A stretch of DNA of 64,000 nucleotides, taken from Wenxinia marina DSM 24838 (GTDB lineage: Bacteria > Pseudomonadota > Alphaproteobacteria > Rhodobacterales > Rhodobacteraceae). The position numbers and the translations under genes were made by a program. The stretch's first letter is position 1, and each line of letters opens with the position of its first letter. Positions 1-64,000 of the stretch are shown here, in pieces. The stretch is taken from positions 1 through 64,000 of the forward strand of contig NZ_KB902288.1 of assembly GCF_000379485.1 (NCBI RefSeq), in the 5' to 3' direction. The notes beneath the pieces were generated by a model. That model saw only the letters and a program-made list of their open reading frames with translations. It made no database searches and was not told where the DNA came from.

Positions 1-79
1 CGGCGGCGGTGGGGAGCCCGGCGTGGGCGAGGCCGGCGGTGAGGGTCAGGGCGGCGGCGGCGAGGACGGTCTTGAGCAT
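1..79 (-). CDS. N-terminus of a secreted protein (cut by window edge)
   Basis: Reading the minus strand from an ATG at 79, the first 26 codons encode MLKTVLAAAALTLTAGLAHA followed by GLPTAA. This is a textbook Sec signal peptide with an AHA cleavage site. A strong ribosome binding site (AAGGAG) lies about 7 nt upstream of the ATG. The rest of the gene lies beyond the window, so the mature protein and its function cannot be seen. A promoter with overlapping palindromes lies about 60 bp upstream (128-168), so it is probably the first gene of a regulated unit. Confidence 0.75.
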   Translation of the reverse strand, partial: MLKTVLAAAALTLTAGLAHAGLPTAA

Positions 80-127
80 CTGGTGTCTCCTTGGTGTCTG
101 GTCTGGCCGTGTGGCTGTTCGTCTTTC

Positions 128-168
128 GATGGTGTAGTTATGACACCATCAGATAGTGTTGTAAACAC
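128..168 (-). promoter_or_regulatory. Promoter with two overlapping palindromic operators
   Basis: On the minus strand, TTTACA (160-165) and CATAAC (137-142) are separated by exactly 17 bp and match -35 and -10 boxes at 5/6 and 4/6 positions. The -10 box sits inside a perfect inverted repeat, GATGGTGT (128-135) and ACACCATC (143-150), with a 7-bp spacer. The -35 box sits inside a second one, GTGTT-gta-AACAC (156-168). Two palindromes covering both promoter boxes suggest a repressor-controlled promoter, perhaps of TetR type, for the secreted protein at 1-79. The regulator is not in view. Between 169 and 372 I see nothing further. Confidence 0.6.
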
Positions 169-372
169 ACTTTTTGGACGCGGCGCGATAAATCTCACAA
201 CCCACTGGCAAGGAATACAATTATTTCTTCTTGGCTTGGTGCTTTCCGGCCCGAAGGGCGAGGACTCACTGATCCAGCTGGCGGACCCAGGGCCGGACTC
301 ACTGATGGTGGAGAGCCAAGGGACTCGGTCCGCAGCCTCGGATTCGGACGCGGAAAGGCGTCGTCGTGCGCC

Positions 373-3300
373 TCAGCGCGGACCGGACCCGGAGGCAGTC
401 ATGCGCGCCGGGGCCTCGCCGTCGCCCTGCAGCGACGCGATCCTGTCGCGCAGGTAGCCCGGCCACGCCTCCTGCGCCCTGCTGAGCAGGCCCTGATCCC
501 CGAGCCGCACCACGATTTCCAGCGCCTCGTCCAGCGCCGCCAGGGCGACATCCGTCTCGGCCGCGAGGGAGAGGTTGTAGAGGCTGGTGACGACATCGGC
601 CTGCGCGGCGGCGCTGCCGGGCGCCTCGGCGGCGAGCTGCCGCCGGATCTCCAGCGCCTCGCCATAGGCGTCGCGCGCGGCGGCGCTCTCGCCCTGCTGC
701 AGCGAGGCGTTGCCGATCGCGTCGAGGCTGATCGCGACGTCCTGCCGCCACAGGGCGTTGTCGGGATCGGCGGCCACCAGTCCGCGCGCCGCCGCCAGCG
801 CCTCGCGGTACGCCCCCAGCGCGGCGTCGAGGTCGCCGGCCAGCCCCCGCAGATAACCGACCTTGTTCAGGTTCAGCGCCAGATCGCGCTGCCACAGGGT
901 GTTGCGCGGGTCGATCCCCAGCAGCTCGCGCACGATCTGCAACGCCTCGGTGAAGGCCGCGAGCGCAGCTTCGGTGTCCTGCTGTCTCATCTGCAGGTCG
1001 CCGATGCGGTGGAGGCCGAAGGCGACGTCGTGCCGCCACTCGAGGTTGGACGGATCGACTTGGGCCAGGTCCCGCGCGATCTGCAGCGCCTCGGTGTAGT
1101 TCGCGAGCGCCGCGTCGGGATCGCCCGCCAGCAGGAGCAGGTCGCCGATCCGGTTCAGGCTGACGGCGATGCCGCGCCGCCAGTCCCGGTTGCCGGGATC
1201 CGTCGCCACGAGGCTCCGGTTGATGTCCAGCGCCTCGGTGTAGGCCGCCAGCGCGCCGTCCGCGTCTCCGGTCACCCGGGCCAGATCGCCGATGCGGTCG
1301 AGGCCCACGGACAGGTCGCGCTGCCACTGGGTATTGCCCGGATCGAGCGCGGCGAGCCGGCGCCGGATGTCCAGCCCGTCGCGGTAGGCCCCCTCCGCCG
1401 CGGCGCGGTCCCCCATCTGCAGACCAAGGTCGCCCACCCGTTCCAGGCCCACGGTCACGTCGCGCTGCCATTCGGTGTTGCCGGGGTCCGACGCCGCCAG
1501 GTCGCGGACGATGTCCAGCGACTCGATATAGGCGTCGAGCGCGGCGGAGAGGTCTCCGGCGCGGCGGCGCAGGTCGCCGACGTTATTGAGCCCGATCGAC
1601 ACGTCCCGGCGCCAGACCGCGTTCCCCGGATCGGATGCAGACAGGCGCCGCACGATCCCGAGGCTCCGCTCGTAGGCCTCCATCGCCGCGCCTGCGTCCC
1701 CGGCCAGAAGCGAGACGTCGCCGAGGTTGTTGAGGGTGATCGCCAGGTCGCGCTGCCACATGGTGTTGCCCGGGTCCCGTTCGGCCAGGCGGCTCACGAT
1801 GTCCAGCCCCTCGCGATACGCCTCCAGCGCCGCCGCGGTCTCGCCGGTGCGCATGTACAGATCGCCGATATTCTCCAGGCTCACCGAGACGTCCCGCAGC
1901 TCTTCGGCGCCGGAGGGGCGCAGCTTGGCCAGAGCGCGGCGGATGGACAGCGCCTCGCCATAAGCCTCCAGCGCGGCGTCGATCTCGCCGGCGCGGACGT
2001 GCAGGCCGCCGACCCGCTCCAGGCCGATCGACAAATCGCGCCGCGCCACCGCGTTGTCCGGATCGGCCGCCGACAGCGCCCGCCGGAGCCGGAGCGACTC
2101 GTCGTAGGCGTCCAGCGCGGCGGCCACCTGGCCCGCCTGAAGCTCCAGGTCGCCGATCCGTTCCAGGGCGACGGTGTAGTCGCTCTGCCAGCCGGTATTG
2201 TCGGGCTCCTCCTCGAGGAGGTCGCTCAGCAGGGCATGGGCCTGCTGGGCGGACCGCAGGGCCCGCTCCCTCTCGCCCGCGCCTGCGTAGACCTCCGCAA
2301 ATTCGGCCCGCATCGCCGCCTCGAGGTGCCGCAGTTCCCTGTTGTCCGGCGTGGCGGCGCGCAGTCGCGTCACCGCGGTCTCTGCGTGGGACAGGATCGA
2401 CTCCAGGCTCTCCAGCCGCAGACCCTCCGCGTCCTGCAGGCCCTGCGCGATGTCGAAGACGAGGGCGTTGATCGCGTCGCGCGCCGTGCCGAAGTTGCGC
2501 TCGGCCCGGTCGCGTTCGGCGGCGACCTGGACGAGGGCATCCTCGGCGCGGGCGGTTTCGGCCTCGGCCCGGCGGGCGTTCTCCTCCGCCAGGCCGCGCT
2601 GCGCCTCGGCGTCGTCGCGGGCGAGGGTCGCCGCCTCCGTCTGGCGCTGGGCGATCGCCTCGTTCCGGACGGCGGCGTTGCGCTGGACGAGCGCGAAGGA
2701 GGCGAGCACGGCCACCGCCAGCAGGGCCGCGAGCGCGCCGGCCACCGTGCGCCGCTGCCGCCGGGCCTGCGCGCGGCGGCTGTCGATGACGAAGGCCCGG
2801 TGGAGCGCGGTCGGCTCGGGCGCGTTCGGCGGATGCGACAGGAGCCACGCCTCCGCCGCCTCGAGATCCTGCCCCCGAAGCGCCCGCGCCCCGGGGCGCC
2901 CGGCCGCCTCCCAGCGCGCGGCGAGGTCGGCAAGGCGCGTGTGCTCGCGGATCCAGCCGATGTCGAGGTCGAGCGCGAAGCGGATCTGCTGCAGGCCCGC
3001 TTCGAAGTCGTGGGCGTCGGTCAGGAACACGTACTGGAACTTCGAGACGATCTCCGGGACCAGCGCGGGGTCGTCCGGCGGCACCACCACGACCGGGACG
3101 AGGCGCTTGTTCAGCTCGGCCACGCGCCCCATCTCCCACCGGCAGGTGTCCGAGCGGATCGACGCGGGCGTCAGCGCGAAGAGGACCGTGTCGCTCTCGC
3201 GGATCAGCGAGTCGAGGCGCGACTTCCAGTCCTCGGTCGGCAGGATGTCGTGAATGTCGCGGAACACCCGCAGGTCGTCCTGCGCCGACAGCGCGGCGAA

Positions 3301-3423
3301 CAGCCGCTCGAGTCGCGGGGAATCCTTCTGCGCGTAGGAGAAGAAGACCTTGGTGACGGGCGCCGGCACCCCGCGGCCCCGCGCCGGCGGTCCGGTCGAA
3401 GTGTCCGCCGCACGGGCCGTCAT
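373..3423 (-). CDS. TIR domain - transmembrane - TPR repeat protein
   Basis: 1016 residues. A TIR domain spans roughly residues 24-155, starting VFFSYAQKDS, with RWEM around residues 95-98 placing a glutamate where many TIR proteins have their catalytic Glu. TIR domains act as NAD-cleaving enzymes or as signalling adaptors. A single hydrophobic segment follows at about 227-247, then an Ala/Glu/Arg-rich coiled coil to about 320. From about 330 to 990 there are about a dozen tetratricopeptide-like units with a period near 50 residues (core pattern DPGNxxWQRDLxxxLxxIGDL, then AALxAYxEALxIxRxL). At the DNA level this is a 150-bp tandem repeat. The architecture suggests a membrane-attached sensor/effector. 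A defence role is possible but not shown. The ATG at 3423 has no good ribosome binding site, so the start is uncertain. Confidence 0.85.
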   Translation of the reverse strand: MTARAADTSTGPPARGRGVPAPVTKVFFSYAQKDSPRLERLFAALSAQDDLRVFRDIHDILPTEDWKSRLDSLIRESDTVLFALTPASIRSDTCRWEMGRVAELNKRLVPVVVVPPDDPALVPEIVSKFQYVFLTDAHDFEAGLQQIRFALDLDIGWIREHTRLADLAARWEAAGRPGARALRGQDLEAAEAWLLSHPPNAPEPTALHRAFVIDSRRAQARRQRRTVAGALAALLAVAVLASFALVQRNAAVRNEAIAQRQTEAATLARDDAEAQRGLAEENARRAEAETARAEDALVQVAAERDRAERNFGTARDAINALVFDIAQGLQDAEGLRLESLESILSHAETAVTRLRAATPDNRELRHLEAAMRAEFAEVYAGAGERERALRSAQQAHALLSDLLEEEPDNTGWQSDYTVALERIGDLELQAGQVAAALDAYDESLRLRRALSAADPDNAVARRDLSIGLERVGGLHVRAGEIDAALEAYGEALSIRRALAKLRPSGAEELRDVSVSLENIGDLYMRTGETAAALEAYREGLDIVSRLAERDPGNTMWQRDLAITLNNLGDVSLLAGDAGAAMEAYERSLGIVRRLSASDPGNAVWRRDVSIGLNNVGDLRRRAGDLSAALDAYIESLDIVRDLAASDPGNTEWQRDVTVGLERVGDLGLQMGDRAAAEGAYRDGLDIRRRLAALDPGNTQWQRDLSVGLDRIGDLARVTGDADGALAAYTEALDINRSLVATDPGNRDWRRGIAVSLNRIGDLLLLAGDPDAALANYTEALQIARDLAQVDPSNLEWRHDVAFGLHRIGDLQMRQQDTEAALAAFTEALQIVRELLGIDPRNTLWQRDLALNLNKVGYLRGLAGDLDAALGAYREALAAARGLVAADPDNALWRQDVAISLDAIGNASLQQGESAAARDAYGEALEIRRQLAAEAPGSAAAQADVVTSLYNLSLAAETDVALAALDEALEIVVRLGDQGLLSRAQEAWPGYLRDRIASLQGDGEAPARMTASGSGPR

Positions 3424-3676
3424 GCCGCGCCGGTCGTCCGGCCGGGCCGCGGCACCGTCCCGCGGGCCCCTGTCGGCGGGTCTCCCGCGGCGGGGCTGTC
3501 CGGCCGGCGTGCGGGGCGTCGTCCGGACGAGAGGCTATGACACGGGCTGGCCATGATCATGGACGATACAACAAGCTCGGGCCTGCCGCATCCGGTTCGC
3601 GGCGCCGGGCGCTACGGCCGCGCAACGCCGGTGCGACTCCTCCCGCATCCTCGGCTATTTGAGCCGCCGGAAGCGG

Positions 3677-5074
3677 CTACCTGTGTCCGACCCACCCCCG
3701 GTCGTCGGTGAAGGCCCGCGCGGGCGTGATCCGCGTGGGCGCGTAGCCTTCGGGCAGCGTCGCCAGGGGGGCGAGCGGGCGGTCGGACGCGGCGAGGAGG
3801 ACGTTGGCCCGGCCGCGCAGGCTGACCGGGCCCTGCACCGCGACGACGTGCGGCCACAGCTCGGTCAGGATGGCGTGGACGCCCCGGGCGAGCGGACCGT
3901 CCGCCCGGTCGATCAGGTTGACGTAGACCGGGCCGTCGGTGATCGCGCGCACACGTTCGAAGGCCTCCACCGTGACGAGGTGGGCCGGCACGGACGCGGA
4001 CGAGAACGCGTCCATCACGGCCGCGTCGAAGCGGCCCGCGCTCTCGTTCAGGAAGACCCGCCCGTCGGCGTGAACGATCTCGAACCGATCCGCGGCGGCA
4101 TCCATCACCGCGGCCGCGCGCGGCAGGTTCGCGCGCACCACCGCCGTCACCAGGGGGTCGATCTCGACCGCCGTCGCCCGTGCCGCGGGCCGGTCCGACA
4201 CAAGGCGGCTCGGCAGCGTGTAGCCGCCTCCGCCGACGAAGAGGACGCGCGCGTCCGCCCCCGTGTCCTGCTCCAGCCGGTCCCCGATCCACCGGGTGTA
4301 GGCGATCGCGAGATCGTCTCCCTCGTCCAGCGGCTCGGCCGCCTGAAGGGTCCGGTCCGAGAACAGCCTGACCTCGCCCCCGCGCCGTTCGACATGAAGG
4401 CAGGACAGGCCGGATTCGTGATCGCAGACCGGCGTTCCGACGAGGGCGGACAGGCCGATGAACCCGGCTGCGCCGATCACGGCGACCGGCGGCGCGGCGG
4501 CGCCTCCGCGCAGGACGGGCAGGCAGCCCAGGGTCAGCGCGGCGCAGCCCGCGAAGGTCGCGACCGACCCCACCAGCGGCAGGGCCACGAACCCGGCGAG
4601 GACCGCCCCGCCGATTGCCCCGGCCGAGCCTGCGGCGAGGGCCAGGCCGAGGGACGCGCCCTCGCGGCCCGGACGCGCCTCGATCGCCAGCTTGGTCAGC
4701 AGGGGCGAGGGCAGGGTGATCCCGACGGAGGCCGGGAAGAACGCGACCAGGGTGCTGAGGACCATGCCGCCCGTGCCCCGCGCGCCGGAGCCGTGGAGAA
4801 AGCCCAGCAGCGCCGGAGACAGCGCCATCAGGACCGCCGTCGCGATCAGCGCCACGCGCACCGCCGAGAGGGCCGCGGCGCGGGGGCGGTCGGCGATGAC
4901 TCCGCCCCATGCGCTGCCGAGCGAGAACCCTGCCAGTACCACCGCGATCACCGTGGTCCACGTCAGCAGCGACGTGCCGTAGTAGGGCGCAAGGACGCGG
5001 CCGGCGGCGATCTCGTAGGTCAGGCCGACGGCGGAGAGGACGAGGATCAGTCCGATGGCGCGCCAGAACTTCAC
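3677..5074 (-). CDS. Fused transporter-like / spermidine synthase-like protein
   Basis: 465 residues from a GTG start at 5074; the next upstream part of the frame is arginine-rich out-of-frame-looking sequence, so I did not extend it. Residues 1 to about 215 are a run of hydrophobic helices (GLILVLSAVGLTYEIAAGR and so on), as in the fused MFS/spermidine synthase family. The C-terminal half is a Rossmann methyltransferase-like fold with VLFVGGGGYTLPSRL (cofactor loop), TAVEIDPLV (acidic residue at the end of strand 2), and DAAVMDAFSSASVPAHL. Members of this family are often annotated as spermidine synthases, but the N-terminal membrane part makes the real substrate uncertain. It stands alone, with no polyamine genes near it. 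Confidence 0.8.
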   Translation of the reverse strand: MKFWRAIGLILVLSAVGLTYEIAAGRVLAPYYGTSLLTWTTVIAVVLAGFSLGSAWGGVIADRPRAAALSAVRVALIATAVLMALSPALLGFLHGSGARGTGGMVLSTLVAFFPASVGITLPSPLLTKLAIEARPGREGASLGLALAAGSAGAIGGAVLAGFVALPLVGSVATFAGCAALTLGCLPVLRGGAAAPPVAVIGAAGFIGLSALVGTPVCDHESGLSCLHVERRGGEVRLFSDRTLQAAEPLDEGDDLAIAYTRWIGDRLEQDTGADARVLFVGGGGYTLPSRLVSDRPAARATAVEIDPLVTAVVRANLPRAAAVMDAAADRFEIVHADGRVFLNESAGRFDAAVMDAFSSASVPAHLVTVEAFERVRAITDGPVYVNLIDRADGPLARGVHAILTELWPHVVAVQGPVSLRGRANVLLAASDRPLAPLATLPEGYAPTRITPARAFTDDRGWVGHR

Positions 5075-5410
5075 CGCACGCCCCCGTGGGGGCGAAGCAA
5101 GCGGGGCGCGGCGGCTCGCGCCGGAGCGGACGGCAGGCGCATGGAATCGGGGTCTGGACGCATGGGGCGAACCTGGGCCGGGCGGCGGGGTTCGGCAAGT
5201 GATGCGTCCGAACGCGGCCGGTCCCTGCGGGCCGGGACAGAGAGTCATGGCGGCCGGCGGTGCTCCGACCGACCGACACGCGGCACCCGCCGACGGTAGA
5301 CCATCCGCAGGATCGAGCGCACCATCATCGCGCCGTGACCGCGCGGGCCGACGGGCAGCGGGCCATCCCAGCGACACGTCTCGCGGGCGGCGGGCGTCCC
5401 GAGGGCCGCG
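5075..5410. other. Intergenic region, no gene recognised
   Basis: 336 bp between the minus-strand fusion protein and the decayed solute-binding gene. All reading frames here translate to arginine/proline/glycine-rich strings typical of non-coding high-GC DNA. I see no hairpin with a T-run and no convincing promoter. Confidence 0.5.
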
Positions 5411-5710
5411 GTGTCGGCCGTGCTCAGGCGCAACTCCTCGACCCTCGCGGCGCTCGCCACCGCGGTCCAGGCGCAGGATCCGCGCATGACCGTCTGGACC
5501 GGCAGCGACGCACACCTCGCGATGCTGAACGGCATCGTCGAGGCGCAGCCGGGCGTGACCGTCAGCTTCGAGACGGTGCCTTCCGACTACGTCCAGAAGA
5601 TCACCCTGCAGCTCGCCGGCGGCAACGCGCCGGACGTGGGCCGCCCTGCCCGAGACCTCGGCCCCCACCTTCGTCGACGCCGGCGTGGTGATCTCGACGC
5701 AAGGTCAGAT
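5411..5710 (+). pseudogene. Remnant of ABC transporter sugar-binding protein
   Basis: Starts with a weak signal-like segment ending VQAQ, then TVWTGSDAHLAMLNGIVE, and later VPSDYVQKITLQLAGGNAPDV. This is the N-terminal pattern of periplasmic extracellular solute-binding proteins (family 1). A few residues are missing after NGIVE. After NAPDVG (about 5641) the reading frame is wrong, but shifting by one base restores ALPETSAPTFVDAGVVIST. The sequence then stops near 5710, only ~15 bp before the tRNA-derived att repeat. So it has an internal deletion, a frameshift and a truncation, about 100 of the usual ~400 residues remain, and no permease genes accompany it. It is probably debris from an earlier event at the same tRNA hot spot. 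Confidence 0.75.
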
Positions 5711-5725
5711 GCTTAGGGAAACGGC

Positions 5726-5776
5726 TGGTAGCGGAGGAGGGACTTGAACCCCCGACACGCGGATTATGATTCCGCT
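5726..5776. repeat. attL: 51-bp copy of tRNA-Met 3' end
   Basis: Identical over 51 bp to 18517-18567, with mismatches immediately on both sides (5725/18516 and 5777/18568). It corresponds, on the minus strand, to the tRNA 3' part from the anticodon stem through the encoded CCA. No tRNA 5' half follows, so this copy is not a tRNA gene. It marks the end of the element distal to the integrase. Confidence 0.95.
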
Positions 5777-5892
5777 CGCTTCCGTTGAAAACAAACGACT
5801 TTTCTTCCAACTGGGGCAGTTTCGACGCTAAGCGGATCAATGGCTTAGCCGCCGTTTCCCAACCGCCAGTTCCGCTCCGACATCACGAACAA

Positions 5893-5919
5893 CCCCCTGC
5901 CTCGACCGGAAGCAGGGGG
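5893..5919 (+). terminator. Stem-loop, possible terminator
   Basis: Perfect 8-bp GC-rich stem CCCCCTGC (5893-5900) and GCAGGGGG (5912-5919) with an 11-nt loop, followed by CTTAGCTT rather than a clean T-run. It could shield the satellite operon from read-through entering at attL, or be a structured leader 60 bp upstream of the primase gene. The rest of 5777-5979 shows nothing else I can name. Confidence 0.4.
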
Positions 5920-5979
5920 CTTAGCTTGAACGGCCCGAAGAGATGACCTTGCAGGGCCCCCGGAGAAAGGAAACACTAC

Positions 5980-8064
5980 ATGGGGTATTCAGATACCGCA
6001 AAAATTGGGATAGGGCAAGAGATCGATCCACTCGACCGGCAGATCACCCTCACCCGCTTCAAGAGCGTCTATGACCGCGAAGCTCAGCAGCTGAGCGGGA
6101 CGCTGAGGAAGCTCGCAAAGGACATCGTCCGGAAGACGGCCCCCCGGAAGGAAGCTCTCTCCCTCATTAAGTTCGCGGAGTTCGGCACTGCCCGCTCGGA
6201 GAAGGGGTTCCTCCGGCACGACGCGAACGTGACGGGCATCAGCGGAATCGAGCTCGATTATGACAAGGGCGAGCGGACGCCCGAGGAGGCGGCTCGGCGC
6301 CTCAGGAACGCGGGCGTGGCGGGCATAGTCGTCACGTCGCCAAGCCATGGCCTGCCGGGCAAGGGCAACCGCTGGCGGCCCTATCTGCCGCTCAGCCGGA
6401 CCTATCCGCCCGAGGATCGTGAACCGCTCGCCCGCAAGGCGGCCGCGATCCTCGGGGGCGGCTTCGCAGGTGAGTCCTTCGCGCTCTCGACCGCCTTCTA
6501 TGCGGGCGGGCTCGACGGGCGGCCGCCCGAAGTCTTCCTGTCCGAAGGCGGGGCCTATCTCGACGAAGTCGACGACGTGGACGCCGCACCGCCGCGCGAT
6601 GATCGCGACCAGTCGGGCTCGGGGGTGGCGTTCCGCTTCCTCGCTGAGCGGGCGCACCGCGGCGTACGGGAGGAAGAGGCCGTTGAGGCCATCGCCGCCG
6701 ACGACGGCCCGGCGGGCGAGTGGTGGGGACGGACCGACAAGCGCCAGCGTCATCGGGCTCTCACCCGCGCTTACCAGCGGGCCGAGGAAGAGAGGGAAGC
6801 GACCATGGCTGACCTCGACGTCGACGATGACGTCGAGCTCGACGCTTGGATCGCCGAGCACGTCGGGCGCGTGGAAGAGGACTGGGGCACGCCGCTCATG
6901 CAGGGCGACCGCCCGGTGAACAACCTTCACAACGCGATCCACTACCTCGGGCGGAACCGCGACACGATCCTTCAGGGGCTCCGCTGGAACCTCCTCTCGC
7001 ATCGGGCCGAATGGGCTCGGGGCGAGATCGGGGCCGCGGAGGAGGGGCGGGTGCGGACCGGCCTCGAATTGCGGGGGATGCCCACGATCAAGGCCGAGCT
7101 CCTGAAGCCCGCGATCCGGGCCGTTGCGGAGCGGCGGTCCTATCACCCGATCCGCGACCAGCTCAACGCGGCCCGCCACGACGGCGTCCCGCGGCTCGAC
7201 ACGTGGCTCACGCGGTATCTCGGGGCCGAGGACGCGATCTACACCCGGGCCGTCGGGCGGGCCTTTCTTATCGCGATGGTGGCGCGGGTGATGGAGCCCG
7301 GCTGCAAGCACGATCACGTGCCGGTGCTGATCGGCCCGCAAGGCGGGGGGAAGAGCTCGGCGTGCCGCGTTCTCTCCGGTAGCGATTATTTCTCCGACAC
7401 GCTCCCGCCGATCAACGGGGGCAAGGAAGCGATGGATCACCTCCGGGGCCTGTGGCTGGTCGAGCTCGCCGAGCTGGCCCCGTCGCGGCGGGCGACCAAC
7501 CAGCATTTGAAGTCCTTTCTCTCGACGCAGGCGGACCGCTTCCGCGAAGCCTACGGCCGGTCCGATGAACGGTATCAGCGCCAGTGCGTCTTCGTCGGCA
7601 CCACCAACGAAGACACGTTCCTCCGGGACGCGACCGGGGGGCGTCGATTCTGGCCGATCCATTGCGGCAGGATTAACGTCGTGGGCTTGAAGAGCGCCCG
7701 CACCCAACTTTTCGCGGAGGCCGTCGCCGCCTACCGTGCGGGCGAGGCGTGGTGGCTCGACGGCGACGCGGAGGCCGCGGCGCGGGAAGAGCAGGAAGCG
7801 GCGTACGCGGCGCACCCGTGGGAAGAACCGATTGCCGCGTGGCTCGACAATCCGGCGGGGGACGACTCGTGCGAAGGGCCCCGCCAGCGTTGCACGGTTT
7901 GGGAGGTGATGGAGCTCGCCTTGGGCCTGCCCGCCCACATGCACGAGAGAAGCATGAAGCGGGTCGGCGACATCCTGAAGCGTCTCGGGTGGGAGAGGCA
8001 ACGCGACAGTGTGGGGCGGGCGTTCTGGGAACGCCCCGTCACGCAGTTGAGGATCGTCAAGTGA
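5980..8064 (+). CDS. VapE/VirE-family primase-helicase of the satellite
   Basis: 694 residues, ATG with AAAGGA about 9 nt upstream. The N-terminal ~270 residues look like a primase-polymerase-type region (GIELDYDKGERTPEEAA, then VVTSPSHG). The C-terminal half is a VapE/VirE superfamily-3-like helicase: Walker A GPQGGGKSSA near residue 452, Walker B-like LWLVELAEL, and the sensor stretch VGTTNEDTFLRDATGGRRFW. Such proteins initiate replication of PICIs and many tail-less satellites, usually at an origin close by. The repeat-rich block directly downstream (8065-8451) is the natural candidate. It is the first gene of the element and sets the direction of the whole unit. Confidence 0.85.
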   Translation: MGYSDTAKIGIGQEIDPLDRQITLTRFKSVYDREAQQLSGTLRKLAKDIVRKTAPRKEALSLIKFAEFGTARSEKGFLRHDANVTGISGIELDYDKGERTPEEAARRLRNAGVAGIVVTSPSHGLPGKGNRWRPYLPLSRTYPPEDREPLARKAAAILGGGFAGESFALSTAFYAGGLDGRPPEVFLSEGGAYLDEVDDVDAAPPRDDRDQSGSGVAFRFLAERAHRGVREEEAVEAIAADDGPAGEWWGRTDKRQRHRALTRAYQRAEEEREATMADLDVDDDVELDAWIAEHVGRVEEDWGTPLMQGDRPVNNLHNAIHYLGRNRDTILQGLRWNLLSHRAEWARGEIGAAEEGRVRTGLELRGMPTIKAELLKPAIRAVAERRSYHPIRDQLNAARHDGVPRLDTWLTRYLGAEDAIYTRAVGRAFLIAMVARVMEPGCKHDHVPVLIGPQGGGKSSACRVLSGSDYFSDTLPPINGGKEAMDHLRGLWLVELAELAPSRRATNQHLKSFLSTQADRFREAYGRSDERYQRQCVFVGTTNEDTFLRDATGGRRFWPIHCGRINVVGLKSARTQLFAEAVAAYRAGEAWWLDGDAEAAAREEQEAAYAAHPWEEPIAAWLDNPAGDDSCEGPRQRCTVWEVMELALGLPAHMHERSMKRVGDILKRLGWERQRDSVGRAFWERPVTQLRIVK

Positions 8065-8143
8065 TGTACTGTGGCTCCCGAAGGGTCCGAAGGGTCAGGG
8101 CAATGAACCCTTTGGACAAATCGCCCCACAAACAAGGGCTCCC

Positions 8144-8269
8144 GAAGGGTCTGAAGGGTCCGAAGGGTAAGTTTCTAGAGAGTACCTTGTGGGCTAGAGG
8201 GCCTGTAGGGGGGCATGGGGTCTGTGGGGCCGTTGAGGCTCAACACCATTCGGACCCTTCAGACCCTTC
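8144..8269. repeat. Perfect 21-bp inverted repeat, 84-bp spacer
   Basis: Positions 8144-8164 and 8249-8269 are exact reverse complements over 21 bp. Each arm contains two of the GAAGGGT units. Paired, they would fold into a long cruciform or stem enclosing the G-rich loop at 8165-8248. Confidence 0.85.
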
Positions 8270-8382
8270 AGGCGAGACGTCCGGTAAGCCGGTAAAGCAG
8301 CGTCTCGTAAGGACGATGGGTCCTTCCCCGCTTTCTGGGCTGCGGGGGGCGCGGAGCCCCGGCTTTTCCCCCTGCGGTAAAA

Positions 8383-8418
8383 TTACGAGACGGAAAACCC
8401 GATGGCCCCGTCTCGTAA
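8383..8418. repeat. Inverted repeat upstream of terS
   Basis: TTACGAGACGG (8383-8393) and CCGTCTCGTAA (8408-8418) form a perfect 11-bp stem with a 14-nt loop, ending 33 bp before the terS start. No T-run follows, so it is more likely a protein-binding or packaging element than a terminator. Confidence 0.7.
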
Positions 8419-8451
8419 GCCGGTAAATCTGACTTCGGTAAAGGACACGAT

Positions 8452-8949
8452 ATGGCTTCCGAAACCCTGACCCCCGAAGAGCTTGCGGAGATCGACGCGC
8501 TGGCAGGCGTCGAGCCCGTGGTGGCGGCCGAGCTCGCGGGATGGCTCGGGCTTACGGCGAACCGGGTGAACGCGCTCGCCCGCGACGGCGTCCTGCCGCG
8601 GACGGAAGACAACCGCTTCCCGCTCCGGGCCGCCATCCACGCCTACTGCCAGCACGCTCGGGCAGGGGCGACGGGCCGCCGGGCCGACGCGGAGCTCGCC
8701 GCCGAAAAGCTCCGCCTCGCCCGGGAGCAGGCCGACAAGATCGCGCTGCACAACGCTGTCACCCGGGGGGACATGCTCGACGCCCGGGACGTGGCGTCGG
8801 CGTGGCGAGGTATCGTGACGGACCTCCGGGCGGGCGTGCTCGCGATCCCGAGCCGGGTGGCCGCTAAGCTCGGGCTAGACCGGCACGCGACGGCCGTCCT
8901 CGACGCCGAGGTGCGGGCCGCGATGGAGGGCATCGCCGATGACGCTTGA
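8452..8949 (+). CDS. Terminase small subunit (Nu1-like)
   Basis: 165 residues; ATG preceded by AAAGGA about 7 nt upstream. The first ~60 residues contain a winged-helix-like DNA-binding segment (AAELAGWLGLTANRVNALARDGVLPR). A charged helix (AAEKLRLAREQADKIALHN) follows, then the LDARDV..AWRGIVTDLRAGVLAIPSR region typical of lambda Nu1-type small terminases. The small subunit recognises the packaging site and hands DNA to the large subunit. It overlaps terL by 11 bp. The repeat block just upstream may be its target. Confidence 0.8.
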   Translation: MASETLTPEELAEIDALAGVEPVVAAELAGWLGLTANRVNALARDGVLPRTEDNRFPLRAAIHAYCQHARAGATGRRADAELAAEKLRLAREQADKIALHNAVTRGDMLDARDVASAWRGIVTDLRAGVLAIPSRVAAKLGLDRHATAVLDAEVRAAMEGIADDA

Positions 8950-10711
8950 TCCCCGTTTCGACCGGCTCCGCCGCGATGCCTTCGCCGCCTTCCGGCCGCC
9001 CGCCAAGCTCGCACTCTCCGACTGGATCGAGGGCCACGTCTACCTCCCGAGCGCCATCGCCGCGCAGCCCGGGCGGATGCGCCTCTGGCCGCCGCAACGG
9101 GAGATCGCCGACGCTATCGGCGAGGAGTCGGTCGAGCGGGTGTCCATCCTTAAGAGCGCCCGTGTCGGGGCGACGCAGCTCATGGTCGGGGCGCTCGGCC
9201 ACTTCGTGCAGAACGATCCGGCCCCGGTCCTCGCCGTCGTCCCGGCCGAGGCCGACGCGCGGCATCTCATAGTCTCTGTCGTCGAGCCCACCTTCGCCGA
9301 GTCCCCCGCGCTCAGGGCCGCTCTGGCGGCCGACACGGCCGGGCGGGACACGATGCTGCACCGGCAGTTCGCGGGCGGCTCCCTGACCGTCGTGAGCGCC
9401 CACGCGCCGCGCAATCTCCGGGCCCGGACGGCTCGCGTCCTTTTCGCCGATGAAATCGACGCCTATGAGCTCTCGGCCGGAACGGAGGGCGATCCCGTCG
9501 AGCTCGCCATGCGGCGGACCATGACCTTCGGCAACCGCAAGATCGTGCTGGCCTCGACGCCCGTCGACGCCGAGACGTCGCGGATCGTGCGGGCCTATGA
9601 GCAATCCGACATGCGCGTCTTCGAGGTGCCGTGCCCGAGCTGCGGCACCTTCGGCGAGATACTGTGGAAGGATATCCGATGGGCCGCGGACAAGCCCGAG
9701 ACGGCGCATTGGCGCTGCCCGGCGTGTGAGGCCGAGGTGGCCGACCGGCAGAAGCCCCAGATGGTCGAGCAAGGCCGCTGGCGGGCCACACGGCCGGAGG
9801 TGGAGGGGCATCGGGGCTACAAGCTCACCTCCCTCACATCGACGCTCCCGAACGCCACATGGCCGCGGCTGGCGGCGGAGTTCCTTCAAGCGAAGCGCAG
9901 TCCGACCACACTCAAGCCGTGGCTCAATACCGTGCTCGGCGAGCCGTGGCGTGGCGAGGGCGACGACCTCGACGGGACCGACTTCGCCGCCCTGCAACGC
10001 CCCTTTGGGCTCGACCGTATCCCCGCCGAAGCCTTGGTCCTCACGGTCGGGGCGGACGTGCAGGCGGACCGGATCGAAGCGACCTTTGCCGGGTGGACGA
10101 AGGACGGCGACGTGCGAGTCCTGGGGCACGAAACCGTCTGGGGAGCGCCGACCGAGAACGAGACGTGGGCGGAGCTCGACGACCTCTTGCGGCGGCAGTT
10201 CCGCCACCCGGCCGGGGGCGTGCTCACGGTCGACGCGGCCGTGATCGACTCCGGCAACTGGGCCGACGCGGTCTATGCCTTCTGCCGCCCCCGCACGTCG
10301 CGCCGCGTGCTCGCCGGGAAGGGCGTCGCAGGCTTCAGCCGTCCGAGCCTCGCGTTCAGCACCTCGCGGGGCACTCGCCTTGCCCTGATCGGTATCGACG
10401 GGGTGAAGCTGGCCCTGCACCAGCGGATCGCCCACGGCGAAACGATCCTCTTCAGCAGCGCCCTGTCAGGCGACTACTTCGACCAGCTCCGCGCCGAGCG
10501 GCTTGTGACGAGGTTCAGCCGGGGCCACCCCGTGCGCCGCTGGGAAGTGGTCTCGGGCCGCCGCAACGAAGCCCTCGACACGTTGGTCTACGCCTACGGC
10601 GCCCGCGGGCTGATCGGGGCGGACGTCGAGCGGCGGGAAGCGGAGTTGGGGAAGGTGACGGGGCCGCCGAAGCCAGTTACCGTAGTGAAAAGCAGGTGGC
10701 TGTCGTCGTGA
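8939..10711 (+). CDS. Terminase large subunit (GpA family)
   Basis: 590 residues, the usual length for lambda gpA-like terminases. The ATPase part has a Walker A-like KSARVGATQL near residue 72 and Walker B VLFADEID near residue 167. Two CxxC pairs (CPSCG around residue 237, CPACE around residue 260) form a zinc-binding insert common in this family. The C-terminal nuclease region carries VGADVQADRIEATFAGW. It cuts concatemeric DNA and pumps it into procapsids. Start ATG at 8939 lies inside terS (translational coupling). It ends 13 bp before the DUF262 gene. Confidence 0.9.
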   Translation: MTLDPRFDRLRRDAFAAFRPPAKLALSDWIEGHVYLPSAIAAQPGRMRLWPPQREIADAIGEESVERVSILKSARVGATQLMVGALGHFVQNDPAPVLAVVPAEADARHLIVSVVEPTFAESPALRAALAADTAGRDTMLHRQFAGGSLTVVSAHAPRNLRARTARVLFADEIDAYELSAGTEGDPVELAMRRTMTFGNRKIVLASTPVDAETSRIVRAYEQSDMRVFEVPCPSCGTFGEILWKDIRWAADKPETAHWRCPACEAEVADRQKPQMVEQGRWRATRPEVEGHRGYKLTSLTSTLPNATWPRLAAEFLQAKRSPTTLKPWLNTVLGEPWRGEGDDLDGTDFAALQRPFGLDRIPAEALVLTVGADVQADRIEATFAGWTKDGDVRVLGHETVWGAPTENETWAELDDLLRRQFRHPAGGVLTVDAAVIDSGNWADAVYAFCRPRTSRRVLAGKGVAGFSRPSLAFSTSRGTRLALIGIDGVKLALHQRIAHGETILFSSALSGDYFDQLRAERLVTRFSRGHPVRRWEVVSGRRNEALDTLVYAYGARGLIGADVERREAELGKVTGPPKPVTVVKSRWLSS

Positions 10712-10724
10712 GAAGGGCCAGACC

Positions 10725-12416
10725 GTGAAGATTTCGTCTGACGATAAGAGAATCGAGGACCTACTTAAGGGCAATCGCTTCCTAATTCCTCGTTTCCAGC
10801 GGGAGTACTCTTGGGAGCCCGATCAAGTTTTGACTTTCTGGAACGACGTCAATGAGAACAAGGGGGAAAGTTACTTTATCGGTGCGATGGTTGTCTACAA
10901 AGAAGGCAATCTATTTGCGATCGTCGATGGTCAGCAAAGGTTAACCACCATTACGATATTCTTGTGCGCGATTCGAGATGCATTTGCCAGGCTTGGAGCG
11001 GATGATCTTGCAAGCGGGCTTCAGGAATACATTGAGAAAAGAGACAAGGAATATAAGACAGTCTACGTATTGAAGACTGAGACGTCATATCCTTTCCTGC
11101 AAGAAAAGATTTTGAAGGCTACTGAGCCGGAAATGGAGCTCAAAATTGGCCGGGAGGAGGAGGCCATATCCCAAGCATTTGCAATTTTCGAGGAGAATAT
11201 TGCCCGTTCAGTAGAGCGCTTCTTCGACAACAAGGAGCAAACTAGAGATGCAAACACAATCGATGCGGTCAGGTGGCTGAGCGGGCTGAGAGACGCAGTT
11301 CTAGAACTGTCAGTAATATTGGTCTCTCTCGAAAACGAGGACGACGCCTATCTGATCTTTGAGACACTTAACACCCGGGGTAAAGACCTCGCACTTGTCG
11401 ACTTGCTTCGCAATCACTTCTCGAAACATTTGAAGCCAAATTCGGAAGTGGATCAGACAAAGCATAAATGGCGGGAAATACTTGATACGATCAGCAGCTC
11501 TCCTGTGAGGCTGGACCCCGATCAGTTTGTCGTCCACTCGTGGCAGTCGCGCTACGATTTTGTGGGAAAAGCAAAGGTTTTTTCGAAGGTCAAAGAGCTT
11601 ATTAATGAGACCAATGCCAAAGGTCATCTGGACAGGTTAGTTAGTGACGCGGCACAATGGCGCTCGATGTTTGACACTCAGTTCGGTTGGAATAAAGACG
11701 AGAAGAGTGCAGCCCGTTCGCTTGCGGCCTTGAGGGTATTTCGTGTCGTCCAGCCTGCGCCAGGGCTGTTATCCCTCGTGCGGGCTTATCGTGATGGCAT
11801 CATAAAATATAAGACCTTAAGGAACGCTCTTTCTGCAATCGAGAAGTTCCACTTTAGTTTTAATGCCGTCACTTCGTCGCGATCATCTGGTGGAATTTCT
11901 GGTATGTACTCTTCGTTCGGCAGGCAGGTCTTTAGTGCAAAAGATAGTAACCAAGTCGGAATTGCGATCGGAGACCTTATTGCTAAGCTGCGCGAGAGAG
12001 AAGTGCCGGAAGCGGAATTCGATGTTGGATTCCAGCAGATAATCTTCACAAATCTATATGCTTCCGAGAAATCCCTAGTTCAGTACATTCTTAGGAAGAT
12101 CGCGAAGGCGGAGGCGCAGCCATTTTTGGGGGACTCCGAGGACTTAACGATTGAGCATCTCCTTCCGCAGTCGTCCTCTAAGTCAGATGATGATGAACAT
12201 GTTATTGGTCAGCTCGGCAACCTTTTTCTTGTAGATTCGGAAACAAATGGTCTGCTGGCAGACAAGGGTTTTGCGGAAAAGAAGGAGGTTCTTGTGGGTC
12301 GCGGATACAAGTTGCCTCCGCTGTTGAGTGAAGCCGAGACAATTTCGCGTGATCTAATCGAGGAAAACACACGTCGTCTAAGCGAGTTGGCTAGGTCGAG
12401 CGTTTGGAAGGTTTGA
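10725..12416 (+). CDS. GmrSD-like DUF262-DUF1524 fusion (candidate anti-phage nuclease)
   Basis: 563 residues from GTG at 10725. DUF262 at the N-terminus: RFLIPRFQREYSWEPDQV (residues 18-35), YFIGAMVVY, the IVDGQQRLTTI motif (66-76, with the DGQQR nucleotide-handling core), and later LIFETLNTRGKDL. DUF1524, an HNH-like nuclease, at the C-terminus: IEHLLPQ (476-482), LGNLFLV (498-504), then N508 and KGFAEKK. This pairing occurs in type IV restriction enzymes such as GmrSD and in related systems (BrxU, SspE) that cut modified phage DNA. The gene is visibly AT-richer than its neighbours, with rare codons for this genome, so it looks like recently acquired cargo placed between terL and portal. 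Confidence 0.85.
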   Translation: MKISSDDKRIEDLLKGNRFLIPRFQREYSWEPDQVLTFWNDVNENKGESYFIGAMVVYKEGNLFAIVDGQQRLTTITIFLCAIRDAFARLGADDLASGLQEYIEKRDKEYKTVYVLKTETSYPFLQEKILKATEPEMELKIGREEEAISQAFAIFEENIARSVERFFDNKEQTRDANTIDAVRWLSGLRDAVLELSVILVSLENEDDAYLIFETLNTRGKDLALVDLLRNHFSKHLKPNSEVDQTKHKWREILDTISSSPVRLDPDQFVVHSWQSRYDFVGKAKVFSKVKELINETNAKGHLDRLVSDAAQWRSMFDTQFGWNKDEKSAARSLAALRVFRVVQPAPGLLSLVRAYRDGIIKYKTLRNALSAIEKFHFSFNAVTSSRSSGGISGMYSSFGRQVFSAKDSNQVGIAIGDLIAKLREREVPEAEFDVGFQQIIFTNLYASEKSLVQYILRKIAKAEAQPFLGDSEDLTIEHLLPQSSSKSDDDEHVIGQLGNLFLVDSETNGLLADKGFAEKKEVLVGRGYKLPPLLSEAETISRDLIEENTRRLSELARSSVWKV

Positions 12417-12441
12417 GGTCGCTTGGGCGAACTCGTAATAT

Positions 12442-12714
12442 TTAGTAGCCCAGAAGCTTGACGCGCGCGTTCGTGATGCGCGCGACAGCGTCTCGAAAGA
12501 TCGGATCGACTTTGCATCGGGCCTGCACGGCTTCGTCTGATGCCTCCCGAGGCATTCCGACTCCCGTGATTTTCTCGACGTGCTTCATCTCCGACATGAC
12601 GAACCGTTCGAAAGCTCTCCGGCGCTGACGGCTGGACCTCTCGAAAGCGTTCCTGCTGTTGACGAAGTGGCCGGCCCGCATCGTTCCGGCCAAGTGCCGC
12701 GCATAAGGGAGCAT
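12442..12714 (-). CDS. Small satellite protein of unknown function
   Basis: 90 residues, the only minus-strand gene of the element. ATG at 12714 has GAGG 7 nt upstream. The protein is basic and helical-looking (RNAFERSSRQRRRAFERFVMSEMKHVEKI), without a recognisable domain, Cys cluster or membrane segment. It converges on the DUF262 gene with a 25-bp gap and is divergent from the MerR-like gene. It may be a regulator or part of the same cargo module as the DUF262 gene; this is a guess from position. Confidence 0.5.
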   Translation of the reverse strand: MLPYARHLAGTMRAGHFVNSRNAFERSSRQRRRAFERFVMSEMKHVEKITGVGMPREASDEAVQARCKVDPIFRDAVARITNARVKLLGY

Positions 12715-12840
12715 GGATTACCTCTTCTCCGGGAGGGGTGCGCTCCCGACCGACCCTCTACTTTCGGCCGGGAGCGCGGACGGCTGGCAGCGATGCCGTG
12801 CTACCGAATCCCGCATACCCCAAGTCAAACTCCATGTCCA

Positions 12841-12869
12841 TTGACTCGGAGTCAGACTCCGATTACTCC
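12841..12869 (+). promoter_or_regulatory. Palindromic operator with promoter-like TTGACT
   Basis: A perfect palindrome with 8-bp arms and 1-bp centre, TCGGAGTC-a-GACTCCGA (12846-12862), begins within a -35-like TTGACT (12841-12846) and lies 36 bp upstream of the MerR-like HTH gene. Related half-sites ACTCC occur just upstream and downstream. MerR-family regulators bind dyads between -35 and -10, so this could be an autoregulatory site. The rest of 12715-12840 holds nothing I recognise. Confidence 0.45.
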
Positions 12870-12897
12870 AGCATCGTCACGAAGAGGAGTCGAAGAG

Positions 12898-13521
12898 ATG
12901 ACCAAAGAGTACGGGGGGCCGGTCATGTACCAGCCCGTCACGAAGAACCCCGGGGCGTACCTGACGGCGGGCGAGCTGGCGGACGTGATCCTGCACGATC
13001 ACGAAGACAAGGCCGCCGTGGCCGACCGGCTGCGCTGGTACTTCAAGCAAGGGTATCTGACCCCGGCGGCGCGCGAGACGGAGGGCCGCAAGTCGTGGCT
13101 CTTCCAGCCCGAAGAGGCCTTGGTCGCCGATGCGCTGACCCGGCTGCATCGCTTCGTCGGCAACAACGACCGGGCGGCCCGCGCCGTGATGCTGGCCTTG
13201 AGCGGCTGGCGCGTGGGCGACCGCCCGGAAGGCATGGAAGCCGAGTTCGAGGCGACCCCCGCGCGGCACGTCATCGCCGAGTACGTCGCCGGGCACCGCG
13301 ACTGGAATCTTGAGGTGTGGGCGTTCTACCGGCCCGACAACGCCGACCTGCACTTCGAGGCGCGGATCATGACGCTCGCCAAGCGCGAAGGGACCACGCT
13401 CGGCTTCACCAGCAACAAGAATTACGTGGTCGAGTCCGTCTGGGCCATCGAGCTCACCCCGGCTCTCGACCGCTTCTATCCGAAGGTCCAAGCGATCTTC
13501 GACAAGCGGGCCATGCACTAA
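12898..13521 (+). CDS. MerR-like HTH protein of the satellite
   Basis: 207 residues from ATG at 12898 (GAGGAG about 8 nt upstream). Residues ~20-80 read as a winged helix of MerR type (LTAGELADVILHDHEDKAAV, then LRWYFKQGYLTPAARETEGRK and WLFQPEEALVADALTRL). The C-terminal ~100 residues (EVWAFYRPDNADLHFEARIM) are unfamiliar. It overlaps the portal start (TAATG). A DNA-binding protein in front of the head genes, with a dyad upstream of it, is a candidate switch for late-gene expression. Direct evidence for that role is lacking. Confidence 0.6.
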   Translation: MTKEYGGPVMYQPVTKNPGAYLTAGELADVILHDHEDKAAVADRLRWYFKQGYLTPAARETEGRKSWLFQPEEALVADALTRLHRFVGNNDRAARAVMLALSGWRVGDRPEGMEAEFEATPARHVIAEYVAGHRDWNLEVWAFYRPDNADLHFEARIMTLAKREGTTLGFTSNKNYVVESVWAIELTPALDRFYPKVQAIFDKRAMH

Positions 13522-14900
13522 TGGCCTTCCCGTTCCTGCCGAAGTCCTTCGTCAACCGCTTCACCCGCGACGCGCCCGAGCCGTCGCGGGTGCGCCGCGT
13601 CGACGCGGCGGCGGTCGGGCGGCGAGGCAGGAGCATGGCCGTCTTCGGATCGGTCAACCCGGAGGTGGCGGCAGGCGGCAGGCTCTCCCGCGAGCGGGCA
13701 AGGTATCTTGCAGTCAATCAACCGTTCCTCACCAACGGCACCCATAATTGGATCACGGCCCTCGTGGGGACGGGGATTCGACCGACGCCTCGCGCCCCCA
13801 ACGCCGAGCTTGGCTTCGCGTTCGACGCTTGGGCCGAGGAAGCGGACCATGCCGGGCGCGCGGACTTCTGGGGGCTTCAGGCGACTATCGCCCGGCACCT
13901 CGTGGTCGACGGCGAGGCGCTGATCCTGTTGCACGATACGCCCGACGGGCTGCGCCTTCAGGTTATCCCGCCCGAGCAACTGGACGAGTCCAGGAACGCG
14001 CGGCTCGGCGACGATCGGGAGATCGTGCAGGGGGTCGAGTTCGATGCCCAAGGTCGGCGCGTGGCGTATCACATCCTGCCGCAACAGCCGACCGCGACCT
14101 TCGAGCACTACGCCCCGCCGGTCCGCGTCGACGCGGCGGACGTGTTGCACATCGTCCAGCCCATCGCAGCCGGGCAGGTGCGGGGCCTGTCGTGGCTCGC
14201 CGCGGCCGTGCTGACCGCCAATGAGTTTGACCAGCTCCTAGATGCGCTCTTGGTCGGAGCGAAGATCGCCGCCATGCACGCGGGCTTCATCACCGACACG
14301 ACCAACATGGGTGGGATAGGGGCGGCGTTCCCGGACGCCGATGGCCTCAGCGACATCAGCCTTGAGCCGGGCGTGGTTCGAGTGCTGCCCGGCGGGTGCG
14401 ACATCAAGTTCTCTTCGCCGGAGGCGGCGAAGGACTCGCCCGCCTTCGTTCGGATGAATCTCCTCGCCCTCGCCGCTGCGCTCGGCCTGCCCGAGCACAT
14501 GCTGTCGGGCGACCTGACCAACGCCAACTATTCCTCCCTGCGGGCAGGACTCCTGCCGTTCCGGGCGCGTGTGGAGCAGACGCAGTACGGCGTGCTCGTG
14601 CCTCAGCTCCTTCGTCCCGTCTGGCGGCGCTGGCTGGCGAGCGAAGTGGTGGCAGGGCGGCTCGACGTGTCGCCCGACATCCGGGCCGAGTGGATCATGC
14701 CGCGCCAAGCGCAGGTCGACCCCGCGAAGGATATGACCGCCGTGAAAGAGGCGCTGTCCATGGGCCTCATGTCCCGCTCGCAGGCGGTAGCCGAGATGGG
14801 CTGGAACGCGGCCGACCTCGACGCGGAGATCGCCGCCGACCACGCCCGCGAGCGCGAGCTGGGGCTGACCTTCACGGACAAGGAGTCCGGCGATGCCTGA
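13521..14900 (+). CDS. Phage portal protein (lambda-type)
   Basis: 459 residues. Contains the features of lambda gpB-like portals: TNGTHNWITALVGTGIRP near residue 75, DGEALILLHDTPDGLRLQVIPPEQ near 130-155, an LHIVQPIAAGQVRGLSWL stretch near 215, and GLPEHMLSGDLTNANYSSLR near 325. The portal forms the dodecameric vertex through which terminase packages DNA and to which the connector attaches. ATG at 13521 shares a base with the stop of the upstream gene. The end overlaps the protease start by 8 bp, so the head genes are one translational chain. Confidence 0.92.
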   Translation: MAFPFLPKSFVNRFTRDAPEPSRVRRVDAAAVGRRGRSMAVFGSVNPEVAAGGRLSRERARYLAVNQPFLTNGTHNWITALVGTGIRPTPRAPNAELGFAFDAWAEEADHAGRADFWGLQATIARHLVVDGEALILLHDTPDGLRLQVIPPEQLDESRNARLGDDREIVQGVEFDAQGRRVAYHILPQQPTATFEHYAPPVRVDAADVLHIVQPIAAGQVRGLSWLAAAVLTANEFDQLLDALLVGAKIAAMHAGFITDTTNMGGIGAAFPDADGLSDISLEPGVVRVLPGGCDIKFSSPEAAKDSPAFVRMNLLALAAALGLPEHMLSGDLTNANYSSLRAGLLPFRARVEQTQYGVLVPQLLRPVWRRWLASEVVAGRLDVSPDIRAEWIMPRQAQVDPAKDMTAVKEALSMGLMSRSQAVAEMGWNAADLDAEIAADHARERELGLTFTDKESGDA

Positions 14901-15294
14901 GACGATGCTGACCCGAGCGGCGCAGCCCCGCACGTCCACATTCAACGCCGAGCTGAGGACGGTCGAAGCGGTCATCGCGACGGCGTCCCCCGTCATCCGG
15001 CGCGACGCGCGCGGCGAGTACGCCGAAGTCTTCGACGTGTCGGCCTTCGACCTCAGCTCGGCCGTGGGCCTCCCGGTCCTCGACTCTCATCGCACCGGAT
15101 CGGCCAAGGACGCCATCGGTCGCGTGGAGGCCGTGCGGGTCGAAGGCGATACGCTTGTCGCGACGCTGCGCTTCAGCTCGGCCAGCGACGTCGAGCCGAT
15201 CCTGCAACGGATCGCCGACGGCACCCTGACCGGGGTTTCGGTCGGCTACCGCGTCAGCGCGTGGAAAGAGCACTTCGGAGAGATCAATGGCTAA
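14893..15294 (+). CDS. Prohead protease, N-terminal part (HK97-type)
   Basis: 133 residues. Matches the HK97/U35 protease fold: AVIATASPVIRRDARGEYAEVFD, then LPVLDSHRTGS with the catalytic-type His near residue 71, VGRVEAVRVEGDTLVATLRF and GVSVGYRVSAWKE. It ends early at a TAA. The part expected next in this family (RxRxxAAxLxEVSIxxxPADPxA) is encoded in the +1 frame as the N-terminus of the following gene. The domain is therefore divided between two overlapping ORFs by frameshift, by natural gene splitting or by an assembly indel. It would cleave the scaffold and delta domain during head maturation. Confidence 0.75.
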   Translation: MPETMLTRAAQPRTSTFNAELRTVEAVIATASPVIRRDARGEYAEVFDVSAFDLSSAVGLPVLDSHRTGSAKDAIGRVEAVRVEGDTLVATLRFSSASDVEPILQRIADGTLTGVSVGYRVSAWKEHFGEING

Positions 15295-16684
15295 GACGCG
15301 CATCCGCACCCCCGCAGCCGCCCAGCTGACAGAAGTCAGCATCACCAGCAACCCGGCGGACCCCTCTGCCCGCCTTCGGCATGACCAGAGGAGCTCCAAC
15401 ATGCCCGATACTCCCGAAACCACTCCCGCGCGCGTGGCCGCGGTGCCGCCCGCAGGCTATGTCCGCGCGCTCGTCCACACCATGGGCTTGCCGGAGGAGC
15501 TGGGCGACCAGCTCATCGACGCGCGGGCCGACGACGTTGCCGTCAGGCAGGCCGTCTCAGAAGCGATGGAGGGCAAGCGCAGCCGCCCTGTGATCCGCGT
15601 GCACGGCGGCGGCAATGACGACCCGGCCGTGATCCGCGAGCGCCGGGCCGATGCCTTGCACGTCCGCATGGCGGGCGGCGAGCCGAAGCCCGAGGTGCGC
15701 CAGTATCTCGCCGAGTCCGTGCTCGACACGGCCCGCGACGCGCTGGCCCGCGTGGGCGTCTCGACGCGGGGCCTCAGCCCCGACGACGTCTTCACCCGGG
15801 CGGCCGAGCACACCACGTCCGACTTCCCACTGATCGTGTCCAACGCCATGAACAAGACGGCGCTGGCCTCCTACCGGGCCGCCGCGACGCCGCTGAAGAC
15901 GCTCGGGCGGCAGCGCGGGCTTTCCAACTTCAAGCCCGCTTCCGCCATCCGCCTCGGCGAAATGGGACGGCTGGAAGAGCTGGCCGAGTCCGGCGAGTTC
16001 ACCCACACCACCCGCGCCGAGAACGGCGAGACGATGCGCCTGACCACCTACGGCCGGGCGATCAACGTGAGCCGGAAGCTCCTCATCAACGATGACCTCG
16101 GGATGCTGGGCGACATGACGGCCGCCTTCGGCGAGGCCGCGGCGCAGACCGAGGCCGATGTGCTGGTCGAGCTCATCACCGGCAACCCGGACCTGAGCGA
16201 CGGCACGCCCGTCTTCGATGCGAGCCGGGGCAACCTCGCCGGGACCGGCCTCGCGCTTGGCTCCGCGGGCGACGTGGCGGCGCTGGAAGGCGCGCGGAAG
16301 GCCATGCGCGGCGTGACCGGCCTCGACGGCAAGACGCTCATCAACGTGACGCCCAAGTACCTCTTGGTGGGGCCGGAGCTGGAGTCGGCCGCCGAGCGCC
16401 TGTTGGCGACGATCTACCCGGCCACGGTCGCGGACGTGAACGCCTTCGGCTCCAAGCTCTCCCTCTTGGTCGAGCCGCGGATCACGGATGATCGCTGGTA
16501 CGTCTTCGCCGACCCGGCCCGCCTCCCGGCGATCCAGTACGGCTACCTCAGCTCGGCGCAGGGCGTGCAAATCCAGCGCGCCGAGGCGTGGGACACGCTG
16601 GGGCTGAAGTTCCGCGCGTGGCTCGACTTCGGAGCCGGGTGGCTGGACTGGCGGGGTGCCTACCTCAACGAAGGCGAGGCGTGA
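15287..16684 (+). CDS. Major capsid protein with protease C-terminal remnant
   Basis: 465 residues from ATG at 15287, which has GGAGAG 4-9 nt upstream and overlaps the protease stop by 8 bp. Residues 1-32 (RIRTPAAAQLTEVSITSNPA) continue the prohead-protease domain in a new frame. An alternative start at 15401 has a strong GGAG ribosome site and would give a 427-residue capsid protein only. From ~40 on it resembles the capsid half of phage prohead protease/major capsid fusion proteins, with ASYRAAATPLKTLGRQRGL, INVSRKLLINDDL, QTEADVLVELITGNPDL and the C-terminal GAGWLDWRGAYLNEG. It forms the head shell. Confidence 0.85.
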   Translation: MAKTRIRTPAAAQLTEVSITSNPADPSARLRHDQRSSNMPDTPETTPARVAAVPPAGYVRALVHTMGLPEELGDQLIDARADDVAVRQAVSEAMEGKRSRPVIRVHGGGNDDPAVIRERRADALHVRMAGGEPKPEVRQYLAESVLDTARDALARVGVSTRGLSPDDVFTRAAEHTTSDFPLIVSNAMNKTALASYRAAATPLKTLGRQRGLSNFKPASAIRLGEMGRLEELAESGEFTHTTRAENGETMRLTTYGRAINVSRKLLINDDLGMLGDMTAAFGEAAAQTEADVLVELITGNPDLSDGTPVFDASRGNLAGTGLALGSAGDVAALEGARKAMRGVTGLDGKTLINVTPKYLLVGPELESAAERLLATIYPATVADVNAFGSKLSLLVEPRITDDRWYVFADPARLPAIQYGYLSSAQGVQIQRAEAWDTLGLKFRAWLDFGAGWLDWRGAYLNEGEA

Positions 16685-16905
16685 TGGCCCTCACCCTCGA
16701 CCAGCTCACGAAGTCCCGGGACGCGCTGATCGCGGCGCGTTCCGACGGCGTGCGGCGCTTCCGCGACCAGAACGGCGAAGAGGTGGAGTTCAAGTCCGAC
16801 GCCGAGATGGCCCGGGCGCTCGCCGCCCTCGACCGCGAGATCGCGACCCTCGCCGGACGGCCCGCGCCGACGGCGCTCCACTTCACCACCTCGAAAGGAA
16901 CCTGA
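16684..16905 (+). CDS. gpW-like head-tail connector
   Basis: 73 residues, the size of lambda gpW (about 68). Starts LTLDQLTKSRDALIAARSDG, followed by EEVEFKSDAEMARALAALDREIA, the usual two-helix plus beta-hairpin pattern of gpW family proteins. ATG at 16684 overlaps the capsid stop (TGATG). gpW plugs the portal after packaging and creates the tail docking surface. In a tail-less element this is the part that would have to fit a helper's tail. Confidence 0.75.
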   Translation: MALTLDQLTKSRDALIAARSDGVRRFRDQNGEEVEFKSDAEMARALAALDREIATLAGRPAPTALHFTTSKGT

Positions 16906-16906
16906 G

Positions 16907-17236
16907 ATGCGCAACTTCGTCCAGCCGGGCGAGTCGATCACCGTCACGGCCGCCGCCGCGGCCGCGAGCGGGGACGGCGTCAAGCTCGGCCAGCTCTTCG
17001 GCATCGCCTCTGGCGATGCCGCCATCGGCGAGCCGCTGGTCCTGACGACCCGCGGTGTCTTCGACATGCCCAAGGTCTCGACTGACGCCTTCGCCGTCGG
17101 TGACGCCGTCTACTGGCGCACCTCCGACGGGGCCGTGACCGCCACGGCCAGCGGCAACACGAAGATCGGCGTCGCCGTCACCGCCGCGGGCAACCCCTCA
17201 GCCAGCGTCCACGTGCGCCTGAACGGCACGTTCTGA
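16907..17236 (+). CDS. DUF2190 capsid decoration-type protein
   Basis: 109 residues starting MRNFVQPGESITVTAAAAAA, with VKLGQLFGIASGDAAIGEPL, TRGVFDMPKVSTDAFAVGD and AVYW. This is the pattern of DUF2190 proteins, which lie downstream of capsid genes in many phages and are thought to be head decoration (cement) proteins. It starts directly after the gpW-like gene and ends the head module; the next genes are for integration. Confidence 0.8.
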   Translation: MRNFVQPGESITVTAAAAAASGDGVKLGQLFGIASGDAAIGEPLVLTTRGVFDMPKVSTDAFAVGDAVYWRTSDGAVTATASGNTKIGVAVTAAGNPSASVHVRLNGTF

Positions 17237-17240
17237 AACC

Positions 17241-17447
17241 ATGGGGCGGCGGGCCTCCAACTTCCGACAAGGGGACGTCGAGCGGGCGGTGAAAGCCGTT
17301 CGCTCGCAAGGCCTCGACGTCGTGAAGGTGGAAGTTTCGCCCGATGGGACAATCGGCGTTACCGTGGTCAAAGGGCACGAGTCGGAAGCCCTGCCGTTTG
17401 ATAACTGGAGGGCACGACGTGCGCGTCAGGCTGAAGGGCGTGAATAG
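17241..17447 (+). CDS. Small protein upstream of integrase (possible excisionase)
   Basis: 68 residues: MGRRASNFRQGDVERAVKAV then GLDVVKVEVSPDGTIGVTVV. Basic N-terminal helix, then a short beta segment. Proteins of this size and pattern often precede integrases in alphaproteobacterial prophages; their role is not known to me. Its last 29 bp overlap the integrase start, so the two are translationally linked. A recombination directionality factor is a reasonable guess only. Confidence 0.55.
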   Translation: MGRRASNFRQGDVERAVKAVRSQGLDVVKVEVSPDGTIGVTVVKGHESEALPFDNWRARRARQAEGRE

Positions 17448-18459
17448 GGTCTCGAAGCGTCTCGCCGACGGGTCGAGCGTCACTTATTACTATGCGTGGA
17501 AGGGCGGTCCGCGACTGCCCGGCAAACCCGGAGCGCCCGAGTTCATTGCGGCGTACAACGCGGCCGTGGCCGAGCGCCTCCAGCCCCCGCCCGGCACCCT
17601 CTCCTCGGTCCTCAGGGCCTATCAGGACGCGCCCAAGTTCCAAGACCTCGCGCTCCGCACCCGTCGCGACTACGCGAAGCACATCGCAAAGATTGAGGAA
17701 GATTTCGGCGACTTCCCCATCGCCGCCCTGAGCGACCGGCGCACCCGCGGGGAGTTCATGAACTGGCGCGACCGCCTCGCCGCCAAGTCGCGTCGGCAGG
17801 CCGACTACGCCTTCGCCGTGCTCGCCCTGATCCTAGCATGGGCCTACGACCGCGGAGCGGTACCCGCCAACCCGTGCGAACGTCCGGGCAAGCTCTACCG
17901 CTCGACCCGAGTCGACAACATCTGGACGGCCGAGGACGAAGCCGCCTTCCTGAAGGTCGCGCCGCCGCACATCGGCCTCGCCTTCATGCTCGCTATCTGG
18001 ACCGGCCAGCGGCAAGGCGACCTCCTCCGGCTGACGTGGAAGGCCTACAACGGCTCGACGATCCGGCTCCGCCAACGGAAGGGCAACGTTCCGGTAGAGG
18101 TGCCTGTTGGCGCTCCGCTCCGGGCGATCCTCGAGGCGACCAAGCGGGAAGCGGTGACGATCCTCTCGACGACCCGAGGCACGTCTTGGACCGAATCCGG
18201 CTTCCGAGCGTCTTGGCGTAAGGCGTGCGAGGCGGCCGGGGTTGAAGACCTGACCTTCCACGATCTTCGCGGATCAGCCGTCACGCGCCTTGCCGTTGCT
18301 GGAGCACAGGTCCCTCAAATCGCCGCTGTCACCGGACACGATTTGAAGCGGGTCGAGACGATCATGCGAGACCACTACCTCGGCCGTGATTCGGCGCTCG
18401 CCGCCACCGCAATCCGCCTCTTGGAAGCATACGAAGGAAGAACGAAAATCCCCAACTGA
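17419..18459 (+). CDS. int: Tyrosine-recombinase integrase
   Basis: 346 residues from GTG at 17419 (GGAGGG about 8 nt upstream). Catalytic residues visible: R198 in WTGQRQGDLLRLTW, H281-x-x-R284 in LTFHDLRGSAVTRLA, H307 in AAVTGHDLKRVE and nucleophile Y320 in MRDHYLGRD. The N-terminal part (residues 60-150) is a SAM-like core-binding domain. It integrates the element into the 3' end of tRNA-Met. It lies 57 bp from attR and points toward the tRNA, as usual for tRNA-targeting integrases. Confidence 0.93.
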   Translation: MRVRLKGVNRVSKRLADGSSVTYYYAWKGGPRLPGKPGAPEFIAAYNAAVAERLQPPPGTLSSVLRAYQDAPKFQDLALRTRRDYAKHIAKIEEDFGDFPIAALSDRRTRGEFMNWRDRLAAKSRRQADYAFAVLALILAWAYDRGAVPANPCERPGKLYRSTRVDNIWTAEDEAAFLKVAPPHIGLAFMLAIWTGQRQGDLLRLTWKAYNGSTIRLRQRKGNVPVEVPVGAPLRAILEATKREAVTILSTTRGTSWTESGFRASWRKACEAAGVEDLTFHDLRGSAVTRLAVAGAQVPQIAAVTGHDLKRVETIMRDHYLGRDSALAATAIRLLEAYEGRTKIPN

Positions 18460-18516
18460 CCTCCCAACTGGTCTAACCGAGTCGGGCCGGAAGCTAGGTA
18501 AGTCGTTGAAGATAAA

Positions 18517-18567
18517 TGGTAGCGGAGGAGGGACTTGAACCCCCGACACGCGGATTATGATTCCGCT
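18517..18567. repeat. attR: 51-bp repeat within tRNA-Met
   Basis: Exact copy of 5726-5776. This integrase-proximal copy completes the tRNA gene. Confidence 0.95.
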
Positions 18568-18593
18568 GCTCTAACCAACTGAGCTACTCCGCC
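18517..18593 (-). tRNA. tRNA-Met (CAT)
   Basis: 77 nt on the minus strand including an encoded CCA. The cloverleaf is visible: acceptor GGCGGAG with its partner ending CTCCGCT, D-arm GCTCAGTTGGTTAGAGC, anticodon stem GCGGA/TCCGC with loop ATCATAA (anticodon CAT), and T-arm GGGGG-TTCAAGT-CCCTC. Sequence features fit elongator tRNA-Met of alphaproteobacteria. It is the integration site: its last 51 nt are the attR copy, so the gene stays functional after integration. Confidence 0.95.
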
Positions 18594-18640
18594 GAGCCGC
18601 GGGTCAGATAGGCGAGGCCATCTGACCCGTCAAGCGGGAA

Positions 18641-19030
18641 TCACTCCGGGTTGGAGGCGATGCACTGGCGCACGGCGGCGTTGGTGCCCGCCTCCATCGA
18701 GGCCCGGCGCTCCAGCAGCGAGTTCAGCTTGGCGCGCTCGGCGTTGAGGTCGATCGCGACCGGCTCGTTGCGGCTGCGGGTGCGCTGCTCGGGGCAGCTG
18801 TAGGTGAAGGTGGTGCCGTCCGCGTTGGTGCCGTCGCAGCGGCGGGGCACGGTGTAGATCTCCGTCCGCTCCTCCAGCGCGTAGCCGCGGGCGAGGTTGC
18901 CCTGCGTCTCGGCGATCAGCGAATTGATCGTGTTCAGCTCGCGGCTGACCGAGGCGATGCAGGCCTCGCGGGGGGACAGGCAGCCGGCGAGGACGAGGAT
19001 CGCGGCGAGGGCGGGAAGGACGGGACGCAT
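18641..19030 (-). CDS. Hypothetical lipoprotein
   Basis: 129 residues with a lipobox: MRPVLPALAAILVLAGC, so cleavage and lipidation at Cys17. The mature part is helical at first (CIASVSRELNTINSLIAETQ), with four further cysteines (C24, C64, C79 and one near the C-terminus) that could form disulfides. No enzymatic motif. It is the first chromosomal gene after the satellite and is divergent from hemF. Function unknown. Confidence 0.75.
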   Translation of the reverse strand: MRPVLPALAAILVLAGCLSPREACIASVSRELNTINSLIAETQGNLARGYALEERTEIYTVPRRCDGTNADGTTFTYSCPEQRTRSRNEPVAIDLNAERAKLNSLLERRASMEAGTNAAVRQCIASNPE

Positions 19031-19111
19031 GGCAGCACTCTTGAAGCGGGGGTGGGGGGCAGCTAGTGCCGAAACAGGGCGAGAACCGGATGTTAGGCAA
19101 TATCAGGGGCC

Positions 19112-19999
19112 ATGACCATGAGCGATGAGGCCTTGCACGACGAGCGCGCCCGCGCGGCCGACTGGTTCCGCACCCTTCGGGACGAGATCGTCGCCGCCTT
19201 CGAGGCGCTGGAGGATGCGCGCGGAGGCAGCGCCCCCGCGGGCCGGTTCGAGGTGACGCCGACCCAGCGCGCGGCCGCGGACGGCGGCGACGCCGGCGGC
19301 GGGCTGATGAGCGTGATGCGCGGCGGCCGGGTGTTCGAGAAGGTCGGCGTCAACGTCTCGACGGTCTACGGCACCCTCGGCGAGGCGGCGCAGCGGGCGA
19401 TGGCCGCCAGGGGCGTGCCCGGAATGGCGGACGATCCGCGGTTCTGGGCGTCGGGGATCAGCCTCGTGGCGCACATGGCCAATCCGCACGCGCCGGCGGT
19501 GCACATGAACACGCGGATGTTCTGGACACCGCACACCTGGTGGTTCGGCGGCGGGTCCGACCTCAACCCCTGCCTCGAGTATGCAGAGGATACCGCCCAC
19601 TTCCACGCCACGCAGAAGGCGCACCTCGATCCCCACGGCCCCGGCCTCTACGACGAGCTGAAGGCCTGGGCGGACGAGTACTTCTACATCCCGCACCGCG
19701 GCCGCGCCCGCGGCGTCGGCGGCATCTTCATGGATGACCGCAACAGCGGCGACTGGGCGGCGGACTTCGCCCTGGTGCAGGACATCGGCCGGGCGTTCCT
19801 GCCCGCCTACCGGCCGCTGGTGGAGAAGCGCATGGCCCAGCCCTTCACCGAGGCGGACCGCGAGGCGCAGCTGATCCATCGCGGGCTCTATGCCGAATAC
19901 AACCTCGTCTACGACCGCGGCACCAAGTTCGGTCTCGCCACCGGCCACGATGCCGACGCGGTACTGATGAGCCTGCCGCCGCTGGCGAAGTGGGTCTAG
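19112..19999 (+). CDS. hemF: Oxygen-dependent coproporphyrinogen III oxidase
   Basis: 295 residues, normal for HemF. It converts coproporphyrinogen III to protoporphyrinogen IX using O2, in the cytosol. Family signatures: VFEKVGVNVSTVYG, NPHAPAVHMNTRMF, WWFGGGSDLNPCLEY, IPHRGRARGVGGIF and RGLYAEYNLVYDRGTKFGL. A second ATG at 19118 is better spaced from the AGGGG upstream and may be the true start. hemE (minus) and hemC (plus) lie within 3 kb, so heme synthesis genes are clustered though not in one transcript. Confidence 0.95.
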   Translation: MTMSDEALHDERARAADWFRTLRDEIVAAFEALEDARGGSAPAGRFEVTPTQRAAADGGDAGGGLMSVMRGGRVFEKVGVNVSTVYGTLGEAAQRAMAARGVPGMADDPRFWASGISLVAHMANPHAPAVHMNTRMFWTPHTWWFGGGSDLNPCLEYAEDTAHFHATQKAHLDPHGPGLYDELKAWADEYFYIPHRGRARGVGGIFMDDRNSGDWAADFALVQDIGRAFLPAYRPLVEKRMAQPFTEADREAQLIHRGLYAEYNLVYDRGTKFGLATGHDADAVLMSLPPLAKWV

Positions 20000-20074
20000 G
20001 CGTCTCCTCCGCCGCCGGCTGCCTGCGCGGCCCTGCCGATCGAGCGGGCGCCGGGGCCGAACATGGCGTGGGCG

Positions 20075-21115
20075 TCAGCCGCTGACGCCGCCGCGCACCG
20101 CCTCGATCATCCGGGTCACGTTGTCCGGGTCGGCGTCCGGCGTGATCCCGTGCCCGAGATTGAAGACGTGCGGGCCCCCGGCGAAGGCATCGACCACGCG
20201 CCGCGTCTCCTGCACCAGCGCATCGCCGCCGGTGACGAGGTGGCGGGAGGCGAGGTTGCCCTGCACGCAGCCGTCCTTCTGGACGTGCGCCGCGGCCCAG
20301 TCCGGCTCCACCCCGTCGTCGAGGGCGATGCAGTCCGCGCCGGTCGCCGCGTGGACGCCTTCGAAGCGCGCGCCCGCGCCGCGGGGGAAGGCGATGACCG
20401 GGAGGCCGGGGTGGCGGGCCTTCAGCGCCGCGGTGATCCGCCGCGCGGGGGCCAGCGCGTAGGCGTCGAAATCCGCGCCCCTGAGCGAGCCGGCCCAGGA
20501 ATCGAACAGCTTCACCACCTCGGCCCCCGCTTCGGCCTGTGCCGAGAGGTAGAGGATCGTCGCCTCCTCGATCCGCGCCAGCAGCGCCTCGAACAGCGGC
20601 CGGTTCTCCGCGATCAGCGCGTGCGCGGGCCCCTGGTCCGGCGTTCCCCGCCCGGCGATGGCATAGGTCGCGACCGTCCACGGCGCCCCGGCAAAGCCGA
20701 TCAGCGCGGTCTCCGTCGGCAGGCCGTCCGCGAGGATCCGCACCGTCTCGTACACCGGCGCGAGCGTCTCGTGGACCTCTTCGGCCGGCTTCAGACGGGC
20801 GAGATCGGCCTCGGTCGTGACCTTCGACATCCGCGGCCCCTCGCCGGTGACGAACCACAGATCGAGGCCGAGGGCCTGGGGCAGCAGCAGGATGTCGGCG
20901 AACAGGATCGCGGCGTCGAATCCGTAGCGGCGGATCGGCTGGAACGTCACCTCGGCGGCGAGTTCCGGATTGTAGCAGAGCGACAGGAAGTCGCCCGCCT
21001 TCTCCCGCGTGGCGCGGTATTCCGGCAGGTAGCGGCCCGCCTGCCGCATCATCCAGATCGGCGGCGTGGGCAGTGTCTCGCCGGCGAGGGCGCGCAGAAG
21101 GAGCTTGTCGGTCAT
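20075..21115 (-). CDS. hemE: Uroporphyrinogen decarboxylase
   Basis: 346 residues. Removes the four acetate carboxyls of uroporphyrinogen III to give coproporphyrinogen III, the substrate of HemF next door. Hallmarks: [17 protein letters not shown] near the N-terminus, [14 protein letters not shown] with the conserved Asp, [22 protein letters not shown], and HVFNLGHGI near the C-terminus. ATG at 21115 has GGGAGGGG upstream. It converges on hemF with a 75-bp gap that shows no clear terminator. Confidence 0.96.
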
Positions 21116-21147
21116 GGCCCCTCCCGTCCCCCGGCGGCGTCCCGGTG

Positions 21148-21843
21148 TCAAGCCAGCCCGGCCGCGACCTTGTCCACGCCCTCGCGCTCGGCCCAGAGCG
21201 TGCGCAGCGCGTCGCCCTGTCCGGCGAAGCTGTCCGGCAGCGATGTGCAGCCCCAGATCCGGTCGAGGCGGAAGTGCCGGAAATCGTGCCGCAGCTCGCA
21301 CCACGCGGCCACCATCTTGACCTCGAGGTGATAGATCACGACGAGCGGGCGGATCACCCGGCAGGTCGCCTCGCCGTCGGGGACGCGGTAGTCGATCTCC
21401 AGCTTGCGCTCCTCGCGCACCGCCTGCCGGATCAGCGCGACGGGCACGCAACCGGCGTGGGGGTCGTCGAACGGGGCGCCGAAGGGCGCGACGTTCAGCC
21501 AGGCGGCGGGGCCGTGCAGCGCGGCGATCTTGTCGCGCACCCGCTGCCCGGCGCGGACCAGCGCGCTGTCCCCGGTTCGCGCAAGCAGGGCGAGGCCGAC
21601 GCGCAGCGCCTCGGCCTCCTCGGTGTCGAAGTTCAGCGGCGGCAGGTCGTAGCCCCGCCGCAGGACGTAGCCGATGCCCGCCGCGCCCTCGACCGGCACC
21701 CGCATCGCCTGCAGCGTGGCGATGTCGCGGTAGACCGTGCGCACCGACACCTCCAGCGTGCCGGCCAGCGCCTGCGCCGTGCGCGGCGCCTCGGCCGCGC
21801 GCAGCGTCTGGATCAGTTCGAACAGGCGGTCCTGGCGGGACAC
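21148..21843 (-). CDS. YafY-type transcriptional regulator (HTH + WYL)
   Basis: 231 residues from GTG at 21843. The N-terminal HTH_11 domain ([20 protein letters not shown], then [15 protein letters not shown]) is followed by a WYL domain from ~130 ([49 protein letters not shown]). WYL proteins sense ligands or nucleic acids and act as repressors or activators. A perfect 9-bp dyad (21888-21911) lies between it and the divergent 43-aa ORF/hemC unit, a likely autoregulatory operator. 32 bp separate it from hemE downstream, so hemE may be co-transcribed. Confidence 0.88.
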
Positions 21844-21887
21844 GGGGCGGGCTCCGGTCGGGCGGTCTGCTGACACTCTGGCACATC

Positions 21888-21911
21888 CTCCTGCCAGCTG
21901 CATGGCAGGAG
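21888..21911. promoter_or_regulatory. 24-bp palindrome, likely WYL-regulator operator
   Basis: CTCCTGCCA (21888-21896) and TGGCAGGAG (21903-21911) are exact reverse complements with a 6-bp spacer. They sit 45 bp upstream of the regulator's GTG and 41 bp upstream of the small ORF at 21952, in the middle of the divergent intergenic region. Confidence 0.65.
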
Positions 21912-21951
21912 CGGTGTGGTCTGACGGTGGGGCACTCCCGGGAGCCTGCCC

Positions 21952-22083
21952 ATGACCTCGTACGATCACGCCGTCCTTCAGCACCTTCGCCTCGGCCCTT
22001 GGCGCGAGACGCCGGAGCCGCCGGCGCCCCTCTGGCTGCGCCGCTTGAAAGCGCGCTTTCCGCTCCGTAGACGAGGGGCATGA
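21952..22083 (+). CDS. 43-residue ORF coupled to hemC
   Basis: ATG at 21952 preceded by GGGAGCC. The product begins [20 protein letters not shown] and ends with a basic tail ([15 protein letters not shown]). The last codons overlap the hemC ATG (GCATGA), so translation may be coupled. Both the palindrome upstream and the coupling argue that it is a real small gene, possibly the target of the divergent regulator. No homology recognised; a translated leader of hemC is the alternative. Confidence 0.45.
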
Positions 22084-23015
22084 ATGAAGCGCCCGCCCCC
22101 GACCGCCCCCTCCGCATCGGCACCCGCGGCTCGCCGCTGGCCCTCGCCCAGGCGCACGAGACCCGCGACCGGCTGATGGCCGCCCACGGCCTGCCGGCCG
22201 AGGCGTTCGAGATCGTGGTGATCAAGGTCACCGGCGACGTCGTGCAGGACCGCGCCCTGCGCGAGATCGGCGGCAAGGGTCTGTTCACCCGCGAGATCGA
22301 GGAGGCGCTGCTCGCCGGCAGCATCGACATCGCGGTGCACTCGATGAAGGACATGCCGGTGCTGCAGCCGGAGGGGCTGGTGCTGGACACGTACCTGCCG
22401 CGCGAGGACGTGCGCGACGCCTTCGTCACGCTGGGAGAGGGGGGGCTGGCGGACCTCGCCCGGGGGGCCGTCGTCGGCACTTCGTCCCTGCGCCGGCGGG
22501 CGCAGCTGCTGGCGCGCCGGCCCGACCTGCAGGTGGTGGAGTTCCGCGGCAACGTGCAGACCCGCCTGCGCAAGCTGGAGGAAGGGGTTGCGCAGGCGAC
22601 CTTCCTCGCCATGGCCGGCCTGAATCGCCTGCACCGGGTGGACGTGCCGGCTCGCCCCATCGACCCGGACGAGATGCTGCCGGCCGTCGCCCAGGGCGCC
22701 ATCGGGATCGAGCGGCGGGGGAGCGACGAGGCGACGGCCGGCCTGCTGGAGGCGATTCACGATCGGGCGACCGCCGAGAGGCTGGCGGCCGAGCGCGCGT
22801 TCCTCGAAGCGCTCGACGGCTCCTGCGAGACCCCCATCGCCGGCCTCGCCGAGGTTTCGGACGGGCGGCTGCGGCTGCGGGGGGAGATCCTGCGGACCGA
22901 CGGGTCGGAGGTCCTGTCGGATGACGTGACGGTCACCGTAGCGGACGGTCCGGAGGCCGGACGCGAGATGGCCGCGCGGCTGCTGGCGCGCGCGGGCGAG
23001 GGGTTCTTCGGATAG
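22080..23015 (+). CDS. hemC: Hydroxymethylbilane synthase (porphobilinogen deaminase)
   Basis: 311 residues. Joins four porphobilinogens to hydroxymethylbilane. Signatures: [81 protein letters not shown] and [11 protein letters not shown], where Cys249 carries the dipyrromethane cofactor. It begins inside the stop of a 43-aa ORF. The stop codon merges into a hairpin-forming sequence (23015-23062) that may end transcription. Confidence 0.96.
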
Positions 23016-23062
23016 GGTGGGTGAAACCCACCGACGATGCGCCCCCCGGTGGGTTCATCCCG
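23015..23062 (+). terminator. Hairpin after hemC
   Basis: GGGTGGGTGAAACCCACCG (23015-23033) can fold on itself and also pair in part with GGTGGGTT downstream (23048-23055). The same 19-mer occurs at 31356-31374 after another gene, where it forms a longer perfect hairpin. Likely a transcription end or mRNA-stabilising structure. Confidence 0.4.
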
Positions 23063-23225
23063 CCCGGAATCAGCCGCGAAGCGGCCCGGGCAGCGTCTGG
23101 CCGCCCCCCGGCCAGACGCTTCCGAGCCACCTGCGAGACGATGGGGGGCGTTCGGGGGTGGCGGGATAAATCTCTCCTACCGCATCGTTGGAGCGTCTGG
23201 CCGCGGCCAGACGCTGCCCTCCGTC
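23061..23225 (+). repeat. Dispersed two-hairpin repeat, copy 1 (best preserved)
   Basis: Reference copy of a repeat found at least seven more times in the window. The core, 23088-23219, is bounded by perfect 16-bp inverted repeats, GGGCAGCGTCTGGCCG and CGGCCAGACGCTGCCC. Each end is itself a stem-loop (left: GCGTCTGGCCG and CGGCCAGACGC around a C-run; right: a perfect 24-bp palindrome at 23192-23215). Between them is a ~70-bp conserved spacer with CCACCTGCGAGACG and GGGATAAA. No coding capacity. Confidence 0.85.
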
Positions 23226-23271
23226 GTCCTCCTCGAAGGGAGGTTTCGAGCAGGGCCAGCCCGGCTCAGGC

Positions 23272-23805
23272 TCACCCCCGCGCCAGGTGCTCCGCCCTCA
23301 GGATCCCCATGATCAGATCGTCGTGCCACGTCCCGTCGATCAGCGCCGCCTCCCGCTCGGTCCCCTCGTGGACGAAACCGCAGGCGAGGTAGCAGCGGAT
23401 CGCCCGCTCGTTGAACGCGAGCACCCGCAGGTCCACGCGGTGCAGGTCCATCGGACCGAAGGCGTGATCCAGCGTCAGCCGGATCGCCTGCTGGCCGATG
23501 CCGCGGCCGGTATCGCCCGAGGCGAAGAGGCCGATCGCGAGCCGCGCCCTGCGGTCCTGCGAGTTGAGCGAATGCAGGCGCACGCCGCCCACCGCGCGGT
23601 CGTCCAGGCAGATGATCCGCCCGAACGGCGCTTCGGTCAGGCGACGGATCTCCTCCTCGGCGTTCGCCAGCGTCCGCTCGGGGCCCCCCGTGAGCGTGCC
23701 GCCGTACATGCGGACGATCTCCGCCTCGCGGGGCAGCGCCGCGAGCGCGGCGGCGTCCTCCGGCCGGGGCTCCCGAAGGCTGACCCGGCCGGCGGGGTCG
23801 CTCAA
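23272..23805 (-). CDS. RimJ/RimL-type GNAT acetyltransferase coupled to polA
   Basis: 177 residues from a TTG at 23805 that overlaps the polA stop (CATTGA). N-terminus VSLREPRPEDAAALAALPRE, centre AIGLFASGDTGRGIGQQAIR (acetyl-CoA loop), then LRVLAFNERAIRCYLACGFV and REAALIDGTWHDDLIMGIL. This is the standard GNAT_3 layout. The substrate is unknown; relatives acetylate ribosomal protein N-termini or small amines. Being read through from polA, it probably shares its transcript. Confidence 0.85.
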   Translation of the reverse strand: MSDPAGRVSLREPRPEDAAALAALPREAEIVRMYGGTLTGGPERTLANAEEEIRRLTEAPFGRIICLDDRAVGGVRLHSLNSQDRRARLAIGLFASGDTGRGIGQQAIRLTLDHAFGPMDLHRVDLRVLAFNERAIRCYLACGFVHEGTEREAALIDGTWHDDLIMGILRAEHLARG

Positions 23806-26633
23806 TGCGCCGCCGCCCAGGTCGCGCCCTTGCCGCCCTCGACGGCGAGGTGGACCGACAGGTCCACCGCCGGGTGCGCCGCGCCCTCCATGACGTCCTT
23901 CGCCCGCCCGATCAGGTCGTCGGCCGCGGCCTCGTCCACCTCGAACAGCAGTTCGTCGTGGACCTGCAGCAGCATCCGCGCCGGCAGCCCCTCGATCGCG
24001 GCGTCCATCCGGATCATCGCGCGGCGGATCACGTCGGCCGCGGTCCCCTGGATCGGCGCGTTGATCGCCGCGCGCCGGGCGAAGCCGGCGGTCGGGCCCT
24101 TGGCGTTGATCTCGGGCGTGTTGATCCGCCGGCCGAACAGCGTCTGCACGAAGCCGTTCGCCTTCGCGAAGGCGATGGTCTCGTCCATGTAGGCCCGGAT
24201 GCCCGGGAAGCGTTCGAAGTAGCGGTCGATGAAGCCTTGCGCCTCCTCCCGCGGAATCCGCAGGTTGCGGGCGAGGCCCCAGCCCGAGATGCCGTAGATC
24301 ACGCCGAAGTTGATCGCCTTGGCCTGCCGCCGGATGTCCGGCGTCATCTCGGCCAGAGGCACGCCGAACATCTCGGAGGCGGTGATCGCGTGGATGTCCT
24401 GCCCCTCGGCGAAGGCCGCCTTCAGCGCGTCGATCCCGGCCACGTGGGCGAGGATGCGCAGCTCGATCTGGGAATAGTCGAGGCTCACCAGCGTCCGCCC
24501 CTCCGGCGCGACGAAGGCCTCGCGGATGCGCCGCCCCTCCTCGGTCCGGATCGGGATGTTCTGCAGGTTCGGATCGGTCGAGGCGAGCCGGCCTGTGTTC
24601 GCCCCGGCGATGGAATAGGAGGTGTGCACCCGCCCCGTCTCGGGGTTGATGTGGTCCTGCAGCGCGTCGGTGTAGGTCGATTTCAGCTTGCTGAGCTGCC
24701 GCCAGTCGAGGATGCGCCGCGGCAGGTCGTGGATCGTGGCGAGATCCTCCAGCACGTCGGCGCCGGTGGAGTAGGCGCCGGTCTTGCCGGTCTTGGGCTT
24801 GCCGCCGCCCGGCAGGGTCAGCGACAGCTCGTCGAACAGGATTTCCCCCAGCTGTTTCGGCGAGCCCACGTTGAACGGCCGCCCCGCCAGCTCGGCGATC
24901 TCGGCCTCCAGCTCCGCCATCTTCTGCGCGAAGGCGCCGGACATGCGCGAGAGCGTCCCCCGCTCCACCTGCACGCCCGCCTGTTCCATCCGGGCGAGGA
25001 CGGCGATCAGCGGCCGCTCCAGCGTCTCGTAGACGGTCGTCACCCGGCGCGCGGGCAGGCGCGGCTTGAAGGTCTGCCACAGGCGCAGGGTGATGTCCGC
25101 GTCCTCGGCCGCGTACTTCACCGCGTCCTCCAGCGGCACCTTGTCGAAGGTCCGCTGCGCCTTGCCCGAGCCGATCAGCGTCTTGATCGCGATCGGCACG
25201 TGGCCGAGATAGCGCTCGCTGAGCTCGTCCATGCCGTGATTGTGCTCGCCCGCATACAGGGCGTAGCTCATCAGCATCGTGTCCTCGACCGGCGCCATGG
25301 CGATGCCGTAGCGGGCGAGGACCTTGAGGTCGTACTTCATGTTGTGGGCGATCTTGAGGACCGCGTCGTCCTCCAGCACCGGTTTCAGCAGCGCCAGGCA
25401 CTCGCCCAGCGGCATCTGCCCCTCGGCCAGCGCGTCCGAGCCGAACAGGTCGTCGGTCGAATCCGGCCGGTGCTGCAACGGGATGTAGCAGCCCTTGCCC
25501 GCTTCCACCGACAGCGAAATGCCGACGAGGTTCGCGCGCATCTCGTCCAGGCTGTCCGTCTCGGTATCGACCGACACGTGGCCGAGGTCGCGGATGCGGG
25601 CGATCCAGCGCTCCAGCGCCGGCGCGTCCGACACCTTCTCGTAGGCGCCGTGATCGAACGGCAGATCCGGCGCACCCGGCAGCTCGGCCGGCGGATCGAC
25701 GCCCTCGGGGACCGCGGCCGGCGCCTCGGCGACCGCGGGCGCCTCGCGGCCCATCTTGTCGCTGATCCGCTTGACGATGGTCCGGAACTCCATCTCCGCC
25801 AGGAACGGCAGCAGGACGTCGGGGTCGGCGTCGCGGATCTCCAGGTCGTCCAGCGTGAAATCGAGCGGCGTGTCGCAGTCGAGCATGACCAGCTTCTTGC
25901 TCAGCTCGATCTGCGCCCGGTGCCCGATCAGCGTCTCGCGCCGCTTCGGCTGCTTGATCTCCTCCGCCCGGTCCAGCAGCTCTTCCAGCGTGCCGTACTC
26001 GTTGATGAGCAGCGCCGCCGTCTTGATCCCGATGCCCGGAGCGCCGGGCACGTTGTCCACGCTGTCGCCGGCCAGCGCCTGCACGTCGACGACGCGGTCG
26101 GGATAGACGCCGAACTTCTCGAACACGCCCTCGCGGTCGATGCGCTTGTTCTTCATCGGGTCCAGCATCTCGACACCGTCGCCGACCAGCTGCATGAGAT
26201 CCTTGTCCGAGCTGACGATCGTCACCCGCCCGCCGGCCTCGCGGGCCCGGCAGGAGAGCGCCGCGATCATGTCGTCGGCCTCGTACCCCTCCATTTCCTT
26301 GCAGGCGATGTTGAAGGCCTCGGTCGCGCGGCGGGTCAGCGGAATCTGCGGCGACAGGTCCTCGGGCATCGCCTCGCGGTTGGCCTTGTACTGGTCATAC
26401 ATCTCGTTGCGGAACGTGTGGCTGCCCTTGTCGAAGATCACCGCGACGTGGGTCGCGGCGTCGGCGCCGGTGTTCCCGTCGATGTACTTCAGCAGCATGT
26501 TGCAGAAGCCCGAGACGGCGCCCACCGGCAGGCCGTCCGACTTGCGCGTCAGCGGCGGCAATGCGTGATAGGCGCGGAAGATGAAGGCCGAGCCGTCGAT
26601 CAGGTGCAGGTGGTGGCCCTTGCCGAAACTCAT
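23802..26633 (-). CDS. polA: DNA polymerase I
   Basis: 943 residues, full length. The 5'-3' exonuclease domain is at ~1-290 (HLIDGSAFIFRAYHALPPL, then VTIVSSDKDLMQLV and GIKTAALLINEYG). The proofreading domain from ~330 keeps its acidic motif (HVSVDTETDSLDEM), so 3'-5' activity is likely. Polymerase domain at ~560-943 has motif A SLDYSQIELRILAHVAG, the O-helix RRQAKAINFGVIYG and motif C LLQVHDELLFEV. It fills gaps in repair and removes RNA primers. ATG at 26633. Confidence 0.97.
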   Translation of the reverse strand: MSFGKGHHLHLIDGSAFIFRAYHALPPLTRKSDGLPVGAVSGFCNMLLKYIDGNTGADAATHVAVIFDKGSHTFRNEMYDQYKANREAMPEDLSPQIPLTRRATEAFNIACKEMEGYEADDMIAALSCRAREAGGRVTIVSSDKDLMQLVGDGVEMLDPMKNKRIDREGVFEKFGVYPDRVVDVQALAGDSVDNVPGAPGIGIKTAALLINEYGTLEELLDRAEEIKQPKRRETLIGHRAQIELSKKLVMLDCDTPLDFTLDDLEIRDADPDVLLPFLAEMEFRTIVKRISDKMGREAPAVAEAPAAVPEGVDPPAELPGAPDLPFDHGAYEKVSDAPALERWIARIRDLGHVSVDTETDSLDEMRANLVGISLSVEAGKGCYIPLQHRPDSTDDLFGSDALAEGQMPLGECLALLKPVLEDDAVLKIAHNMKYDLKVLARYGIAMAPVEDTMLMSYALYAGEHNHGMDELSERYLGHVPIAIKTLIGSGKAQRTFDKVPLEDAVKYAAEDADITLRLWQTFKPRLPARRVTTVYETLERPLIAVLARMEQAGVQVERGTLSRMSGAFAQKMAELEAEIAELAGRPFNVGSPKQLGEILFDELSLTLPGGGKPKTGKTGAYSTGADVLEDLATIHDLPRRILDWRQLSKLKSTYTDALQDHINPETGRVHTSYSIAGANTGRLASTDPNLQNIPIRTEEGRRIREAFVAPEGRTLVSLDYSQIELRILAHVAGIDALKAAFAEGQDIHAITASEMFGVPLAEMTPDIRRQAKAINFGVIYGISGWGLARNLRIPREEAQGFIDRYFERFPGIRAYMDETIAFAKANGFVQTLFGRRINTPEINAKGPTAGFARRAAINAPIQGTAADVIRRAMIRMDAAIEGLPARMLLQVHDELLFEVDEAAADDLIGRAKDVMEGAAHPAVDLSVHLAVEGGKGATWAAAH

Positions 26634-26715
26634 GTGGCGCCCCTTCCCGTGTCAGCCGGGCCTGAATGCCACGGGCGGCGGGGAAGGGCCAGACGGGCGG
26701 GGCGTCACGCCCGCG

Positions 26716-27198
26716 TCACAGCGTCTTGTCGAACCGCCACACGTCCAGCGGGAACGGCCCCTCGGACGTCTCGACGCGCACATTGACCACGCCCGCATTG
26801 CGCCAGCCCTCGCGGGCGTAGAACCGCGCCGCCCGGTCGTTGCCGACCGTGCAGATGAGGTGCGCCTCGCGCACGCCGCGCGCCCGGAGGGCGTCCTCGG
26901 CCGCCGCCATCAGGCGGGCGGCGTAGCCGGTGCCGCGCAGGGCGGCAGCGACGTAGAACTGGTCCAGCTCGTCGCCGATCAGCCGGACGAAGCCTTCGGG
27001 CGCGCCCTCGGCGCCCGCGATCAGGCAGTCGCCCACGCTGTCCGCCAGCCTGCGGCGGAAGTCCGGAAGGGTCCGCAGGCGGGCCAGTTCCTCGGGCACG
27101 ATGGTCAGGTGCGCGTCGCGCCAGCCGCTCGCCCACATCCGCGCGGTCGCGTCGATCTCGGCGCCGGTGAGCGGGCGCAGCTCGGGCAGGTCGCTCAT
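26716..27198 (-). CDS. GNAT family N-acetyltransferase
   Basis: 160 residues. LRPLTGAEIDATARMWASGW at the start, DQFYVAAALRGTGYAARLMAAA as the acetyl-CoA binding loop (RGTGYA), and HLICTVGNDRAARFYAREGW at the end: a complete GNAT fold. Substrate unknown. It is followed 70 bp downstream on the same strand by the small zinc-finger gene's region and precedes polA. Confidence 0.85.
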   Translation of the reverse strand: MSDLPELRPLTGAEIDATARMWASGWRDAHLTIVPEELARLRTLPDFRRRLADSVGDCLIAGAEGAPEGFVRLIGDELDQFYVAAALRGTGYAARLMAAAEDALRARGVREAHLICTVGNDRAARFYAREGWRNAGVVNVRVETSEGPFPLDVWRFDKTL

Positions 27199-27268
27199 CG
27201 CCCCTCCGGCACGGCAGGGGCGATCGGGCAGGGGACGCCGGAGAGCGTCGCGACCCCCGGCATCTCGA

Positions 27269-27457
27269 TCAGCCGGCGGCCGCTCCGTCCTCGTGGTCGC
27301 GGTGGACGTAGCGGGCGTCGCAGTACGGGCAGTCGACGTAGCCGATCTCGTTCGGAATCATCAGCCAGACCCGCGGATGCCCCAACGCCGGTCCGCTGCC
27401 GTCGCAGGATACGCGCCACTCGTCCACGATATGGGTCTCGGGCGGGGGGATCGGCAT
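27269..27457 (-). CDS. Zinc-finger (zf-CHCC, NDUFS6-like) protein
   Basis: 62 residues. Cys-His-Cys-Cys pattern: VSCDGSGPALGHPRVWLMIP, then YVDCPYCDARY. This is the conserved core of the bacterial homologues of the NDUFS6 / 13-kDa subunit of complex I (zf-CHCC). In alphaproteobacteria it is a stand-alone small gene; the role in complex I is known only for the mitochondrial relatives. ATG at 27457 with GGAG upstream. Confidence 0.85.
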   Translation of the reverse strand: MPIPPPETHIVDEWRVSCDGSGPALGHPRVWLMIPNEIGYVDCPYCDARYVHRDHEDGAAAG

Positions 27458-27860
27458 CGGTAGGCTCCGGCTCGTTCGGGTTCGGTTCGGGTTATGGAAG
27501 AAGCGGGGGCGCGGGGCAAGACGGGCGGACGGAGGGCCGGCGCGGCGCTCTGCTCCTCCCGGGCGGCCCACGGCCGATCCCGCCCCGGGCTTGACCCGGG
27601 GCCCCGCGGGCGAAGGGCAGGCCCGCAGTCTCCTGGTCCCGGCGCGAGGCCGCGACGGGTACGTGGGGCCGCGCGGCGCCGCCACCCTGTCTACATGGCC
27701 GGAGCGACGCCCAAGCCCGTCGAGGTCCCGGCGCAAGGCCGGGACGGGCGGGGGCCTTCCGACCGCCACTCGTCCCCCCGGCTTCCTCGCCGCCCATCAC
27801 CTCCGCCTTGCCCTCCGCCGCCCTGCCGCTAGGGTGCGCCCCCGGCGAGCGGAGGGACCG
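27458..27860. other. Intergenic region with paired GC palindromes
   Basis: 403 bp between two divergent genes. Holds two copies of the ~30-bp GC palindrome in opposite orientation: 27579-27607 (CCCGCCCCGGGCTTGACC...) and 27719-27748 (GTCGAGGTCCCGGCGCAAGG...). No real ORF; the ABC ATPase ribosome site GGAGGG is at 27851-27856. Confidence 0.7.
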
Positions 27861-28814
27861 ATGAACGCGATCGAGATCGAGGGACTGAAGAAGACCTACG
27901 CCGCGACCGGCCGCGCCCCCGCCAAGGAGGCGCTCAAGGGCGTCGACCTGGCGATCCCCAAAGGCTCCATCTTCGGCCTGCTCGGTCCCAACGGCGCGGG
28001 CAAGTCGACGCTCATCAACATCCTGGCCGGCCTCGTGGTGAAGAGCGCGGGTCGCGTGAGGATCTGGGGCTTCGACCAGGACGTGAACCCGCGCCAGTCC
28101 CGCGCTGCCATCGGCGTGATGCCGCAGGAGCCGAACCTCGACCCGTTCTTCACCCCCCGCGGCAGCCTCGACGTGCAGGCCGGCCTCTACGGCGTGCCGA
28201 AGTCGAAGCGCCGGACGGACGAGATCCTGCGCCTGATCGGGCTGGAGCCGCAGGCCGAGGCCTATGCCCGCGCGTTGTCGGGCGGCATGCGGCGGCGGCT
28301 CCTGCTGGGCAAGGCGCTGGTGCACGACCCGCCGATCCTCGTCCTCGACGAGCCGACGGCCGGCGTCGACATCGAGCTGCGCCAGCAGCTGTGGGCCAAC
28401 GTGCGGCGGCTGAACGAGGAGGAGGGCAAGACGATCATCCTCACGACCCACTACCTCGAGGAGGCCGAGGAGATGTGCGACGAGATCGCCATCGTGAACC
28501 ACGGCGAGATCGTCACGCGGGACACGACGGCGAACCTGCTGGCGCGGGTGTCCGACCGGACGCTGGTGGTGGGCCCGCCGGAGCCGATGGCGCCGCCGAC
28601 CGGCCTGCCCGCCGGGATCCGGGTGGAGGAACGCCCCGGCGGCGCGCTCGCCTTCACCTACGATTCGCGAAAGGTGACGGCGGGGCAGGTGCTGGACGCG
28701 ATCCGCGAGGTGGGAGTGAAGGTGCGCGACGTGCGGACCGAGGAGGCGGATCTGGAGGACGTGTTCCTGGCGCTGACGTCGGACGGTGCGGGGGCGGCGG
28801 CCGGGGCGGCCTGA
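27861..28814 (+). CDS. ABC transporter ATP-binding protein without permease
   Basis: 317 residues. Walker A LLGPNGAGKSTLI (~46-58), Q-loop GVMPQEPNLDP, signature LSGGMRRRLLLGKAL, Walker B ILVLDEPTAGVDIE and the H-loop TTHYLEEAEEM. The C-terminal ~75 residues are the extension usual for YadG/CcmA-type ATPases of ABC-2 exporters. The cognate ABC-2 permease normally follows directly, but here 470 bp of repeats and then an aminotransferase follow. The partner is either elsewhere or lost. Confidence 0.88.
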   Translation: MNAIEIEGLKKTYAATGRAPAKEALKGVDLAIPKGSIFGLLGPNGAGKSTLINILAGLVVKSAGRVRIWGFDQDVNPRQSRAAIGVMPQEPNLDPFFTPRGSLDVQAGLYGVPKSKRRTDEILRLIGLEPQAEAYARALSGGMRRRLLLGKALVHDPPILVLDEPTAGVDIELRQQLWANVRRLNEEEGKTIILTTHYLEEAEEMCDEIAIVNHGEIVTRDTTANLLARVSDRTLVVGPPEPMAPPTGLPAGIRVEERPGGALAFTYDSRKVTAGQVLDAIREVGVKVRDVRTEEADLEDVFLALTSDGAGAAAGAA

Positions 28815-29284
28815 GGCGTAGGCCCGCCGCTCTTGAGGAGGGCCCGGCAAGGAGCGGCCCGACCCGGAGCCAGCCGCAGACGCCGACGGGCCGGCCCTCG
28901 ATGGACGCCCGGCAAGAGCCTCCGCCCGGAATCAGCCGCGCAAGCGGCCCGGGCAGCGTCTGGCCGCCCCCCGGCCAGACGCTTCCTCGCCGCCTGCGAG
29001 ACGGTCGAGGGCGTCCGGGGGATGCGAGATAAAGTGCCACCACCGCGGCGTCGGAGCGTCTGACCGCGGCCAGCCGCCGCCCTCCCGTTGCGCTCGACAG
29101 ATCGGCGAAGCCACAGGGCGAGCGCTCTTGGCGGGCACCTGTCCTGCCTCACCCACCCCCCCCCTTGACCCGGCCGCGCGAACCGGCAGACTCCGCGCCA
29201 CCGGGCCGAAGGGACCGCGGACGCCGCTGACGTGCGCCCGCCGGACCGCTGGGGCCTACTCCCGCAATGGCATGGAGGCCCCAC
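28815..29284. other. Intergenic region with dispersed repeat
   Basis: 470 bp. The central 28922-29087 is a copy of the two-hairpin repeat; the rest has no ORF I trust. The flank before the aminotransferase has a ribosome site GGAGG at 29272-29276. Confidence 0.7.
28922..29087 (+). repeat. Dispersed two-hairpin repeat, copy 2
   Basis: Left stem-loop identical to copy 1 (CGTCTGGCCGCCCCCCGGCC). Spacer with GCCTGCGAGACG and GAGATAAAG conserved; right palindrome partly decayed (GTCTGACCGCGGCCAGCC). Confidence 0.8.
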
Positions 29285-30667
29285 ATGGATACCCTCAGAC
29301 AGAACGACCCGCAGGCGATCATCGAGGCGGACAAGCGCCACGTCTGGCACCAGATGGTGCAGCACCGCATCTTCGACAGCGTCGATCCCCAGATCATCGT
29401 CGAGGGCAAGGGCAACCGCGTCTGGGACATCGCCGGCAAGGAGCATCTCGACGCCGTGTCGGGCGGCGTCTGGACGGTGAACGTCGGCTACGGCCGGACC
29501 GAGATCGCCGACCGCGTCCGCGACGAGCTGGTGAAGATGTGCTACTTCGCCGGCACCAAGGGCACCATCGCCGGCGCCACCTTCGCCGAGCGCCTGACCG
29601 AGAAGATGCCGGGCATGACCCGCGTCTACTACGCCAACTCCGGCTCCGAGGCGAACGAGAAGGCGTTCAAGATGGTGCGCCAGATCGCGCACAAGCATTA
29701 CGGCGGCAGGAAGCACAAGATCCTCTACCGCGACCGCGACTACCACGGCACCACGATCGCCTGCCTCGCCGGCGGCGGCCAGCAGGAGCGGAACGCCCAG
29801 TACGGACCCTTCCCGCCCGGCTTCGTCGAGGTGCCGCACTGCCTGGAATACCGCGCGCACGAGCAGGGCGGCCCGAAGGACAACTACGGCGAGTGGGCGG
29901 CCGAACGGATCGAGGAAGTCATCCTGCGCGAGGGCCCCGACACCGTCGGTGCACTCTGCCTCGAACCCATCACCGCCGGCGGCGGCATCATCGTCCCGCC
30001 CGAGGGCTACTGGCAGAAGGTGCAGGAGATCTGCCGCAAGTACGACGTGCTGCTGCATATCGACGAGGTCGTCTGCGGCATCGGCCGGACCGGCACCTGG
30101 TTCGGCTACCAGCAGTATGGCGTCCAGCCGGACATCGTCACGATGGCCAAGGGCGTCGCCTCGGGCTACGCCGCGATCTCGTGCTGCGTCACGACCGAGA
30201 AGGTGTTCGACCTGTTCAAGGACGCCGAGGACCCGATGGGCCACTTCCGCGACATCTCGACCTTCGGCGGCTGCGTCTCCGGGCCGGCGGCCGCGCTCGA
30301 GAACATGCGGATCATCGAGGACGAGAACCTGCTGCAGAACTCGGCGGACATGGGCGCGCACTTCATCGACCGGCTGAACGGACTGATGGAGAGCCACAAG
30401 GTCATCGGCCAGGTCCGTGGCCTCGGCCTCTTCGCCGGCGCCGAGCTGGTCGCCGACCGCGACACCCGCGAGCCGGCGGACGAGCGCAAGGTGCAGCAGG
30501 TCGTGGCCGAGTGCCTGAAGGACGGCGTCATCATCGGCTGCACCAACCGCTCGGTCCCCGGCTACAACAACACGCTGGTCTTCGCGCCGGCGCTCATCTC
30601 GACGAAGGACGACCTCGACCGCGTGGCCGACACGGTCGGCACGGCGCTGACCCGCGTCTTCGGGTAG
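29285..30667 (+). CDS. tpa: Taurine--pyruvate aminotransferase
   Basis: 460 residues. Class-III PLP aminotransferase: the PLP-binding lysine lies in DIVTMAKGVASGY, with the IDEVVCGIGRTGTWFGYQQYG motif before it and YYANSGSEANEKAFKMVRQI near residue 115. The start MDTLRQNDPQ, HVWHQMVQH, SGGVWTVNVGYGR and HKHYGGRKHKILYRDRDYHG follow Tpa sequences as I recall them. Tpa moves the amino group of taurine to pyruvate, giving sulfoacetaldehyde and alanine. The usual partners xsc and tauABC are not here, but a phosphate acyltransferase and acetate kinase are downstream. Another omega-amino acid transaminase remains possible. Confidence 0.8.
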   Translation: MDTLRQNDPQAIIEADKRHVWHQMVQHRIFDSVDPQIIVEGKGNRVWDIAGKEHLDAVSGGVWTVNVGYGRTEIADRVRDELVKMCYFAGTKGTIAGATFAERLTEKMPGMTRVYYANSGSEANEKAFKMVRQIAHKHYGGRKHKILYRDRDYHGTTIACLAGGGQQERNAQYGPFPPGFVEVPHCLEYRAHEQGGPKDNYGEWAAERIEEVILREGPDTVGALCLEPITAGGGIIVPPEGYWQKVQEICRKYDVLLHIDEVVCGIGRTGTWFGYQQYGVQPDIVTMAKGVASGYAAISCCVTTEKVFDLFKDAEDPMGHFRDISTFGGCVSGPAAALENMRIIEDENLLQNSADMGAHFIDRLNGLMESHKVIGQVRGLGLFAGAELVADRDTREPADERKVQQVVAECLKDGVIIGCTNRSVPGYNNTLVFAPALISTKDDLDRVADTVGTALTRVFG

Positions 30668-30669
30668 GC

Positions 30670-31365
30670 GTGTCCACGACGAACGCGCTCGGGCAGCCCG
30701 TCGGGCCGCCCGTCACCGTGCCCCTGCCGCGCCCGCGCCCACCGCGGACGCCGCTGACCAGCCGGTATTGCAGCGTCGTGCCGGTGGACGTGGCCACGCA
30801 CCATGCGGCGCTGTTCGACGCTTTCGCCAAGGACGCCGACGCGCGGAACTGGACGTACCTGCCCTACGGCCCCTTCGGTTCGACCGCCGACCTGCGGGAC
30901 TGGATGGAGCGGACCTGCACCGGCGACGACCCGCTCTTCCACACCATCCTCGACGGCGAGGGGGTGCCCTCGGGGCTCGCGTCCTTCCTGCGGATCGATC
31001 CCGGAAACGGCGTGATCGAGATCGGCCACATCCACCTCTCTCCCCGCCTTCAGGGCACCGCCGCCTCGACCGAGATGCAGGCGCTGATGATGGGCCGCGT
31101 GTTCGACGAACTCGGCTACCGCCGCTACGAGTGGAAGTGCGACGCCCTGAACGCCCCCTCGCGGCGGGCGGCCGAGCGGCTCGGCTTCACCTACGAGGGC
31201 ACGTTCCGGCAGGCGACGGTCTACAAGGGCCGCAACCGCGACACCGCGTGGTTCTCGATCCTCGACACCGAGTGGCCGGAGCGGAAGGCCCGCTTCACCC
31301 GCTGGCTGGATCGGTCGAACTTCGACGCGAACGGGCGGCAGAAGACGCCGCTGCAGGGTGGGTGA
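30670..31365 (+). CDS. GNAT family N-acetyltransferase
   Basis: 231 residues from GTG at 30670, 2 bp after the tpa stop, so co-transcribed. RimJ/RimL-like: TYLPYGPFGSTADLRDWMER, IEIGHIHLSPRLQGTAASTE (acetyl-CoA loop RLQGTAA), KCDALNAPSRRAAERLGFTY, then FRQATVYKGRNRDTAWFSI. Many members of this GNAT subfamily follow metabolic enzymes and their substrates are unknown. The stop codon TGA lies inside the stem of the hairpin at 31356-31401. Confidence 0.85.
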   Translation: MSTTNALGQPVGPPVTVPLPRPRPPRTPLTSRYCSVVPVDVATHHAALFDAFAKDADARNWTYLPYGPFGSTADLRDWMERTCTGDDPLFHTILDGEGVPSGLASFLRIDPGNGVIEIGHIHLSPRLQGTAASTEMQALMMGRVFDELGYRRYEWKCDALNAPSRRAAERLGFTYEGTFRQATVYKGRNRDTAWFSILDTEWPERKARFTRWLDRSNFDANGRQKTPLQGG

Positions 31366-31401
31366 AACCCACCGTGGCGCGGCGGTGGGTTTCACCCACC
31401 C
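31356..31401. terminator. 19-bp perfect hairpin overlapping a stop codon
   Basis: Arms 31356-31374 and 31383-31401 are exact reverse complements (19 bp) with an 8-nt loop. The stop codon of the upstream acetyltransferase (31363-31365) is within the left arm. No T-run on either side. The left arm is identical to the sequence after hemC. Probably a transcript end or 3' stabiliser. Confidence 0.6.
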
Positions 31402-31535
31402 TACAGGCGGTCGAGTCGGTCTCCCCTCATCCCCCGGGGCTCGGCTCATTCGTGCCCGCCCGCGCCGCCGTCCGAGCGGCTGGCCCGCGCCGCCGCCTGC
31501 CGCTACGCTCGGCGCGGACCAGACCCGGAGACGAG

Positions 31536-32477
31536 ATGCCGCCCGAGACCTTCCCCTTCCTCTCCGCCGCCACGCCCGTCTGCCCGCCCGGCCTCCTCGC
31601 CCGCGCGCAGGCGCTGCCCGCGCCGCGCGTCGCCCTCGTCAACGCAGGCGCCGCGGTCCCGCTTCAGGGCCTGCGCGAGGCGGCGGACCTCGGCCTCGCC
31701 CGGCCGGTCCTGGTGGGCGACCGCGAGAGGATCGTCTCCGCGGCCGACGAGATCGGCTGGGACATCGCCGGTCTCGACCTCGTCCACGCGCCGCGGGAAG
31801 AGGCGGGAGACGCCGCCGCCGGCCTGATCCGCGAGGGCGGGGCGGACGCGGTGATGAAGGGGCAGGTCCATACCTCGACCTTCCTCAAGGCGCTGCTGCC
31901 GTCCAGGGCGGGCCTGCGCGAGAAGGACGCCCGCTGCGGCCACGTCTTCCACATCACCCTGCCGGGCAGCGAGCGGCCGCTGTTCCTGACCGACGCCGCG
32001 CTGAACGTCGAGCCCGACGTCGAGACTCGCAAGGCGTGCCTGTCCCACGCCGTCCGCCTCGCCCGGCTGCTCGGCGACGACGACGTGAAGGCGGGCTGCC
32101 TCTCCGCGTCCGAGGACGTGACGCCGCAGATCCCCTCCTCCGGCGAGGCGGCCGAGATCGCGGCCTGGGCCGCCACGGCACTGGAGGCGCAGGTGCAGGG
32201 CCCGATGGCGATGGACCTGATCCTGTCGGCCGCCGCGGCGCGGGTGAAGGGGTTCGAGGGCCCGGTGCCGGGCGACGCCGACATCGTGCTGGTGCCCGAG
32301 ATCACCACCGGCAACGCCCTGTTCAAGCTGATGGTCCTCGGGATGGGGGCCTGTGCCGGCGGGATGGTGATGGGGGCTAAGGTGCCGATCCTCCTCACCT
32401 CTCGCAGCCAGCAGGCGCCGGACCGGATCGCGAGCGCCGCGCTGGGCGCGATCCTCGCCGCCGCCGGACCGGGATGA
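31536..32477 (+). CDS. Phosphate acyltransferase (Pta/Ptb family)
   Basis: 313 residues. PTA/PTB fold: PRVALVNAGAAVPLQGLREA, GGADAVMKGQVHTSTFLKAL, LTDAALNVEPDVETR, ALEAQVQGPMAMDLILSA and VPEITTGNALFKLMVL. The short length and DAVMKGQVHT fit the phosphate butyryl/acetyltransferase branch rather than the long multi-domain Pta. It interconverts acyl-CoA and acyl-phosphate. The next gene, an acetate kinase, overlaps by 4 bp (ATGA), forming a complete acyl-CoA to acid route making ATP. The link to Tpa upstream (acetyl phosphate from sulfoacetaldehyde) is inference. Confidence 0.85.
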   Translation: MPPETFPFLSAATPVCPPGLLARAQALPAPRVALVNAGAAVPLQGLREAADLGLARPVLVGDRERIVSAADEIGWDIAGLDLVHAPREEAGDAAAGLIREGGADAVMKGQVHTSTFLKALLPSRAGLREKDARCGHVFHITLPGSERPLFLTDAALNVEPDVETRKACLSHAVRLARLLGDDDVKAGCLSASEDVTPQIPSSGEAAEIAAWAATALEAQVQGPMAMDLILSAAAARVKGFEGPVPGDADIVLVPEITTGNALFKLMVLGMGACAGGMVMGAKVPILLTSRSQQAPDRIASAALGAILAAAGPG

Positions 32478-33532
32478 TCCTGGTCCTCAACGCCGGCTCG
32501 ACGTCGCTGAAGGTCGAGCTGTTCGGCGCCGGGCTGGTGAGCTTGCTGACGCTGGACGTTTCGGGCATCGGCGGGGACGGGCGGCTCAGGGTCGCCGGAG
32601 CGTCGCGGAAGGTGGAGGCGCCCGACCACGCCGTTGCGCTCTCCCTCGTGCTTGTCGCTCTGGACGAGGCGGGACACCCGCTCGCCAGCCTCGCCGCCGC
32701 CGCCCACCGCGTCGTCCATGGCGGAGCCGACCTCACCGCGCCGGTCCGCCTCGACGCCGGCGCCATTGCCGCGATCGAGGCGTGCGTCCCGCTGGCGCCG
32801 CTGCACAATCCTGCGAACCTCGCCGGCATTCGTGCCATGTCCGCGCTGGCGCCCGACTTGCCGCAGTTCGCCAGCTTCGACACCGCGTTCCACGCGACCC
32901 AGCCCGACACCTCCACGACCTACGCGCTGCCGGCGGAGCTGCGCGCTTCGGGCCTCCGGCGATACGGGTTTCACGGGCTGTCCTACGCGTCGATGGTGCA
33001 CTGGTTCGCAGACCGTCTGCCGCCGCGCCTCCTCGCCTTCCACCTCGGCGGCGGGGCAAGCGCCTGCGCCATCGCCGACGGGCGGTCGGTCGCGACCTCG
33101 ATGGGGTACTCGCCGCTGTCCGGCCTCGTCATGGGAAGCCGGACGGGCGAGATCGACGGCATGGCCGTCCTGCGGCTGGCGGAGGAGCGCGGCATCGCAG
33201 AGGCGGGCCGCGTGCTGAACCGCGAAAGCGGTCTCGTCGGCCTTGCCGGCACCTCCGACATGCGGGAGCTGCTCGGCCGGAGCGATCCCGAAGCGCGCTT
33301 CGCCGTGCAGCTCTTCTGCGAGCGGGCCGCGCGCGAAGGCGCGGCGGCCGTGGTCGCGATGGGCGGGCTCGACGCCGTGGCCTTCACCGGCGGGATCGGC
33401 GAGAACGCGGCGCCGGTGCGGGACGCGATCATGGCGCGGCTGGCGATGTTCGGGACCGTGCCTGTTCACGTCGTGCCGGCCGACGAGGAACGGCAGATCG
33501 CGCGGGATGCGGTGGGGCTGCTGACGCCGTAG
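32474..33532 (+). CDS. ackA: Acetate kinase family enzyme
   Basis: 352 residues, somewhat short of the usual ~400. MILVLNAGSTSLKVELFGAG (phosphate 1 motif), AHRVVHGGADLTAPV with the conserved His/Arg region, LRRYGFHGLSYASM, LAFHLGGGASACAI, SMGYSPLSGLVMGSRTGEID and VAFTGGIGENAAPVRDAI. Makes ATP from acetyl (or propionyl) phosphate. Coupled to the phosphate acyltransferase by the ATGA overlap. Confidence 0.9.
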   Translation: MILVLNAGSTSLKVELFGAGLVSLLTLDVSGIGGDGRLRVAGASRKVEAPDHAVALSLVLVALDEAGHPLASLAAAAHRVVHGGADLTAPVRLDAGAIAAIEACVPLAPLHNPANLAGIRAMSALAPDLPQFASFDTAFHATQPDTSTTYALPAELRASGLRRYGFHGLSYASMVHWFADRLPPRLLAFHLGGGASACAIADGRSVATSMGYSPLSGLVMGSRTGEIDGMAVLRLAEERGIAEAGRVLNRESGLVGLAGTSDMRELLGRSDPEARFAVQLFCERAAREGAAAVVAMGGLDAVAFTGGIGENAAPVRDAIMARLAMFGTVPVHVVPADEERQIARDAVGLLTP

Positions 33533-33577
33533 ACCGCGCTGCCCGCGGGCGCACGAAAGCCAGGACGCCACAGCACC

Positions 33578-33703
33578 CCGTCCGGAACTGCGGCGACGCT
33601 GCCTCACCACCTGCGAGGCGGGCGAGGTAATGCGTGGGAGGGGGGATAAACCGCCCTTTCCGCCGCGTCGGAGCATCTGCCCGCACCAGACACTGCCCTC
33701 TTC
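33578..33703 (+). repeat. Dispersed two-hairpin repeat, copy 3 (decayed)
   Basis: Recognisable by CCGGAACTGCGGCGACGCTGCC, CTCACCACCTGCGAGGCG, GGGGGATAAA and CGGAGCATCTGCCCGCACCA. The stems are heavily mutated. Confidence 0.6.
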
Positions 33704-33728
33704 TCTGTCCCTCAATGAGCCCCGGAGC

Positions 33729-33758
33729 GTCGAGGTCCCGGGCCAGGCCCGGGACGGG
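33729..33758 (+). repeat. GC palindrome family member
   Basis: GTCGAGGTCCCGGGCCAGGC plus GGGACGGG to 33758; the stem is CCCGGG-CCAGG-CCCGGG-like. Other members: 27579-27607, 27719-27748, 38390-38418, 38440-38469, 40655-40680, 44458-44487, 44517-44545, 60914-60944. Confidence 0.75.
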
Positions 33759-33794
33759 TTTGACTACGGACGCGCCCGTTTCTGAACTCCCTTT

Positions 33795-33965
33795 GCCCGG
33801 AGCAGCCGCGCAAGCGGCCCGGGCAGCGTCTGGCCGCCCCCCCCCCCAGACGCTCCCTCACCACCTGCGAGACGGGCGAGGTCGTGCGGAGCGGCACGAT
33901 GAAGTGCCTTCACCGCAGCGGCGGAGCGTCCGGCCGCGGCCAGACGCCGCCAGACGCCGCCCCCT
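33795..33965 (+). repeat. Dispersed two-hairpin repeat, copy 4
   Basis: GCCCGGAGCAGCCGCGCAAG, GGGCAGCGTCTGGCCG with a long C-run, CCACCTGCGAGACGGGCGAG, and GGAGCGTCCGGCCGCGGCCA. The end CCAGACGCCG is duplicated in tandem (33941-33960). Confidence 0.75.
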
Positions 33966-34252
33966 TGTCGCCCGCCCCGACCCCGAACAGGGGCCCCGCG
34001 GGGGAGGGCGCCGTCCTCGCGAGGTGCAGGGTCCGGCCCGGCTCGGGCGCTGCAGATGGTCTCCAGCTTCGAAGACCCCCGGCCGGACGAGTCCCGCATC
34101 CTCGCGGCCGGACCCGCCGCACCTATCCCGCACCCCACTGGCCTTTCCGCGCCGCCCGATCCATGATCCGCCCCGAGGGAGATCGCGGGCAGGAACCCGG
34201 GCGCCGACCAGCGGTTGGCGGCGGAGCCCCAAACGTGCGATCGGAGGACGAC

Positions 34253-35029
34253 ATGACGGACCAGACCCCCAGCCACCCGGATCTCGACGGTGCGTCCGTC
34301 TTCATCACCGGCGGCGGCTCGGGCATCGGCGCGAAGCTGACCGAGGCGTTCCTGAGACAGGGCGCGAAGGTCGCCTTCATCGGCCGCTCGGACTATTCCG
34401 GCTTCTGCGACGAGATGGAGCAGGCCACCGGCACCCGCCCGCTGTTCCTGCAGGGCGACGTGACCGACACCGCCCGCCTGCGCGAGGCGATCGACACGGC
34501 CGCGCGCGAGCACGGGGGCCTCGACGTCCTCGTCAACAACGCCGCCAACGACATGCGCTTCAAGACGCCCGAGATCACCGAGGACGACTGGAACGACCAG
34601 ATCGCCGTGAACCTCGGCCACCAGTTCTTTGCCGCGCAGCACGCCGCGAACGCGATGAAGGGCGCCGGCACGAAGGGCCGGATCGTCAACTACACGTCCA
34701 TTGTCTGGATGTCGGCGAGCCCCGGCATGCTGCCCTACGAGACGTCGAAGGCCGGCATCGTCGGCCTGACCCGCGCGCTCGCCCGCGACTACGGCGAGGC
34801 GGGCATCCGGGTGAACGCCATCGCCCCCGGCATGATCCTGACCGAGCGGCAGTTGAAGGATTGGGTCACCGACGAGAGCAAGGAGAGGATGCTGGGCAAG
34901 CAGTGCCTCAAGGTCGAGCTCAAGCCCGAGGACATGGTCGGCCCGACCCTGTTCCTCGCCTCCGACGCCAGCCGCGCGATGACCGGCCAGTGCCTCGTCG
35001 CCGATGGCGGCGTCGTCTTCGCCCCATGA
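34253..35029 (+). CDS. SDR dehydrogenase, probable galactose dehydrogenase
   Basis: 258 residues; GGAGG 6 nt before ATG. Rossmann loop FITGGGSGIGA (18-28), VLVNNAAND (93-100), catalytic Y162 and K166 in PYETSKAGIV and the C-terminal LFLASDASRAMTGQCLVADG. SDR enzymes of this branch oxidise aldoses (D-galactose, L-arabinose, L-fucose) to lactones. The four genes downstream give the job: KDGal kinase, KDPGal aldolase, SMP-30 lactonase and aldose epimerase. D-galactose (or a close sugar) is thus the likely substrate. First gene of a five-gene operon linked by 4-bp overlaps. Confidence 0.82.
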   Translation: MTDQTPSHPDLDGASVFITGGGSGIGAKLTEAFLRQGAKVAFIGRSDYSGFCDEMEQATGTRPLFLQGDVTDTARLREAIDTAAREHGGLDVLVNNAANDMRFKTPEITEDDWNDQIAVNLGHQFFAAQHAANAMKGAGTKGRIVNYTSIVWMSASPGMLPYETSKAGIVGLTRALARDYGEAGIRVNAIAPGMILTERQLKDWVTDESKERMLGKQCLKVELKPEDMVGPTLFLASDASRAMTGQCLVADGGVVFAP

Positions 35030-35931
35030 CCGACGGGGTGCCGGACTGGCTCGCCGTCGACTGGGGGACGAGCAACCTGCGGGTCTGGGCGATGACCGGA
35101 GACGGCCGGGCGCTCGGCCTGCGGACCTCGGACCGCGGCATGGGCAGGCTGGCTCCGGAGCAGTTCGAGGAGGCGCTGAAGGAGTGCGCCGGCGACTGGA
35201 TCGCCGGCCCCGTCACCGCAATCGCCTGCGGCATGGTCGGCGCACGCCAGGGCTGGATCGAGGCGCCCTACATCGCCGTCCCCGCCGCCCCCCTGGGCGA
35301 CCGTCCGGTGCGCGCCCCGACCCGGACGCCGGGCCTGTCGGTCCACATCCTGCCGGGGATGAGCCAGGACCGCCCCGCCGACGTGATGCGCGGGGAAGAG
35401 ACGCAGATCGCCGGCTTCCTCGCCCGGAGCCCCGGCTGGGACGGCGTCATGTGCCTGCCTGGCAGCCACACCAAGTGGGTGCAGGTCAGCGCGGGCGAGG
35501 TGGTCAGCTTCCAGACCTACATGACCGGCGAGCTGTTCGCCGCGCTGTCGGGCCACACCGTCCTGCGCCATTCGGTCGGCGGCGACGGCTGGGACGACGC
35601 CGCCTTCGCCGAGGCGGTGGAGGATGCCCGCGCCGCGCCCGAGCGGCTGGCCGCGCGGCTGTTCCCGCTGCGGGCCGAGGGGCTGCTGCACGGGCAGACC
35701 GCCGCCGTGGCCCGTGCGCGGCTGTCGGGCCTGCTGATCGGCGCCGAACTCGCCGCCGCGCGGCCCTACTGGCTGGGCCAGCGCGTCGGCCTCATCGGCG
35801 AGGGCACCCTCGCCGGCCGCTACCGCGCCGCGCTGGAGGCGCAGGGCGTGCCGGTCGAGACGGCGGACGCCGACGCGGTGACGCTGGCGGGCCTGGCCGC
35901 AGCGTGGGCCGGAATAAGGGAACGCGCATGA
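35026..35931 (+). CDS. dgoK: 2-dehydro-3-deoxygalactonokinase
   Basis: 301 residues, ATGA overlap with the SDR. LAVDWGTSNLRVWAM (phosphate-binding N-terminus), ITAIACGMVGARQGW-like motif, PGMSQDRPADVMRGEETQIA, CLPGSHTKWVQV and MTGELFAALSGHTVL are typical of the DgoK family. Phosphorylates 2-dehydro-3-deoxygalactonate to the 6-phosphate for the aldolase encoded next. Confidence 0.92.
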   Translation: MTDGVPDWLAVDWGTSNLRVWAMTGDGRALGLRTSDRGMGRLAPEQFEEALKECAGDWIAGPVTAIACGMVGARQGWIEAPYIAVPAAPLGDRPVRAPTRTPGLSVHILPGMSQDRPADVMRGEETQIAGFLARSPGWDGVMCLPGSHTKWVQVSAGEVVSFQTYMTGELFAALSGHTVLRHSVGGDGWDDAAFAEAVEDARAAPERLAARLFPLRAEGLLHGQTAAVARARLSGLLIGAELAAARPYWLGQRVGLIGEGTLAGRYRAALEAQGVPVETADADAVTLAGLAAAWAGIRERA

Positions 35932-36530
35932 GACCCCTGATCGCCATCCTGCGGGGCATCCGGCCGGACGAGGCCGTGGAGGTCTGCGGCGCCCTCGTCG
36001 AGGCCGGCATCGGCACCATCGAGGTGCCGCTGAACTCGCCCGATCCGCTGGCCAGCATCCGCGCCATGGCGGACGCCTTCGGCGACCGCGCCACCATCGG
36101 CGCCGGCACCGTCCTCTCCGAGGCGCAGGTCGCAGCCGTTTCCGACGCCGGCGGCCGCATCGTCGTCTCGCCCAACATGGAGCCGTCGGTGATCCGCGCC
36201 GCCCGGGCCGCGGGACTGGAGAGCTGGCCCGGCGTGATGACCCCGACCGAGGCGTTCGCCGCCCTCGCCGCAGGCGCGACGGGGCTGAAGCTGTTTCCCG
36301 CCAGCCTGATCGGCCCCCCGGGCCTCTCCGCGATGCGCGCCGTCCTGCCGCCCGAGGCGCCGGTCTACGCGGTGGGCGGCGCCGGTTCCGGCAACTTCGC
36401 CGACTGGATCGCCGCCGGCGCCGCGGGCTTCGGCATCGGCACCGCGCTCTACACGCCGGGCCTGTCCGCCGCCGAGGTGGCCGCCCGCGCCCGCCACATC
36501 GTGACCGCTTACGACGAGGCCGCACCATGA
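35928..36530 (+). CDS. dgoA: 2-dehydro-3-deoxy-6-phosphogalactonate aldolase
   Basis: 200 residues. PLIAILRGIRPDEAVEVCGA carries the catalytic Glu/Arg start of KDPG/KDPGal aldolases. It continues with GTIEVPLNSPDP, IGAGTVLSEAQV, GGRIVVSPNM, WPGVMTPTEAFAAL, GLKLFPASLIG (Schiff-base Lys) and AVGGAGSGNFADWI. Splits KDPGal to pyruvate and glyceraldehyde 3-phosphate. ATGA overlaps on both sides. Confidence 0.93.
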   Translation: MRPLIAILRGIRPDEAVEVCGALVEAGIGTIEVPLNSPDPLASIRAMADAFGDRATIGAGTVLSEAQVAAVSDAGGRIVVSPNMEPSVIRAARAAGLESWPGVMTPTEAFAALAAGATGLKLFPASLIGPPGLSAMRAVLPPEAPVYAVGGAGSGNFADWIAAGAAGFGIGTALYTPGLSAAEVAARARHIVTAYDEAAP

Positions 36531-37369
36531 TTCACGACGACACGATCTGCCTGCTGGGCGAGGGCCCGCTCTGGCACCCCGGCCGGGGCGAGCTGTTCTG
36601 GTTCGACATCCTCGGCCGGCGGCTGCACCGCAAGGGCCAGTCCTGGCGCTTCCCGACCTTCGTTTCCGCCGCCGGTTGGGTGGACGACGACACTCTTCTG
36701 GTCGCCTCCGCCGACGGCCTCTACCGCTTTACCCTCTCCACCGGCGACAGCGACCTCGTCGCGCCGCTCGAGGCCGACAACGCCGTCACCCGCTCCAACG
36801 ACGGCCGCGCCGACCCCTACGGCGGCTTCTGGATCGGCACGATGGGCCGCGAGGCGGAGCAGGGCGCCGGGTCGATCTGGCGGTACTACAAGGGCGAGGT
36901 GCGCCGGCTGGTGCCGGATGTCACGGTCAGCAACGCGATCTGCTTCCACCCCGACGGCCACACCGCGTTCTACGTCGACACCCACGTGAACAAGGTGATG
37001 CGCTGGCGGCTGTCCGATCCCGACGGCTGGCCCGAGGGCGAGGCGGAGGTCTGGCTCGATCTCTCGGAGAAGGGGCCCAAGGTCGACGGCGCAGTGATCG
37101 ACGCCGCCGGCAACTTCTGGACCGCGCACTGGGGGGCGGGTCAGGTGGCCTGCTACGACGCCTCCGGCACCTTCCAGGAGGCGATCGACCTGCCGGCGAT
37201 CCAGACCACCTGCCCGGCCTTCGGCGGCGAGGGGCTGAGGACGATCTTCTGCACCTCCGCCGCGGTCGGCATCCCGCAGTCGACCCTGGCCGAGGCGCCA
37301 CTGCAGGGCCAGACCTTCGCTGTCGAGACCGGCCACGTCGGCCAGGCAGAGCACCGGGTGATCCTGTGA
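36527..37369 (+). CDS. SMP-30/gluconolactonase family lactonase
   Basis: 280 residues, six-bladed propeller family. LLGEGPLWHPGRGELFWFDI provides the metal-ligand Glu. Other signatures are RSNDGRADPYGGFWIGTMG, VSNAICFHPDGHTAFYVDT (Asn and Asp metal ligands) and KVDGAVIDAAGNFWTAHWGA. Hydrolyses aldonolactones; here it would open the galactonolactone made by the SDR. Overlaps dgoA by ATGA and the epimerase by GTGA. Confidence 0.9.
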   Translation: MIHDDTICLLGEGPLWHPGRGELFWFDILGRRLHRKGQSWRFPTFVSAAGWVDDDTLLVASADGLYRFTLSTGDSDLVAPLEADNAVTRSNDGRADPYGGFWIGTMGREAEQGAGSIWRYYKGEVRRLVPDVTVSNAICFHPDGHTAFYVDTHVNKVMRWRLSDPDGWPEGEAEVWLDLSEKGPKVDGAVIDAAGNFWTAHWGAGQVACYDASGTFQEAIDLPAIQTTCPAFGGEGLRTIFCTSAAVGIPQSTLAEAPLQGQTFAVETGHVGQAEHRVIL

Positions 37370-38340
37370 GCGGGGGCGAGGCGTTCGGCACGCTCCCGGA
37401 CGGCCGCGAGGTCCGCAAGATCACGATCGGCGCCGGCGACCTGACCACGTCCTTCCTCGATTACGGCGCGCGGCTTCAGGCGGTGCACCTGCCGGGCGTC
37501 GATCACAGCCTCACCCCCGGCAGCGACCGGATGGAGGACTACCTCGGCCCGCTCCTCTACCACGGTGCGCTGGTCGGGCCGGTCGTGAACCGGCTGACCG
37601 GCGCGAAGGCGGTGATCGCGGGGCGGGAGTGCACGTTCGAGGCGAACCAGAACGGGCACATCACGCTCCATTCCGGGGCCGCCGGGACCTGGGGCAAGGT
37701 CTGGGAGATAGCGGAGAGCGGACCGTCCCACGTCGTCTTCGCGGTCGATCTGCCGGACGGCGAGGGCGGCTTTCCCGGCAACCGGCGGATCGAAGCGCGG
37801 TTCGAGGCCGAGGCGCCGGCGACTCTGCGGATGACGCTGACCGCGACGACCGACGCGCCGACGCTGATGAACTGCGCCAACCACTCGTACTGGACGATGG
37901 ACGGCGGCGAGACGTGGGACGGGCATACGCTCCAGGTCTTGGCCGACCGGGTGACCGAGACCACGGACGAGGATGCGCCGACCGGCCGCGTCCTGCCGGT
38001 GGAGGACCTCGGCCTCGATCTGCGCGAGGGGCGCGTGCTGGACGTGGAGACGTTCCGGGTGGACCACAATTTCTGCCTGTCGGACGCGCCGGAGGCCTTG
38101 CGCGTGGCGGCGCACCTGACCGGCCGGAACGGCCTCACGCTGACCGTGGCGACGACCGAGCCCGGGCTGCAGTTCTTCGACAACCGCACCTCCGTCCGCC
38201 CCGGCTGCGTGCCTTTCGAGGCAATTGCCATCGAGGCGCAGAACTGGCCCGACGCGCCGAACCAGGAGGGCTTCCCGTCGATCGAGCTCGCGCCGGGCGA
38301 GACCTACCGGACCGTGACGGAGTGGCGGTTCAGCCGGTGA
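37366..38340 (+). CDS. galM: Aldose 1-epimerase
   Basis: 324 residues from GTG at 37366. FLDYGARLQAVHLPG, GALVGPVVNRLTGAKAVI, NGHITLHSGAAGTWGKVWEI (catalytic His region), NCANHSYWTMDGG (second catalytic His), VDHNFCLSD and AIAIEAQNWPDAPN (catalytic Glu). Interconverts alpha and beta anomers so the dehydrogenase gets its preferred one. Last gene of the sugar operon; galactonate dehydratase, a transporter and a regulator are not in the window. Confidence 0.9.
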   Translation: MSGGEAFGTLPDGREVRKITIGAGDLTTSFLDYGARLQAVHLPGVDHSLTPGSDRMEDYLGPLLYHGALVGPVVNRLTGAKAVIAGRECTFEANQNGHITLHSGAAGTWGKVWEIAESGPSHVVFAVDLPDGEGGFPGNRRIEARFEAEAPATLRMTLTATTDAPTLMNCANHSYWTMDGGETWDGHTLQVLADRVTETTDEDAPTGRVLPVEDLGLDLREGRVLDVETFRVDHNFCLSDAPEALRVAAHLTGRNGLTLTVATTEPGLQFFDNRTSVRPGCVPFEAIAIEAQNWPDAPNQEGFPSIELAPGETYRTVTEWRFSR

Positions 38341-38746
38341 GGCGGGGCGTGGACCGAGCGTCGGGCTATCCCCGTGCATCTCGGTTGAACCCGCCCCGGG
38401 CCTGACCCGGGGCCTCGCCGGACCTGACGCTCCGGATGGATCGAGGTCCCGGATCAGGCCCGGGACAGGTCCGCTCTACGCCGACGTCAGCTACGAAGCC
38501 CCCGCCCGGACTCAGCCACGAAGCGGCCCGGGCAGCGTCTGGTCACTCGCCGGCCAGACGCTTGCTCGCCACCTGGAAGACGATCGAGGCCATGCGGGGG
38601 TGTCGGGATAAAGCGCCCTTACCGCATCGTCGGAGCGTCCGACCGCGGCCAGACGCTGCCCTTGTGTCCCGCTTGGAGCCTGCAGGCTGCGGCAAGCAAC
38701 GGAGCGACCAGCGCCGGATCCGGCAGAGCCCCCCATCCTCGCCGCC
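38341..38746. other. Intergenic region with repeats
   Basis: 406 bp between convergent operons. Contains an inverted pair of GC palindromes (38390-38418, 38440-38469) followed by copy 5 of the two-hairpin repeat (38501-38665). Nothing coding. Confidence 0.7.
38501..38665 (+). repeat. Dispersed two-hairpin repeat, copy 5
   Basis: CGGCCCGGGCAGCGTCTGGT, CGCCGGCCAGACGCTTGCTC, CATGCGGGGGTGTCGGGATA, then CGGAGCGTCCGACCGCGGCC ending in CAGACGCTGCCC. Left stem has two substitutions (TGGTC for TGGCC). Confidence 0.8.
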
Positions 38747-39130
38747 TCAGCTCCCCCGGTACGTCGAGAACCCGTACGGCGACAGCAGCAGCGGCACGTG
38801 GTAGTGGCCCGCTTCGTTCATCCCGAACCGGATCGGCACCTCGTCCAGGAACAGCGGCTCCGCCGCCTCCAGCCCGCCGGTGCGCAGGTAGTCGCCGGCG
38901 TGGAACAGCAGCTCGTACCGCCCCGTCGCGAAGCGCTCCTCCGGCAGGATCGGCGTGTCGGTCCGCCCGTCCGCGTTGGTCACCGCCTCCGCCACCTTCT
39001 CGCGCAGGGTGCCGTCCAGGCGGAACAGCTCGATCCGGAGGCCCGCGGCGGGCGCGCCGGTGGCGGTGTCGAGGACGTGGGTGGTCAGGAATCCGGGCAC
39101 GGGCAACCTCGCGAAGGACGTTCCCGCCAT
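38747..39130 (-). CDS. uraH: 5-hydroxyisourate hydrolase
   Basis: 127 residues. Transthyretin-like fold: [20 protein letters not shown] with the conserved His, [16 protein letters not shown] (catalytic Arg), [14 protein letters not shown], and the diagnostic C-terminal YRGS. Hydrolyses 5-hydroxyisourate, the second step from urate to allantoin. Divergent from the allantoinase/OHCU decarboxylase gene with a 78-bp shared promoter region, so the two steps are probably induced together. Confidence 0.94.
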
Positions 39131-39208
39131 CTAGCCGTCGCCGCGCGCCCGCTTGCAACCCCCCGCGCCCCCCGGCAGCATCGGCGCACCGCCGACAGGA
39201 GCCAGACG

Positions 39209-40627
39209 ATGCCCGACCGCTATCCCCGCGACATGACCGGCCACGGCCCCACCCCGCCGGACCCGCATTGGCCGGGCGGCGCGCGGATCGCGGTGCAGAT
39301 CGTCCTGAACTACGAGGAGGGGGGCGAGAACTCGCTCCTGCACGGCGACTCGCAGTCCGAGGCGTTCCTGTCCGACATCGCCGGCGCCCAGCCCTGGCCG
39401 GGGCAGCGGCACTGGAACATGGAATCGATCTACGATTACGGCGCCCGGGCGGGGTTCTGGCGGCTGCACCGGCTGTTCACCGGCATGGACATCCCGCTGA
39501 CGATCTACGGAGTCGCCACGGCGCTGGCGCGGAGCCCCGTGCAGGTGAAGGCGATGCAGGAGGCCGGGTGGGAGATCGCCTCGCACGGCCTGAAATGGGT
39601 CGAGCATCGCGACATGCCCGAGGCAGAGGAATGCGCCGCCATCGCCGAGGCGAGCCGCCTGCATGCCGAGGTGACGGGCGAGGCGCCCCGCGGCTGGTAC
39701 ACCGGCCGCTGCAGCGTGAACACGGTGCGGCTCGCGGCCGAGACCGGGCAGTTCGCCTACGTCAGCGACACCTACGACGACGACCTGCCGCACTGGATGA
39801 CGTTCGGAGACCGCGACCAGCTGATCATCCCCTACACGCTCGAGGCCAACGACATGCGCTTCGCCACCGCCCCCGGCTGGGTGACCGGCCGCGACTTCGG
39901 CGAGTATCTGACCGACGCCTTCGACACGCTCTACGCCGAGGGGCTGGCGGGCCGGCCGGCGATGATGTCGGTCGGGCTGCACTGCCGCCTCGTCGGGCGG
40001 CCGGGCAAGGTCGCGGGGCTGAAGCGGTTCCTGGAGCATGCGAAGGGGCACGAGGGCGTCTGGTTCCCCCGCCGGATCGAGGTGGCCGAGCACTGGGCGC
40101 GGGTGCATCCGCCCGTCCGGCGGGAGCGGCCGTCACAGATGGACAAGGAGACCTTCGTCGCGCGGTTCGGCGGCATCTTCGAGCACAGCCCCTGGATCGC
40201 CGAGCGCGCCTGGGCGCTGGAGCTCGGCCCCGCCCACGACAGCGCGACCGGCGTGCACTCCGCCCTCACCCGCATCTTCCGCTCCGCCAGCCGGGAAGAG
40301 CGGGAGGGCGTGCTGGCGGCCCACCCCGATCTCGCCGGCAAGCTGGCGGCCGCCAAGCGGCTGACGGCCGAGTCGACGGCCGAACAGGCCTCCGCCGGTC
40401 TCGACGCGCTGACGGACGCCGAGCGGGAAGAGTTCACGCGGCTGAACGCGGACTACGTCGCGAAGCACGGCTTTCCGTTCATCATCGCGGTGCGGGACCA
40501 CGACAAGGCGGGGATCCTGCGCGCCTTCCGCCGGCGGATCGGGAACGAGCACGAGACCGAGTTCGCCGAGGCCTGCCGGCAGGTGGAGCGGATCGCCGAG
40601 CTGCGGTTGCGGGCGATGCTGGGGTAG
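39209..40627 (+). CDS. puuE: Bifunctional PuuE allantoinase / OHCU decarboxylase
   Basis: 472 residues. Residues ~1-300 are a PuuE-type polysaccharide-deacetylase-like allantoinase: VQIVLNYEEGGENSLLHGD, WNMESIYDYGARAGFWRL, ASHGLKWVEHRDM and TGRCSVNTVRLA. Residues ~300-472 are a 2-oxo-4-hydroxy-4-carboxy-5-ureidoimidazoline decarboxylase (UraD): FVARFGGIFEHSPWIAERAW with the catalytic His, FTRLNADYVAKHGFPFIIAV, and RIGNEHETEFAEACRQVERI. The fusion joins two non-adjacent steps either side of allantoin. GGAG 6 nt before ATG at 39209. Confidence 0.92.
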   Translation: MPDRYPRDMTGHGPTPPDPHWPGGARIAVQIVLNYEEGGENSLLHGDSQSEAFLSDIAGAQPWPGQRHWNMESIYDYGARAGFWRLHRLFTGMDIPLTIYGVATALARSPVQVKAMQEAGWEIASHGLKWVEHRDMPEAEECAAIAEASRLHAEVTGEAPRGWYTGRCSVNTVRLAAETGQFAYVSDTYDDDLPHWMTFGDRDQLIIPYTLEANDMRFATAPGWVTGRDFGEYLTDAFDTLYAEGLAGRPAMMSVGLHCRLVGRPGKVAGLKRFLEHAKGHEGVWFPRRIEVAEHWARVHPPVRRERPSQMDKETFVARFGGIFEHSPWIAERAWALELGPAHDSATGVHSALTRIFRSASREEREGVLAAHPDLAGKLAAAKRLTAESTAEQASAGLDALTDAEREEFTRLNADYVAKHGFPFIIAVRDHDKAGILRAFRRRIGNEHETEFAEACRQVERIAELRLRAMLG

Positions 40628-40721
40628 GGGCCGACGCGCCCGATCGGACCCACCCGCCCCGGCCTTGAGCCGGGCCTTGCACAGTGAGGTGCGCCCGCGG
40701 GTCGACCAACGACCTTTTCCT

Positions 40722-40890
40722 TCGCCCGGAATAGCCGCTCAAGCGGCCCGGGCAGCGTCTGGCCGCCCCCACGGCCAGACGCTTGGGTGCCGCCATCGCG
40801 ACGAAAGCCGTCGTGCGGGACCGCGCCATAAACCGCAGACCTCGATGGTCGGAGCGTCTGACCGCGGCCAGCCGCTGCCCTCCGTCGCGC
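40722..40890 (+). repeat. Dispersed two-hairpin repeat, copy 6
   Basis: CGCCCGGAATAGCCGCTCAA, GGGCAGCGTCTGGCCG, CACGGCCAGACGCTTGG; the middle is diverged (GCGACGAAAGCCGTCGTGCG, CCATAAA). Right end GGAGCGTCTGACCGCGGCCA then GCCGCTGCCCTCCGTCG. Confidence 0.75.
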
Positions 40891-40931
40891 CCTATTAACA
40901 CCCTCCCTGGTACGGGAGCCAGCCGCGCACG

Positions 40932-40960
40932 AAAAAGGCCCCGCGCGACTGCGCGGGGCC
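40932..40960 (-). terminator. Rho-independent terminator
   Basis: Perfect 10-bp GC stem GGCCCCGCGC / GCGCGGGGCC (40937-40946, 40951-40960) with a 4-nt loop, followed on the minus strand by TTTTT (40936-40932). It lies 24 bp past the stop of the OmpA-like lipoprotein gene. Confidence 0.92.
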
Positions 40961-40983
40961 CGATGATCGCGATCATCCGCGCC

Positions 40984-41637
40984 TTAGGTCGGCGTGATGA
41001 CGATCTCGACCCGGCGGTTCTGCTGGCGGCCCGCGGCGTCGAGGTTCGACGCGACCGGCTGGTCCTCGCCGCGGCCGACGGCACGGATGCGGCCCGCCGC
41101 GACGCCCGAGTTGACGAGGACAGAGGCGACGGCTTGCGCCCGGCGCTCGCTGAGCGCCTGGTTGTAGGCCGCCTCGCCGGTGTTGTCGGTGTGGCCGATC
41201 ACGTTGACGGTCGTGTTCGGATAGCGGTTCAGGCTGCCCGCCACCGCGCGCAGATCGTTCTGCAGCGAGCCGGTGAGCGTCGCGGAATCGGTCGCGAACA
41301 GGATGTCCTGCGGCAGCGTCACGACCAGCGAGTTGCCGGTGTTCACAATGCCGACCTGCGGGCCGAGCGCCGCACGCAGTTCGGCCTCCTGCCGGTCCAG
41401 CTGCTGTCCGATCGCGCCGCCGATCGCGGCGCCGGCGACCGCACCGATCGCGGCGTTGCGGATCGCCTCGTCGCGGTCGTCGCCGCTCACGGCGCCGGCG
41501 AGTGCGCCGAGGCCGAGGCCGAGCATCGCGCCCTGGTTCGTATTGGCGGTGCCCTGGCCGGGGATGGGGGCCTGGCAGGCCGCGAGGCCGAGGACGGCGA
41601 CGGAGGCGAGGAGGATGGGTCTGGTGATCATGGACAT
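40984..41637 (-). CDS. OmpA-family lipoprotein with glycine zipper
   Basis: 217 residues. Lipoprotein signal ending LGLAAC (Cys21). A glycine/alanine-rich zipper at ~35-80 (MLGLGLGALAGAVSGDDRDE, AAIGAVAGAAIGGAIGQQL) is followed by an OmpA C-like peptidoglycan-binding domain (VTLPQDILFATDSATLTGSL, NVIGHTDNTGEAAYNQALSE with D and R ligands, RIRAVGRGEDQPVASNLDAA, NRRVEIVI). Resembles YiaD; anchors outer membrane to peptidoglycan. Followed by a clear terminator. Confidence 0.9.
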   Translation of the reverse strand: MSMITRPILLASVAVLGLAACQAPIPGQGTANTNQGAMLGLGLGALAGAVSGDDRDEAIRNAAIGAVAGAAIGGAIGQQLDRQEAELRAALGPQVGIVNTGNSLVVTLPQDILFATDSATLTGSLQNDLRAVAGSLNRYPNTTVNVIGHTDNTGEAAYNQALSERRAQAVASVLVNSGVAAGRIRAVGRGEDQPVASNLDAAGRQQNRRVEIVITPT

Positions 41638-41753
41638 GTCCGTATTCAGGATTCGCGCATCTCGTGCGCTCGGCAGACGATATCGCCCTTGGGCGCATGC
41701 TATCCAATAACGCCCTTAAGTCAGGCGATGTTCCGCCGGTTCCGCCTGAAATC

Positions 41754-42593
41754 TCACGCTTCCGCGCGTGCGCTCTCCCACGCCAGGATCGCTCGCTTGA
41801 CCGGCAGGCCCCAGTGATAGCCGCCGAGGCCGCCCGTCTTGCGGATCGCCCGGTGGCACGGGATCAGGAACGAGACCGGGTTGCGGCCGACCGCCGTGCC
41901 GACGGCGCGGACCGCGCGGGGCCGGCCGATGGCGGCGGCGATTTCGGAATAGGTGGTGACCTGCCCGGACGGGATCGTCACCAGCGCCTCCCAGACCTTG
42001 ATCTGGAACGGAGCGCCGATGAGGACGAGGGGGACCTTCTGCTGCGGCGCGGTCCCGAACGCGGCGGCGACCCACGGCGCCAGCCGATCCGGGGCCTCGG
42101 CAAAGGCCGCGTTCGGCCAGCGCCCGCGCAGGTCCGCCATTGCCGCGTCCTCGCCGCTCTCGGCCGCGAAGGCGATGCCGCAGATGCCCTTGTCGGTCCC
42201 CATGACGAGGGCCGGGCCGAACGGGCTGTCGAACCAGCCCCAGAAAACCTCCAGCCCCGCGCCGCCGCTGGCGTACTCGCCGGGCGACATCGCCTCCCAC
42301 GTGACGAACAGGTCGTGCAGGCGCGACGTGCCGGACAGGCCGACCGAGCCTGCCGTCTCCAGCGTCGTGAACCGCTCGCGCAGCAGCGTCCGCGCGTGGC
42401 CCAGCGTCAGGTACTGCTGGAACCGCTTGGGCGAGACGCCGACCCAGGCAGAGAAGACCCGCTGCAGGTGCGCGGGTGACAGGCCGACCTCGGCCGCCAG
42501 CGCGTCGAGGGGCAGGGTCCCGCCGCCGGCGCGGTCGATCGCCTCGATCGCGCGGCCGATGACCCGGTAATGATAGGAGCTTTCGTGTTGCAT
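41754..42593 (-). CDS. Ada-like HTH / methylated-DNA cysteine methyltransferase
   Basis: 279 residues from ATG at 42593 (a longer start at 42650 is possible but adds an Arg-rich tail). AraC-type HTH in the first ~110 residues (LPLDALAAEVGLSPAHLQRV, SPKRFQQYLTLGHARTLLRE). The C-terminal O6-alkylguanine methyltransferase has FQIKVWEALVTIPSGQVTTY and the acceptor Cys in VSFLIPCHRAIRKTGGLGGY. Lacks the N-terminal zinc methyl-phosphotriester domain of full Ada. Repairs O6-methylguanine and may control its own gene. Divergent from nth, another repair gene. Confidence 0.9.
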   Translation of the reverse strand: MQHESSYHYRVIGRAIEAIDRAGGGTLPLDALAAEVGLSPAHLQRVFSAWVGVSPKRFQQYLTLGHARTLLRERFTTLETAGSVGLSGTSRLHDLFVTWEAMSPGEYASGGAGLEVFWGWFDSPFGPALVMGTDKGICGIAFAAESGEDAAMADLRGRWPNAAFAEAPDRLAPWVAAAFGTAPQQKVPLVLIGAPFQIKVWEALVTIPSGQVTTYSEIAAAIGRPRAVRAVGTAVGRNPVSFLIPCHRAIRKTGGLGGYHWGLPVKRAILAWESARAEA

Positions 42594-42702
42594 GCCCCAG
42601 ATGTAGCGAGCCGCCCGCCGCCGCGCGATCCGAAGCTTGCGGCTAATCATGGCCGGCGAAAGGGCTGGACCGTCCCGCCGGGCGCGGGCATGAAAGCGCG
42701 CG

Positions 42703-43365
42703 ATGGCCCGCCAGCTCGACTACCACACGATCCGCGAGATCTTCACCCGCTTCCGCGCCGCCGAGCCGGAGCCGAAGGGCGAGCTGGAGCATCTGAACGC
42801 CTTCACCCTCGTCGTCGCGGTCGCGCTGTCGGCGCAGGCGACGGACGCCGGCGTGAACCGCGCGACGCGGGAGCTGTTCAAGGTCGCCGACACGCCGCAG
42901 AAGATGCTGGACCTCGGCGAGGAGGGGCTGACCGAGTACATCAAGACGATCGGCCTCTACCGCAACAAGGCGAAGAACGTCATCAAGCTCAGCCGCATCC
43001 TGGTGGAGCAGTATGGCGGCGAGGTGCCCTCGTCCCGCGCGGCGCTGGAGAGCCTGCCGGGGGTGGGCCGCAAGACCGCGAACGTCGTCCTCAACATGTG
43101 GTGGAGTCATCCGGCGCAGGCGGTGGATACCCACATCTACCGCGTCGGCAACCGCACCGGCATCGCGCCGGGAAAGAATGTCGAGATCGTCGAGCGGGCG
43201 ATCGAGGACCACGTGCCGGCCGAGTTCCAGCGCCACGCCCATCACTGGCTGATCCTGCACGGCCGCTACATCTGCCTCGCCCGCAAGCCGCGCTGCCCCG
43301 ACTGCCTGATCGCGGACCTGTGCCTCTATGAGGACAAGACCCCCGCCCCGAAGGGCGCCGCATGA
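42703..43365 (+). CDS. nth: Endonuclease III
   Basis: 220 residues. Helix-hairpin-helix LESLPGVGRKTANVVLNMWW, catalytic Lys (GVGRKTA) and Asp (AVDTHIYRVGNR). The [4Fe-4S] cluster loop near the C-terminus is C-x6-C-x2-C-x5-C (CLARKPRCPDCLIADLC). Bifunctional glycosylase/AP lyase for oxidised pyrimidines. Confidence 0.96.
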   Translation: MARQLDYHTIREIFTRFRAAEPEPKGELEHLNAFTLVVAVALSAQATDAGVNRATRELFKVADTPQKMLDLGEEGLTEYIKTIGLYRNKAKNVIKLSRILVEQYGGEVPSSRAALESLPGVGRKTANVVLNMWWSHPAQAVDTHIYRVGNRTGIAPGKNVEIVERAIEDHVPAEFQRHAHHWLILHGRYICLARKPRCPDCLIADLCLYEDKTPAPKGAA

Positions 43366-43378
43366 TCCGCCGGCGCAC

Positions 43379-43422
43379 GGAAACCGCGCGGTTTCCATGG
43401 CCGATTTCCGCGTGGAAATCGG
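43379..43422. repeat. Twin palindromes between nth and adenosine kinase
   Basis: GGAAACCGCGCGGTTTCC (43379-43396) is a perfect 18-bp palindrome. It is followed 4 bp later by CCGATTTCC-gcgt-GGAAATCGG (43401-43422), a 9-bp stem. No T-run. They could be a Rho-dependent end of nth or tandem operators for the kinase gene 29 bp downstream. Confidence 0.6.
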
Positions 43423-43450
43423 CGCCCGGCCCGACCCGAAGGATTGAACA

Positions 43451-44434
43451 ATGAGCTACGACGTCATCGGCATCGGCAATGCGATCGTCGACGTGATCTC
43501 CCACGCCTCCGACATGTTCCTCGACCAGATGGCGATCGAGAAAGGCATCATGCAGCTGATCGACCGAGAGCGGGCGGAACTGCTGTATGCCTCGATGCGC
43601 GACCGGACCGAGACGCCGGGTGGGTCGGTCGGCAACACGATTGCCGGGATCGGCGAGCTGGGCCTCAGCACCGCCTTCATCGGCAAGGTGAAGGACGACG
43701 CGCTGGGCCGGTTCTACGCCACGGCGCTGGAAGAGGCCGGCACCGCGTTCCCGCTGCCGCCGCAGAAGGTGGACCTGCCGACCTCGCGGTCGATGATCTT
43801 CGTCTCGCCGGACGGGGAGCGGTCGATGAACACCTATCTCGGCGCCGGAGCCGACATCGGTTCGGGCGACGTGCCGGACGTGTTCGAGGGGTCGAAGATC
43901 CTCTTCCTCGAGGGCTACCTGTTCGACAAGCCCGAGGGGAAGACCGCCTTCGCCGAGGCGGCGGCGCGGATGAAGGCCGCCGGCGGGCAGGCGGCGATCA
44001 CCATCTCCGACCCGTTCTGCGCCGAGCGCCACCGCGCCGACTTCCAGCGGCTGATCGCGGGCGACGTCGACATCGCCATCGGCAACGAGAAGGAATGGAC
44101 CACGCTCTACGAGACCGGCGACGACCTCGACGCGGCTCTGGCGCAGGCGGCGCAGGCGTGCCGGATCGTGGCCTGCACCCGCTCCGGCCGGTCGGTCTGG
44201 GTCTGGTCGGGGGACAGCCGGGTCGAGGCGCCGGTGACGCCGGTGACCCCGATCGACGCGACCGGGGCGGGCGACCAGTTCGCCGCCGGGTTCCTGTACG
44301 GCGTGGCGACCGGCACGCCGCTGGACGTCGCGGCGCGGATGGGCGTGATGTGCGCGGCCGAGGTGATCGGCCACGTCGGCCCGCGGCCCGAGCGGCCGAT
44401 GATCGAGGCGTTCCGCGAGGCCGAACTGGTCTAG
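43451..44434 (+). CDS. Adenosine kinase (PfkB family)
   Basis: 327 residues. DVIGIGNAIVDVI start, PGGSVGNTIAGIGELGL (substrate-binding Gly-Gly), ILFLEGYLFDKPEGK, AIGNEKEWTTLY, and the PfkB signature IDATGAGDQFAAGFLYG with catalytic Asp. This branch of PfkB kinases, common in alphaproteobacteria, is usually annotated adenosine kinase: adenosine to AMP. The exact nucleoside cannot be proven from sequence. Confidence 0.88.
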   Translation: MSYDVIGIGNAIVDVISHASDMFLDQMAIEKGIMQLIDRERAELLYASMRDRTETPGGSVGNTIAGIGELGLSTAFIGKVKDDALGRFYATALEEAGTAFPLPPQKVDLPTSRSMIFVSPDGERSMNTYLGAGADIGSGDVPDVFEGSKILFLEGYLFDKPEGKTAFAEAAARMKAAGGQAAITISDPFCAERHRADFQRLIAGDVDIAIGNEKEWTTLYETGDDLDAALAQAAQACRIVACTRSGRSVWVWSGDSRVEAPVTPVTPIDATGAGDQFAAGFLYGVATGTPLDVAARMGVMCAAEVIGHVGPRPERPMIEAFREAELV

Positions 44435-44457
44435 GACCTGAAGGGGCGCGTTGTCCC

Positions 44458-44545
44458 GTCGAGGTCCCGGGTCAAGCCCGGGACGGGATGGCAGACGGCC
44501 GGGTCAGAGATGACACCCGCCCCGGCCGCCGAGCCGGGGCCCCGC
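44458..44545. repeat. Inverted pair of GC palindromes
   Basis: 44458-44487 (GTCGAGGTCCCGGGTCAAGC...) and 44517-44545 (CCCGCCCCGGCCGCCGAGCC...) are two members in opposite orientation, filling the gap between two convergent genes. Confidence 0.75.
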
Positions 44546-44563
44546 GCCACTTGCGCCTTAATG

Positions 44564-45289
44564 TCAGGGATTGCGAGCGGCCTCGCCCGGCTCCAGCTTC
44601 GCGTGCTCGATCCGCCCCCGCCCCGCCAACCAGGAGGCCAGGGTCGCCGCGCCGGTGGCCCAGGCGCCGCCGAGGCACCAGCCGGCCAGCACGTCGGTCG
44701 GCCAGTGGACGCCGAGATAGACGCGGCTGACTCCGACGGCGAGCGTGATGACGATGGCGAGCGCGATCACGTACGCCTTCAGCGCCCGCTCCTCGACGCC
44801 GCGGGCGACGATGGCGGCGAGGGTCAGCCAGGTGACGGCGGCCATCAGCGAGTGGCCGGACGGGAAGGACGCCGTCGAGACCATCGTGTCGTGGGGCACC
44901 AGATCGGGGCGGGGGCGGTCGAACAGCGTCTTGAAGAGCGGCGACAGCAGCATCCCCAGCCCTGTCGCGGCGACGAGGTAGATCGCCGAGCGGCCGTCCT
45001 GCCGCAGCCACATCCAACCGGCCGCGGCGCACACGACGAAGGTGAGGACGCCCACGCCGCCCAGCGCGGTGGCGTCCCGCATCATCACCTCCAGCCAGCC
45101 GGGACCGATGGGATCGGACAGGTCGCCCGGCACCCGCATCGCCGTCAGGATCGCCTCGTCGAAGGCGTGGGTGTCGCCCTCGGCCATCTCGGAGGCGAGG
45201 GTGACGAAGGCCCAGATCGCACCGGCGATGAGGGCGAGGGTGAAGAGAAATCCGGTGTCGGCGCGGCGGAGGAATTCTGAGGCTCTCAT
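44564..45289 (-). CDS. PAP2-family membrane phosphatase
   Basis: 241 residues, about six membrane helices. All three acid-phosphatase motifs are present: KTLFDRPRP, SFPSGHS and SRVYLGVHWPTD. Acts on phospholipid or isoprenoid phosphates at the membrane (for example undecaprenyl diphosphate, phosphatidylglycerol phosphate). Next on the same strand after a sulfotransferase gene (35-bp gap), so perhaps co-transcribed. Confidence 0.9.
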   Translation of the reverse strand: MRASEFLRRADTGFLFTLALIAGAIWAFVTLASEMAEGDTHAFDEAILTAMRVPGDLSDPIGPGWLEVMMRDATALGGVGVLTFVVCAAAGWMWLRQDGRSAIYLVAATGLGMLLSPLFKTLFDRPRPDLVPHDTMVSTASFPSGHSLMAAVTWLTLAAIVARGVEERALKAYVIALAIVITLAVGVSRVYLGVHWPTDVLAGWCLGGAWATGAATLASWLAGRGRIEHAKLEPGEAARNP

Positions 45290-45324
45290 GCTCCGTGCAA
45301 CCGGCTCCGGCGCCGGCCGGTTCC

Positions 45325-46143
45325 TCACTCTCCCAGCTTGGCGTGCACCTCGGCGAGGTCGATCTCGCCCGTCGGCATCTTGTTCGCCGGGTTCTCGAAA
45401 TCGTAACGGAAGAGCTGGAAGTCCCTGCGATAGCATTCCCACATCAGGTGCATCGCGAGGTCGTCGAAGTAGGCCTCGACCGGGTGCTCCCGCTTCGGCC
45501 CGTGCCCTTCGCTTTCGTTGAAGCGCGGCACGTCCCCGATGGCGACCGGCACCGGCGTCTCGACGTTTTCGAGGACGGACTTCATCCCGTCGTCGAACCG
45601 CTCGGTCCAGAAGATGCGGTCGTAGGTGCCGCCATTGGCGATGAAGGTCGAGATGTGCCCGGACATCGCCGACCAGTGGATGTCGGGGTCCATCGGCTTG
45701 CGGAAGCGGATCGTGTCGCGGGCGAACAGCAGGAACCGCCGGAAGCTGGCGATCTGATCGAACTCGAACCCGTTTTCCGGGCTGCCGACCTCGATCCCGT
45801 ATTTCTGCGCCAGCATCGGCACGAGGTTGCCGCGGTAGCGGCGGCCGTTGCGCTGGATGCCGGCGATCTTGTCGAAGAACGACGACAGGATCCGGGTGTA
45901 GGGATTGCGCACGCAGGTGAAGGCATAGGACCTGTGCGCTTTGACGTTGTCGGCGATCGGTCCCTGGCTCTCGTCCTGGGCCCACTTGTGCAGGCCCTCC
46001 TTCGCGTCGTGGATGTCGCCGTCGAAGAAGCGGCCGTGGTCCGAGTAGAACATGACCTGCCCGATGGTCGAGCAGGCGCATTTGGGCACCACGCGATAGA
46101 CCATGCTCTCGCTCAACGTCATCCAGGTGCCGGGAAAGCCCAT
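45325..46143 (-). CDS. Sulfotransferase family 2 protein
   Basis: 272 residues from ATG at 46143. The frame stays open to an ATG at 46227, but that extension is Arg/Gly-rich and unlike the family. The PAPS-binding loop VVPKCACSTIGQVMFY (Lys and Cys-rich variant) is near the N-terminus; SYAFTCVRNPYTRILSSFFD is the 3'-phosphate motif. ENGFEFDQIASFRRFLLFA and HWSAMSGHISTF follow. It would transfer sulfate from PAPS to a sugar or lipid. A glycosyltransferase of a family acting on surface glycans is divergent from it. Confidence 0.85.
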   Translation of the reverse strand: MGFPGTWMTLSESMVYRVVPKCACSTIGQVMFYSDHGRFFDGDIHDAKEGLHKWAQDESQGPIADNVKAHRSYAFTCVRNPYTRILSSFFDKIAGIQRNGRRYRGNLVPMLAQKYGIEVGSPENGFEFDQIASFRRFLLFARDTIRFRKPMDPDIHWSAMSGHISTFIANGGTYDRIFWTERFDDGMKSVLENVETPVPVAIGDVPRFNESEGHGPKREHPVEAYFDDLAMHLMWECYRRDFQLFRYDFENPANKMPTGEIDLAEVHAKLGE

Positions 46144-46287
46144 GCCCGTCGCCACTCCGCCTGTGCCTCGGCCCCGCCGCGCCCCGCGCGACCGTCCGAG
46201 GTTTGCAATTTTGGCCTGTCTCTTCAACGGGCCTTCACGCTATCTAGCCAGACAGACGGGCGAAAACGTGACGGACGGGACCCCCTT

Positions 46288-47865
46288 TTGGCGCAAATTG
46301 CCTTCATCCTGCTCTGCCACAAGGACCCCGAGGCGATCGTCCAGCAGGCCCGGCAGCTGACGGCCGTCGGCGACTGCATCTCGATCCACTTCGACGCCCG
46401 CGCCAGGGCCGCGGACTACGACCTGATCCGGGCCGAGCTGGCGGGCAACGACAACGTCACCTTCGCGAAGACTCGCGTCCGCTGCGGCTGGGGCGAGTGG
46501 AGCCTGGTGCAGGCGACGCTCCACGCCATCGAGGCGGCGCTGGCCGCGTTTCCGCGGGCGACGCATTTCTACATGCTGTCGGGCGACTGCATGGCGATCA
46601 AGTCCGCCGCCTACGCCCACCGCTTTCTCGACGCCGACGACGTCGACTACATCGAGAGCTTCGATTTCTACGACAGCGACTGGATCAAGACCGGGATCAA
46701 GGAAGAGCGGCTGATCTACCGCCACTTCTTCAACGAGCGGACGCAGAAGGACCGGTTCTACCGCTCGCTGCGTCTCCAGCGCCGGCTCGGCCTGAGGCGG
46801 CGGGTGCCACCGGACATCGCGGTGCAGATCGGCAGCCAGTGGTGGTGCCTGCGCCGCCGCACGGTCGAGGAGGTGGTCGCCTTCACCAGGGCGCGAAGGG
46901 ACGTCGTGCGGTTCTTCCGCCGGACCTGGATCCCGGACGAGACGTTCTTCCAGACGCTGGTGCGCCACCTCATCCCCGAGCGCGAGATCCGCAGCCGGAC
47001 GCCGACGTTCCTGATGTTCACCGACTACGGCATGCCGGTGACCTTCTACAACGATCACTACGACCTGCTGCTGAGCCAGGACTTCCTGTTCGCCCGCAAG
47101 ATCAGCCCCGAGGCGAAGGAGCTGAAGCGCCGGCTCGGCCGGCTCTACGCGTCGGGGCGCGAGGAGTTCAGGGTGTCGGACGAGGGGCGCAAGCTGTTCG
47201 CGTTCCTGACCGGCCGCGGCCGGGTCGGCCGCCGCTTCGCGCCCCGCTTCTGGGAGACGGACAACCTCCTCGGCCGCGAGCGCGAGCTGCTGATCGTCGC
47301 CTGCAAGAAGTGGCACGTCGCCAAGCGGCTGGTCGGCGCGATCCGGCACCACACCGACATCCCCGCCCTCGACTACGTCTTCAACGAGGAGAGTGCGCCG
47401 CTGCCCGACCTCGGCGGCATCCAGACGACCATCGCCAAGAGGCACCGGCACCGGCGCGCGCTGATGCGGATGCTCTTCGACTATTTCGACAGCGATCGCC
47501 TGATCATCTGCCTCGACACCGGATCGCTCGACCTCGTGAGCGACTTCTACGCCGACCGCCCCACCGTCCGGCTGCTGGAGGTGGAGTGCGAGTTCACCGA
47601 TACTTACCTCGCCGATCACGCCCGCCGTGTCGGCCTCGCCGGCGGCGAGACGTCGGACGAGACGCTGCGGCAGCTCTTGCCGACGATCCGGTACGATGTC
47701 GCGGGCGAGAGCGATCGTCTGCGCGACGCGCACCTCGCCAATCATTCCCGCATCCGCGAGGGCGCCGCGCCCGAGGCGAATGCCGGCACGCTCGCCCGCT
47801 TCCTGACGGTCCCGCCGGACGTCGCGCTGCGGCTCGCCGAAACTCCAAACCTGTTCGCCGACTAG
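46288..47865 (+). CDS. Branch-type beta-1,6-N-acetylglucosaminyltransferase (GT14, DUF5928)
   Basis: 525 residues from TTG at 46288, giving an N-terminus AQIAFILLCHKDPEAIVQQA that matches the family start. The GT14 part (~1-290) has ISIHFDARARAADYDLI, RCGWGEWSLVQATLHAIEAA and HFYMLSGDCMAIKSA, then YIESFDFYDSDWIKTGI, IGSQWWCLRRRTVEEVV and TWIPDETFFQTLVRHL. The C-terminal ~230 residues are the DUF5928-like extension seen in Rhodobacterales. Likely builds an extracellular or surface polysaccharide. Divergent from the sulfotransferase, suggesting a sulfated glycan. Confidence 0.88.
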   Translation: MAQIAFILLCHKDPEAIVQQARQLTAVGDCISIHFDARARAADYDLIRAELAGNDNVTFAKTRVRCGWGEWSLVQATLHAIEAALAAFPRATHFYMLSGDCMAIKSAAYAHRFLDADDVDYIESFDFYDSDWIKTGIKEERLIYRHFFNERTQKDRFYRSLRLQRRLGLRRRVPPDIAVQIGSQWWCLRRRTVEEVVAFTRARRDVVRFFRRTWIPDETFFQTLVRHLIPEREIRSRTPTFLMFTDYGMPVTFYNDHYDLLLSQDFLFARKISPEAKELKRRLGRLYASGREEFRVSDEGRKLFAFLTGRGRVGRRFAPRFWETDNLLGRERELLIVACKKWHVAKRLVGAIRHHTDIPALDYVFNEESAPLPDLGGIQTTIAKRHRHRRALMRMLFDYFDSDRLIICLDTGSLDLVSDFYADRPTVRLLEVECEFTDTYLADHARRVGLAGGETSDETLRQLLPTIRYDVAGESDRLRDAHLANHSRIREGAAPEANAGTLARFLTVPPDVALRLAETPNLFAD

Positions 47866-47876
47866 AGGATCCGCCA

Positions 47877-48242
47877 ATGGCCTTCGACTACGATTCCGAG
47901 AACATCTTCGCCAAGATCCTGCGCGGCGAGATCCCGAACCGGACCGTCTACGAGAACGAGCACGCCCTGGCGTTCGAGGACATCCGCCCGCAGGCGCCGG
48001 TGCACGTGCTGGTGATCCCCAAGGGGCCGTACATGTCGCTCGACCACTTCGCGCAGGAGGCCTCGCCAGAGGAGCAGGCGGGCTTCTTCGCGGCGGTGGG
48101 CGAGGTGTGCCGGAAGGTCGACGTGAGTCACGGCTTCCGCGCGATCGCGAACGCCCGCCTCCACGGCGTGCAGGACGTGCCGCACTTCCACCTGCACATC
48201 ATCGGCGGCGCGCAGCTGGGCCGGATGCTGCCGGCCGACTGA
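47877..48242 (+). CDS. HIT family (HINT-like) hydrolase
   Basis: 121 residues. FAKILRGEIPNRTVYENEHA, AFEDIRPQAPVHVLVIPKGP, and the histidine triad HFHLHIIGG with DVPHFHLH. Nucleoside phosphoramidate/adenylate hydrolase of the HINT branch. 11 bp after the glycosyltransferase stop, so probably in its transcript without a functional link. Confidence 0.93.
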   Translation: MAFDYDSENIFAKILRGEIPNRTVYENEHALAFEDIRPQAPVHVLVIPKGPYMSLDHFAQEASPEEQAGFFAAVGEVCRKVDVSHGFRAIANARLHGVQDVPHFHLHIIGGAQLGRMLPAD

Positions 48243-48317
48243 CACCGATCTGACGGTGCGGCCGGCTGGACAGGCCCGCCCCCGGGGCCTAGCCATGGGG
48301 GTGGAGGAGGAGTGCCG

Positions 48318-49457
48318 ATGGACTTCGCGCTGACCGACGAGCAGTCGGCTGTCTTCGACATGGCCCGCGCCTTCGGCGCCGAGAGGATCGCCCCCCACGC
48401 CCGCGCCTGGGAAGAGGCCGGCTCGATCCCGAAAGAGCTGTGGCCCGAGATCGCGGAACTCGGCTTCGGCGGCCTCTACGTCAGCGAGGAGGCGGGCGGC
48501 GCCGGCCTCGGCCGGCTCGACGCGACGCTGGTGTTCGAGGCGCTGTCGATGGCCGACCCGGCGACCGCCGCGTTCCTGTCGATCCACAATATGTGCGCCC
48601 GGATGATCGACGCCTACGGCTCGGACGAGATGAAGGCGCGGGTCCTGCCGAAGGCGCTGACGATGGAGACGGTCCTCTCCTACTGCCTGACCGAGCCGGG
48701 GTCGGGCTCGGACGCCGCGGCGCTGAAGACGAAGGCGGAGCGCACGAACGAGGGCTGGGCGCTGACCGGCACCAAGGCGTTCATCTCGGGCGGCGGCTAT
48801 TCGGACGCCTACGTCGTCATGGCCCGCTCGGGCGAGGCGGGGCCGAAAGGCGTGTCGGCCTTCCTGGTCGAGGCGGGGGCGGACGGCCTCAGCTACGGCG
48901 GGCTCGAGGCCAAGATGGGCTGGAAGGCGCAGGAGACGCGCCAGGTCCAGATGGACGGCTGCCCGGTGCCGGCCGAGAACCTGATCGGCGAGGAGGGGCG
49001 CGGCTTCGCCTACGCGATGGCCGGCCTCGACGGCGGGCGGCTGAACATCGCGGCCTGCTCGCTCGGCGCGGCGCAGGCGGCGCTGGACGCGACGGTCGCC
49101 TACATGGGCGAGCGGCAGGCCTTCAGCCAGACGCTCGACCGGTTCCAGGCGCTGCAGTTCCGCCTCGCCGACTGCGAGATCGAGCTGCAGGCGGCGCGGG
49201 TGTTCCTGCGGCAGGCAGCGTGGAAGCTGGACCAGGGCGCGCCGGACGCGCCGCAGCATTGCGCGATGGCCAAGAAGTTCGTGACCGAGGCCGGCAGCCG
49301 CGTCGCCGACCAGTGCCTGCAGCTGCACGGCGGCTACGGCTACCTCGCCGATTACGGGATCGAGAAGATCGTCCGCGACCTGCGGGTGCACCAGATCCTC
49401 GAAGGTACGAACGAGATCATGCGCCTGATCGTCGCCCGCGGGCTCGTCGGCCGGTGA
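48318..49457 (+). CDS. Acyl-CoA dehydrogenase (isobutyryl-CoA type)
   Basis: 379 residues. ATG at 48318 is chosen over GTG at 48312 because GGAGGAGGAG ends about 7 nt before it. FAD-dependent dehydrogenase with SYCLTEPGSGSDAAALKTKA, GTKAFISGGGYSDAYVVMAR, MAGLDGGRLNIAACSLGAAQ, QLHGGYGYLADYGIEKIVRD and ILEGTNEIMRLIVARGL. The next two genes are 3-hydroxyisobutyryl-CoA hydrolase and 3-hydroxyisobutyrate dehydrogenase, which makes isobutyryl-CoA (valine breakdown) the likely substrate. Confidence 0.88.
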   Translation: MDFALTDEQSAVFDMARAFGAERIAPHARAWEEAGSIPKELWPEIAELGFGGLYVSEEAGGAGLGRLDATLVFEALSMADPATAAFLSIHNMCARMIDAYGSDEMKARVLPKALTMETVLSYCLTEPGSGSDAAALKTKAERTNEGWALTGTKAFISGGGYSDAYVVMARSGEAGPKGVSAFLVEAGADGLSYGGLEAKMGWKAQETRQVQMDGCPVPAENLIGEEGRGFAYAMAGLDGGRLNIAACSLGAAQAALDATVAYMGERQAFSQTLDRFQALQFRLADCEIELQAARVFLRQAAWKLDQGAPDAPQHCAMAKKFVTEAGSRVADQCLQLHGGYGYLADYGIEKIVRDLRVHQILEGTNEIMRLIVARGLVGR

Positions 49458-50500
49458 GCGACGTCGCGATCCGGACCGAGGGCCGCGCCGGGCGGATCAC
49501 CCTGACGCGGCCCAAGGCGCTGAACGCGCTGACGCTGGAGATGGTGCACGCCATCGACGCCGCGCTGGTCGCGTGGGCGGACGACCCGGAGGTCGCGCTG
49601 GTCCTGATCGACGGCGAGGGCGATAAGGCGTTCTGCGCCGGCGGCGACATCCGCGAGATGTACCGCACGGGCACGCGGGGCGACTTCTCCTACGGCCGCA
49701 CCTACTGGCGGGACGAGTACCGGATGAACGCGCGGCTGGCGCACTATCCCAAGCCGGTCATCGCGTTCCTGCAGGGCTTCACGATGGGCGGCGGCGTCGG
49801 CCTCGGCTGCCATGCCAGCCACCGGATCGTGGGCGGCAGCAGCCGGATCGCGATGCCGGAATGCTCCATCGGGCTGGTGCCGGACGTCGGAGGCTCGCTC
49901 CTTCTGGCGCGGGCGCCGGGGCGGCTGGGCGAGTATCTGGGGACCACGGGCGACCGGATGGACGCCGGTGACGCGATCTTTGCCGGCTTCGCGGACCAGT
50001 ACCTGCCCGAGAGCGGCTGGGAGGCGCTGAAGCAGCGCCTCGTCCACACCGGCGATGCGGGCGAGGCCGAGGCGGCGGCGCACGAGGCGCCGGACAGCCG
50101 GCTCGCCGCGCACCGGGCGGAGATCGACGAGGCGTGGCATGGTTCCACCTTGGCGGAGATCATGGACGGCCTGCCGGAAGAGCCCTCCGAGGCGGTGCAG
50201 GCGGGCGTGGACCTGATGGCGCGGAACGCACCGCTGTCGATGGCGGTGACGGTGGAGATGATCCACGCGGTGCGCGAGTCGGACACGATCGAGGCGGCGC
50301 TGGAGCACGAGTACCGCGTCACCCACCGCGCGATGGAGCACGGGGACTTTCTCGAAGGCATCCGCGCGCAGGTGATCGACAAGGACCGCGTGCCGCGCTG
50401 GCGCCACGCCGACTGGCGCGCGGTGACGGAGGAGGACGTGCGGCGGATGACGGCGCCCCTCGGGGCGGACGCGCTGCGGCTGGAGGGGAACAGGGCATGA
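49454..50500 (+). CDS. 3-hydroxyisobutyryl-CoA hydrolase (crotonase fold)
   Basis: 348 residues from GTG at 49454, overlapping the dehydrogenase stop (GTGA). ITLTRPKALNALTLEMVHAI, KAFCAGGDIREMYRTG (oxyanion region), PVIAFLQGFTMGGGVGLGCH, and MPECSIGLVPDVGGSLLLAR with the catalytic Glu. The C-terminal extension (AVRESDTIEAALEHEYRVTH) distinguishes HIBCH from simple enoyl-CoA hydratases. Frees 3-hydroxyisobutyrate from CoA. Confidence 0.88.
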   Translation: MSDVAIRTEGRAGRITLTRPKALNALTLEMVHAIDAALVAWADDPEVALVLIDGEGDKAFCAGGDIREMYRTGTRGDFSYGRTYWRDEYRMNARLAHYPKPVIAFLQGFTMGGGVGLGCHASHRIVGGSSRIAMPECSIGLVPDVGGSLLLARAPGRLGEYLGTTGDRMDAGDAIFAGFADQYLPESGWEALKQRLVHTGDAGEAEAAAHEAPDSRLAAHRAEIDEAWHGSTLAEIMDGLPEEPSEAVQAGVDLMARNAPLSMAVTVEMIHAVRESDTIEAALEHEYRVTHRAMEHGDFLEGIRAQVIDKDRVPRWRHADWRAVTEEDVRRMTAPLGADALRLEGNRA

Positions 50501-51366
50501 AGATCGGATTCGTCGGCCTCGGCAACATGGGCGCGCCGATGGCGCTGAACCTCGCCAATGCCGGGCACGAGGTCACGGGCTTCGACCCGGTCGCGAAGGT
50601 GGACGGCCTGACGATGGCCGGCAGCGCGGCCGAGGCGGCGCAGGGCGCCGAGGTGGTCATCACGATGCTGCCGGACGGCCCGATCCTGCGGTCGGTCGCG
50701 CGCGAGATCCACCCGGCGATGGCGAAGGGCGCGGTGCACCTCGACTGCTCCACCGTCGACGTGGAAAGCGCCCGTGCGGTCGCCGAGGCGGCCGCGGCGG
50801 CGGGCCTACGCGCGGTCGACGCGCCGGTCTCGGGCGGGATCGGCGGGGCGCAGGGCGGCACCCTCACCTTCATGGCCGGCGGGTCCGAGGAGGCGTTCGA
50901 CGCGGTGAAGCCGCTGTTCGACGTGATGGGGCAGAAGGCCGTCCACTGCGGCCCGTCCGGCAACGGGCAGGCGGCGAAGATCTGCAACAACATGATCCTC
51001 GGATCGGTGATGATCGCGACCTGCGAGGCGTTCGTGCTGGCAGACAAGCTGGGCCTGTCGCGGCAGGCGATGTTCGACGTCGTCTCGACCTCGTCGGGCT
51101 ATTCCTGGGTGATGAACGCCTACTGCCCGGCGCCCGGCATCGGCCCGGCGAGCCCGGCGGACAACGACTACCGGCCCGGCTTCGCCGCCGAGCTGATGCT
51201 CAAGGACCTGCGCCTGTCCCAGATGGCGGCCGAGGCGGTGGACGCGGACACGCCGATGGGCGCGGCGGCGGCGGACCACTACAGGCGGTTCGTGGAGGAG
51301 GAGGGCGGCGCGGGGCGCGACTTCTCGGCCATGCTGCCGCGGTTCGAGAAGCGGAGCCGGGGGTAG
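50497..51366 (+). CDS. mmsB: 3-hydroxyisobutyrate dehydrogenase
   Basis: 289 residues, ATGA overlap. Start KIGFVGLGNMGAPMALNLAN is the dinucleotide fold plus the family signature, followed by VDAPVSGGIGGAQGGTLTFM, GNGQAAKICNNMILGSVMIA (catalytic Lys) and AAELMLKDLRLSQMAAE. Oxidises 3-hydroxyisobutyrate to methylmalonate semialdehyde. The semialdehyde dehydrogenase mmsA is not in the window. Confidence 0.94.
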   Translation: MKIGFVGLGNMGAPMALNLANAGHEVTGFDPVAKVDGLTMAGSAAEAAQGAEVVITMLPDGPILRSVAREIHPAMAKGAVHLDCSTVDVESARAVAEAAAAAGLRAVDAPVSGGIGGAQGGTLTFMAGGSEEAFDAVKPLFDVMGQKAVHCGPSGNGQAAKICNNMILGSVMIATCEAFVLADKLGLSRQAMFDVVSTSSGYSWVMNAYCPAPGIGPASPADNDYRPGFAAELMLKDLRLSQMAAEAVDADTPMGAAAADHYRRFVEEEGGAGRDFSAMLPRFEKRSRG

Positions 51367-51373
51367 GGCGCGC

Positions 51374-51398
51374 GAACAAAATTCGACAAATTTTGTTC
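51374..51398. terminator. Bidirectional terminator-like hairpin
   Basis: GAACAAAATT (51374-51383) and AATTTTGTTC (51389-51398) form a perfect 10-bp AT-rich stem with a 5-nt loop between convergent mmsB and the DedA gene. A second short dyad, AATTCG-t-CGAATT, lies at 51412-51424. Confidence 0.6.
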
Positions 51399-51443
51399 TG
51401 TCCCGAGATGGAATTCGTCGAATTTCCTTCGCGCCCCGGATCG

Positions 51444-52037
51444 CTATTCCCGCGCCGCCCGCCGGCTGATTGCCCAGCCGATCAGGACCACGACCACGAG
51501 GCCGGTGATCGCCCACGCGACCTTGCCGGCGGTGCCCGACACCTCGGCGATGCGGTCCGTGAACACCCAGCCGAGCGCGATGTACATCCCGACCCAGATC
51601 GCCTCGCCCGCCGCCCCGGCCAGCGTGTAGCGCGGCCAGTTCATCCGCGCCGCGCCGGCCGCGAAGGTGACGTAGGGCGACAGCGGGCTGAGGAACCAGC
51701 GCGACAGGAACACCGCCGTTCCGCCCCGCCGTTCGATCGCGTCCCGCGCCTTGTCCATCGATCCCGCCGGCGCCTTCCCGGCCAGCCGCGCCGCGACCTT
51801 CGTCCCGGCGAGCGCCCGCGCCAGGAAATAGCCCGCCTGGTCGCCCGCCACCGCGCCCAGCCACGCCGCCAGCGTCGCGCCGGCCAGCGACAGCTCGCCC
51901 CCCGCGGCAAGGCCGCCGGCCGCGAGCAGGAGCAGCGTCGCCGGCACGGGGAAGGCGAGACACGACAGGAACGTGCCGAGCGCCAGCGCCGGCACCCCCC
52001 AGTCGCGGATCAGGGCGAGGATGTCGTCGGCGGTCAT
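51444..52037 (-). CDS. DedA family membrane protein
   Basis: 197 residues, about five hydrophobic segments. LGTFLSCLAFPVPATLLLLA, GAVAGDQAGYFLARALAGTK, GTAVFLSRWFLSPLSPYVTF and FAAGAARMNWPRYTLAGAAG are DedA (SNARE-associated/VTT) features, including the conserved Gly and Arg. Members act as lipid (undecaprenyl phosphate) flippases or affect membrane potential; which applies here is unknown. Confidence 0.87.
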   Translation of the reverse strand: MTADDILALIRDWGVPALALGTFLSCLAFPVPATLLLLAAGGLAAGGELSLAGATLAAWLGAVAGDQAGYFLARALAGTKVAARLAGKAPAGSMDKARDAIERRGGTAVFLSRWFLSPLSPYVTFAAGAARMNWPRYTLAGAAGEAIWVGMYIALGWVFTDRIAEVSGTAGKVAWAITGLVVVVLIGWAISRRAARE

Positions 52038-52115
52038 CGGCGGCGAGGCAGCGTCATCCCGGGGGACCTAGCGGCCGCGCCGGCGCCGTCCACGGCGTCC
52101 GCCGGGCGCCCATAA

Positions 52116-52131
52116 TTTACCGTTTGATAAA
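52116..52131 (+). promoter_or_regulatory. Palindromic operator upstream of preT
   Basis: TTTACCGTTTGATAAA is an imperfect dyad (TTTACC / GATAAA) 55 bp upstream of the chosen preT start, set in an AT-rich patch in otherwise GC-rich sequence. Position and shape recall operators of RutR-type pyrimidine regulators, but the match is by eye only. Confidence 0.4.
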
Positions 52132-52186
52132 ATTTGAGCATGTGGCAGGCTTCGACCGACAACAGGCCAAACCGCGGGAGCCCGCC

Positions 52187-53506
52187 TTGCCCAACAGCCC
52201 GTTCACCGCCGGCATCGCGCCGGGGCGCCTTCCGGCCGACGAGATCGCCCGCAACTTCACCGACCTGCACCCGCCGATGGACGCGCACGAGGCGCACGTC
52301 GCCGCGGACCGCTGCTATTTCTGCCACGACGCGCCCTGCACGATCGCCTGTCCGACCGAGATCGACATCCCGCTGTTCATCCGCCAGATCGCCACCGGCA
52401 CGCCCGAGGCGGCGGCGAAGACGATCTTCGAGGCCAACATCCTCGGCGGCATGTGCGCCCGCGTCTGCCCGACCGAGGAGCTGTGCGAGGAGGCGTGCGT
52501 GCGCATGACCGCCGAGGGCAAGCCGGTGGAGATCGGCCGCCTGCAGCGGCACGCGACCGACACGCTGATGGCCCGGCAGGGCCACCCGTTCGAGCGCGCG
52601 GCGCCCACCGGCAAGCGGATCGCCGTGGTCGGCGCGGGACCGGCCGGCCTGTCCTGCGCACACCGGCTGGCGTGGCACGGCCACGACGTGACCCTTTACG
52701 AGGCGCGGGAAAAGCCGGGCGGCCTGAACGAATACGGCATCGCCGCCTACAAGAGCACCGAGGACTTCGCCGCGCGCGAGGCGGCCTGGGTGATGGGGAT
52801 CGGCGGCATCGAGCTGGTGCAGGGCCGCCGCCTCGGCGACACCCTCGACCTCGAGGCGCTGCGGCACGAATTCGACGCCGTCTTCCTCGGCGTCGGCCTC
52901 GGCGGGGTGAACGCGCTCGCGGCCGAGGGCGAGCAGCGCGAGGGCGTGCTGAACGCCGTCGACTTCATCTCCGAGCTGCGGCAGGCGGCGGATCTCGGCG
53001 CGCTGCCGGTGGGGCGCAACGTCGTGGTGATCGGCGGCGGCATGACGGCGATCGACGCCGCGATCCAGTCGCGCCTGCTCGGCGCCGACCAGGTGACCGT
53101 CGCCTACCGCCGCGGCCGCGACCGGATGGGCGCGAGCCGGTACGAGCAGGACCTCGCCGCCTCGCACGGGGTGCGGTTCCTGTTCAACGCGCAGCCGAAG
53201 GCGATCCACGACGGCGCCATCGAACTGGCGCTGACCGAGGAGGTGGACGGCGCGCTGCGGGCCACGGGCGAGACCGTCTCGCTGCCCGCCGACCAGGTGT
53301 TCAAGGCGATCGGCCAGACCCTGACAACCGACGGCGGGCTGGAGCTGATGGGCGGCAAGATCGCCGTCGACCGGAGCATGAAGACCTCGCTCGCGAACGT
53401 CTGGGCCGGCGGCGACTGCGCCTCGGGCGGCGACGACCTCACCGTGACCGCGGTCGCGCAGGGCCGGGACGCGGCCGAGGACATCCACCGGACGCTCGCG
53501 GGGTGA
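52187..53506 (+). CDS. preT: NAD-dependent dihydropyrimidine dehydrogenase, subunit PreT
   Basis: 439 residues from TTG at 52187, with GGGAG upstream; the in-frame TTG at 52124 falls inside the operator-like dyad and would add 21 unusual residues. The N-terminal Fe-S region is RCYFCHDAPCTIACPTEIDI and CARVCPTEELCEEACVR. FAD loop is AVVGAGPAGLSCAHRLAW (~146-163); NAD(P)H loop VVIGGGMTAIDAAIQS (~283). With PreA it reduces uracil/thymine to dihydropyrimidines, the first step of reductive pyrimidine catabolism. preA lies 1.1 kb downstream after three coupled small genes. Confidence 0.92.
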   Translation: MPNSPFTAGIAPGRLPADEIARNFTDLHPPMDAHEAHVAADRCYFCHDAPCTIACPTEIDIPLFIRQIATGTPEAAAKTIFEANILGGMCARVCPTEELCEEACVRMTAEGKPVEIGRLQRHATDTLMARQGHPFERAAPTGKRIAVVGAGPAGLSCAHRLAWHGHDVTLYEAREKPGGLNEYGIAAYKSTEDFAAREAAWVMGIGGIELVQGRRLGDTLDLEALRHEFDAVFLGVGLGGVNALAAEGEQREGVLNAVDFISELRQAADLGALPVGRNVVVIGGGMTAIDAAIQSRLLGADQVTVAYRRGRDRMGASRYEQDLAASHGVRFLFNAQPKAIHDGAIELALTEEVDGALRATGETVSLPADQVFKAIGQTLTTDGGLELMGGKIAVDRSMKTSLANVWAGGDCASGGDDLTVTAVAQGRDAAEDIHRTLAG

Positions 53507-53706
53507 CGTCGCACGGCGAGATGCGGGCGGTGCTGCACGGGGGTGTGCAACCCGGCGCCGACCGCTCGAAGCTGCCGGACGACGGGCTGGTCCGCCTCCG
53601 CGAGGCCGGTGACGATCGCCCGCGCTGCGGCCACATCATCGCGAGGAAGACAGCGGGCAGCCGGACGTCCTATCATTGTCCCGAGCATCAGGAGGGTCAG
53701 CGATGA
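53503..53706 (+). CDS. Small protein resembling an Fpg-type zinc finger
   Basis: 67 residues from GTG at 53503, overlapping the preT stop (GTGA) and the next start (ATGA). The C-terminal part RPRCGHIIARKTAGSRTSYH followed by CPEHQ matches the zf-FPG/IleRS finger (CPRCGxxIxxxxxxGRSTYFCPxCQ). However, the first Cys is Arg and the last is His, leaving C, H, C, H as possible ligands. The N-terminal ~35 residues have no match. Stand-alone finger or decayed piece of a glycosylase gene; the tight overlaps on both sides favour a living gene. Confidence 0.5.
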   Translation: MTSHGEMRAVLHGGVQPGADRSKLPDDGLVRLREAGDDRPRCGHIIARKTAGSRTSYHCPEHQEGQR

Positions 53707-54149
53707 AGGGTTCCGCCGCAATCCTCGCCCTCTGCCTCGCCGGTCCCGCGGCGGCGCAGACCGTCGAGGAGTGGCCCGTGATAGAGCAGGCGCTGGGCCT
53801 CGGCGATATCGATCTGGCCGAAATCGGCTTCTCCACCCGCACCGTCCGCGCCGACATCGACGGGGACGGTGCCGAGGATCTCATGGTGGTGATCGACAGC
53901 AGCGCCACCTGCTCCAACGGCATCGTCGTCTGCGCCGCCGCCGTCCTCGACGGCCGCTCGCTCCGGGTGCTCTGGACGGGCTCGGCGCAGACTCTCTACG
54001 CCGCGCCCGGGGCGGACGGCGGGTGGGATCTGGTGGTGCGGTATCACACGCTCGGCAATGACGGGCAGCCTTACCTGATCGAGGACTACCACGACTGGAA
54101 CGGCTCGGGCTTCACCCTGCTCGACAGCGCGGAGTTCCCCGTCGAATGA
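53703..54149 (+). CDS. Secreted protein with a calcium-binding-like DxDxDG motif
   Basis: 148 residues. Signal peptide KGSAAILALCLAGPAAAQ; strong GGAGGG before ATG at 53703. RADIDGDGAEDLMVVID is an FG-GAP/dockerin-like D-x-D-x-D-G loop, and two cysteines (CSNGIVVC) could form a disulfide. The C-terminal half (LVVRYHTLGNDGQPYLIEDY) is beta-rich. Periplasmic, function unknown; it overlaps both neighbours by 4 bp inside the pre operon. Confidence 0.7.
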   Translation: MKGSAAILALCLAGPAAAQTVEEWPVIEQALGLGDIDLAEIGFSTRTVRADIDGDGAEDLMVVIDSSATCSNGIVVCAAAVLDGRSLRVLWTGSAQTLYAAPGADGGWDLVVRYHTLGNDGQPYLIEDYHDWNGSGFTLLDSAEFPVE

Positions 54150-54646
54150 CGCCGATTGCCAAGGAAGAACGCGCCGCTCTGGATCGGATCGAGACCCTCG
54201 CCGACGCGGAGCGGCTTCGCGCGATGATCTCCAATGCCCGTCGTCTGGGTTCGGACGTCATCGAGCGGGCCGCCTTCGTGCGCCTCTGTCTGATCCAGCC
54301 CGAAGCCACGCCCGGAACGGTGGAGCACGACGTCTGGCAGTCCGTTCACGCGCTCGAGGAGATGCTGGCGGATGAGCGGGGCAAGACCGTGCGTCTGTCC
54401 CGCACACGCCAGAAGATCGCCCGCGACGGCGAAGCCAAGACCTGTTCGGACCTCACGTTGAAGCGGGACGCGTCGGCGGGCTTCGTCGACCTGCTCGCCC
54501 GCGGCCACGCCGAGCTGACCTTCGAAGCGGTCGTTCTTCGTCACCCCAAGACCTTCGACATGCAGACCCGGACCGCTGCCCGCCAACGCCTTGCAGGTGC
54601 AGGCGTCGATCCCGACCAATTCGAGCCCTCCAGCGAAGGAGCCTGA
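54146..54646 (+). CDS. Hypothetical protein in the pre operon
   Basis: 166 residues, ATGA overlap with the secreted protein gene. Soluble, charged, mostly helical (RAALDRIETLADAERLRAMI, ALEEMLADERGKTVRLSRTR, GFVDLLARGHAELTFEAVVL). No signal peptide, no metal motif, no known domain that I recognise. 1 bp separates it from preA, so it is co-translated with the dehydrogenase. Confidence 0.65.
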   Translation: MTPIAKEERAALDRIETLADAERLRAMISNARRLGSDVIERAAFVRLCLIQPEATPGTVEHDVWQSVHALEEMLADERGKTVRLSRTRQKIARDGEAKTCSDLTLKRDASAGFVDLLARGHAELTFEAVVLRHPKTFDMQTRTAARQRLAGAGVDPDQFEPSSEGA

Positions 54647-54647
54647 C

Positions 54648-55952
54648 ATGGCCGACCTGACCTCCGAATTCGTGGGCATCCGCAGCCCGAACCCGTTCTG
54701 GCTCGCCTCGGCGCCGCCGACGGACAAGGAATACAACGTCCGCCGCGCCTTCGAGGCGGGCTGGGGCGGTGTGGTTTGGAAGACGCTGGGCGCCGAGGGG
54801 CCGCCGGTGGTGAACGTGAACGGCCCGCGCTACGGCGTGGTCTATGGCGCCGACCGGCGGGTGCTGGGCATCAACAACATCGAGCTGATCACCGACCGCC
54901 CGCTGGAGACGAACCTCGAGGAGATGGCGCGGGTGAAGGCCGACTATCCGGACCGCGCGCTCATCGCCTCGATCATGGTCCCCTGCGAGGAGGCGGCGTG
55001 GAAGGCGATCCTGCCGCGGGTGGCCGAGACGAACGCCGACGGGATCGAGCTCAACTTCGGCTGCCCCCACGGGATGAGCGAGCGGGGCATGGGCTCAGCC
55101 GTCGGGCAGGTGCCGGAATACATCGAGATGGTCACGCGGTGGTGCAAGCAGTACTACGACCGCCCGGTCATCGTGAAGCTGACGCCCAACATCACCGACA
55201 TCCGCAAGCCGGCCGCGGCGGCGCGCAATGGCGGTGCGGACGCGGTCAGCCTCATCAACACGATCAACTCCATCACGTCCGTCGACCTCGACAATTTCGC
55301 GCCGATGCCGACGATCGACGGCAAGGGCAGCCACGGCGGCTATTGCGGACCGGCGGTGAAGCCGATCGCGCTGTCCATGGTGTCCGAGATCGCCCGCGCC
55401 GAGGCGACGCGCGGGATGCCGATCAGCGGCATCGGCGGCATCACCACCTGGCGCGACGCGGCGGAGTTCATGGCGCTGGGCTGCGGCAACGTGCAGGTCT
55501 GCACGGCGGCCATGACCTACGGCTTCCGCATCGTGCAGGAGATGATGTCCGGCCTGTCGCAATGGATGGACGAGAAGGGATACCGCTCCACCGCCGACTT
55601 CGTGGGGCGGGCGGTTCCGAACGTGACGGACTGGCAGTACCTGAACCTCAACTACGTGACCAAGGCGCGGATCGACCAGGACCTCTGCATCAAGTGCGGC
55701 CGCTGCTACGCGGCCTGCGAGGACACCTCGCACCAGGCGATCGCGATGGGCGAGGGGCGGGTGTTCGAGGTGATCGACGCCGAGTGCGTCGCCTGCAACC
55801 TGTGCGTGGACGTCTGCCCGGTCGAGGACTGCATCACGATGGAGCGGCTTGCGCCGGGCACCGTCGATCCGCGCACCGGACGTGTGGTGCAGGACGAGTA
55901 CGCCAACTGGACGACGCACCCGAACAACCCCATGGCCACGGCCGCGGAATAG
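54648..55952 (+). CDS. preA: NAD-dependent dihydropyrimidine dehydrogenase, subunit PreA
   Basis: 434 residues; GGAG before ATG at 54648. Dihydroorotate-dehydrogenase-like FMN barrel: SPNPFWLASAPPTDKEYNVR, GWGGVVWKTLG, LNFGCPHGMSERGMGSA (catalytic Cys loop), VKLTPNITDI and SGIGGITTWRDAAEFMALG. Two C-terminal [4Fe-4S] motifs are CIKCGRCYAACEDTSHQ and CVACNLCVDVCPVEDC. Catalytic subunit partner of PreT. Confidence 0.95.
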   Translation: MADLTSEFVGIRSPNPFWLASAPPTDKEYNVRRAFEAGWGGVVWKTLGAEGPPVVNVNGPRYGVVYGADRRVLGINNIELITDRPLETNLEEMARVKADYPDRALIASIMVPCEEAAWKAILPRVAETNADGIELNFGCPHGMSERGMGSAVGQVPEYIEMVTRWCKQYYDRPVIVKLTPNITDIRKPAAAARNGGADAVSLINTINSITSVDLDNFAPMPTIDGKGSHGGYCGPAVKPIALSMVSEIARAEATRGMPISGIGGITTWRDAAEFMALGCGNVQVCTAAMTYGFRIVQEMMSGLSQWMDEKGYRSTADFVGRAVPNVTDWQYLNLNYVTKARIDQDLCIKCGRCYAACEDTSHQAIAMGEGRVFEVIDAECVACNLCVDVCPVEDCITMERLAPGTVDPRTGRVVQDEYANWTTHPNNPMATAAE

Positions 55953-55990
55953 GGGCGCGGTCCAGGGACTCCGGTCCGGCCAGGCGGCTT

Positions 55991-56117
55991 CGGCAGCGCC
56001 CCCCCGGCCGGACGCCGCCGGGCCCCCGCGGGGCCGGCGGTCATGCAGCGTGGTGAGACGAGGCGAATCCGGCAGCGTCGGGGCGTCCGGCCCTGGCCGG
56101 ACACTCCGTTCCGTCGG
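55991..56117 (+). repeat. Possible decayed member of the two-hairpin repeat
   Basis: CGGCAGCGCCCCCCCGGCCG, later GGTGAGACG, and GGGGCGTCCGGCCCTGGCCG ending ACACTCCG. Layout and order of elements fit the family, but sequence identity is low. The rest of 55953-56149 shows nothing else. Confidence 0.4.
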
Positions 56118-56149
56118 CCGGTTCGGCGGACGATCCGCCGCGCCCGGGC

Positions 56150-57727
56150 CTACTCCGTCCCGATCATGAAGCAGGTCGTCCCGCGCGCCTGCAGGCGGCG
56201 GCAGGCGAGGTCCGCGCCCTCGCGGGTCAGTCCCATGAAGTTCGCGTCGAACCCGTTCGGCCGCTGCACCACGCGGCGCAGGCCGCCCGACAGGACGGCC
56301 GCCTCGTTCAGCGCGACGGTCAGCAGGTGCCGCTCGGCGTCGTAGCGGCTGTTGAAGCGGCCGACGTTGATGCCCCAGTGATGGCCGCCGGAGGTGGACA
56401 GGCGCGTGACCACTTCCGGCGCGGCCTCGGGCAGGGGCACCTCCGCCGGCGCGATGGCGGCGGAGGTCATGATGATCTCGCGCGGGCGCGTCTCGGGGGC
56501 CGGCATCCCCTCGGGCGGCGGGGCTGCTGCGAGGAGGACGGCATCGTCGAGCCCGCCCGCGACGTCGAGGCCCTCGGCCCCCGCCGCGGCCTCGGCGATG
56601 GTCATCGTGCCGCCCGTGTCCGGCGCGCCGGGCGGCGCGGCCGCCCCTGTCGTGTCGCCGGCGTCCGCCTGCTCCAGCGCCTGCGCCAGCGCGTCGGCGA
56701 TCATGTCGTCGCTGACCCCGTCGAGGTCCGGCCCGATGCCCGCGGGCCGGGCCACGGGCCGCAGGCTGCGGGTCACCAGACCCGACACCCGCACCGTCCG
56801 CGCCGCGGGCGGCGCGTTCAGCACGCTCTGCCCCAGCACCACGGCGCCGGCCGGGATGTCGTCCATCGCCGGGGCGGGCTGCGGCGCGTTCACCGCGACC
56901 TGCCCGGGCGCGCGGGAGAAGCCCATGTCCAGGAACTCGGCCGCGCGGCGGTTGCGGTCGGCCACCGACGTGCCGCCGAAGACGGTCGCGATGATCCGCT
57001 CCTGCCCGCGCTGCGCGCTGGCGACGAGGTTGTAGCCGGCGGCATTGGTGTAGCCGGTCTTGATCCCGTCCGCGCCGTCGTAGGCGTCGAGGAACCGGCG
57101 GTTGGTGTTCAGCACCTGCGCGATCCCGGCATCGGCCGAGCGCCGGGAGAACAGGTTGTAGTATTGCGGGAAGTCGTAGATCACGTGCCGCCCGAGGATC
57201 GTCATGTCGTGCGCCGTCGACATGTGCCCGTCCGCGGTCAGGCCGTGCATGTTCACGAACGTGGTGTTGCGCATCCCCATCGCCTGCGCGGTGGCGTTCA
57301 TGCGCCGCGCGAAGGCGTCCTCGGACCCCGAGATCGCGACCCCGATCGCGTGGGCCGCGTCGTTGGCCGACCGGATCGCGGCGGCGCGGATCAGGTAGCG
57401 GAAGGCGATCTGCTGACCAGACCGCAGGCCGAGGCGCGATGGCGGCTCGTTCGCCGCGGCGGAGGTGATGGTCACCATCGTGTCGAGGCCGATCTCGCCC
57501 CGCTCCACCGCCTGGAACGCGATGTAGAGCGTCATCATCTTGGTGAGCGACGCGGGATGCAGCCGGGTGTCGGCGTTCCGCGCGAAGATGACCTCGCCCG
57601 TGCGGGCGTCCATCACCATCGCGGCGAACGGCGCCGAGCGGGCCTGGCTCGGGGCGAACGCCCCCGCGGCCAGCATGAATAGCATGAGCAGACCCAGACG
57701 GGCCGCCAGTTCCAGACGACGTGTCAC
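56150..57727 (-). CDS. D-alanyl-D-alanine carboxypeptidase with SPOR domain
   Basis: 525 residues. Signal/anchor helix at 1-30, then S11 family motifs: SLTKM (SxxK, near 60), RSANDAA (SxN, near 118), DGIKTGYTNAAGYNL (KTG, near 218). A Pro/Ala-rich linker (about 290-440) leads to a C-terminal SPOR domain (WGINVGRFNSRYDAERHLLT, then LQARGTTCFMIG) that binds denuded septal glycan. It trims pentapeptides, probably at the division site. The S11-SPOR layout is usual in alphaproteobacteria. Confidence 0.93.
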   Translation of the reverse strand: MTRRLELAARLGLLMLFMLAAGAFAPSQARSAPFAAMVMDARTGEVIFARNADTRLHPASLTKMMTLYIAFQAVERGEIGLDTMVTITSAAANEPPSRLGLRSGQQIAFRYLIRAAAIRSANDAAHAIGVAISGSEDAFARRMNATAQAMGMRNTTFVNMHGLTADGHMSTAHDMTILGRHVIYDFPQYYNLFSRRSADAGIAQVLNTNRRFLDAYDGADGIKTGYTNAAGYNLVASAQRGQERIIATVFGGTSVADRNRRAAEFLDMGFSRAPGQVAVNAPQPAPAMDDIPAGAVVLGQSVLNAPPAARTVRVSGLVTRSLRPVARPAGIGPDLDGVSDDMIADALAQALEQADAGDTTGAAAPPGAPDTGGTMTIAEAAAGAEGLDVAGGLDDAVLLAAAPPPEGMPAPETRPREIIMTSAAIAPAEVPLPEAAPEVVTRLSTSGGHHWGINVGRFNSRYDAERHLLTVALNEAAVLSGGLRRVVQRPNGFDANFMGLTREGADLACRRLQARGTTCFMIGTE

Positions 57728-57898
57728 GGCATACTGCCTTTTACTGCCTCACGGGGCCGGATTCGGGCCGATCCCTCGTTTGTTGAGGCGACGCTAGCAC
57801 GCGTCCGTGTGGCCGCAAACCCCCGCAGATTCAGCAGGTTCGGCCGTGTTCTGCATGCAACGCGCTAGATGTGGTGGCGGCTGCGCGCTACCCCACCA

Positions 57899-58633
57899 CT
57901 AATGCCCGGAACGGATCGCTGAGCCTGCCGCGAGGTCGTCCATTACCGCGCCGATCTCCGCCAGCGATCCGAGCCGGCGGTAGCGCGGATGCGCCTCCGG
58001 CTCGTCGGCCGACTCGTAGGCCCAGGTCAGGTCGTGCGGCACGTAGAGACCCCATCCGCCCGCCTCGATCGCGGGCAGGACGTCGGACCTCAGGGAGTTG
58101 CCGACCATGACGCCCCGCGCCCCGTCACCGGGAAAGATCCGGGCGTAGGTCGCGGGCGTCTTGTCGCTGACGATCTCGACCGAATCGAAGAGGTCGCCGA
58201 GACCCGACTGCGCCAGCTTGCGCTCCTGGTCGAGGAGGTCGCCCTTCGTCACCAGCACGACCCGCGCCCGTCCCGCAACCGCCTCCACCGCCTCCCGCGC
58301 ATGGGGCAGCAGTTCGATCGGATGCGCCAGCATCTCGCGCCCGGCGGCGAGGATCTCGCCGACCACGCGGCCGTCGACCCGGCCCTCCGTCACCTCGACC
58401 GCGGTCTCGATCATCGACAGGGTGAAGCCCTTGATGCCGAAGCCGTAGCGCCCGAGGTTGCGCCGCTCGGCCGCATGCAGGCGCTCCATCAGCGCCGGCC
58501 CGTCGGCGTGGTCCGACAGCAGGTCGGCGAAGCGCTCCTGCGTCATCCGGAAGAACCGCTCGTTGTGCCACAGCGTGTCGTCGGCGTCGAAACCGACGGT
58601 CCAGTCGGCGAGGCCGGTCCCGCTCTTTGGCAT
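57899..58633 (-). CDS. HAD-superfamily hydrolase
   Basis: 244 residues. Motif [14 protein letters not shown] (DxDxT/L nucleophile), motif [10 protein letters not shown], motif III Lys in VSDKTPATY, motif [22 protein letters not shown]. The helical cap inserted after motif I is C1-type. Phosphatase of YfnB/phosphoglycolate-like shape; substrate not predictable. Divergent from clpS. Confidence 0.88.
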
Positions 58634-58659
58634 GGGTCGAAAACTCCCCGTTAGCGGTC

Positions 58660-58687
58660 TTTTCAGCCAAAGCCGCGACCTTATATA
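58660..58687 (+). promoter_or_regulatory. Possible clpS promoter
   Basis: TTTTCA (58660-58665) and TATATA (58682-58687) are 16 bp apart, ending 41 bp before the clpS ATG. Both are partial matches to -35/-10 boxes. Confidence 0.3.
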
Positions 58688-58728
58688 CAGTCGCCTATGA
58701 ACCGGGCGCGGGGAACGCAAGGGACGGC

Positions 58729-59076
58729 ATGCTGACGGATTTCTGGACGATGCAGGACGACGGCGACGACGGCGACCGCGAGGGCGGCACCGGCGTCAAG
58801 CTCGCCACGCGCACCCGGACCGGCAAGCCGCCGCTCTACAAGGTGCTGATCCTCAACGACGATTACACCCCGATGGAGTTCGTCGTCCACGTGCTGGAGC
58901 GGTTCTTCGGCCTCTCCCACGCCCAGGCGTTCGAACTGATGCTGACGGTGCACAAGAAGGGCGTCGCCGTGGTCGGCGTGTTCTCGTACGAGATCGCCGA
59001 GACCAAGGTCGCGATGGTCATGGACTTCGCCCAGCGGCACCAGCACCCGCTGCAATGCACGATGGAAAAGGAATAG
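58729..59076 (+). CDS. clpS: ATP-dependent Clp protease adaptor ClpS
   Basis: 115 residues. [20 protein letters not shown] is the N-degron binding site (Asn-Asp-Asp), followed by [20 protein letters not shown] with the conserved His, and the C-terminal [12 protein letters not shown]. Delivers N-end-rule substrates to ClpAP. ATG at 58729 has AAGGGA upstream; an internal ATG at 58750 is an alternative. First gene of a short operon with a methyltransferase and an SDR. Confidence 0.95.
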
Positions 59077-59095
59077 GGCGCCCGCGCCCGACCCC

Positions 59096-60079
59096 ATGTC
59101 GCAGAGCCGCCTGAGCCGCGCCGCCGAGAGCGGCCTCCTGCCGTTGCCCGAGGGACGGATCACGCTGCTGCGCCCGCCGCGCGACGTGGACCTTGCGGCG
59201 CTCCCGCGCGAGCAGGTGACGATCGTCGCGACCTTCCGCCCGGACGTGGAGTTCTGGACGGCGCAGGGCCTCGACGTCGCGACCGAACCGCCCGAAAGCG
59301 ACCTCGCCATCGTCTTCGCCAACCGCTCCAAGTCCCTGTCCCGCGCGATGGTGGCCGAGGCGTCGGCGCGCGCCGCGACGGTTGCGGTGGACGGGCAGAA
59401 GACCGACGGCATCGACAGCCTGTGGCGCGACATCCGCGCCCGTCTCGGCGAGGCGCCGTCGATCACCGCCGGCCACGGCCGGATCGCCGTCGCCCCCGGT
59501 GGCGACGCCTTCGGCGACTGGGCCTCTCCGGGGCCGGAGCGACAGGACGACGGCTGGGTCCGCCAGCCGGGCGTCTTCTCCGAGGGCGGGCCGGACCGCG
59601 GGTCCGAGACCCTGGCCGCCGCGCTGCCCGCGCAACTGCCCGCGCGGATGGCGGATCTCGGGGCCGGGTGGGGTTACCTCGCCCGCGCGGTGCTCGAGCG
59701 GGAGGGCGTGCAGAGCCTCGACCTGATCGAGGCCGAGAAGCTGTCCCTCGACTGCGCCCGCCTGAACGTCGCCGATTCCCGCGCCACATTCCACTGGGCC
59801 GACGCCACGGCGTACCGCCCCGAGCAGCCCTTCGACGGCATCGTCTGCAACCCGCCGTTCCACGCCGGCCGCGCCGCCGACCCCTCGCTCGGCCGGGGCT
59901 TCATCGCCGCGGCGGCAGCGATGCTGACCCCGAACGGCGCCCTCTGGCTTGTCGCAAACCGGCAATTGCCCTATGAGGCGGCGCTGGAGGAGGCGTTCGT
60001 CCGCACCGAGGAGATCGGCGGCACGGGCGGCTTCAAGCTCCTCCACGCCACGCGGCCGCGGCGCACCCGCCGGGCCTGA
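59096..60079 (+). CDS. RsmC-like class I methyltransferase
   Basis: 327 residues. C-terminal SAM domain with MADLGAGWGYLARAVLE (motif I, near 187), ESLDLIEAEKLSL-like acidic loop, and IVCNPPFHAGRAADPSLGRG (NPPF catalytic motif near 250). The N-terminal ~160 residues are a degenerate methyltransferase-like half, as in RsmC/RlmG. Likely modifies guanine N2 in rRNA (RsmC: 16S G1207). 19 bp after clpS. Confidence 0.88.
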   Translation: MSQSRLSRAAESGLLPLPEGRITLLRPPRDVDLAALPREQVTIVATFRPDVEFWTAQGLDVATEPPESDLAIVFANRSKSLSRAMVAEASARAATVAVDGQKTDGIDSLWRDIRARLGEAPSITAGHGRIAVAPGGDAFGDWASPGPERQDDGWVRQPGVFSEGGPDRGSETLAAALPAQLPARMADLGAGWGYLARAVLEREGVQSLDLIEAEKLSLDCARLNVADSRATFHWADATAYRPEQPFDGIVCNPPFHAGRAADPSLGRGFIAAAAAMLTPNGALWLVANRQLPYEAALEEAFVRTEEIGGTGGFKLLHATRPRRTRRA

Positions 60080-60094
60080 CCGGAGCCCCCCGAC

Positions 60095-60898
60095 ATGTCG
60101 TTCTCGATCGCCGGCAAGACCGCCATTGTCACCGGGGCCGCGCACGGCGTCGGCCTCGCCATCGGCCGCCGCTTCGTCGAGGAGGGGGCGAACGTCGTCT
60201 TCGTCGACCGCGACGAGGCCGCGCTGACCCGCGAGATCGGCGAGGATGCGGACAAGGAAGGGTCGGTGCGGATGTTCACCGGCGACCTGCGGCAGAAGCT
60301 GACGGTGCAGAACCTTCTGTCGCTGGCCACCGACGCGTTCGACCGGATCGACATCCTCGTCAACGCCTCGCGCCAGGTGGCGACGACCGACCCTCTCGAC
60401 CCCGACGACACGTCGGTGCCGGACCTGATCGAGCAGAACCTGATGACGGCGCTGCGCCTGACCCAGGCGACGGCGAAGCGGATGATCAAGCAGGGCGAGG
60501 ACCGGACCGAGGGCACGCTCGGCTCGATCATCAACCTGTCGTCCATCGCCGCCCGGCGGGCGCATCCCGACCTGCTCGGCTATTCCGTCGCCACCGCGGC
60601 GCTGGAGCAGTTCACCCGCTCGATGGCCGTGGCGCTGGCGCCGCGCCGGATCCGGGTGAACGCCGTCGCCTTCGGCAGCGTGATGAGCGCGTCTCTGAAG
60701 GGCGCGCTGAAGGAGCATGGCGAGATGCGGTCCGAAATCCTGCAGCACACGCCGCTGGCCCGGATCGCCGGGCCCGGCGAGGTGTCCGACGCCGCGCAGT
60801 ACCTCGCGTCCGACGCGTCGGACTTCGTGACCGGGCAGGTGATCACCGTGGACGGCGGCCGCACGCTGATCGACGCGGCGGCGGTCGGCACGCACTGA
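60095..60898 (+). CDS. Atypical SDR family protein (catalytic Lys replaced)
   Basis: 267 residues. Rossmann loop TGAAHGVG (13-20) intact; C-terminal ITVDGGRTL intact. The active-site Tyr163 is followed by SVAT, so position 167 is Thr where SDRs have Lys (YxxxK), and the NNAG motif reads NASR (90-93). Upstream Ser is present (NLSSIAA). The protein may bind NAD(P) without normal dehydrogenase activity, or use another residue. 15 bp after the methyltransferase gene, same operon as clpS. Confidence 0.82.
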   Translation: MSFSIAGKTAIVTGAAHGVGLAIGRRFVEEGANVVFVDRDEAALTREIGEDADKEGSVRMFTGDLRQKLTVQNLLSLATDAFDRIDILVNASRQVATTDPLDPDDTSVPDLIEQNLMTALRLTQATAKRMIKQGEDRTEGTLGSIINLSSIAARRAHPDLLGYSVATAALEQFTRSMAVALAPRRIRVNAVAFGSVMSASLKGALKEHGEMRSEILQHTPLARIAGPGEVSDAAQYLASDASDFVTGQVITVDGGRTLIDAAAVGTH

Positions 60899-60954
60899 CG
60901 GCGGCGAGGCCCGGACCTCGAGGCCCCGGGGCCAGCCCGGGGCGGCTGTTCTAG

Positions 60955-61052
60955 AGCGCGTCGGAGGGCGGCGCCTGGCCACGGGCAGATGTCCGCCGGG
61001 GGGCCGCCAGACGCTGCCCGGGCCGCTGAAGCGGCTGTGTCCGGGCGGGCGA
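60955..61052 (-). repeat. Dispersed two-hairpin repeat, shortened inverted copy
   Basis: On the minus strand reads CGCCCGGACACAGCCGCTTC, then GCGGCCCGGGCAGCGTCTGG, and ends GCCAGGCGCCGCCCTCCG. The middle spacer with GGGATAAA is missing. A GC palindrome (60914-60944) adjoins it. Confidence 0.65.
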
Positions 61053-61063
61053 CATCGCCGACC

Positions 61064-61549
61064 TCATCCCAGCCCGCACACCTCGACCAGCCGGTCGCCC
61101 TCGCTCGCCGCGACCACGCGGAAGTCCACCCGGTACAGCAGCTCGGTCCCGTCCACGACGGCGATCCACCAGTCGCCGGGCACCAGCTCTTCCTCCGTTT
61201 CGAACTGGAAGAAGAAGCCCGACGGCCCCTGACCCGAGATCGCGGCGTCGTAGATCATCGTCTGCGTCCCGTCCCCCGGCCCGTTCGCGGCGAAGGGCGG
61301 GTGCCCGACGTAGGCCACGACGTCCGGATGCCCCTCGGGCCGCGCGGCCCGGGCGCGCACGCCGAAGCCCATCCCCAGGACGGCAGGGACCACCTGCGTG
61401 TAGGCCACGAACGACACCGGACCGGCGAGGTTCGGGCAGATCACGCCGGCCTGCATCTCGGCGATGGCGTCGCTCTGGATCGTCTCGGCCGACAGCGGTC
61501 CCGCGCCGAGGGCCGCGACGAGAAGGGCCCGCACGGCCACCGCGCTCAA
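61064..61549 (-). CDS. DUF3859-type secreted protein, second paralogue
   Basis: 161 residues from a TTG at 61549 (overlap TTGA with the upstream paralogue; GTG at 61540 is an alternative). Signal peptide VRALLVAALGAGPLSAE. Shares with its neighbour the patterns [64 protein letters not shown] and LLYRVDFRVV. Two cysteines, near the mature N-terminus and at the end (EVCGLG), probably bridge. Periplasmic, function unknown. Confidence 0.75.
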   Translation of the reverse strand: MSAVAVRALLVAALGAGPLSAETIQSDAIAEMQAGVICPNLAGPVSFVAYTQVVPAVLGMGFGVRARAARPEGHPDVVAYVGHPPFAANGPGDGTQTMIYDAAISGQGPSGFFFQFETEEELVPGDWWIAVVDGTELLYRVDFRVVAASEGDRLVEVCGLG

Positions 61550-62027
61550 CCGGCGCCGCAGGCCGCCAGAAGGCCGTCGTTCGCCCGCGGCGGCACCACG
61601 TCGAAGTCGAGGGAATAGAGGACCGTCTGCCCGGACAGCGCCGACACGCGCCATGCGCCCACCGCCGCCTCCTGCTGGTCCTCGAACCGGTAGAAGAAGC
61701 CGGACATGGCCGAGCCCGACATTGTCGTCGCGTAGGTATGCTGCGTCGGCCCGCCGGGCGTGAAGGGCGGGTGGTCCACCACGATCGTCACGGCGACGCC
61801 GCCCGGCGCCTGCGCCTGCGCCCGCACGCCGAAGCCCATGCCGACCACCGCCGGCACGACCTGCGTCTGCGCCACGAAGGCGATGTCGTCGGCCGGGCGT
61901 GCGCCGTTGCCGAACTGCGAGGAGCACACGACGCCCGCCTGCCAGCGGCTGATCTGTCCGCTGATCTCGTCCGCCGCCGCGGGGGCGCCGGCCCCCAGAA
62001 GAAGGGCTGCCGCCCCGAGAAGTCTCG

Positions 62028-62031
<4 letters not shown>
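61546..62031 (-). CDS. DUF3859-type secreted protein, first paralogue
   Basis: 161 residues, ATG at 62031 overlapping the pckA stop (ATGA). Signal peptide [20 protein letters not shown]. Pattern [72 protein letters not shown] and [10 protein letters not shown], ending ACGAG. A tandem duplicate of the next gene, clearly diverged, so the duplication is not recent. Coupled to pckA by position only. Confidence 0.8.
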
Positions 62032-63623
<1,592 letters not shown>

Positions 63624-63707
63624 CGGGAACGTCTCCTGTTGACGGGGCGTCATTTCGCCCGCTCGGGGACGCGTATCACGGGCTTTCCGAGGCTGAACAG
63701 GACGTTA

Positions 63708-63739
63708 GCGCCACCAGTTCCGATGTTTGCGCCACCAGT
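63708..63739. promoter_or_regulatory. Tandem direct repeat in the pckA-chvI gap
   Basis: GCGCCACCAGT occurs at 63708-63718 and 63729-63739, 21 bp apart (two helical turns), each preceded by GTT plus one base (GTTA, GTTT). This is the spacing of a tandem regulator-binding site on one face of the helix, 85-116 bp upstream of pckA. Confidence 0.5.
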
Positions 63740-63814
63740 CCGGCCGGCGGTCGGCCCGCCGCCGCCCTGCCTTGCCGGTGAGGCATTTTAGCCATTCCTT
63801 CGCCTTTTTCTTGG

Positions 63815-63852
63815 CAAAACTGGGGCGGCAGCCGGGCGTCCGGCCAGTTTTG
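63815..63852. promoter_or_regulatory. Spaced inverted repeat upstream of chvI
   Basis: CAAAACTGG (63815-63823) and CCAGTTTTG (63844-63852) are exact reverse complements with a 20-bp spacer, 82 bp upstream of the chvI ATG. The 310-bp gap 63624-63933 otherwise holds only an AT-rich stretch near 63885-63920 likely to contain the chvI promoter. Confidence 0.45.
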
Positions 63853-63933
63853 GATTGATTCGCGTGAGGAAAGGGGGATTAGACTCATGGAAAAACAGGC
63901 AAAACAAGAATTAGAGCAGCAAGGGTAACCCCG

Positions 63934-64000
63934 ATGTCGAAAATCGCATTGGTGGACGACGACAGGAACATCCTGACGTCCGTCCAGATGACGCTCGAGG
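63934..64000 (+). CDS. chvI: ChvI-type response regulator (cut by window end)
   Basis: 22 residues visible: SKIALVDDDRNILTSVQMTL. The DDD near residue 9 is the acidic pocket of an OmpR-type receiver, and this N-terminus together with the divergent pckA is the standard ChvI setting in alphaproteobacteria. ChvI with the sensor ChvG responds to acid and envelope stress. The HTH part lies outside the window. Confidence 0.85.
   Translation, partial: MSKIALVDDDRNILTSVQMTLE

Follow-up and report, generated by a model that had tools for sequence, protein, structure and literature searches.

An integrated, tail-less and head-encoding element of Wenxinia marina, very probably from an alphaproteobacterial lineage of capsid-forming phage satellites

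Results

The window analysed in this work, that is, the whole stretch of 64,000 nucleotides from W. marina DSM 24838, harbors at positions 5726-18567 an element of 12,842 bp located between exact 51-bp repeats of the 3' end of a tRNA-Met gene. The left att copy lies at 5726..5776 and the right copy (18517..18567) falls inside the tRNA-Met gene (c18517-18593), in agreement with the perfect att repeats described in an earlier note on this DNA. Shuffling the two 3-kb flank regions 200 times gave exact matches of at most 16 bp, whereas up to 45 bp were shared when other 3-kb blocks of the window were compared (91 pairs); therefore the length of the repeats is no proof by itself, and their assignment as att sites is based on their position at the tRNA 3' end. 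Dispersed repeats are present in the window. An empty site was seen from one side in a genome of the same genus (G050), which keeps the tRNA-Met gene and the right flank without the element; this evidence is one-sided because the left flank of G050 is not syntenic.

The element encodes a VapE helicase, TerS and TerL, a GmrSD cargo, a portal, a protease, a capsid, a gpW-type adaptor, a cement protein and an integrase, and every feature that the earlier note had listed in these 12.8 kb was found in its place. The genes described below lie on the + strand unless otherwise indicated, the att copies, repeats and dyad having no strand, and ORF calling is approximate in such GC-rich DNA. Scanning the element ORFs with Pfam, PHROGs and NF profiles revealed no tail, lysis or CI-like families, which agrees with the reported absence of tail and lysis genes.

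The left part of the element is devoted to replication and packaging. A VapE-type helicase/primase-like replication protein of 694 aa (5980..8064; PF05272, E=5.9e-78; phrog_256) is followed by an iteron-like region (8073..8272), a candidate replication origin. The 9-mer ACCCTTCGG occurs four times in 8065-8451, both strands taken together, and 0 of 300 shuffles reached four copies. Iteron-like repeats were found in 9 of 14 regions, the other five not exceeding shuffles; these regions were bordered by match ends and may take in coding DNA. Both terminase subunits are the element's own: the small one at 8452..8949 (phrog_57, E=6.3e-21) and the large one, of the gpA type with ATPase and nuclease domains, at 8939..10711 (PF05876, PF20454). 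At the opposite end, orf68 (17241..17447) would be an excisionase by its position, at the spot where many relatives have a small Xis/AlpA-like HTH gene, and precedes a tyrosine integrase (17419..18459; phrog_1, E=6.5e-40 for the frame 17344-18456). The small genes of the relatives gave weak HTH_17/Tn916-Xis matches, below the cut-off; the window copy has orf68 and a predicted MerR/CvkR-like protein instead. A Pfam scan of ten element ORFs detected no HNH family and thus no packaging-type HNH endonuclease; the GmrSD_C domain of the cargo, a member of an HNH-related clan, is not a packaging gene.

Between terL and the portal gene lies a slot with a GC content of 0.54, occupied by a GmrSD-like nuclease with N and C domains and a putative role in defence (10725..12416; PF03235, PF07510; PADLOC Orf5/HEC-06) and by a small ORF of 51 aa on the - strand with no assigned function (12442..12597), at a place where several relatives have small ORFs in reverse orientation that belong to different sequence clusters. 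Across the relatives the slot has a median length of 1,908 bp, and its GC content is lower than that of its own locus in 61 of 62 cases. When 20 further cargo proteins were scanned, nine lacked any Pfam match at E<=0.01, and just seven were past Pfam's own cut-off. The slot would carry exchangeable, partly defence-like cargo, here GmrSD; caspase-domain, MrcB-HNH and DUF2806 genes are further cargo types. The gene order with defence cargo between terL and portal, previously regarded as the element's own, is indeed present, but it is not peculiar to it, being shared generally by a lineage that occurs in Rhodobacterales, Hyphomicrobiales and Caulobacterales.

The ORF immediately upstream of the portal gene (12898..13521) matched no family in the profile scans, and its family had no convincing match in PHROGs; an iterated profile of this family matches 66 of 70 candidates. 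Its structural model (pLDDT 88.8) aligned to CvkR (7xn2) with a Z of 9.9 (VIA-align; 132 aligned, rmsd 3.4), while Foldseek searches of PDB and BFVD found nothing at E<=0.001; the CvkR likeness therefore rests on this Z value and on a best Foldseek E of 5e-3. According to this predicted fold, the ORF probably encodes a CvkR/MerR-like regulator. Thus, of the earlier statement that no CI-like gene exists, the lack of a CI-like family match stands, but a regulator is probably present. Upstream of this gene, a dyad with 8-bp arms, TCGGAGTC-A-GACTCCGA (12846..12862), adjoins a TTGACT hexamer in the window sequence, suggestive of an operator/promoter. The dyads preceding the pre-portal gene had a mean arm of 6.0; the corresponding value was 4.8 in shuffles (58 loci) and, for the region before terS, 5.2 (loci with a terS region found). 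This difference is suggestive, only some of the loci being notable individually. The terL-portal cargo slot, the predicted CvkR/MerR-like regulator before the portal and the iteron-like repeats are new findings.

The head genes comprise a portal of the lambda gpB type (13521..14900; PF05136, E=7.9e-77, frame from 13515), the N-terminal part of a prohead protease with a stop inside the protease domain (14893..15294; positions 1-120 of the NF045541 profile), the remaining protease domain plus the major capsid protein in a different frame (15287..16684; NF045541 positions 127-633, 512 bits; PF25209, Phage_capsid_4), a gpW-type head-tail adaptor (Ad1; 16684..16905; phrog_2545, E=3.4e-11) and a head decoration/cement protein (16907..17236; PF09956, Phage_cement_2, E=1.8e-31; phrog_122), the DUF2190 protein of the earlier note. 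At E<=0.01 the capsid ORF matched PF25209 and PF10124 only, and Pfam gave no match to the HK97-type capsid family PF05065 in the element ORFs. The C-terminal TSKG of the adaptor was near-invariant in the satellite gpW proteins compared.

Protease and capsid are two out-of-frame parts of a single family, NF045541, which forms one ORF in nearly all relatives: it is open and in frame in 67 of 69 and frame-split in the W. marina copy. Uninterrupted versions are carried, for example, by Rhodovulum bhavnagarense, Sediminimonas qiaohouensis and Methylopila capsulata. The two exceptions are L087, in another frame, and L103, whose counted stop lies elsewhere since this locus is open across the protease-capsid joint. 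As the split is not conserved, a programmed frameshift was rejected. A sequencing or assembly error is a conceivable source of the split: the 41-scaffold assembly of W. marina is described as Illumina-based, and a second assembly with 454 data, AONG00000000, exists (PMC4148994). Because of this frame change, head formation may be defective in the W. marina copy, and calling the element complete, as had been done, is doubtful.

The tail-less block recurs in related genomes, where the earlier note had proposed to search for it, at many tRNA genes, in the three orders mentioned above and within one portal clade. In 48 of 73 related loci from named genomes, tRNA-linked repeats are separated by 10,353-13,251 bp (mean 12,157). 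The W. marina genome itself carries a prophage (G000:C24) with a gpW-family adaptor, a tail terminator and a tape measure. Five tail proteins of this prophage used as queries matched 0 of the 73 related loci in the merged match lists; with these queries, tail genes were detected at 7 of 15 class-level loci. In a set of 138 portal rows, the tail terminator phrog_4204 was present within 12 kb of 0/15 clade portals, 0/11 group-B portals (six assigned by match likeness and five by tree) and 69/112 others; as 43 of these 112 also lack it nearby, a missing terminator is not by itself proof of a tail-less state. At most five candidates were scored per genome and the order-wide scan used two peptide patterns, neither amounting to a census. 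A GTA-type marker (TIGR02217) lies at G000:C1:179869, separate from the element.

In the portal tree, 83 clade-labelled rows and two others formed one group (SH-aLRT 100), with 11 tailed-labelled rows outside it; the label "clade" denotes every row outside the tailed, group-B or undetermined lists, so that the 83 include fragments of unknown tail state, and for two of the tailed rows, L047 and L048, the label came from ORF maps alone. Not entered in the tree were the own-genome copy L032, 13 contig-duplicate loci, two portal-less loci and sequences of <=330 aa. The tailed row L161 was placed beside group B, and L159, with a rearranged gene order and an ambiguous tail state, fell inside the clade; L083, L089, L101 and L144 are decayed or partial copies. 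Among the clade members examined, none carried this head block linked to tail or lysis genes, the arrangement by which the earlier note would have recognised a deleted prophage.

The elements of Acuticoccus mangrovi and Rhodovulum bhavnagarense, hosts of different orders, share 89.8% DNA identity over 9.1 kb. In six pairs, dN/dS was 0.05-0.11 for the portal, 0.04-0.11 for terL and 0.08-0.19 for the capsid, which shows that these head genes are under purifying selection. Portal matches were found in 283 phage and 123 plasmid records, all below 60% identity, the top rows being 41.4% (AcaML1) and 40.6% (a Paracoccus plasmid). The whole element had no match to phages by megablast, and its gpW matched three AcaML1 records only (E = 0.01) in the phage collection.

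Discussion

The gene content and the comparison of loci make it very probable that the W. marina element belongs to a widespread and long-lived group of phage satellites in Alphaproteobacteria that form their own capsids and obtain their tails from a helper. The core of the previous reading, an integrated tail-less head-encoding element in need of outside tails, is well supported by the 73 loci, the portal tree and the terminator proximity. As these elements encode their own heads but no tails, the lineage most likely borrows tails from ordinary phages. The cycle would start with infection by, or induction of, a helper tailed phage, upon which the element excises by means of its integrase together with orf68 or an AlpA/Xis-like partner. 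It would then replicate from the iterons next to its own primase/helicase gene, and its MerR/CvkR-like regulator would control expression of the portal-capsid operon. The gpA-type terminase would package the roughly 12-kb genome into the element's own small heads, the gpW-type adaptor would close these heads and dock helper tails, and the helper would lyse the host cell.

A second architecture of this kind, with another head type and present in three or more alphaproteobacterial orders, would imply a renewed evolution of tail theft from a head module of unrelated descent. Roseobacters and rhizobia would then harbor a vehicle, so far unrecognised, by which putative defence genes move between orders. 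The kinds of tails that these heads take up can now be tested directly, as can the possibility that new anti-phage systems are stored in the terL-portal slot.

A deleted prophage, that is, a cryptic remnant that lost its tail and lysis genes, is very unlikely. The head genes are of phage type, the protease-capsid gene is frame-split in the W. marina copy and a few relatives are decayed, all of which fit such a remnant; against it, elements of this tail-less architecture and size are found again at many tRNA genes, in three orders and within one clade, the head genes of six pairs are under purifying selection, and near-identical copies in two orders imply recent movement between hosts. At the level of the family, this origin was rejected on the basis of synteny, the portal tree and tail-terminator proximity.

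Slightly less probable still is that the family of capsid-forming phage-inducible chromosomal islands (cf-PICIs) sensu stricto reached the alphaproteobacteria. Like cf-PICIs, the element has its own capsid, portal, protease, connector, terminase and integrase, a satellite size and no tails, and the need of cf-PICIs for helper tails is the same logic that we propose here (PMC10690885, PMC10803314, PMC13230959); its replication gene also fits. However, PF05065 is the capsid family used for 900 published cf-PICIs and an element classed as cf-PICI has an HNH gene and an Stl-like regulator, as described in PMC13230959, while the hosts given in PMC10803314 are primarily Enterobacteriaceae, Pasteurella, Morganellaceae and Firmicutes groups. 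The W. marina element, in contrast, combines a protease-capsid of the fused PF25209/NF045541 type, a gpA terminase, a lambda-type portal and a gpW adaptor placed after the capsid; it has no packaging HNH gene among the ten ORFs scanned, a predicted MerR/CvkR-like protein before the portal and cargo between terL and portal, and the integrase is usually last. Since the head type differs in these respects and PF05065 is not matched, a separate origin from cf-PICIs is likely. The earlier designation as cf-PICI thus holds as a functional analogy (own head and terminase, no tail) but not as membership. To a fuller scenario, in which a separate origin with a lambda-type head was followed by long class-wide transmission, the helpers not being a single phage family and the gpW adaptor taking tails of very different origin, possibly those of the GTAs that reside in many of the hosts, we concede the same slim chance as to cf-PICI membership.

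The least probable of these alternatives is a spread of the element without tailed particles: its heads would serve a tail-less or GTA-like transfer, or the element would move mainly through ordinary transduction of the chromosomal site. In its favor, no helper was identified, and the association of the clade element with prophages bearing the phrog_4204 terminator, found in 6 of 14 carriers vs 77 of 281 other genomes, was not significant (Fisher p = 0.23). However, the gpW family is located at the neck in tailed phages, and the near-invariant C-terminal TSKG of the gpW-type adaptor points to tail docking. The search for a tailed prophage with a matching joining protein, proposed in the earlier note, was partly rewarded: C24 has the gpW family and tail genes, but its gpW ends differently from that of the satellite, and for this reason it may not be the helper.

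The element also differs from other known systems. Lambda-like siphovirus prophages such as C24 likewise have a gpA terminase, a lambda portal, a fused protease-capsid, a cement protein and the gpW family, but C24 carries a tail module, its gpW-family gene lies between terL and portal, and its portal is only 33% identical to that of the element. Gene transfer agents of the RcGTA type have no integrase, att site or replication gene and have their own tail, so this identity was rejected for an element with an integrase, att sites and VapE in which no tail was found. P4-like satellites have their own replication protein, and P4, with no capsid gene of its own, uses the helper capsid; the capsid gene of the element led us to discard this identity as well. 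P4-like satellites resemble it in size, being of about 10 kb (PMC10803314), and are described as a hotspot of anti-phage systems (PMC9122126). The Streptomyces satellites MulchRoom and MiniFlayer also encode terminases, portal, capsid and head-tail adapter; as described in PMC10690885, they differ in host phylum, direct terminal repeats, a scaffolding protein and virulent helpers, and MulchRoom forms small capsids with tails of helper length.

A lineage of tail-less satellites

The element at tRNA-Met (12,842 bp, window 5726-18567) belongs to a lineage of real, mobile and selected tail-less satellites that form capsids. Its borders are an exact pair of 51-bp repeats at 5726-5776 and 18517-18567, the right copy being the 3' part of the tRNA-Met on the complement strand (c18517-18593), and between them lie VapE, terS, terL, GmrSD, a pre-portal ORF, portal, protease, capsid, a gpW-type adaptor, cement, orf68 and integrase. 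Family scans of the element ORFs revealed no tail or lysis family; the perfect repeats at a tRNA, the integrase, primase, packaging and head genes and the absence of tail and lysis genes claimed in the earlier note were all borne out. The host genome, of the order Rhodobacterales, comprises 41 contigs and 4,175,892 bases, and the W. marina DSM 24838 record is IMG 2515154190, with 4,175,892 bp in 41 scaffolds; the passage of that description on phage content mentions only "several prophage-associated gene sequences" (PMC4148994). In IMG/VR the element is UViG 2515154190_000002, with 12/12 element proteins 100% identical.

A short ORF at 5411-5716, ending just left of the left repeat, resembles by eye the beginning of an extracellular solute-binding protein. 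Dispersed repeats lie within 23079-40883: a 144-nt unit is present four times, with 63-85% likeness to the reference copy in the others, and the 36-nt end of this unit five times, with likeness of up to 97%.

A portal search of 295 family genomes (E<=1e-40, scoring limited to five candidates in each genome) gave matches in 83, among which the window's clade accounted for 15 loci in 14 genomes, its own included; a class-wide search of 385 genomes retrieved 28 at E<=1e-60, a mixed set that includes tailed prophages. The search for the same tail-less block in related genomes, suggested in the earlier note, was carried out as a pattern scan of genome contigs and yielded 73 distinct loci in named genomes of Rhodobacterales, Hyphomicrobiales (Acuticoccus) and Caulobacterales. 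Other carriers are Sinorhizobium psoraleae, Methylopila, Hansschlegelia, Aureimonas and Ancylobacter, all Hyphomicrobiales, and Asticcacaulis, of the Caulobacterales; several hosts (R. bhavnagarense, M. capsulata, Corticibacterium) carry two elements.

Direct repeats at a tRNA bounded 48 of the 73 loci, spanning 10,353-13,251 bp (mean 12,157), the other 25 being fragments, at contig ends or without a tRNA-linked repeat obtained. The tRNA labels were Ser (14), Met (7), Glu (6), Phe (5), Cys (5), Arg (3), Val (2), Tyr (2) and Pro, Thr, Lys and SeC (1 each), the SeC-labelled locus having tRNA-Trp at its opposite end; the integrase lies on the left side in some elements (L109, L119, L130 and L139). 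All seven head and packaging genes were found in 35/48 bounded elements, gpW alone was undetected in 12, and L089 lacked detectable capsid, gpW and cement.

The C24 prophage, a lambda-like siphovirus prophage of the same genome, supplied five tail proteins as queries; they matched none of the 73 loci, and detected tail genes at 7/15 other class-level loci. Independently, the tail terminator PHROG 4204 was found within 12 kb of 0/15 clade portals, 0/11 group-B portals and 69/112 other portals. The reading of the element as a deleted prophage is very unlikely at the level of the family, given the recurrence of tRNA-bounded loci devoid of tail matches.

In a quick IQ-TREE portal tree of 109 rows, with SH-aLRT as the only support, the 83 clade-labelled rows, L035 (identical to clade row L083) and L159 (gene order rearranged) formed one group with support of 100, outside which fell all 11 tailed-labelled rows. 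Group B was a single group of six rows (support 100) beside tailed row L161. Its loci L064, L065, L066, L068 and L160 bear head genes, have portals about 41% identical and no PHROG 4204 nearby, and several group-B loci adjoin tRNA-Met; group B is possibly another satellite family.

Movement, selection and the split protease-capsid gene

Elements of Acuticoccus mangrovi (L076, Hyphomicrobiales) and Rhodovulum bhavnagarense (L078, Rhodobacterales) share 89.8% DNA identity over 9.1 kb; other close pairs were L075/L078 (95.6%, 9.4 kb), L098/L100 (95.2%, 11.4 kb) and L080/L102 (91.1%, 7.9 kb). Since the replication module or the integrase differs in L075/L078 and L076/L078, the rest being near-identical, these modules have been swapped. 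Six pairs gave dN/dS values of 0.04-0.11 (terL), 0.05-0.11 (portal) and 0.08-0.19 (capsid), with maxima of 0.35 for gpW (two pairs measured) and 0.24 for cement; one replication gene and some integrases had higher values, which stem from non-orthologous or strongly diverged comparisons.

The claim that the satellite is complete was not sustained, because its gene of the fused prohead protease/major capsid family (NF045541) is split between two frames: the ORF at 14893-15294 matches profile positions 1-120 and that at 15287-16684 positions 127-633, the conserved TEVS..NPADP stretch lying within the second, whereas 67 of the 69 loci in named genomes where both halves were detected have the gene as a single open frame. 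The window copy is either damaged, wrongly assembled or a working, translationally coupled split.

Cargo, regulator and replication region

The terL-portal slot was measured in the 62/73 loci with terL before portal on the same strand, including partial loci and L141, which is outside the clade; the median gap length was 1,908 bp, and in 61/62 the gap was lower in GC than the locus (mean difference -0.08). Alignments broke inside this interval in six of the seven pairs at least 89% identical with both genes, and ran through it in L075/L078. GmrSD is the cargo of the window element and L034 (68% identical). Pfam gave no match for five other cargo proteins scanned; among 20 further ones, 11 matched at E<=0.01 and nine did not. 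Seven matches exceeded Pfam's cut-off (caspase C14, DUF2806 twice, DUF2971, DUF4062, MrcB_N with HNH, T5orf172/MUG113) and four were weaker (DUF3800, Elf1-like, DUF2971, HEPN), and PADLOC (E<=0.001) matched 2/10 cargo proteins, a caspase and a type IV restriction/endonuclease. Going by family names, a defence function is putative. Slot proteins without a Pfam match, such as L087:7659-8813, L134:7956-8954 and L098:7758-8600, are candidates for new types of defence or accessory systems.

The pre-portal ORF had no convincing match in family scans, PHROGs included, and its iterated profile, in which drift is possible, matched 66/70 candidates at the equivalent place. The structure closest to its AlphaFold2 model (13 sequences, pLDDT 88.8) was the MerR-type regulator CvkR (7xn2; Z 9.9, 132 residues, rmsd 3.4; Foldseek E 5e-3), other MerR-type domains reaching Z of about 5-7. 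A dyad with 8-bp arms (12846-12862) adjoins a TTGACT hexamer, its enrichment across relatives being modest. The VapE-terS interval contains one 9-mer four times over both strands, a count reached in 0/300 shuffles, and 9/14 such regions tested had repeats at <=3/300 shuffles, each with its own 9-mer, a pattern that would fit origins recognised by a dedicated replication protein.

Relation to cf-PICIs and a candidate helper

As far as genes tell, the lineage works like the cf-PICIs, and this part of the earlier reading stood as an analogy, but in the family scan it fell outside their capsid-family and HNH definition. The original cf-PICI paper reportedly inferred at least three origins; a separate origin of the present lineage is likely, and its mechanism beyond gene content is one that we infer. 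Our search of open-access journal articles found no published description of it, and the word "satellite" is absent from the main text of a Rhodobacteraceae prophage survey (PMC8224337).

The C24 prophage (G000:C24, about 163000-198000; loci L070 and L071) is a candidate helper. It encodes a gpW-type adaptor, portal, fused protease-capsid, cement, tail terminator, tail proteins and tape measure, and phrog_2545 was found in the host genome only there and in the element. A tailed prophage with a matching head-tail joining protein, which the earlier note proposed to look for, is present as regards the adaptor type, but the C-terminus of its gpW differs from that of the satellite gpW, where T-S-K-G is nearly invariant (17 aligned proteins). 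Carrying the element was not significantly linked to phrog_4204 (6/14 carriers vs 77/281 other genomes, p = 0.23). The host genome also contains a gene-transfer-agent-type marker, TIGR02217, at G000:C1:179869-180495 (288 bits, over the cut-off), and probably an RcGTA-like cluster.
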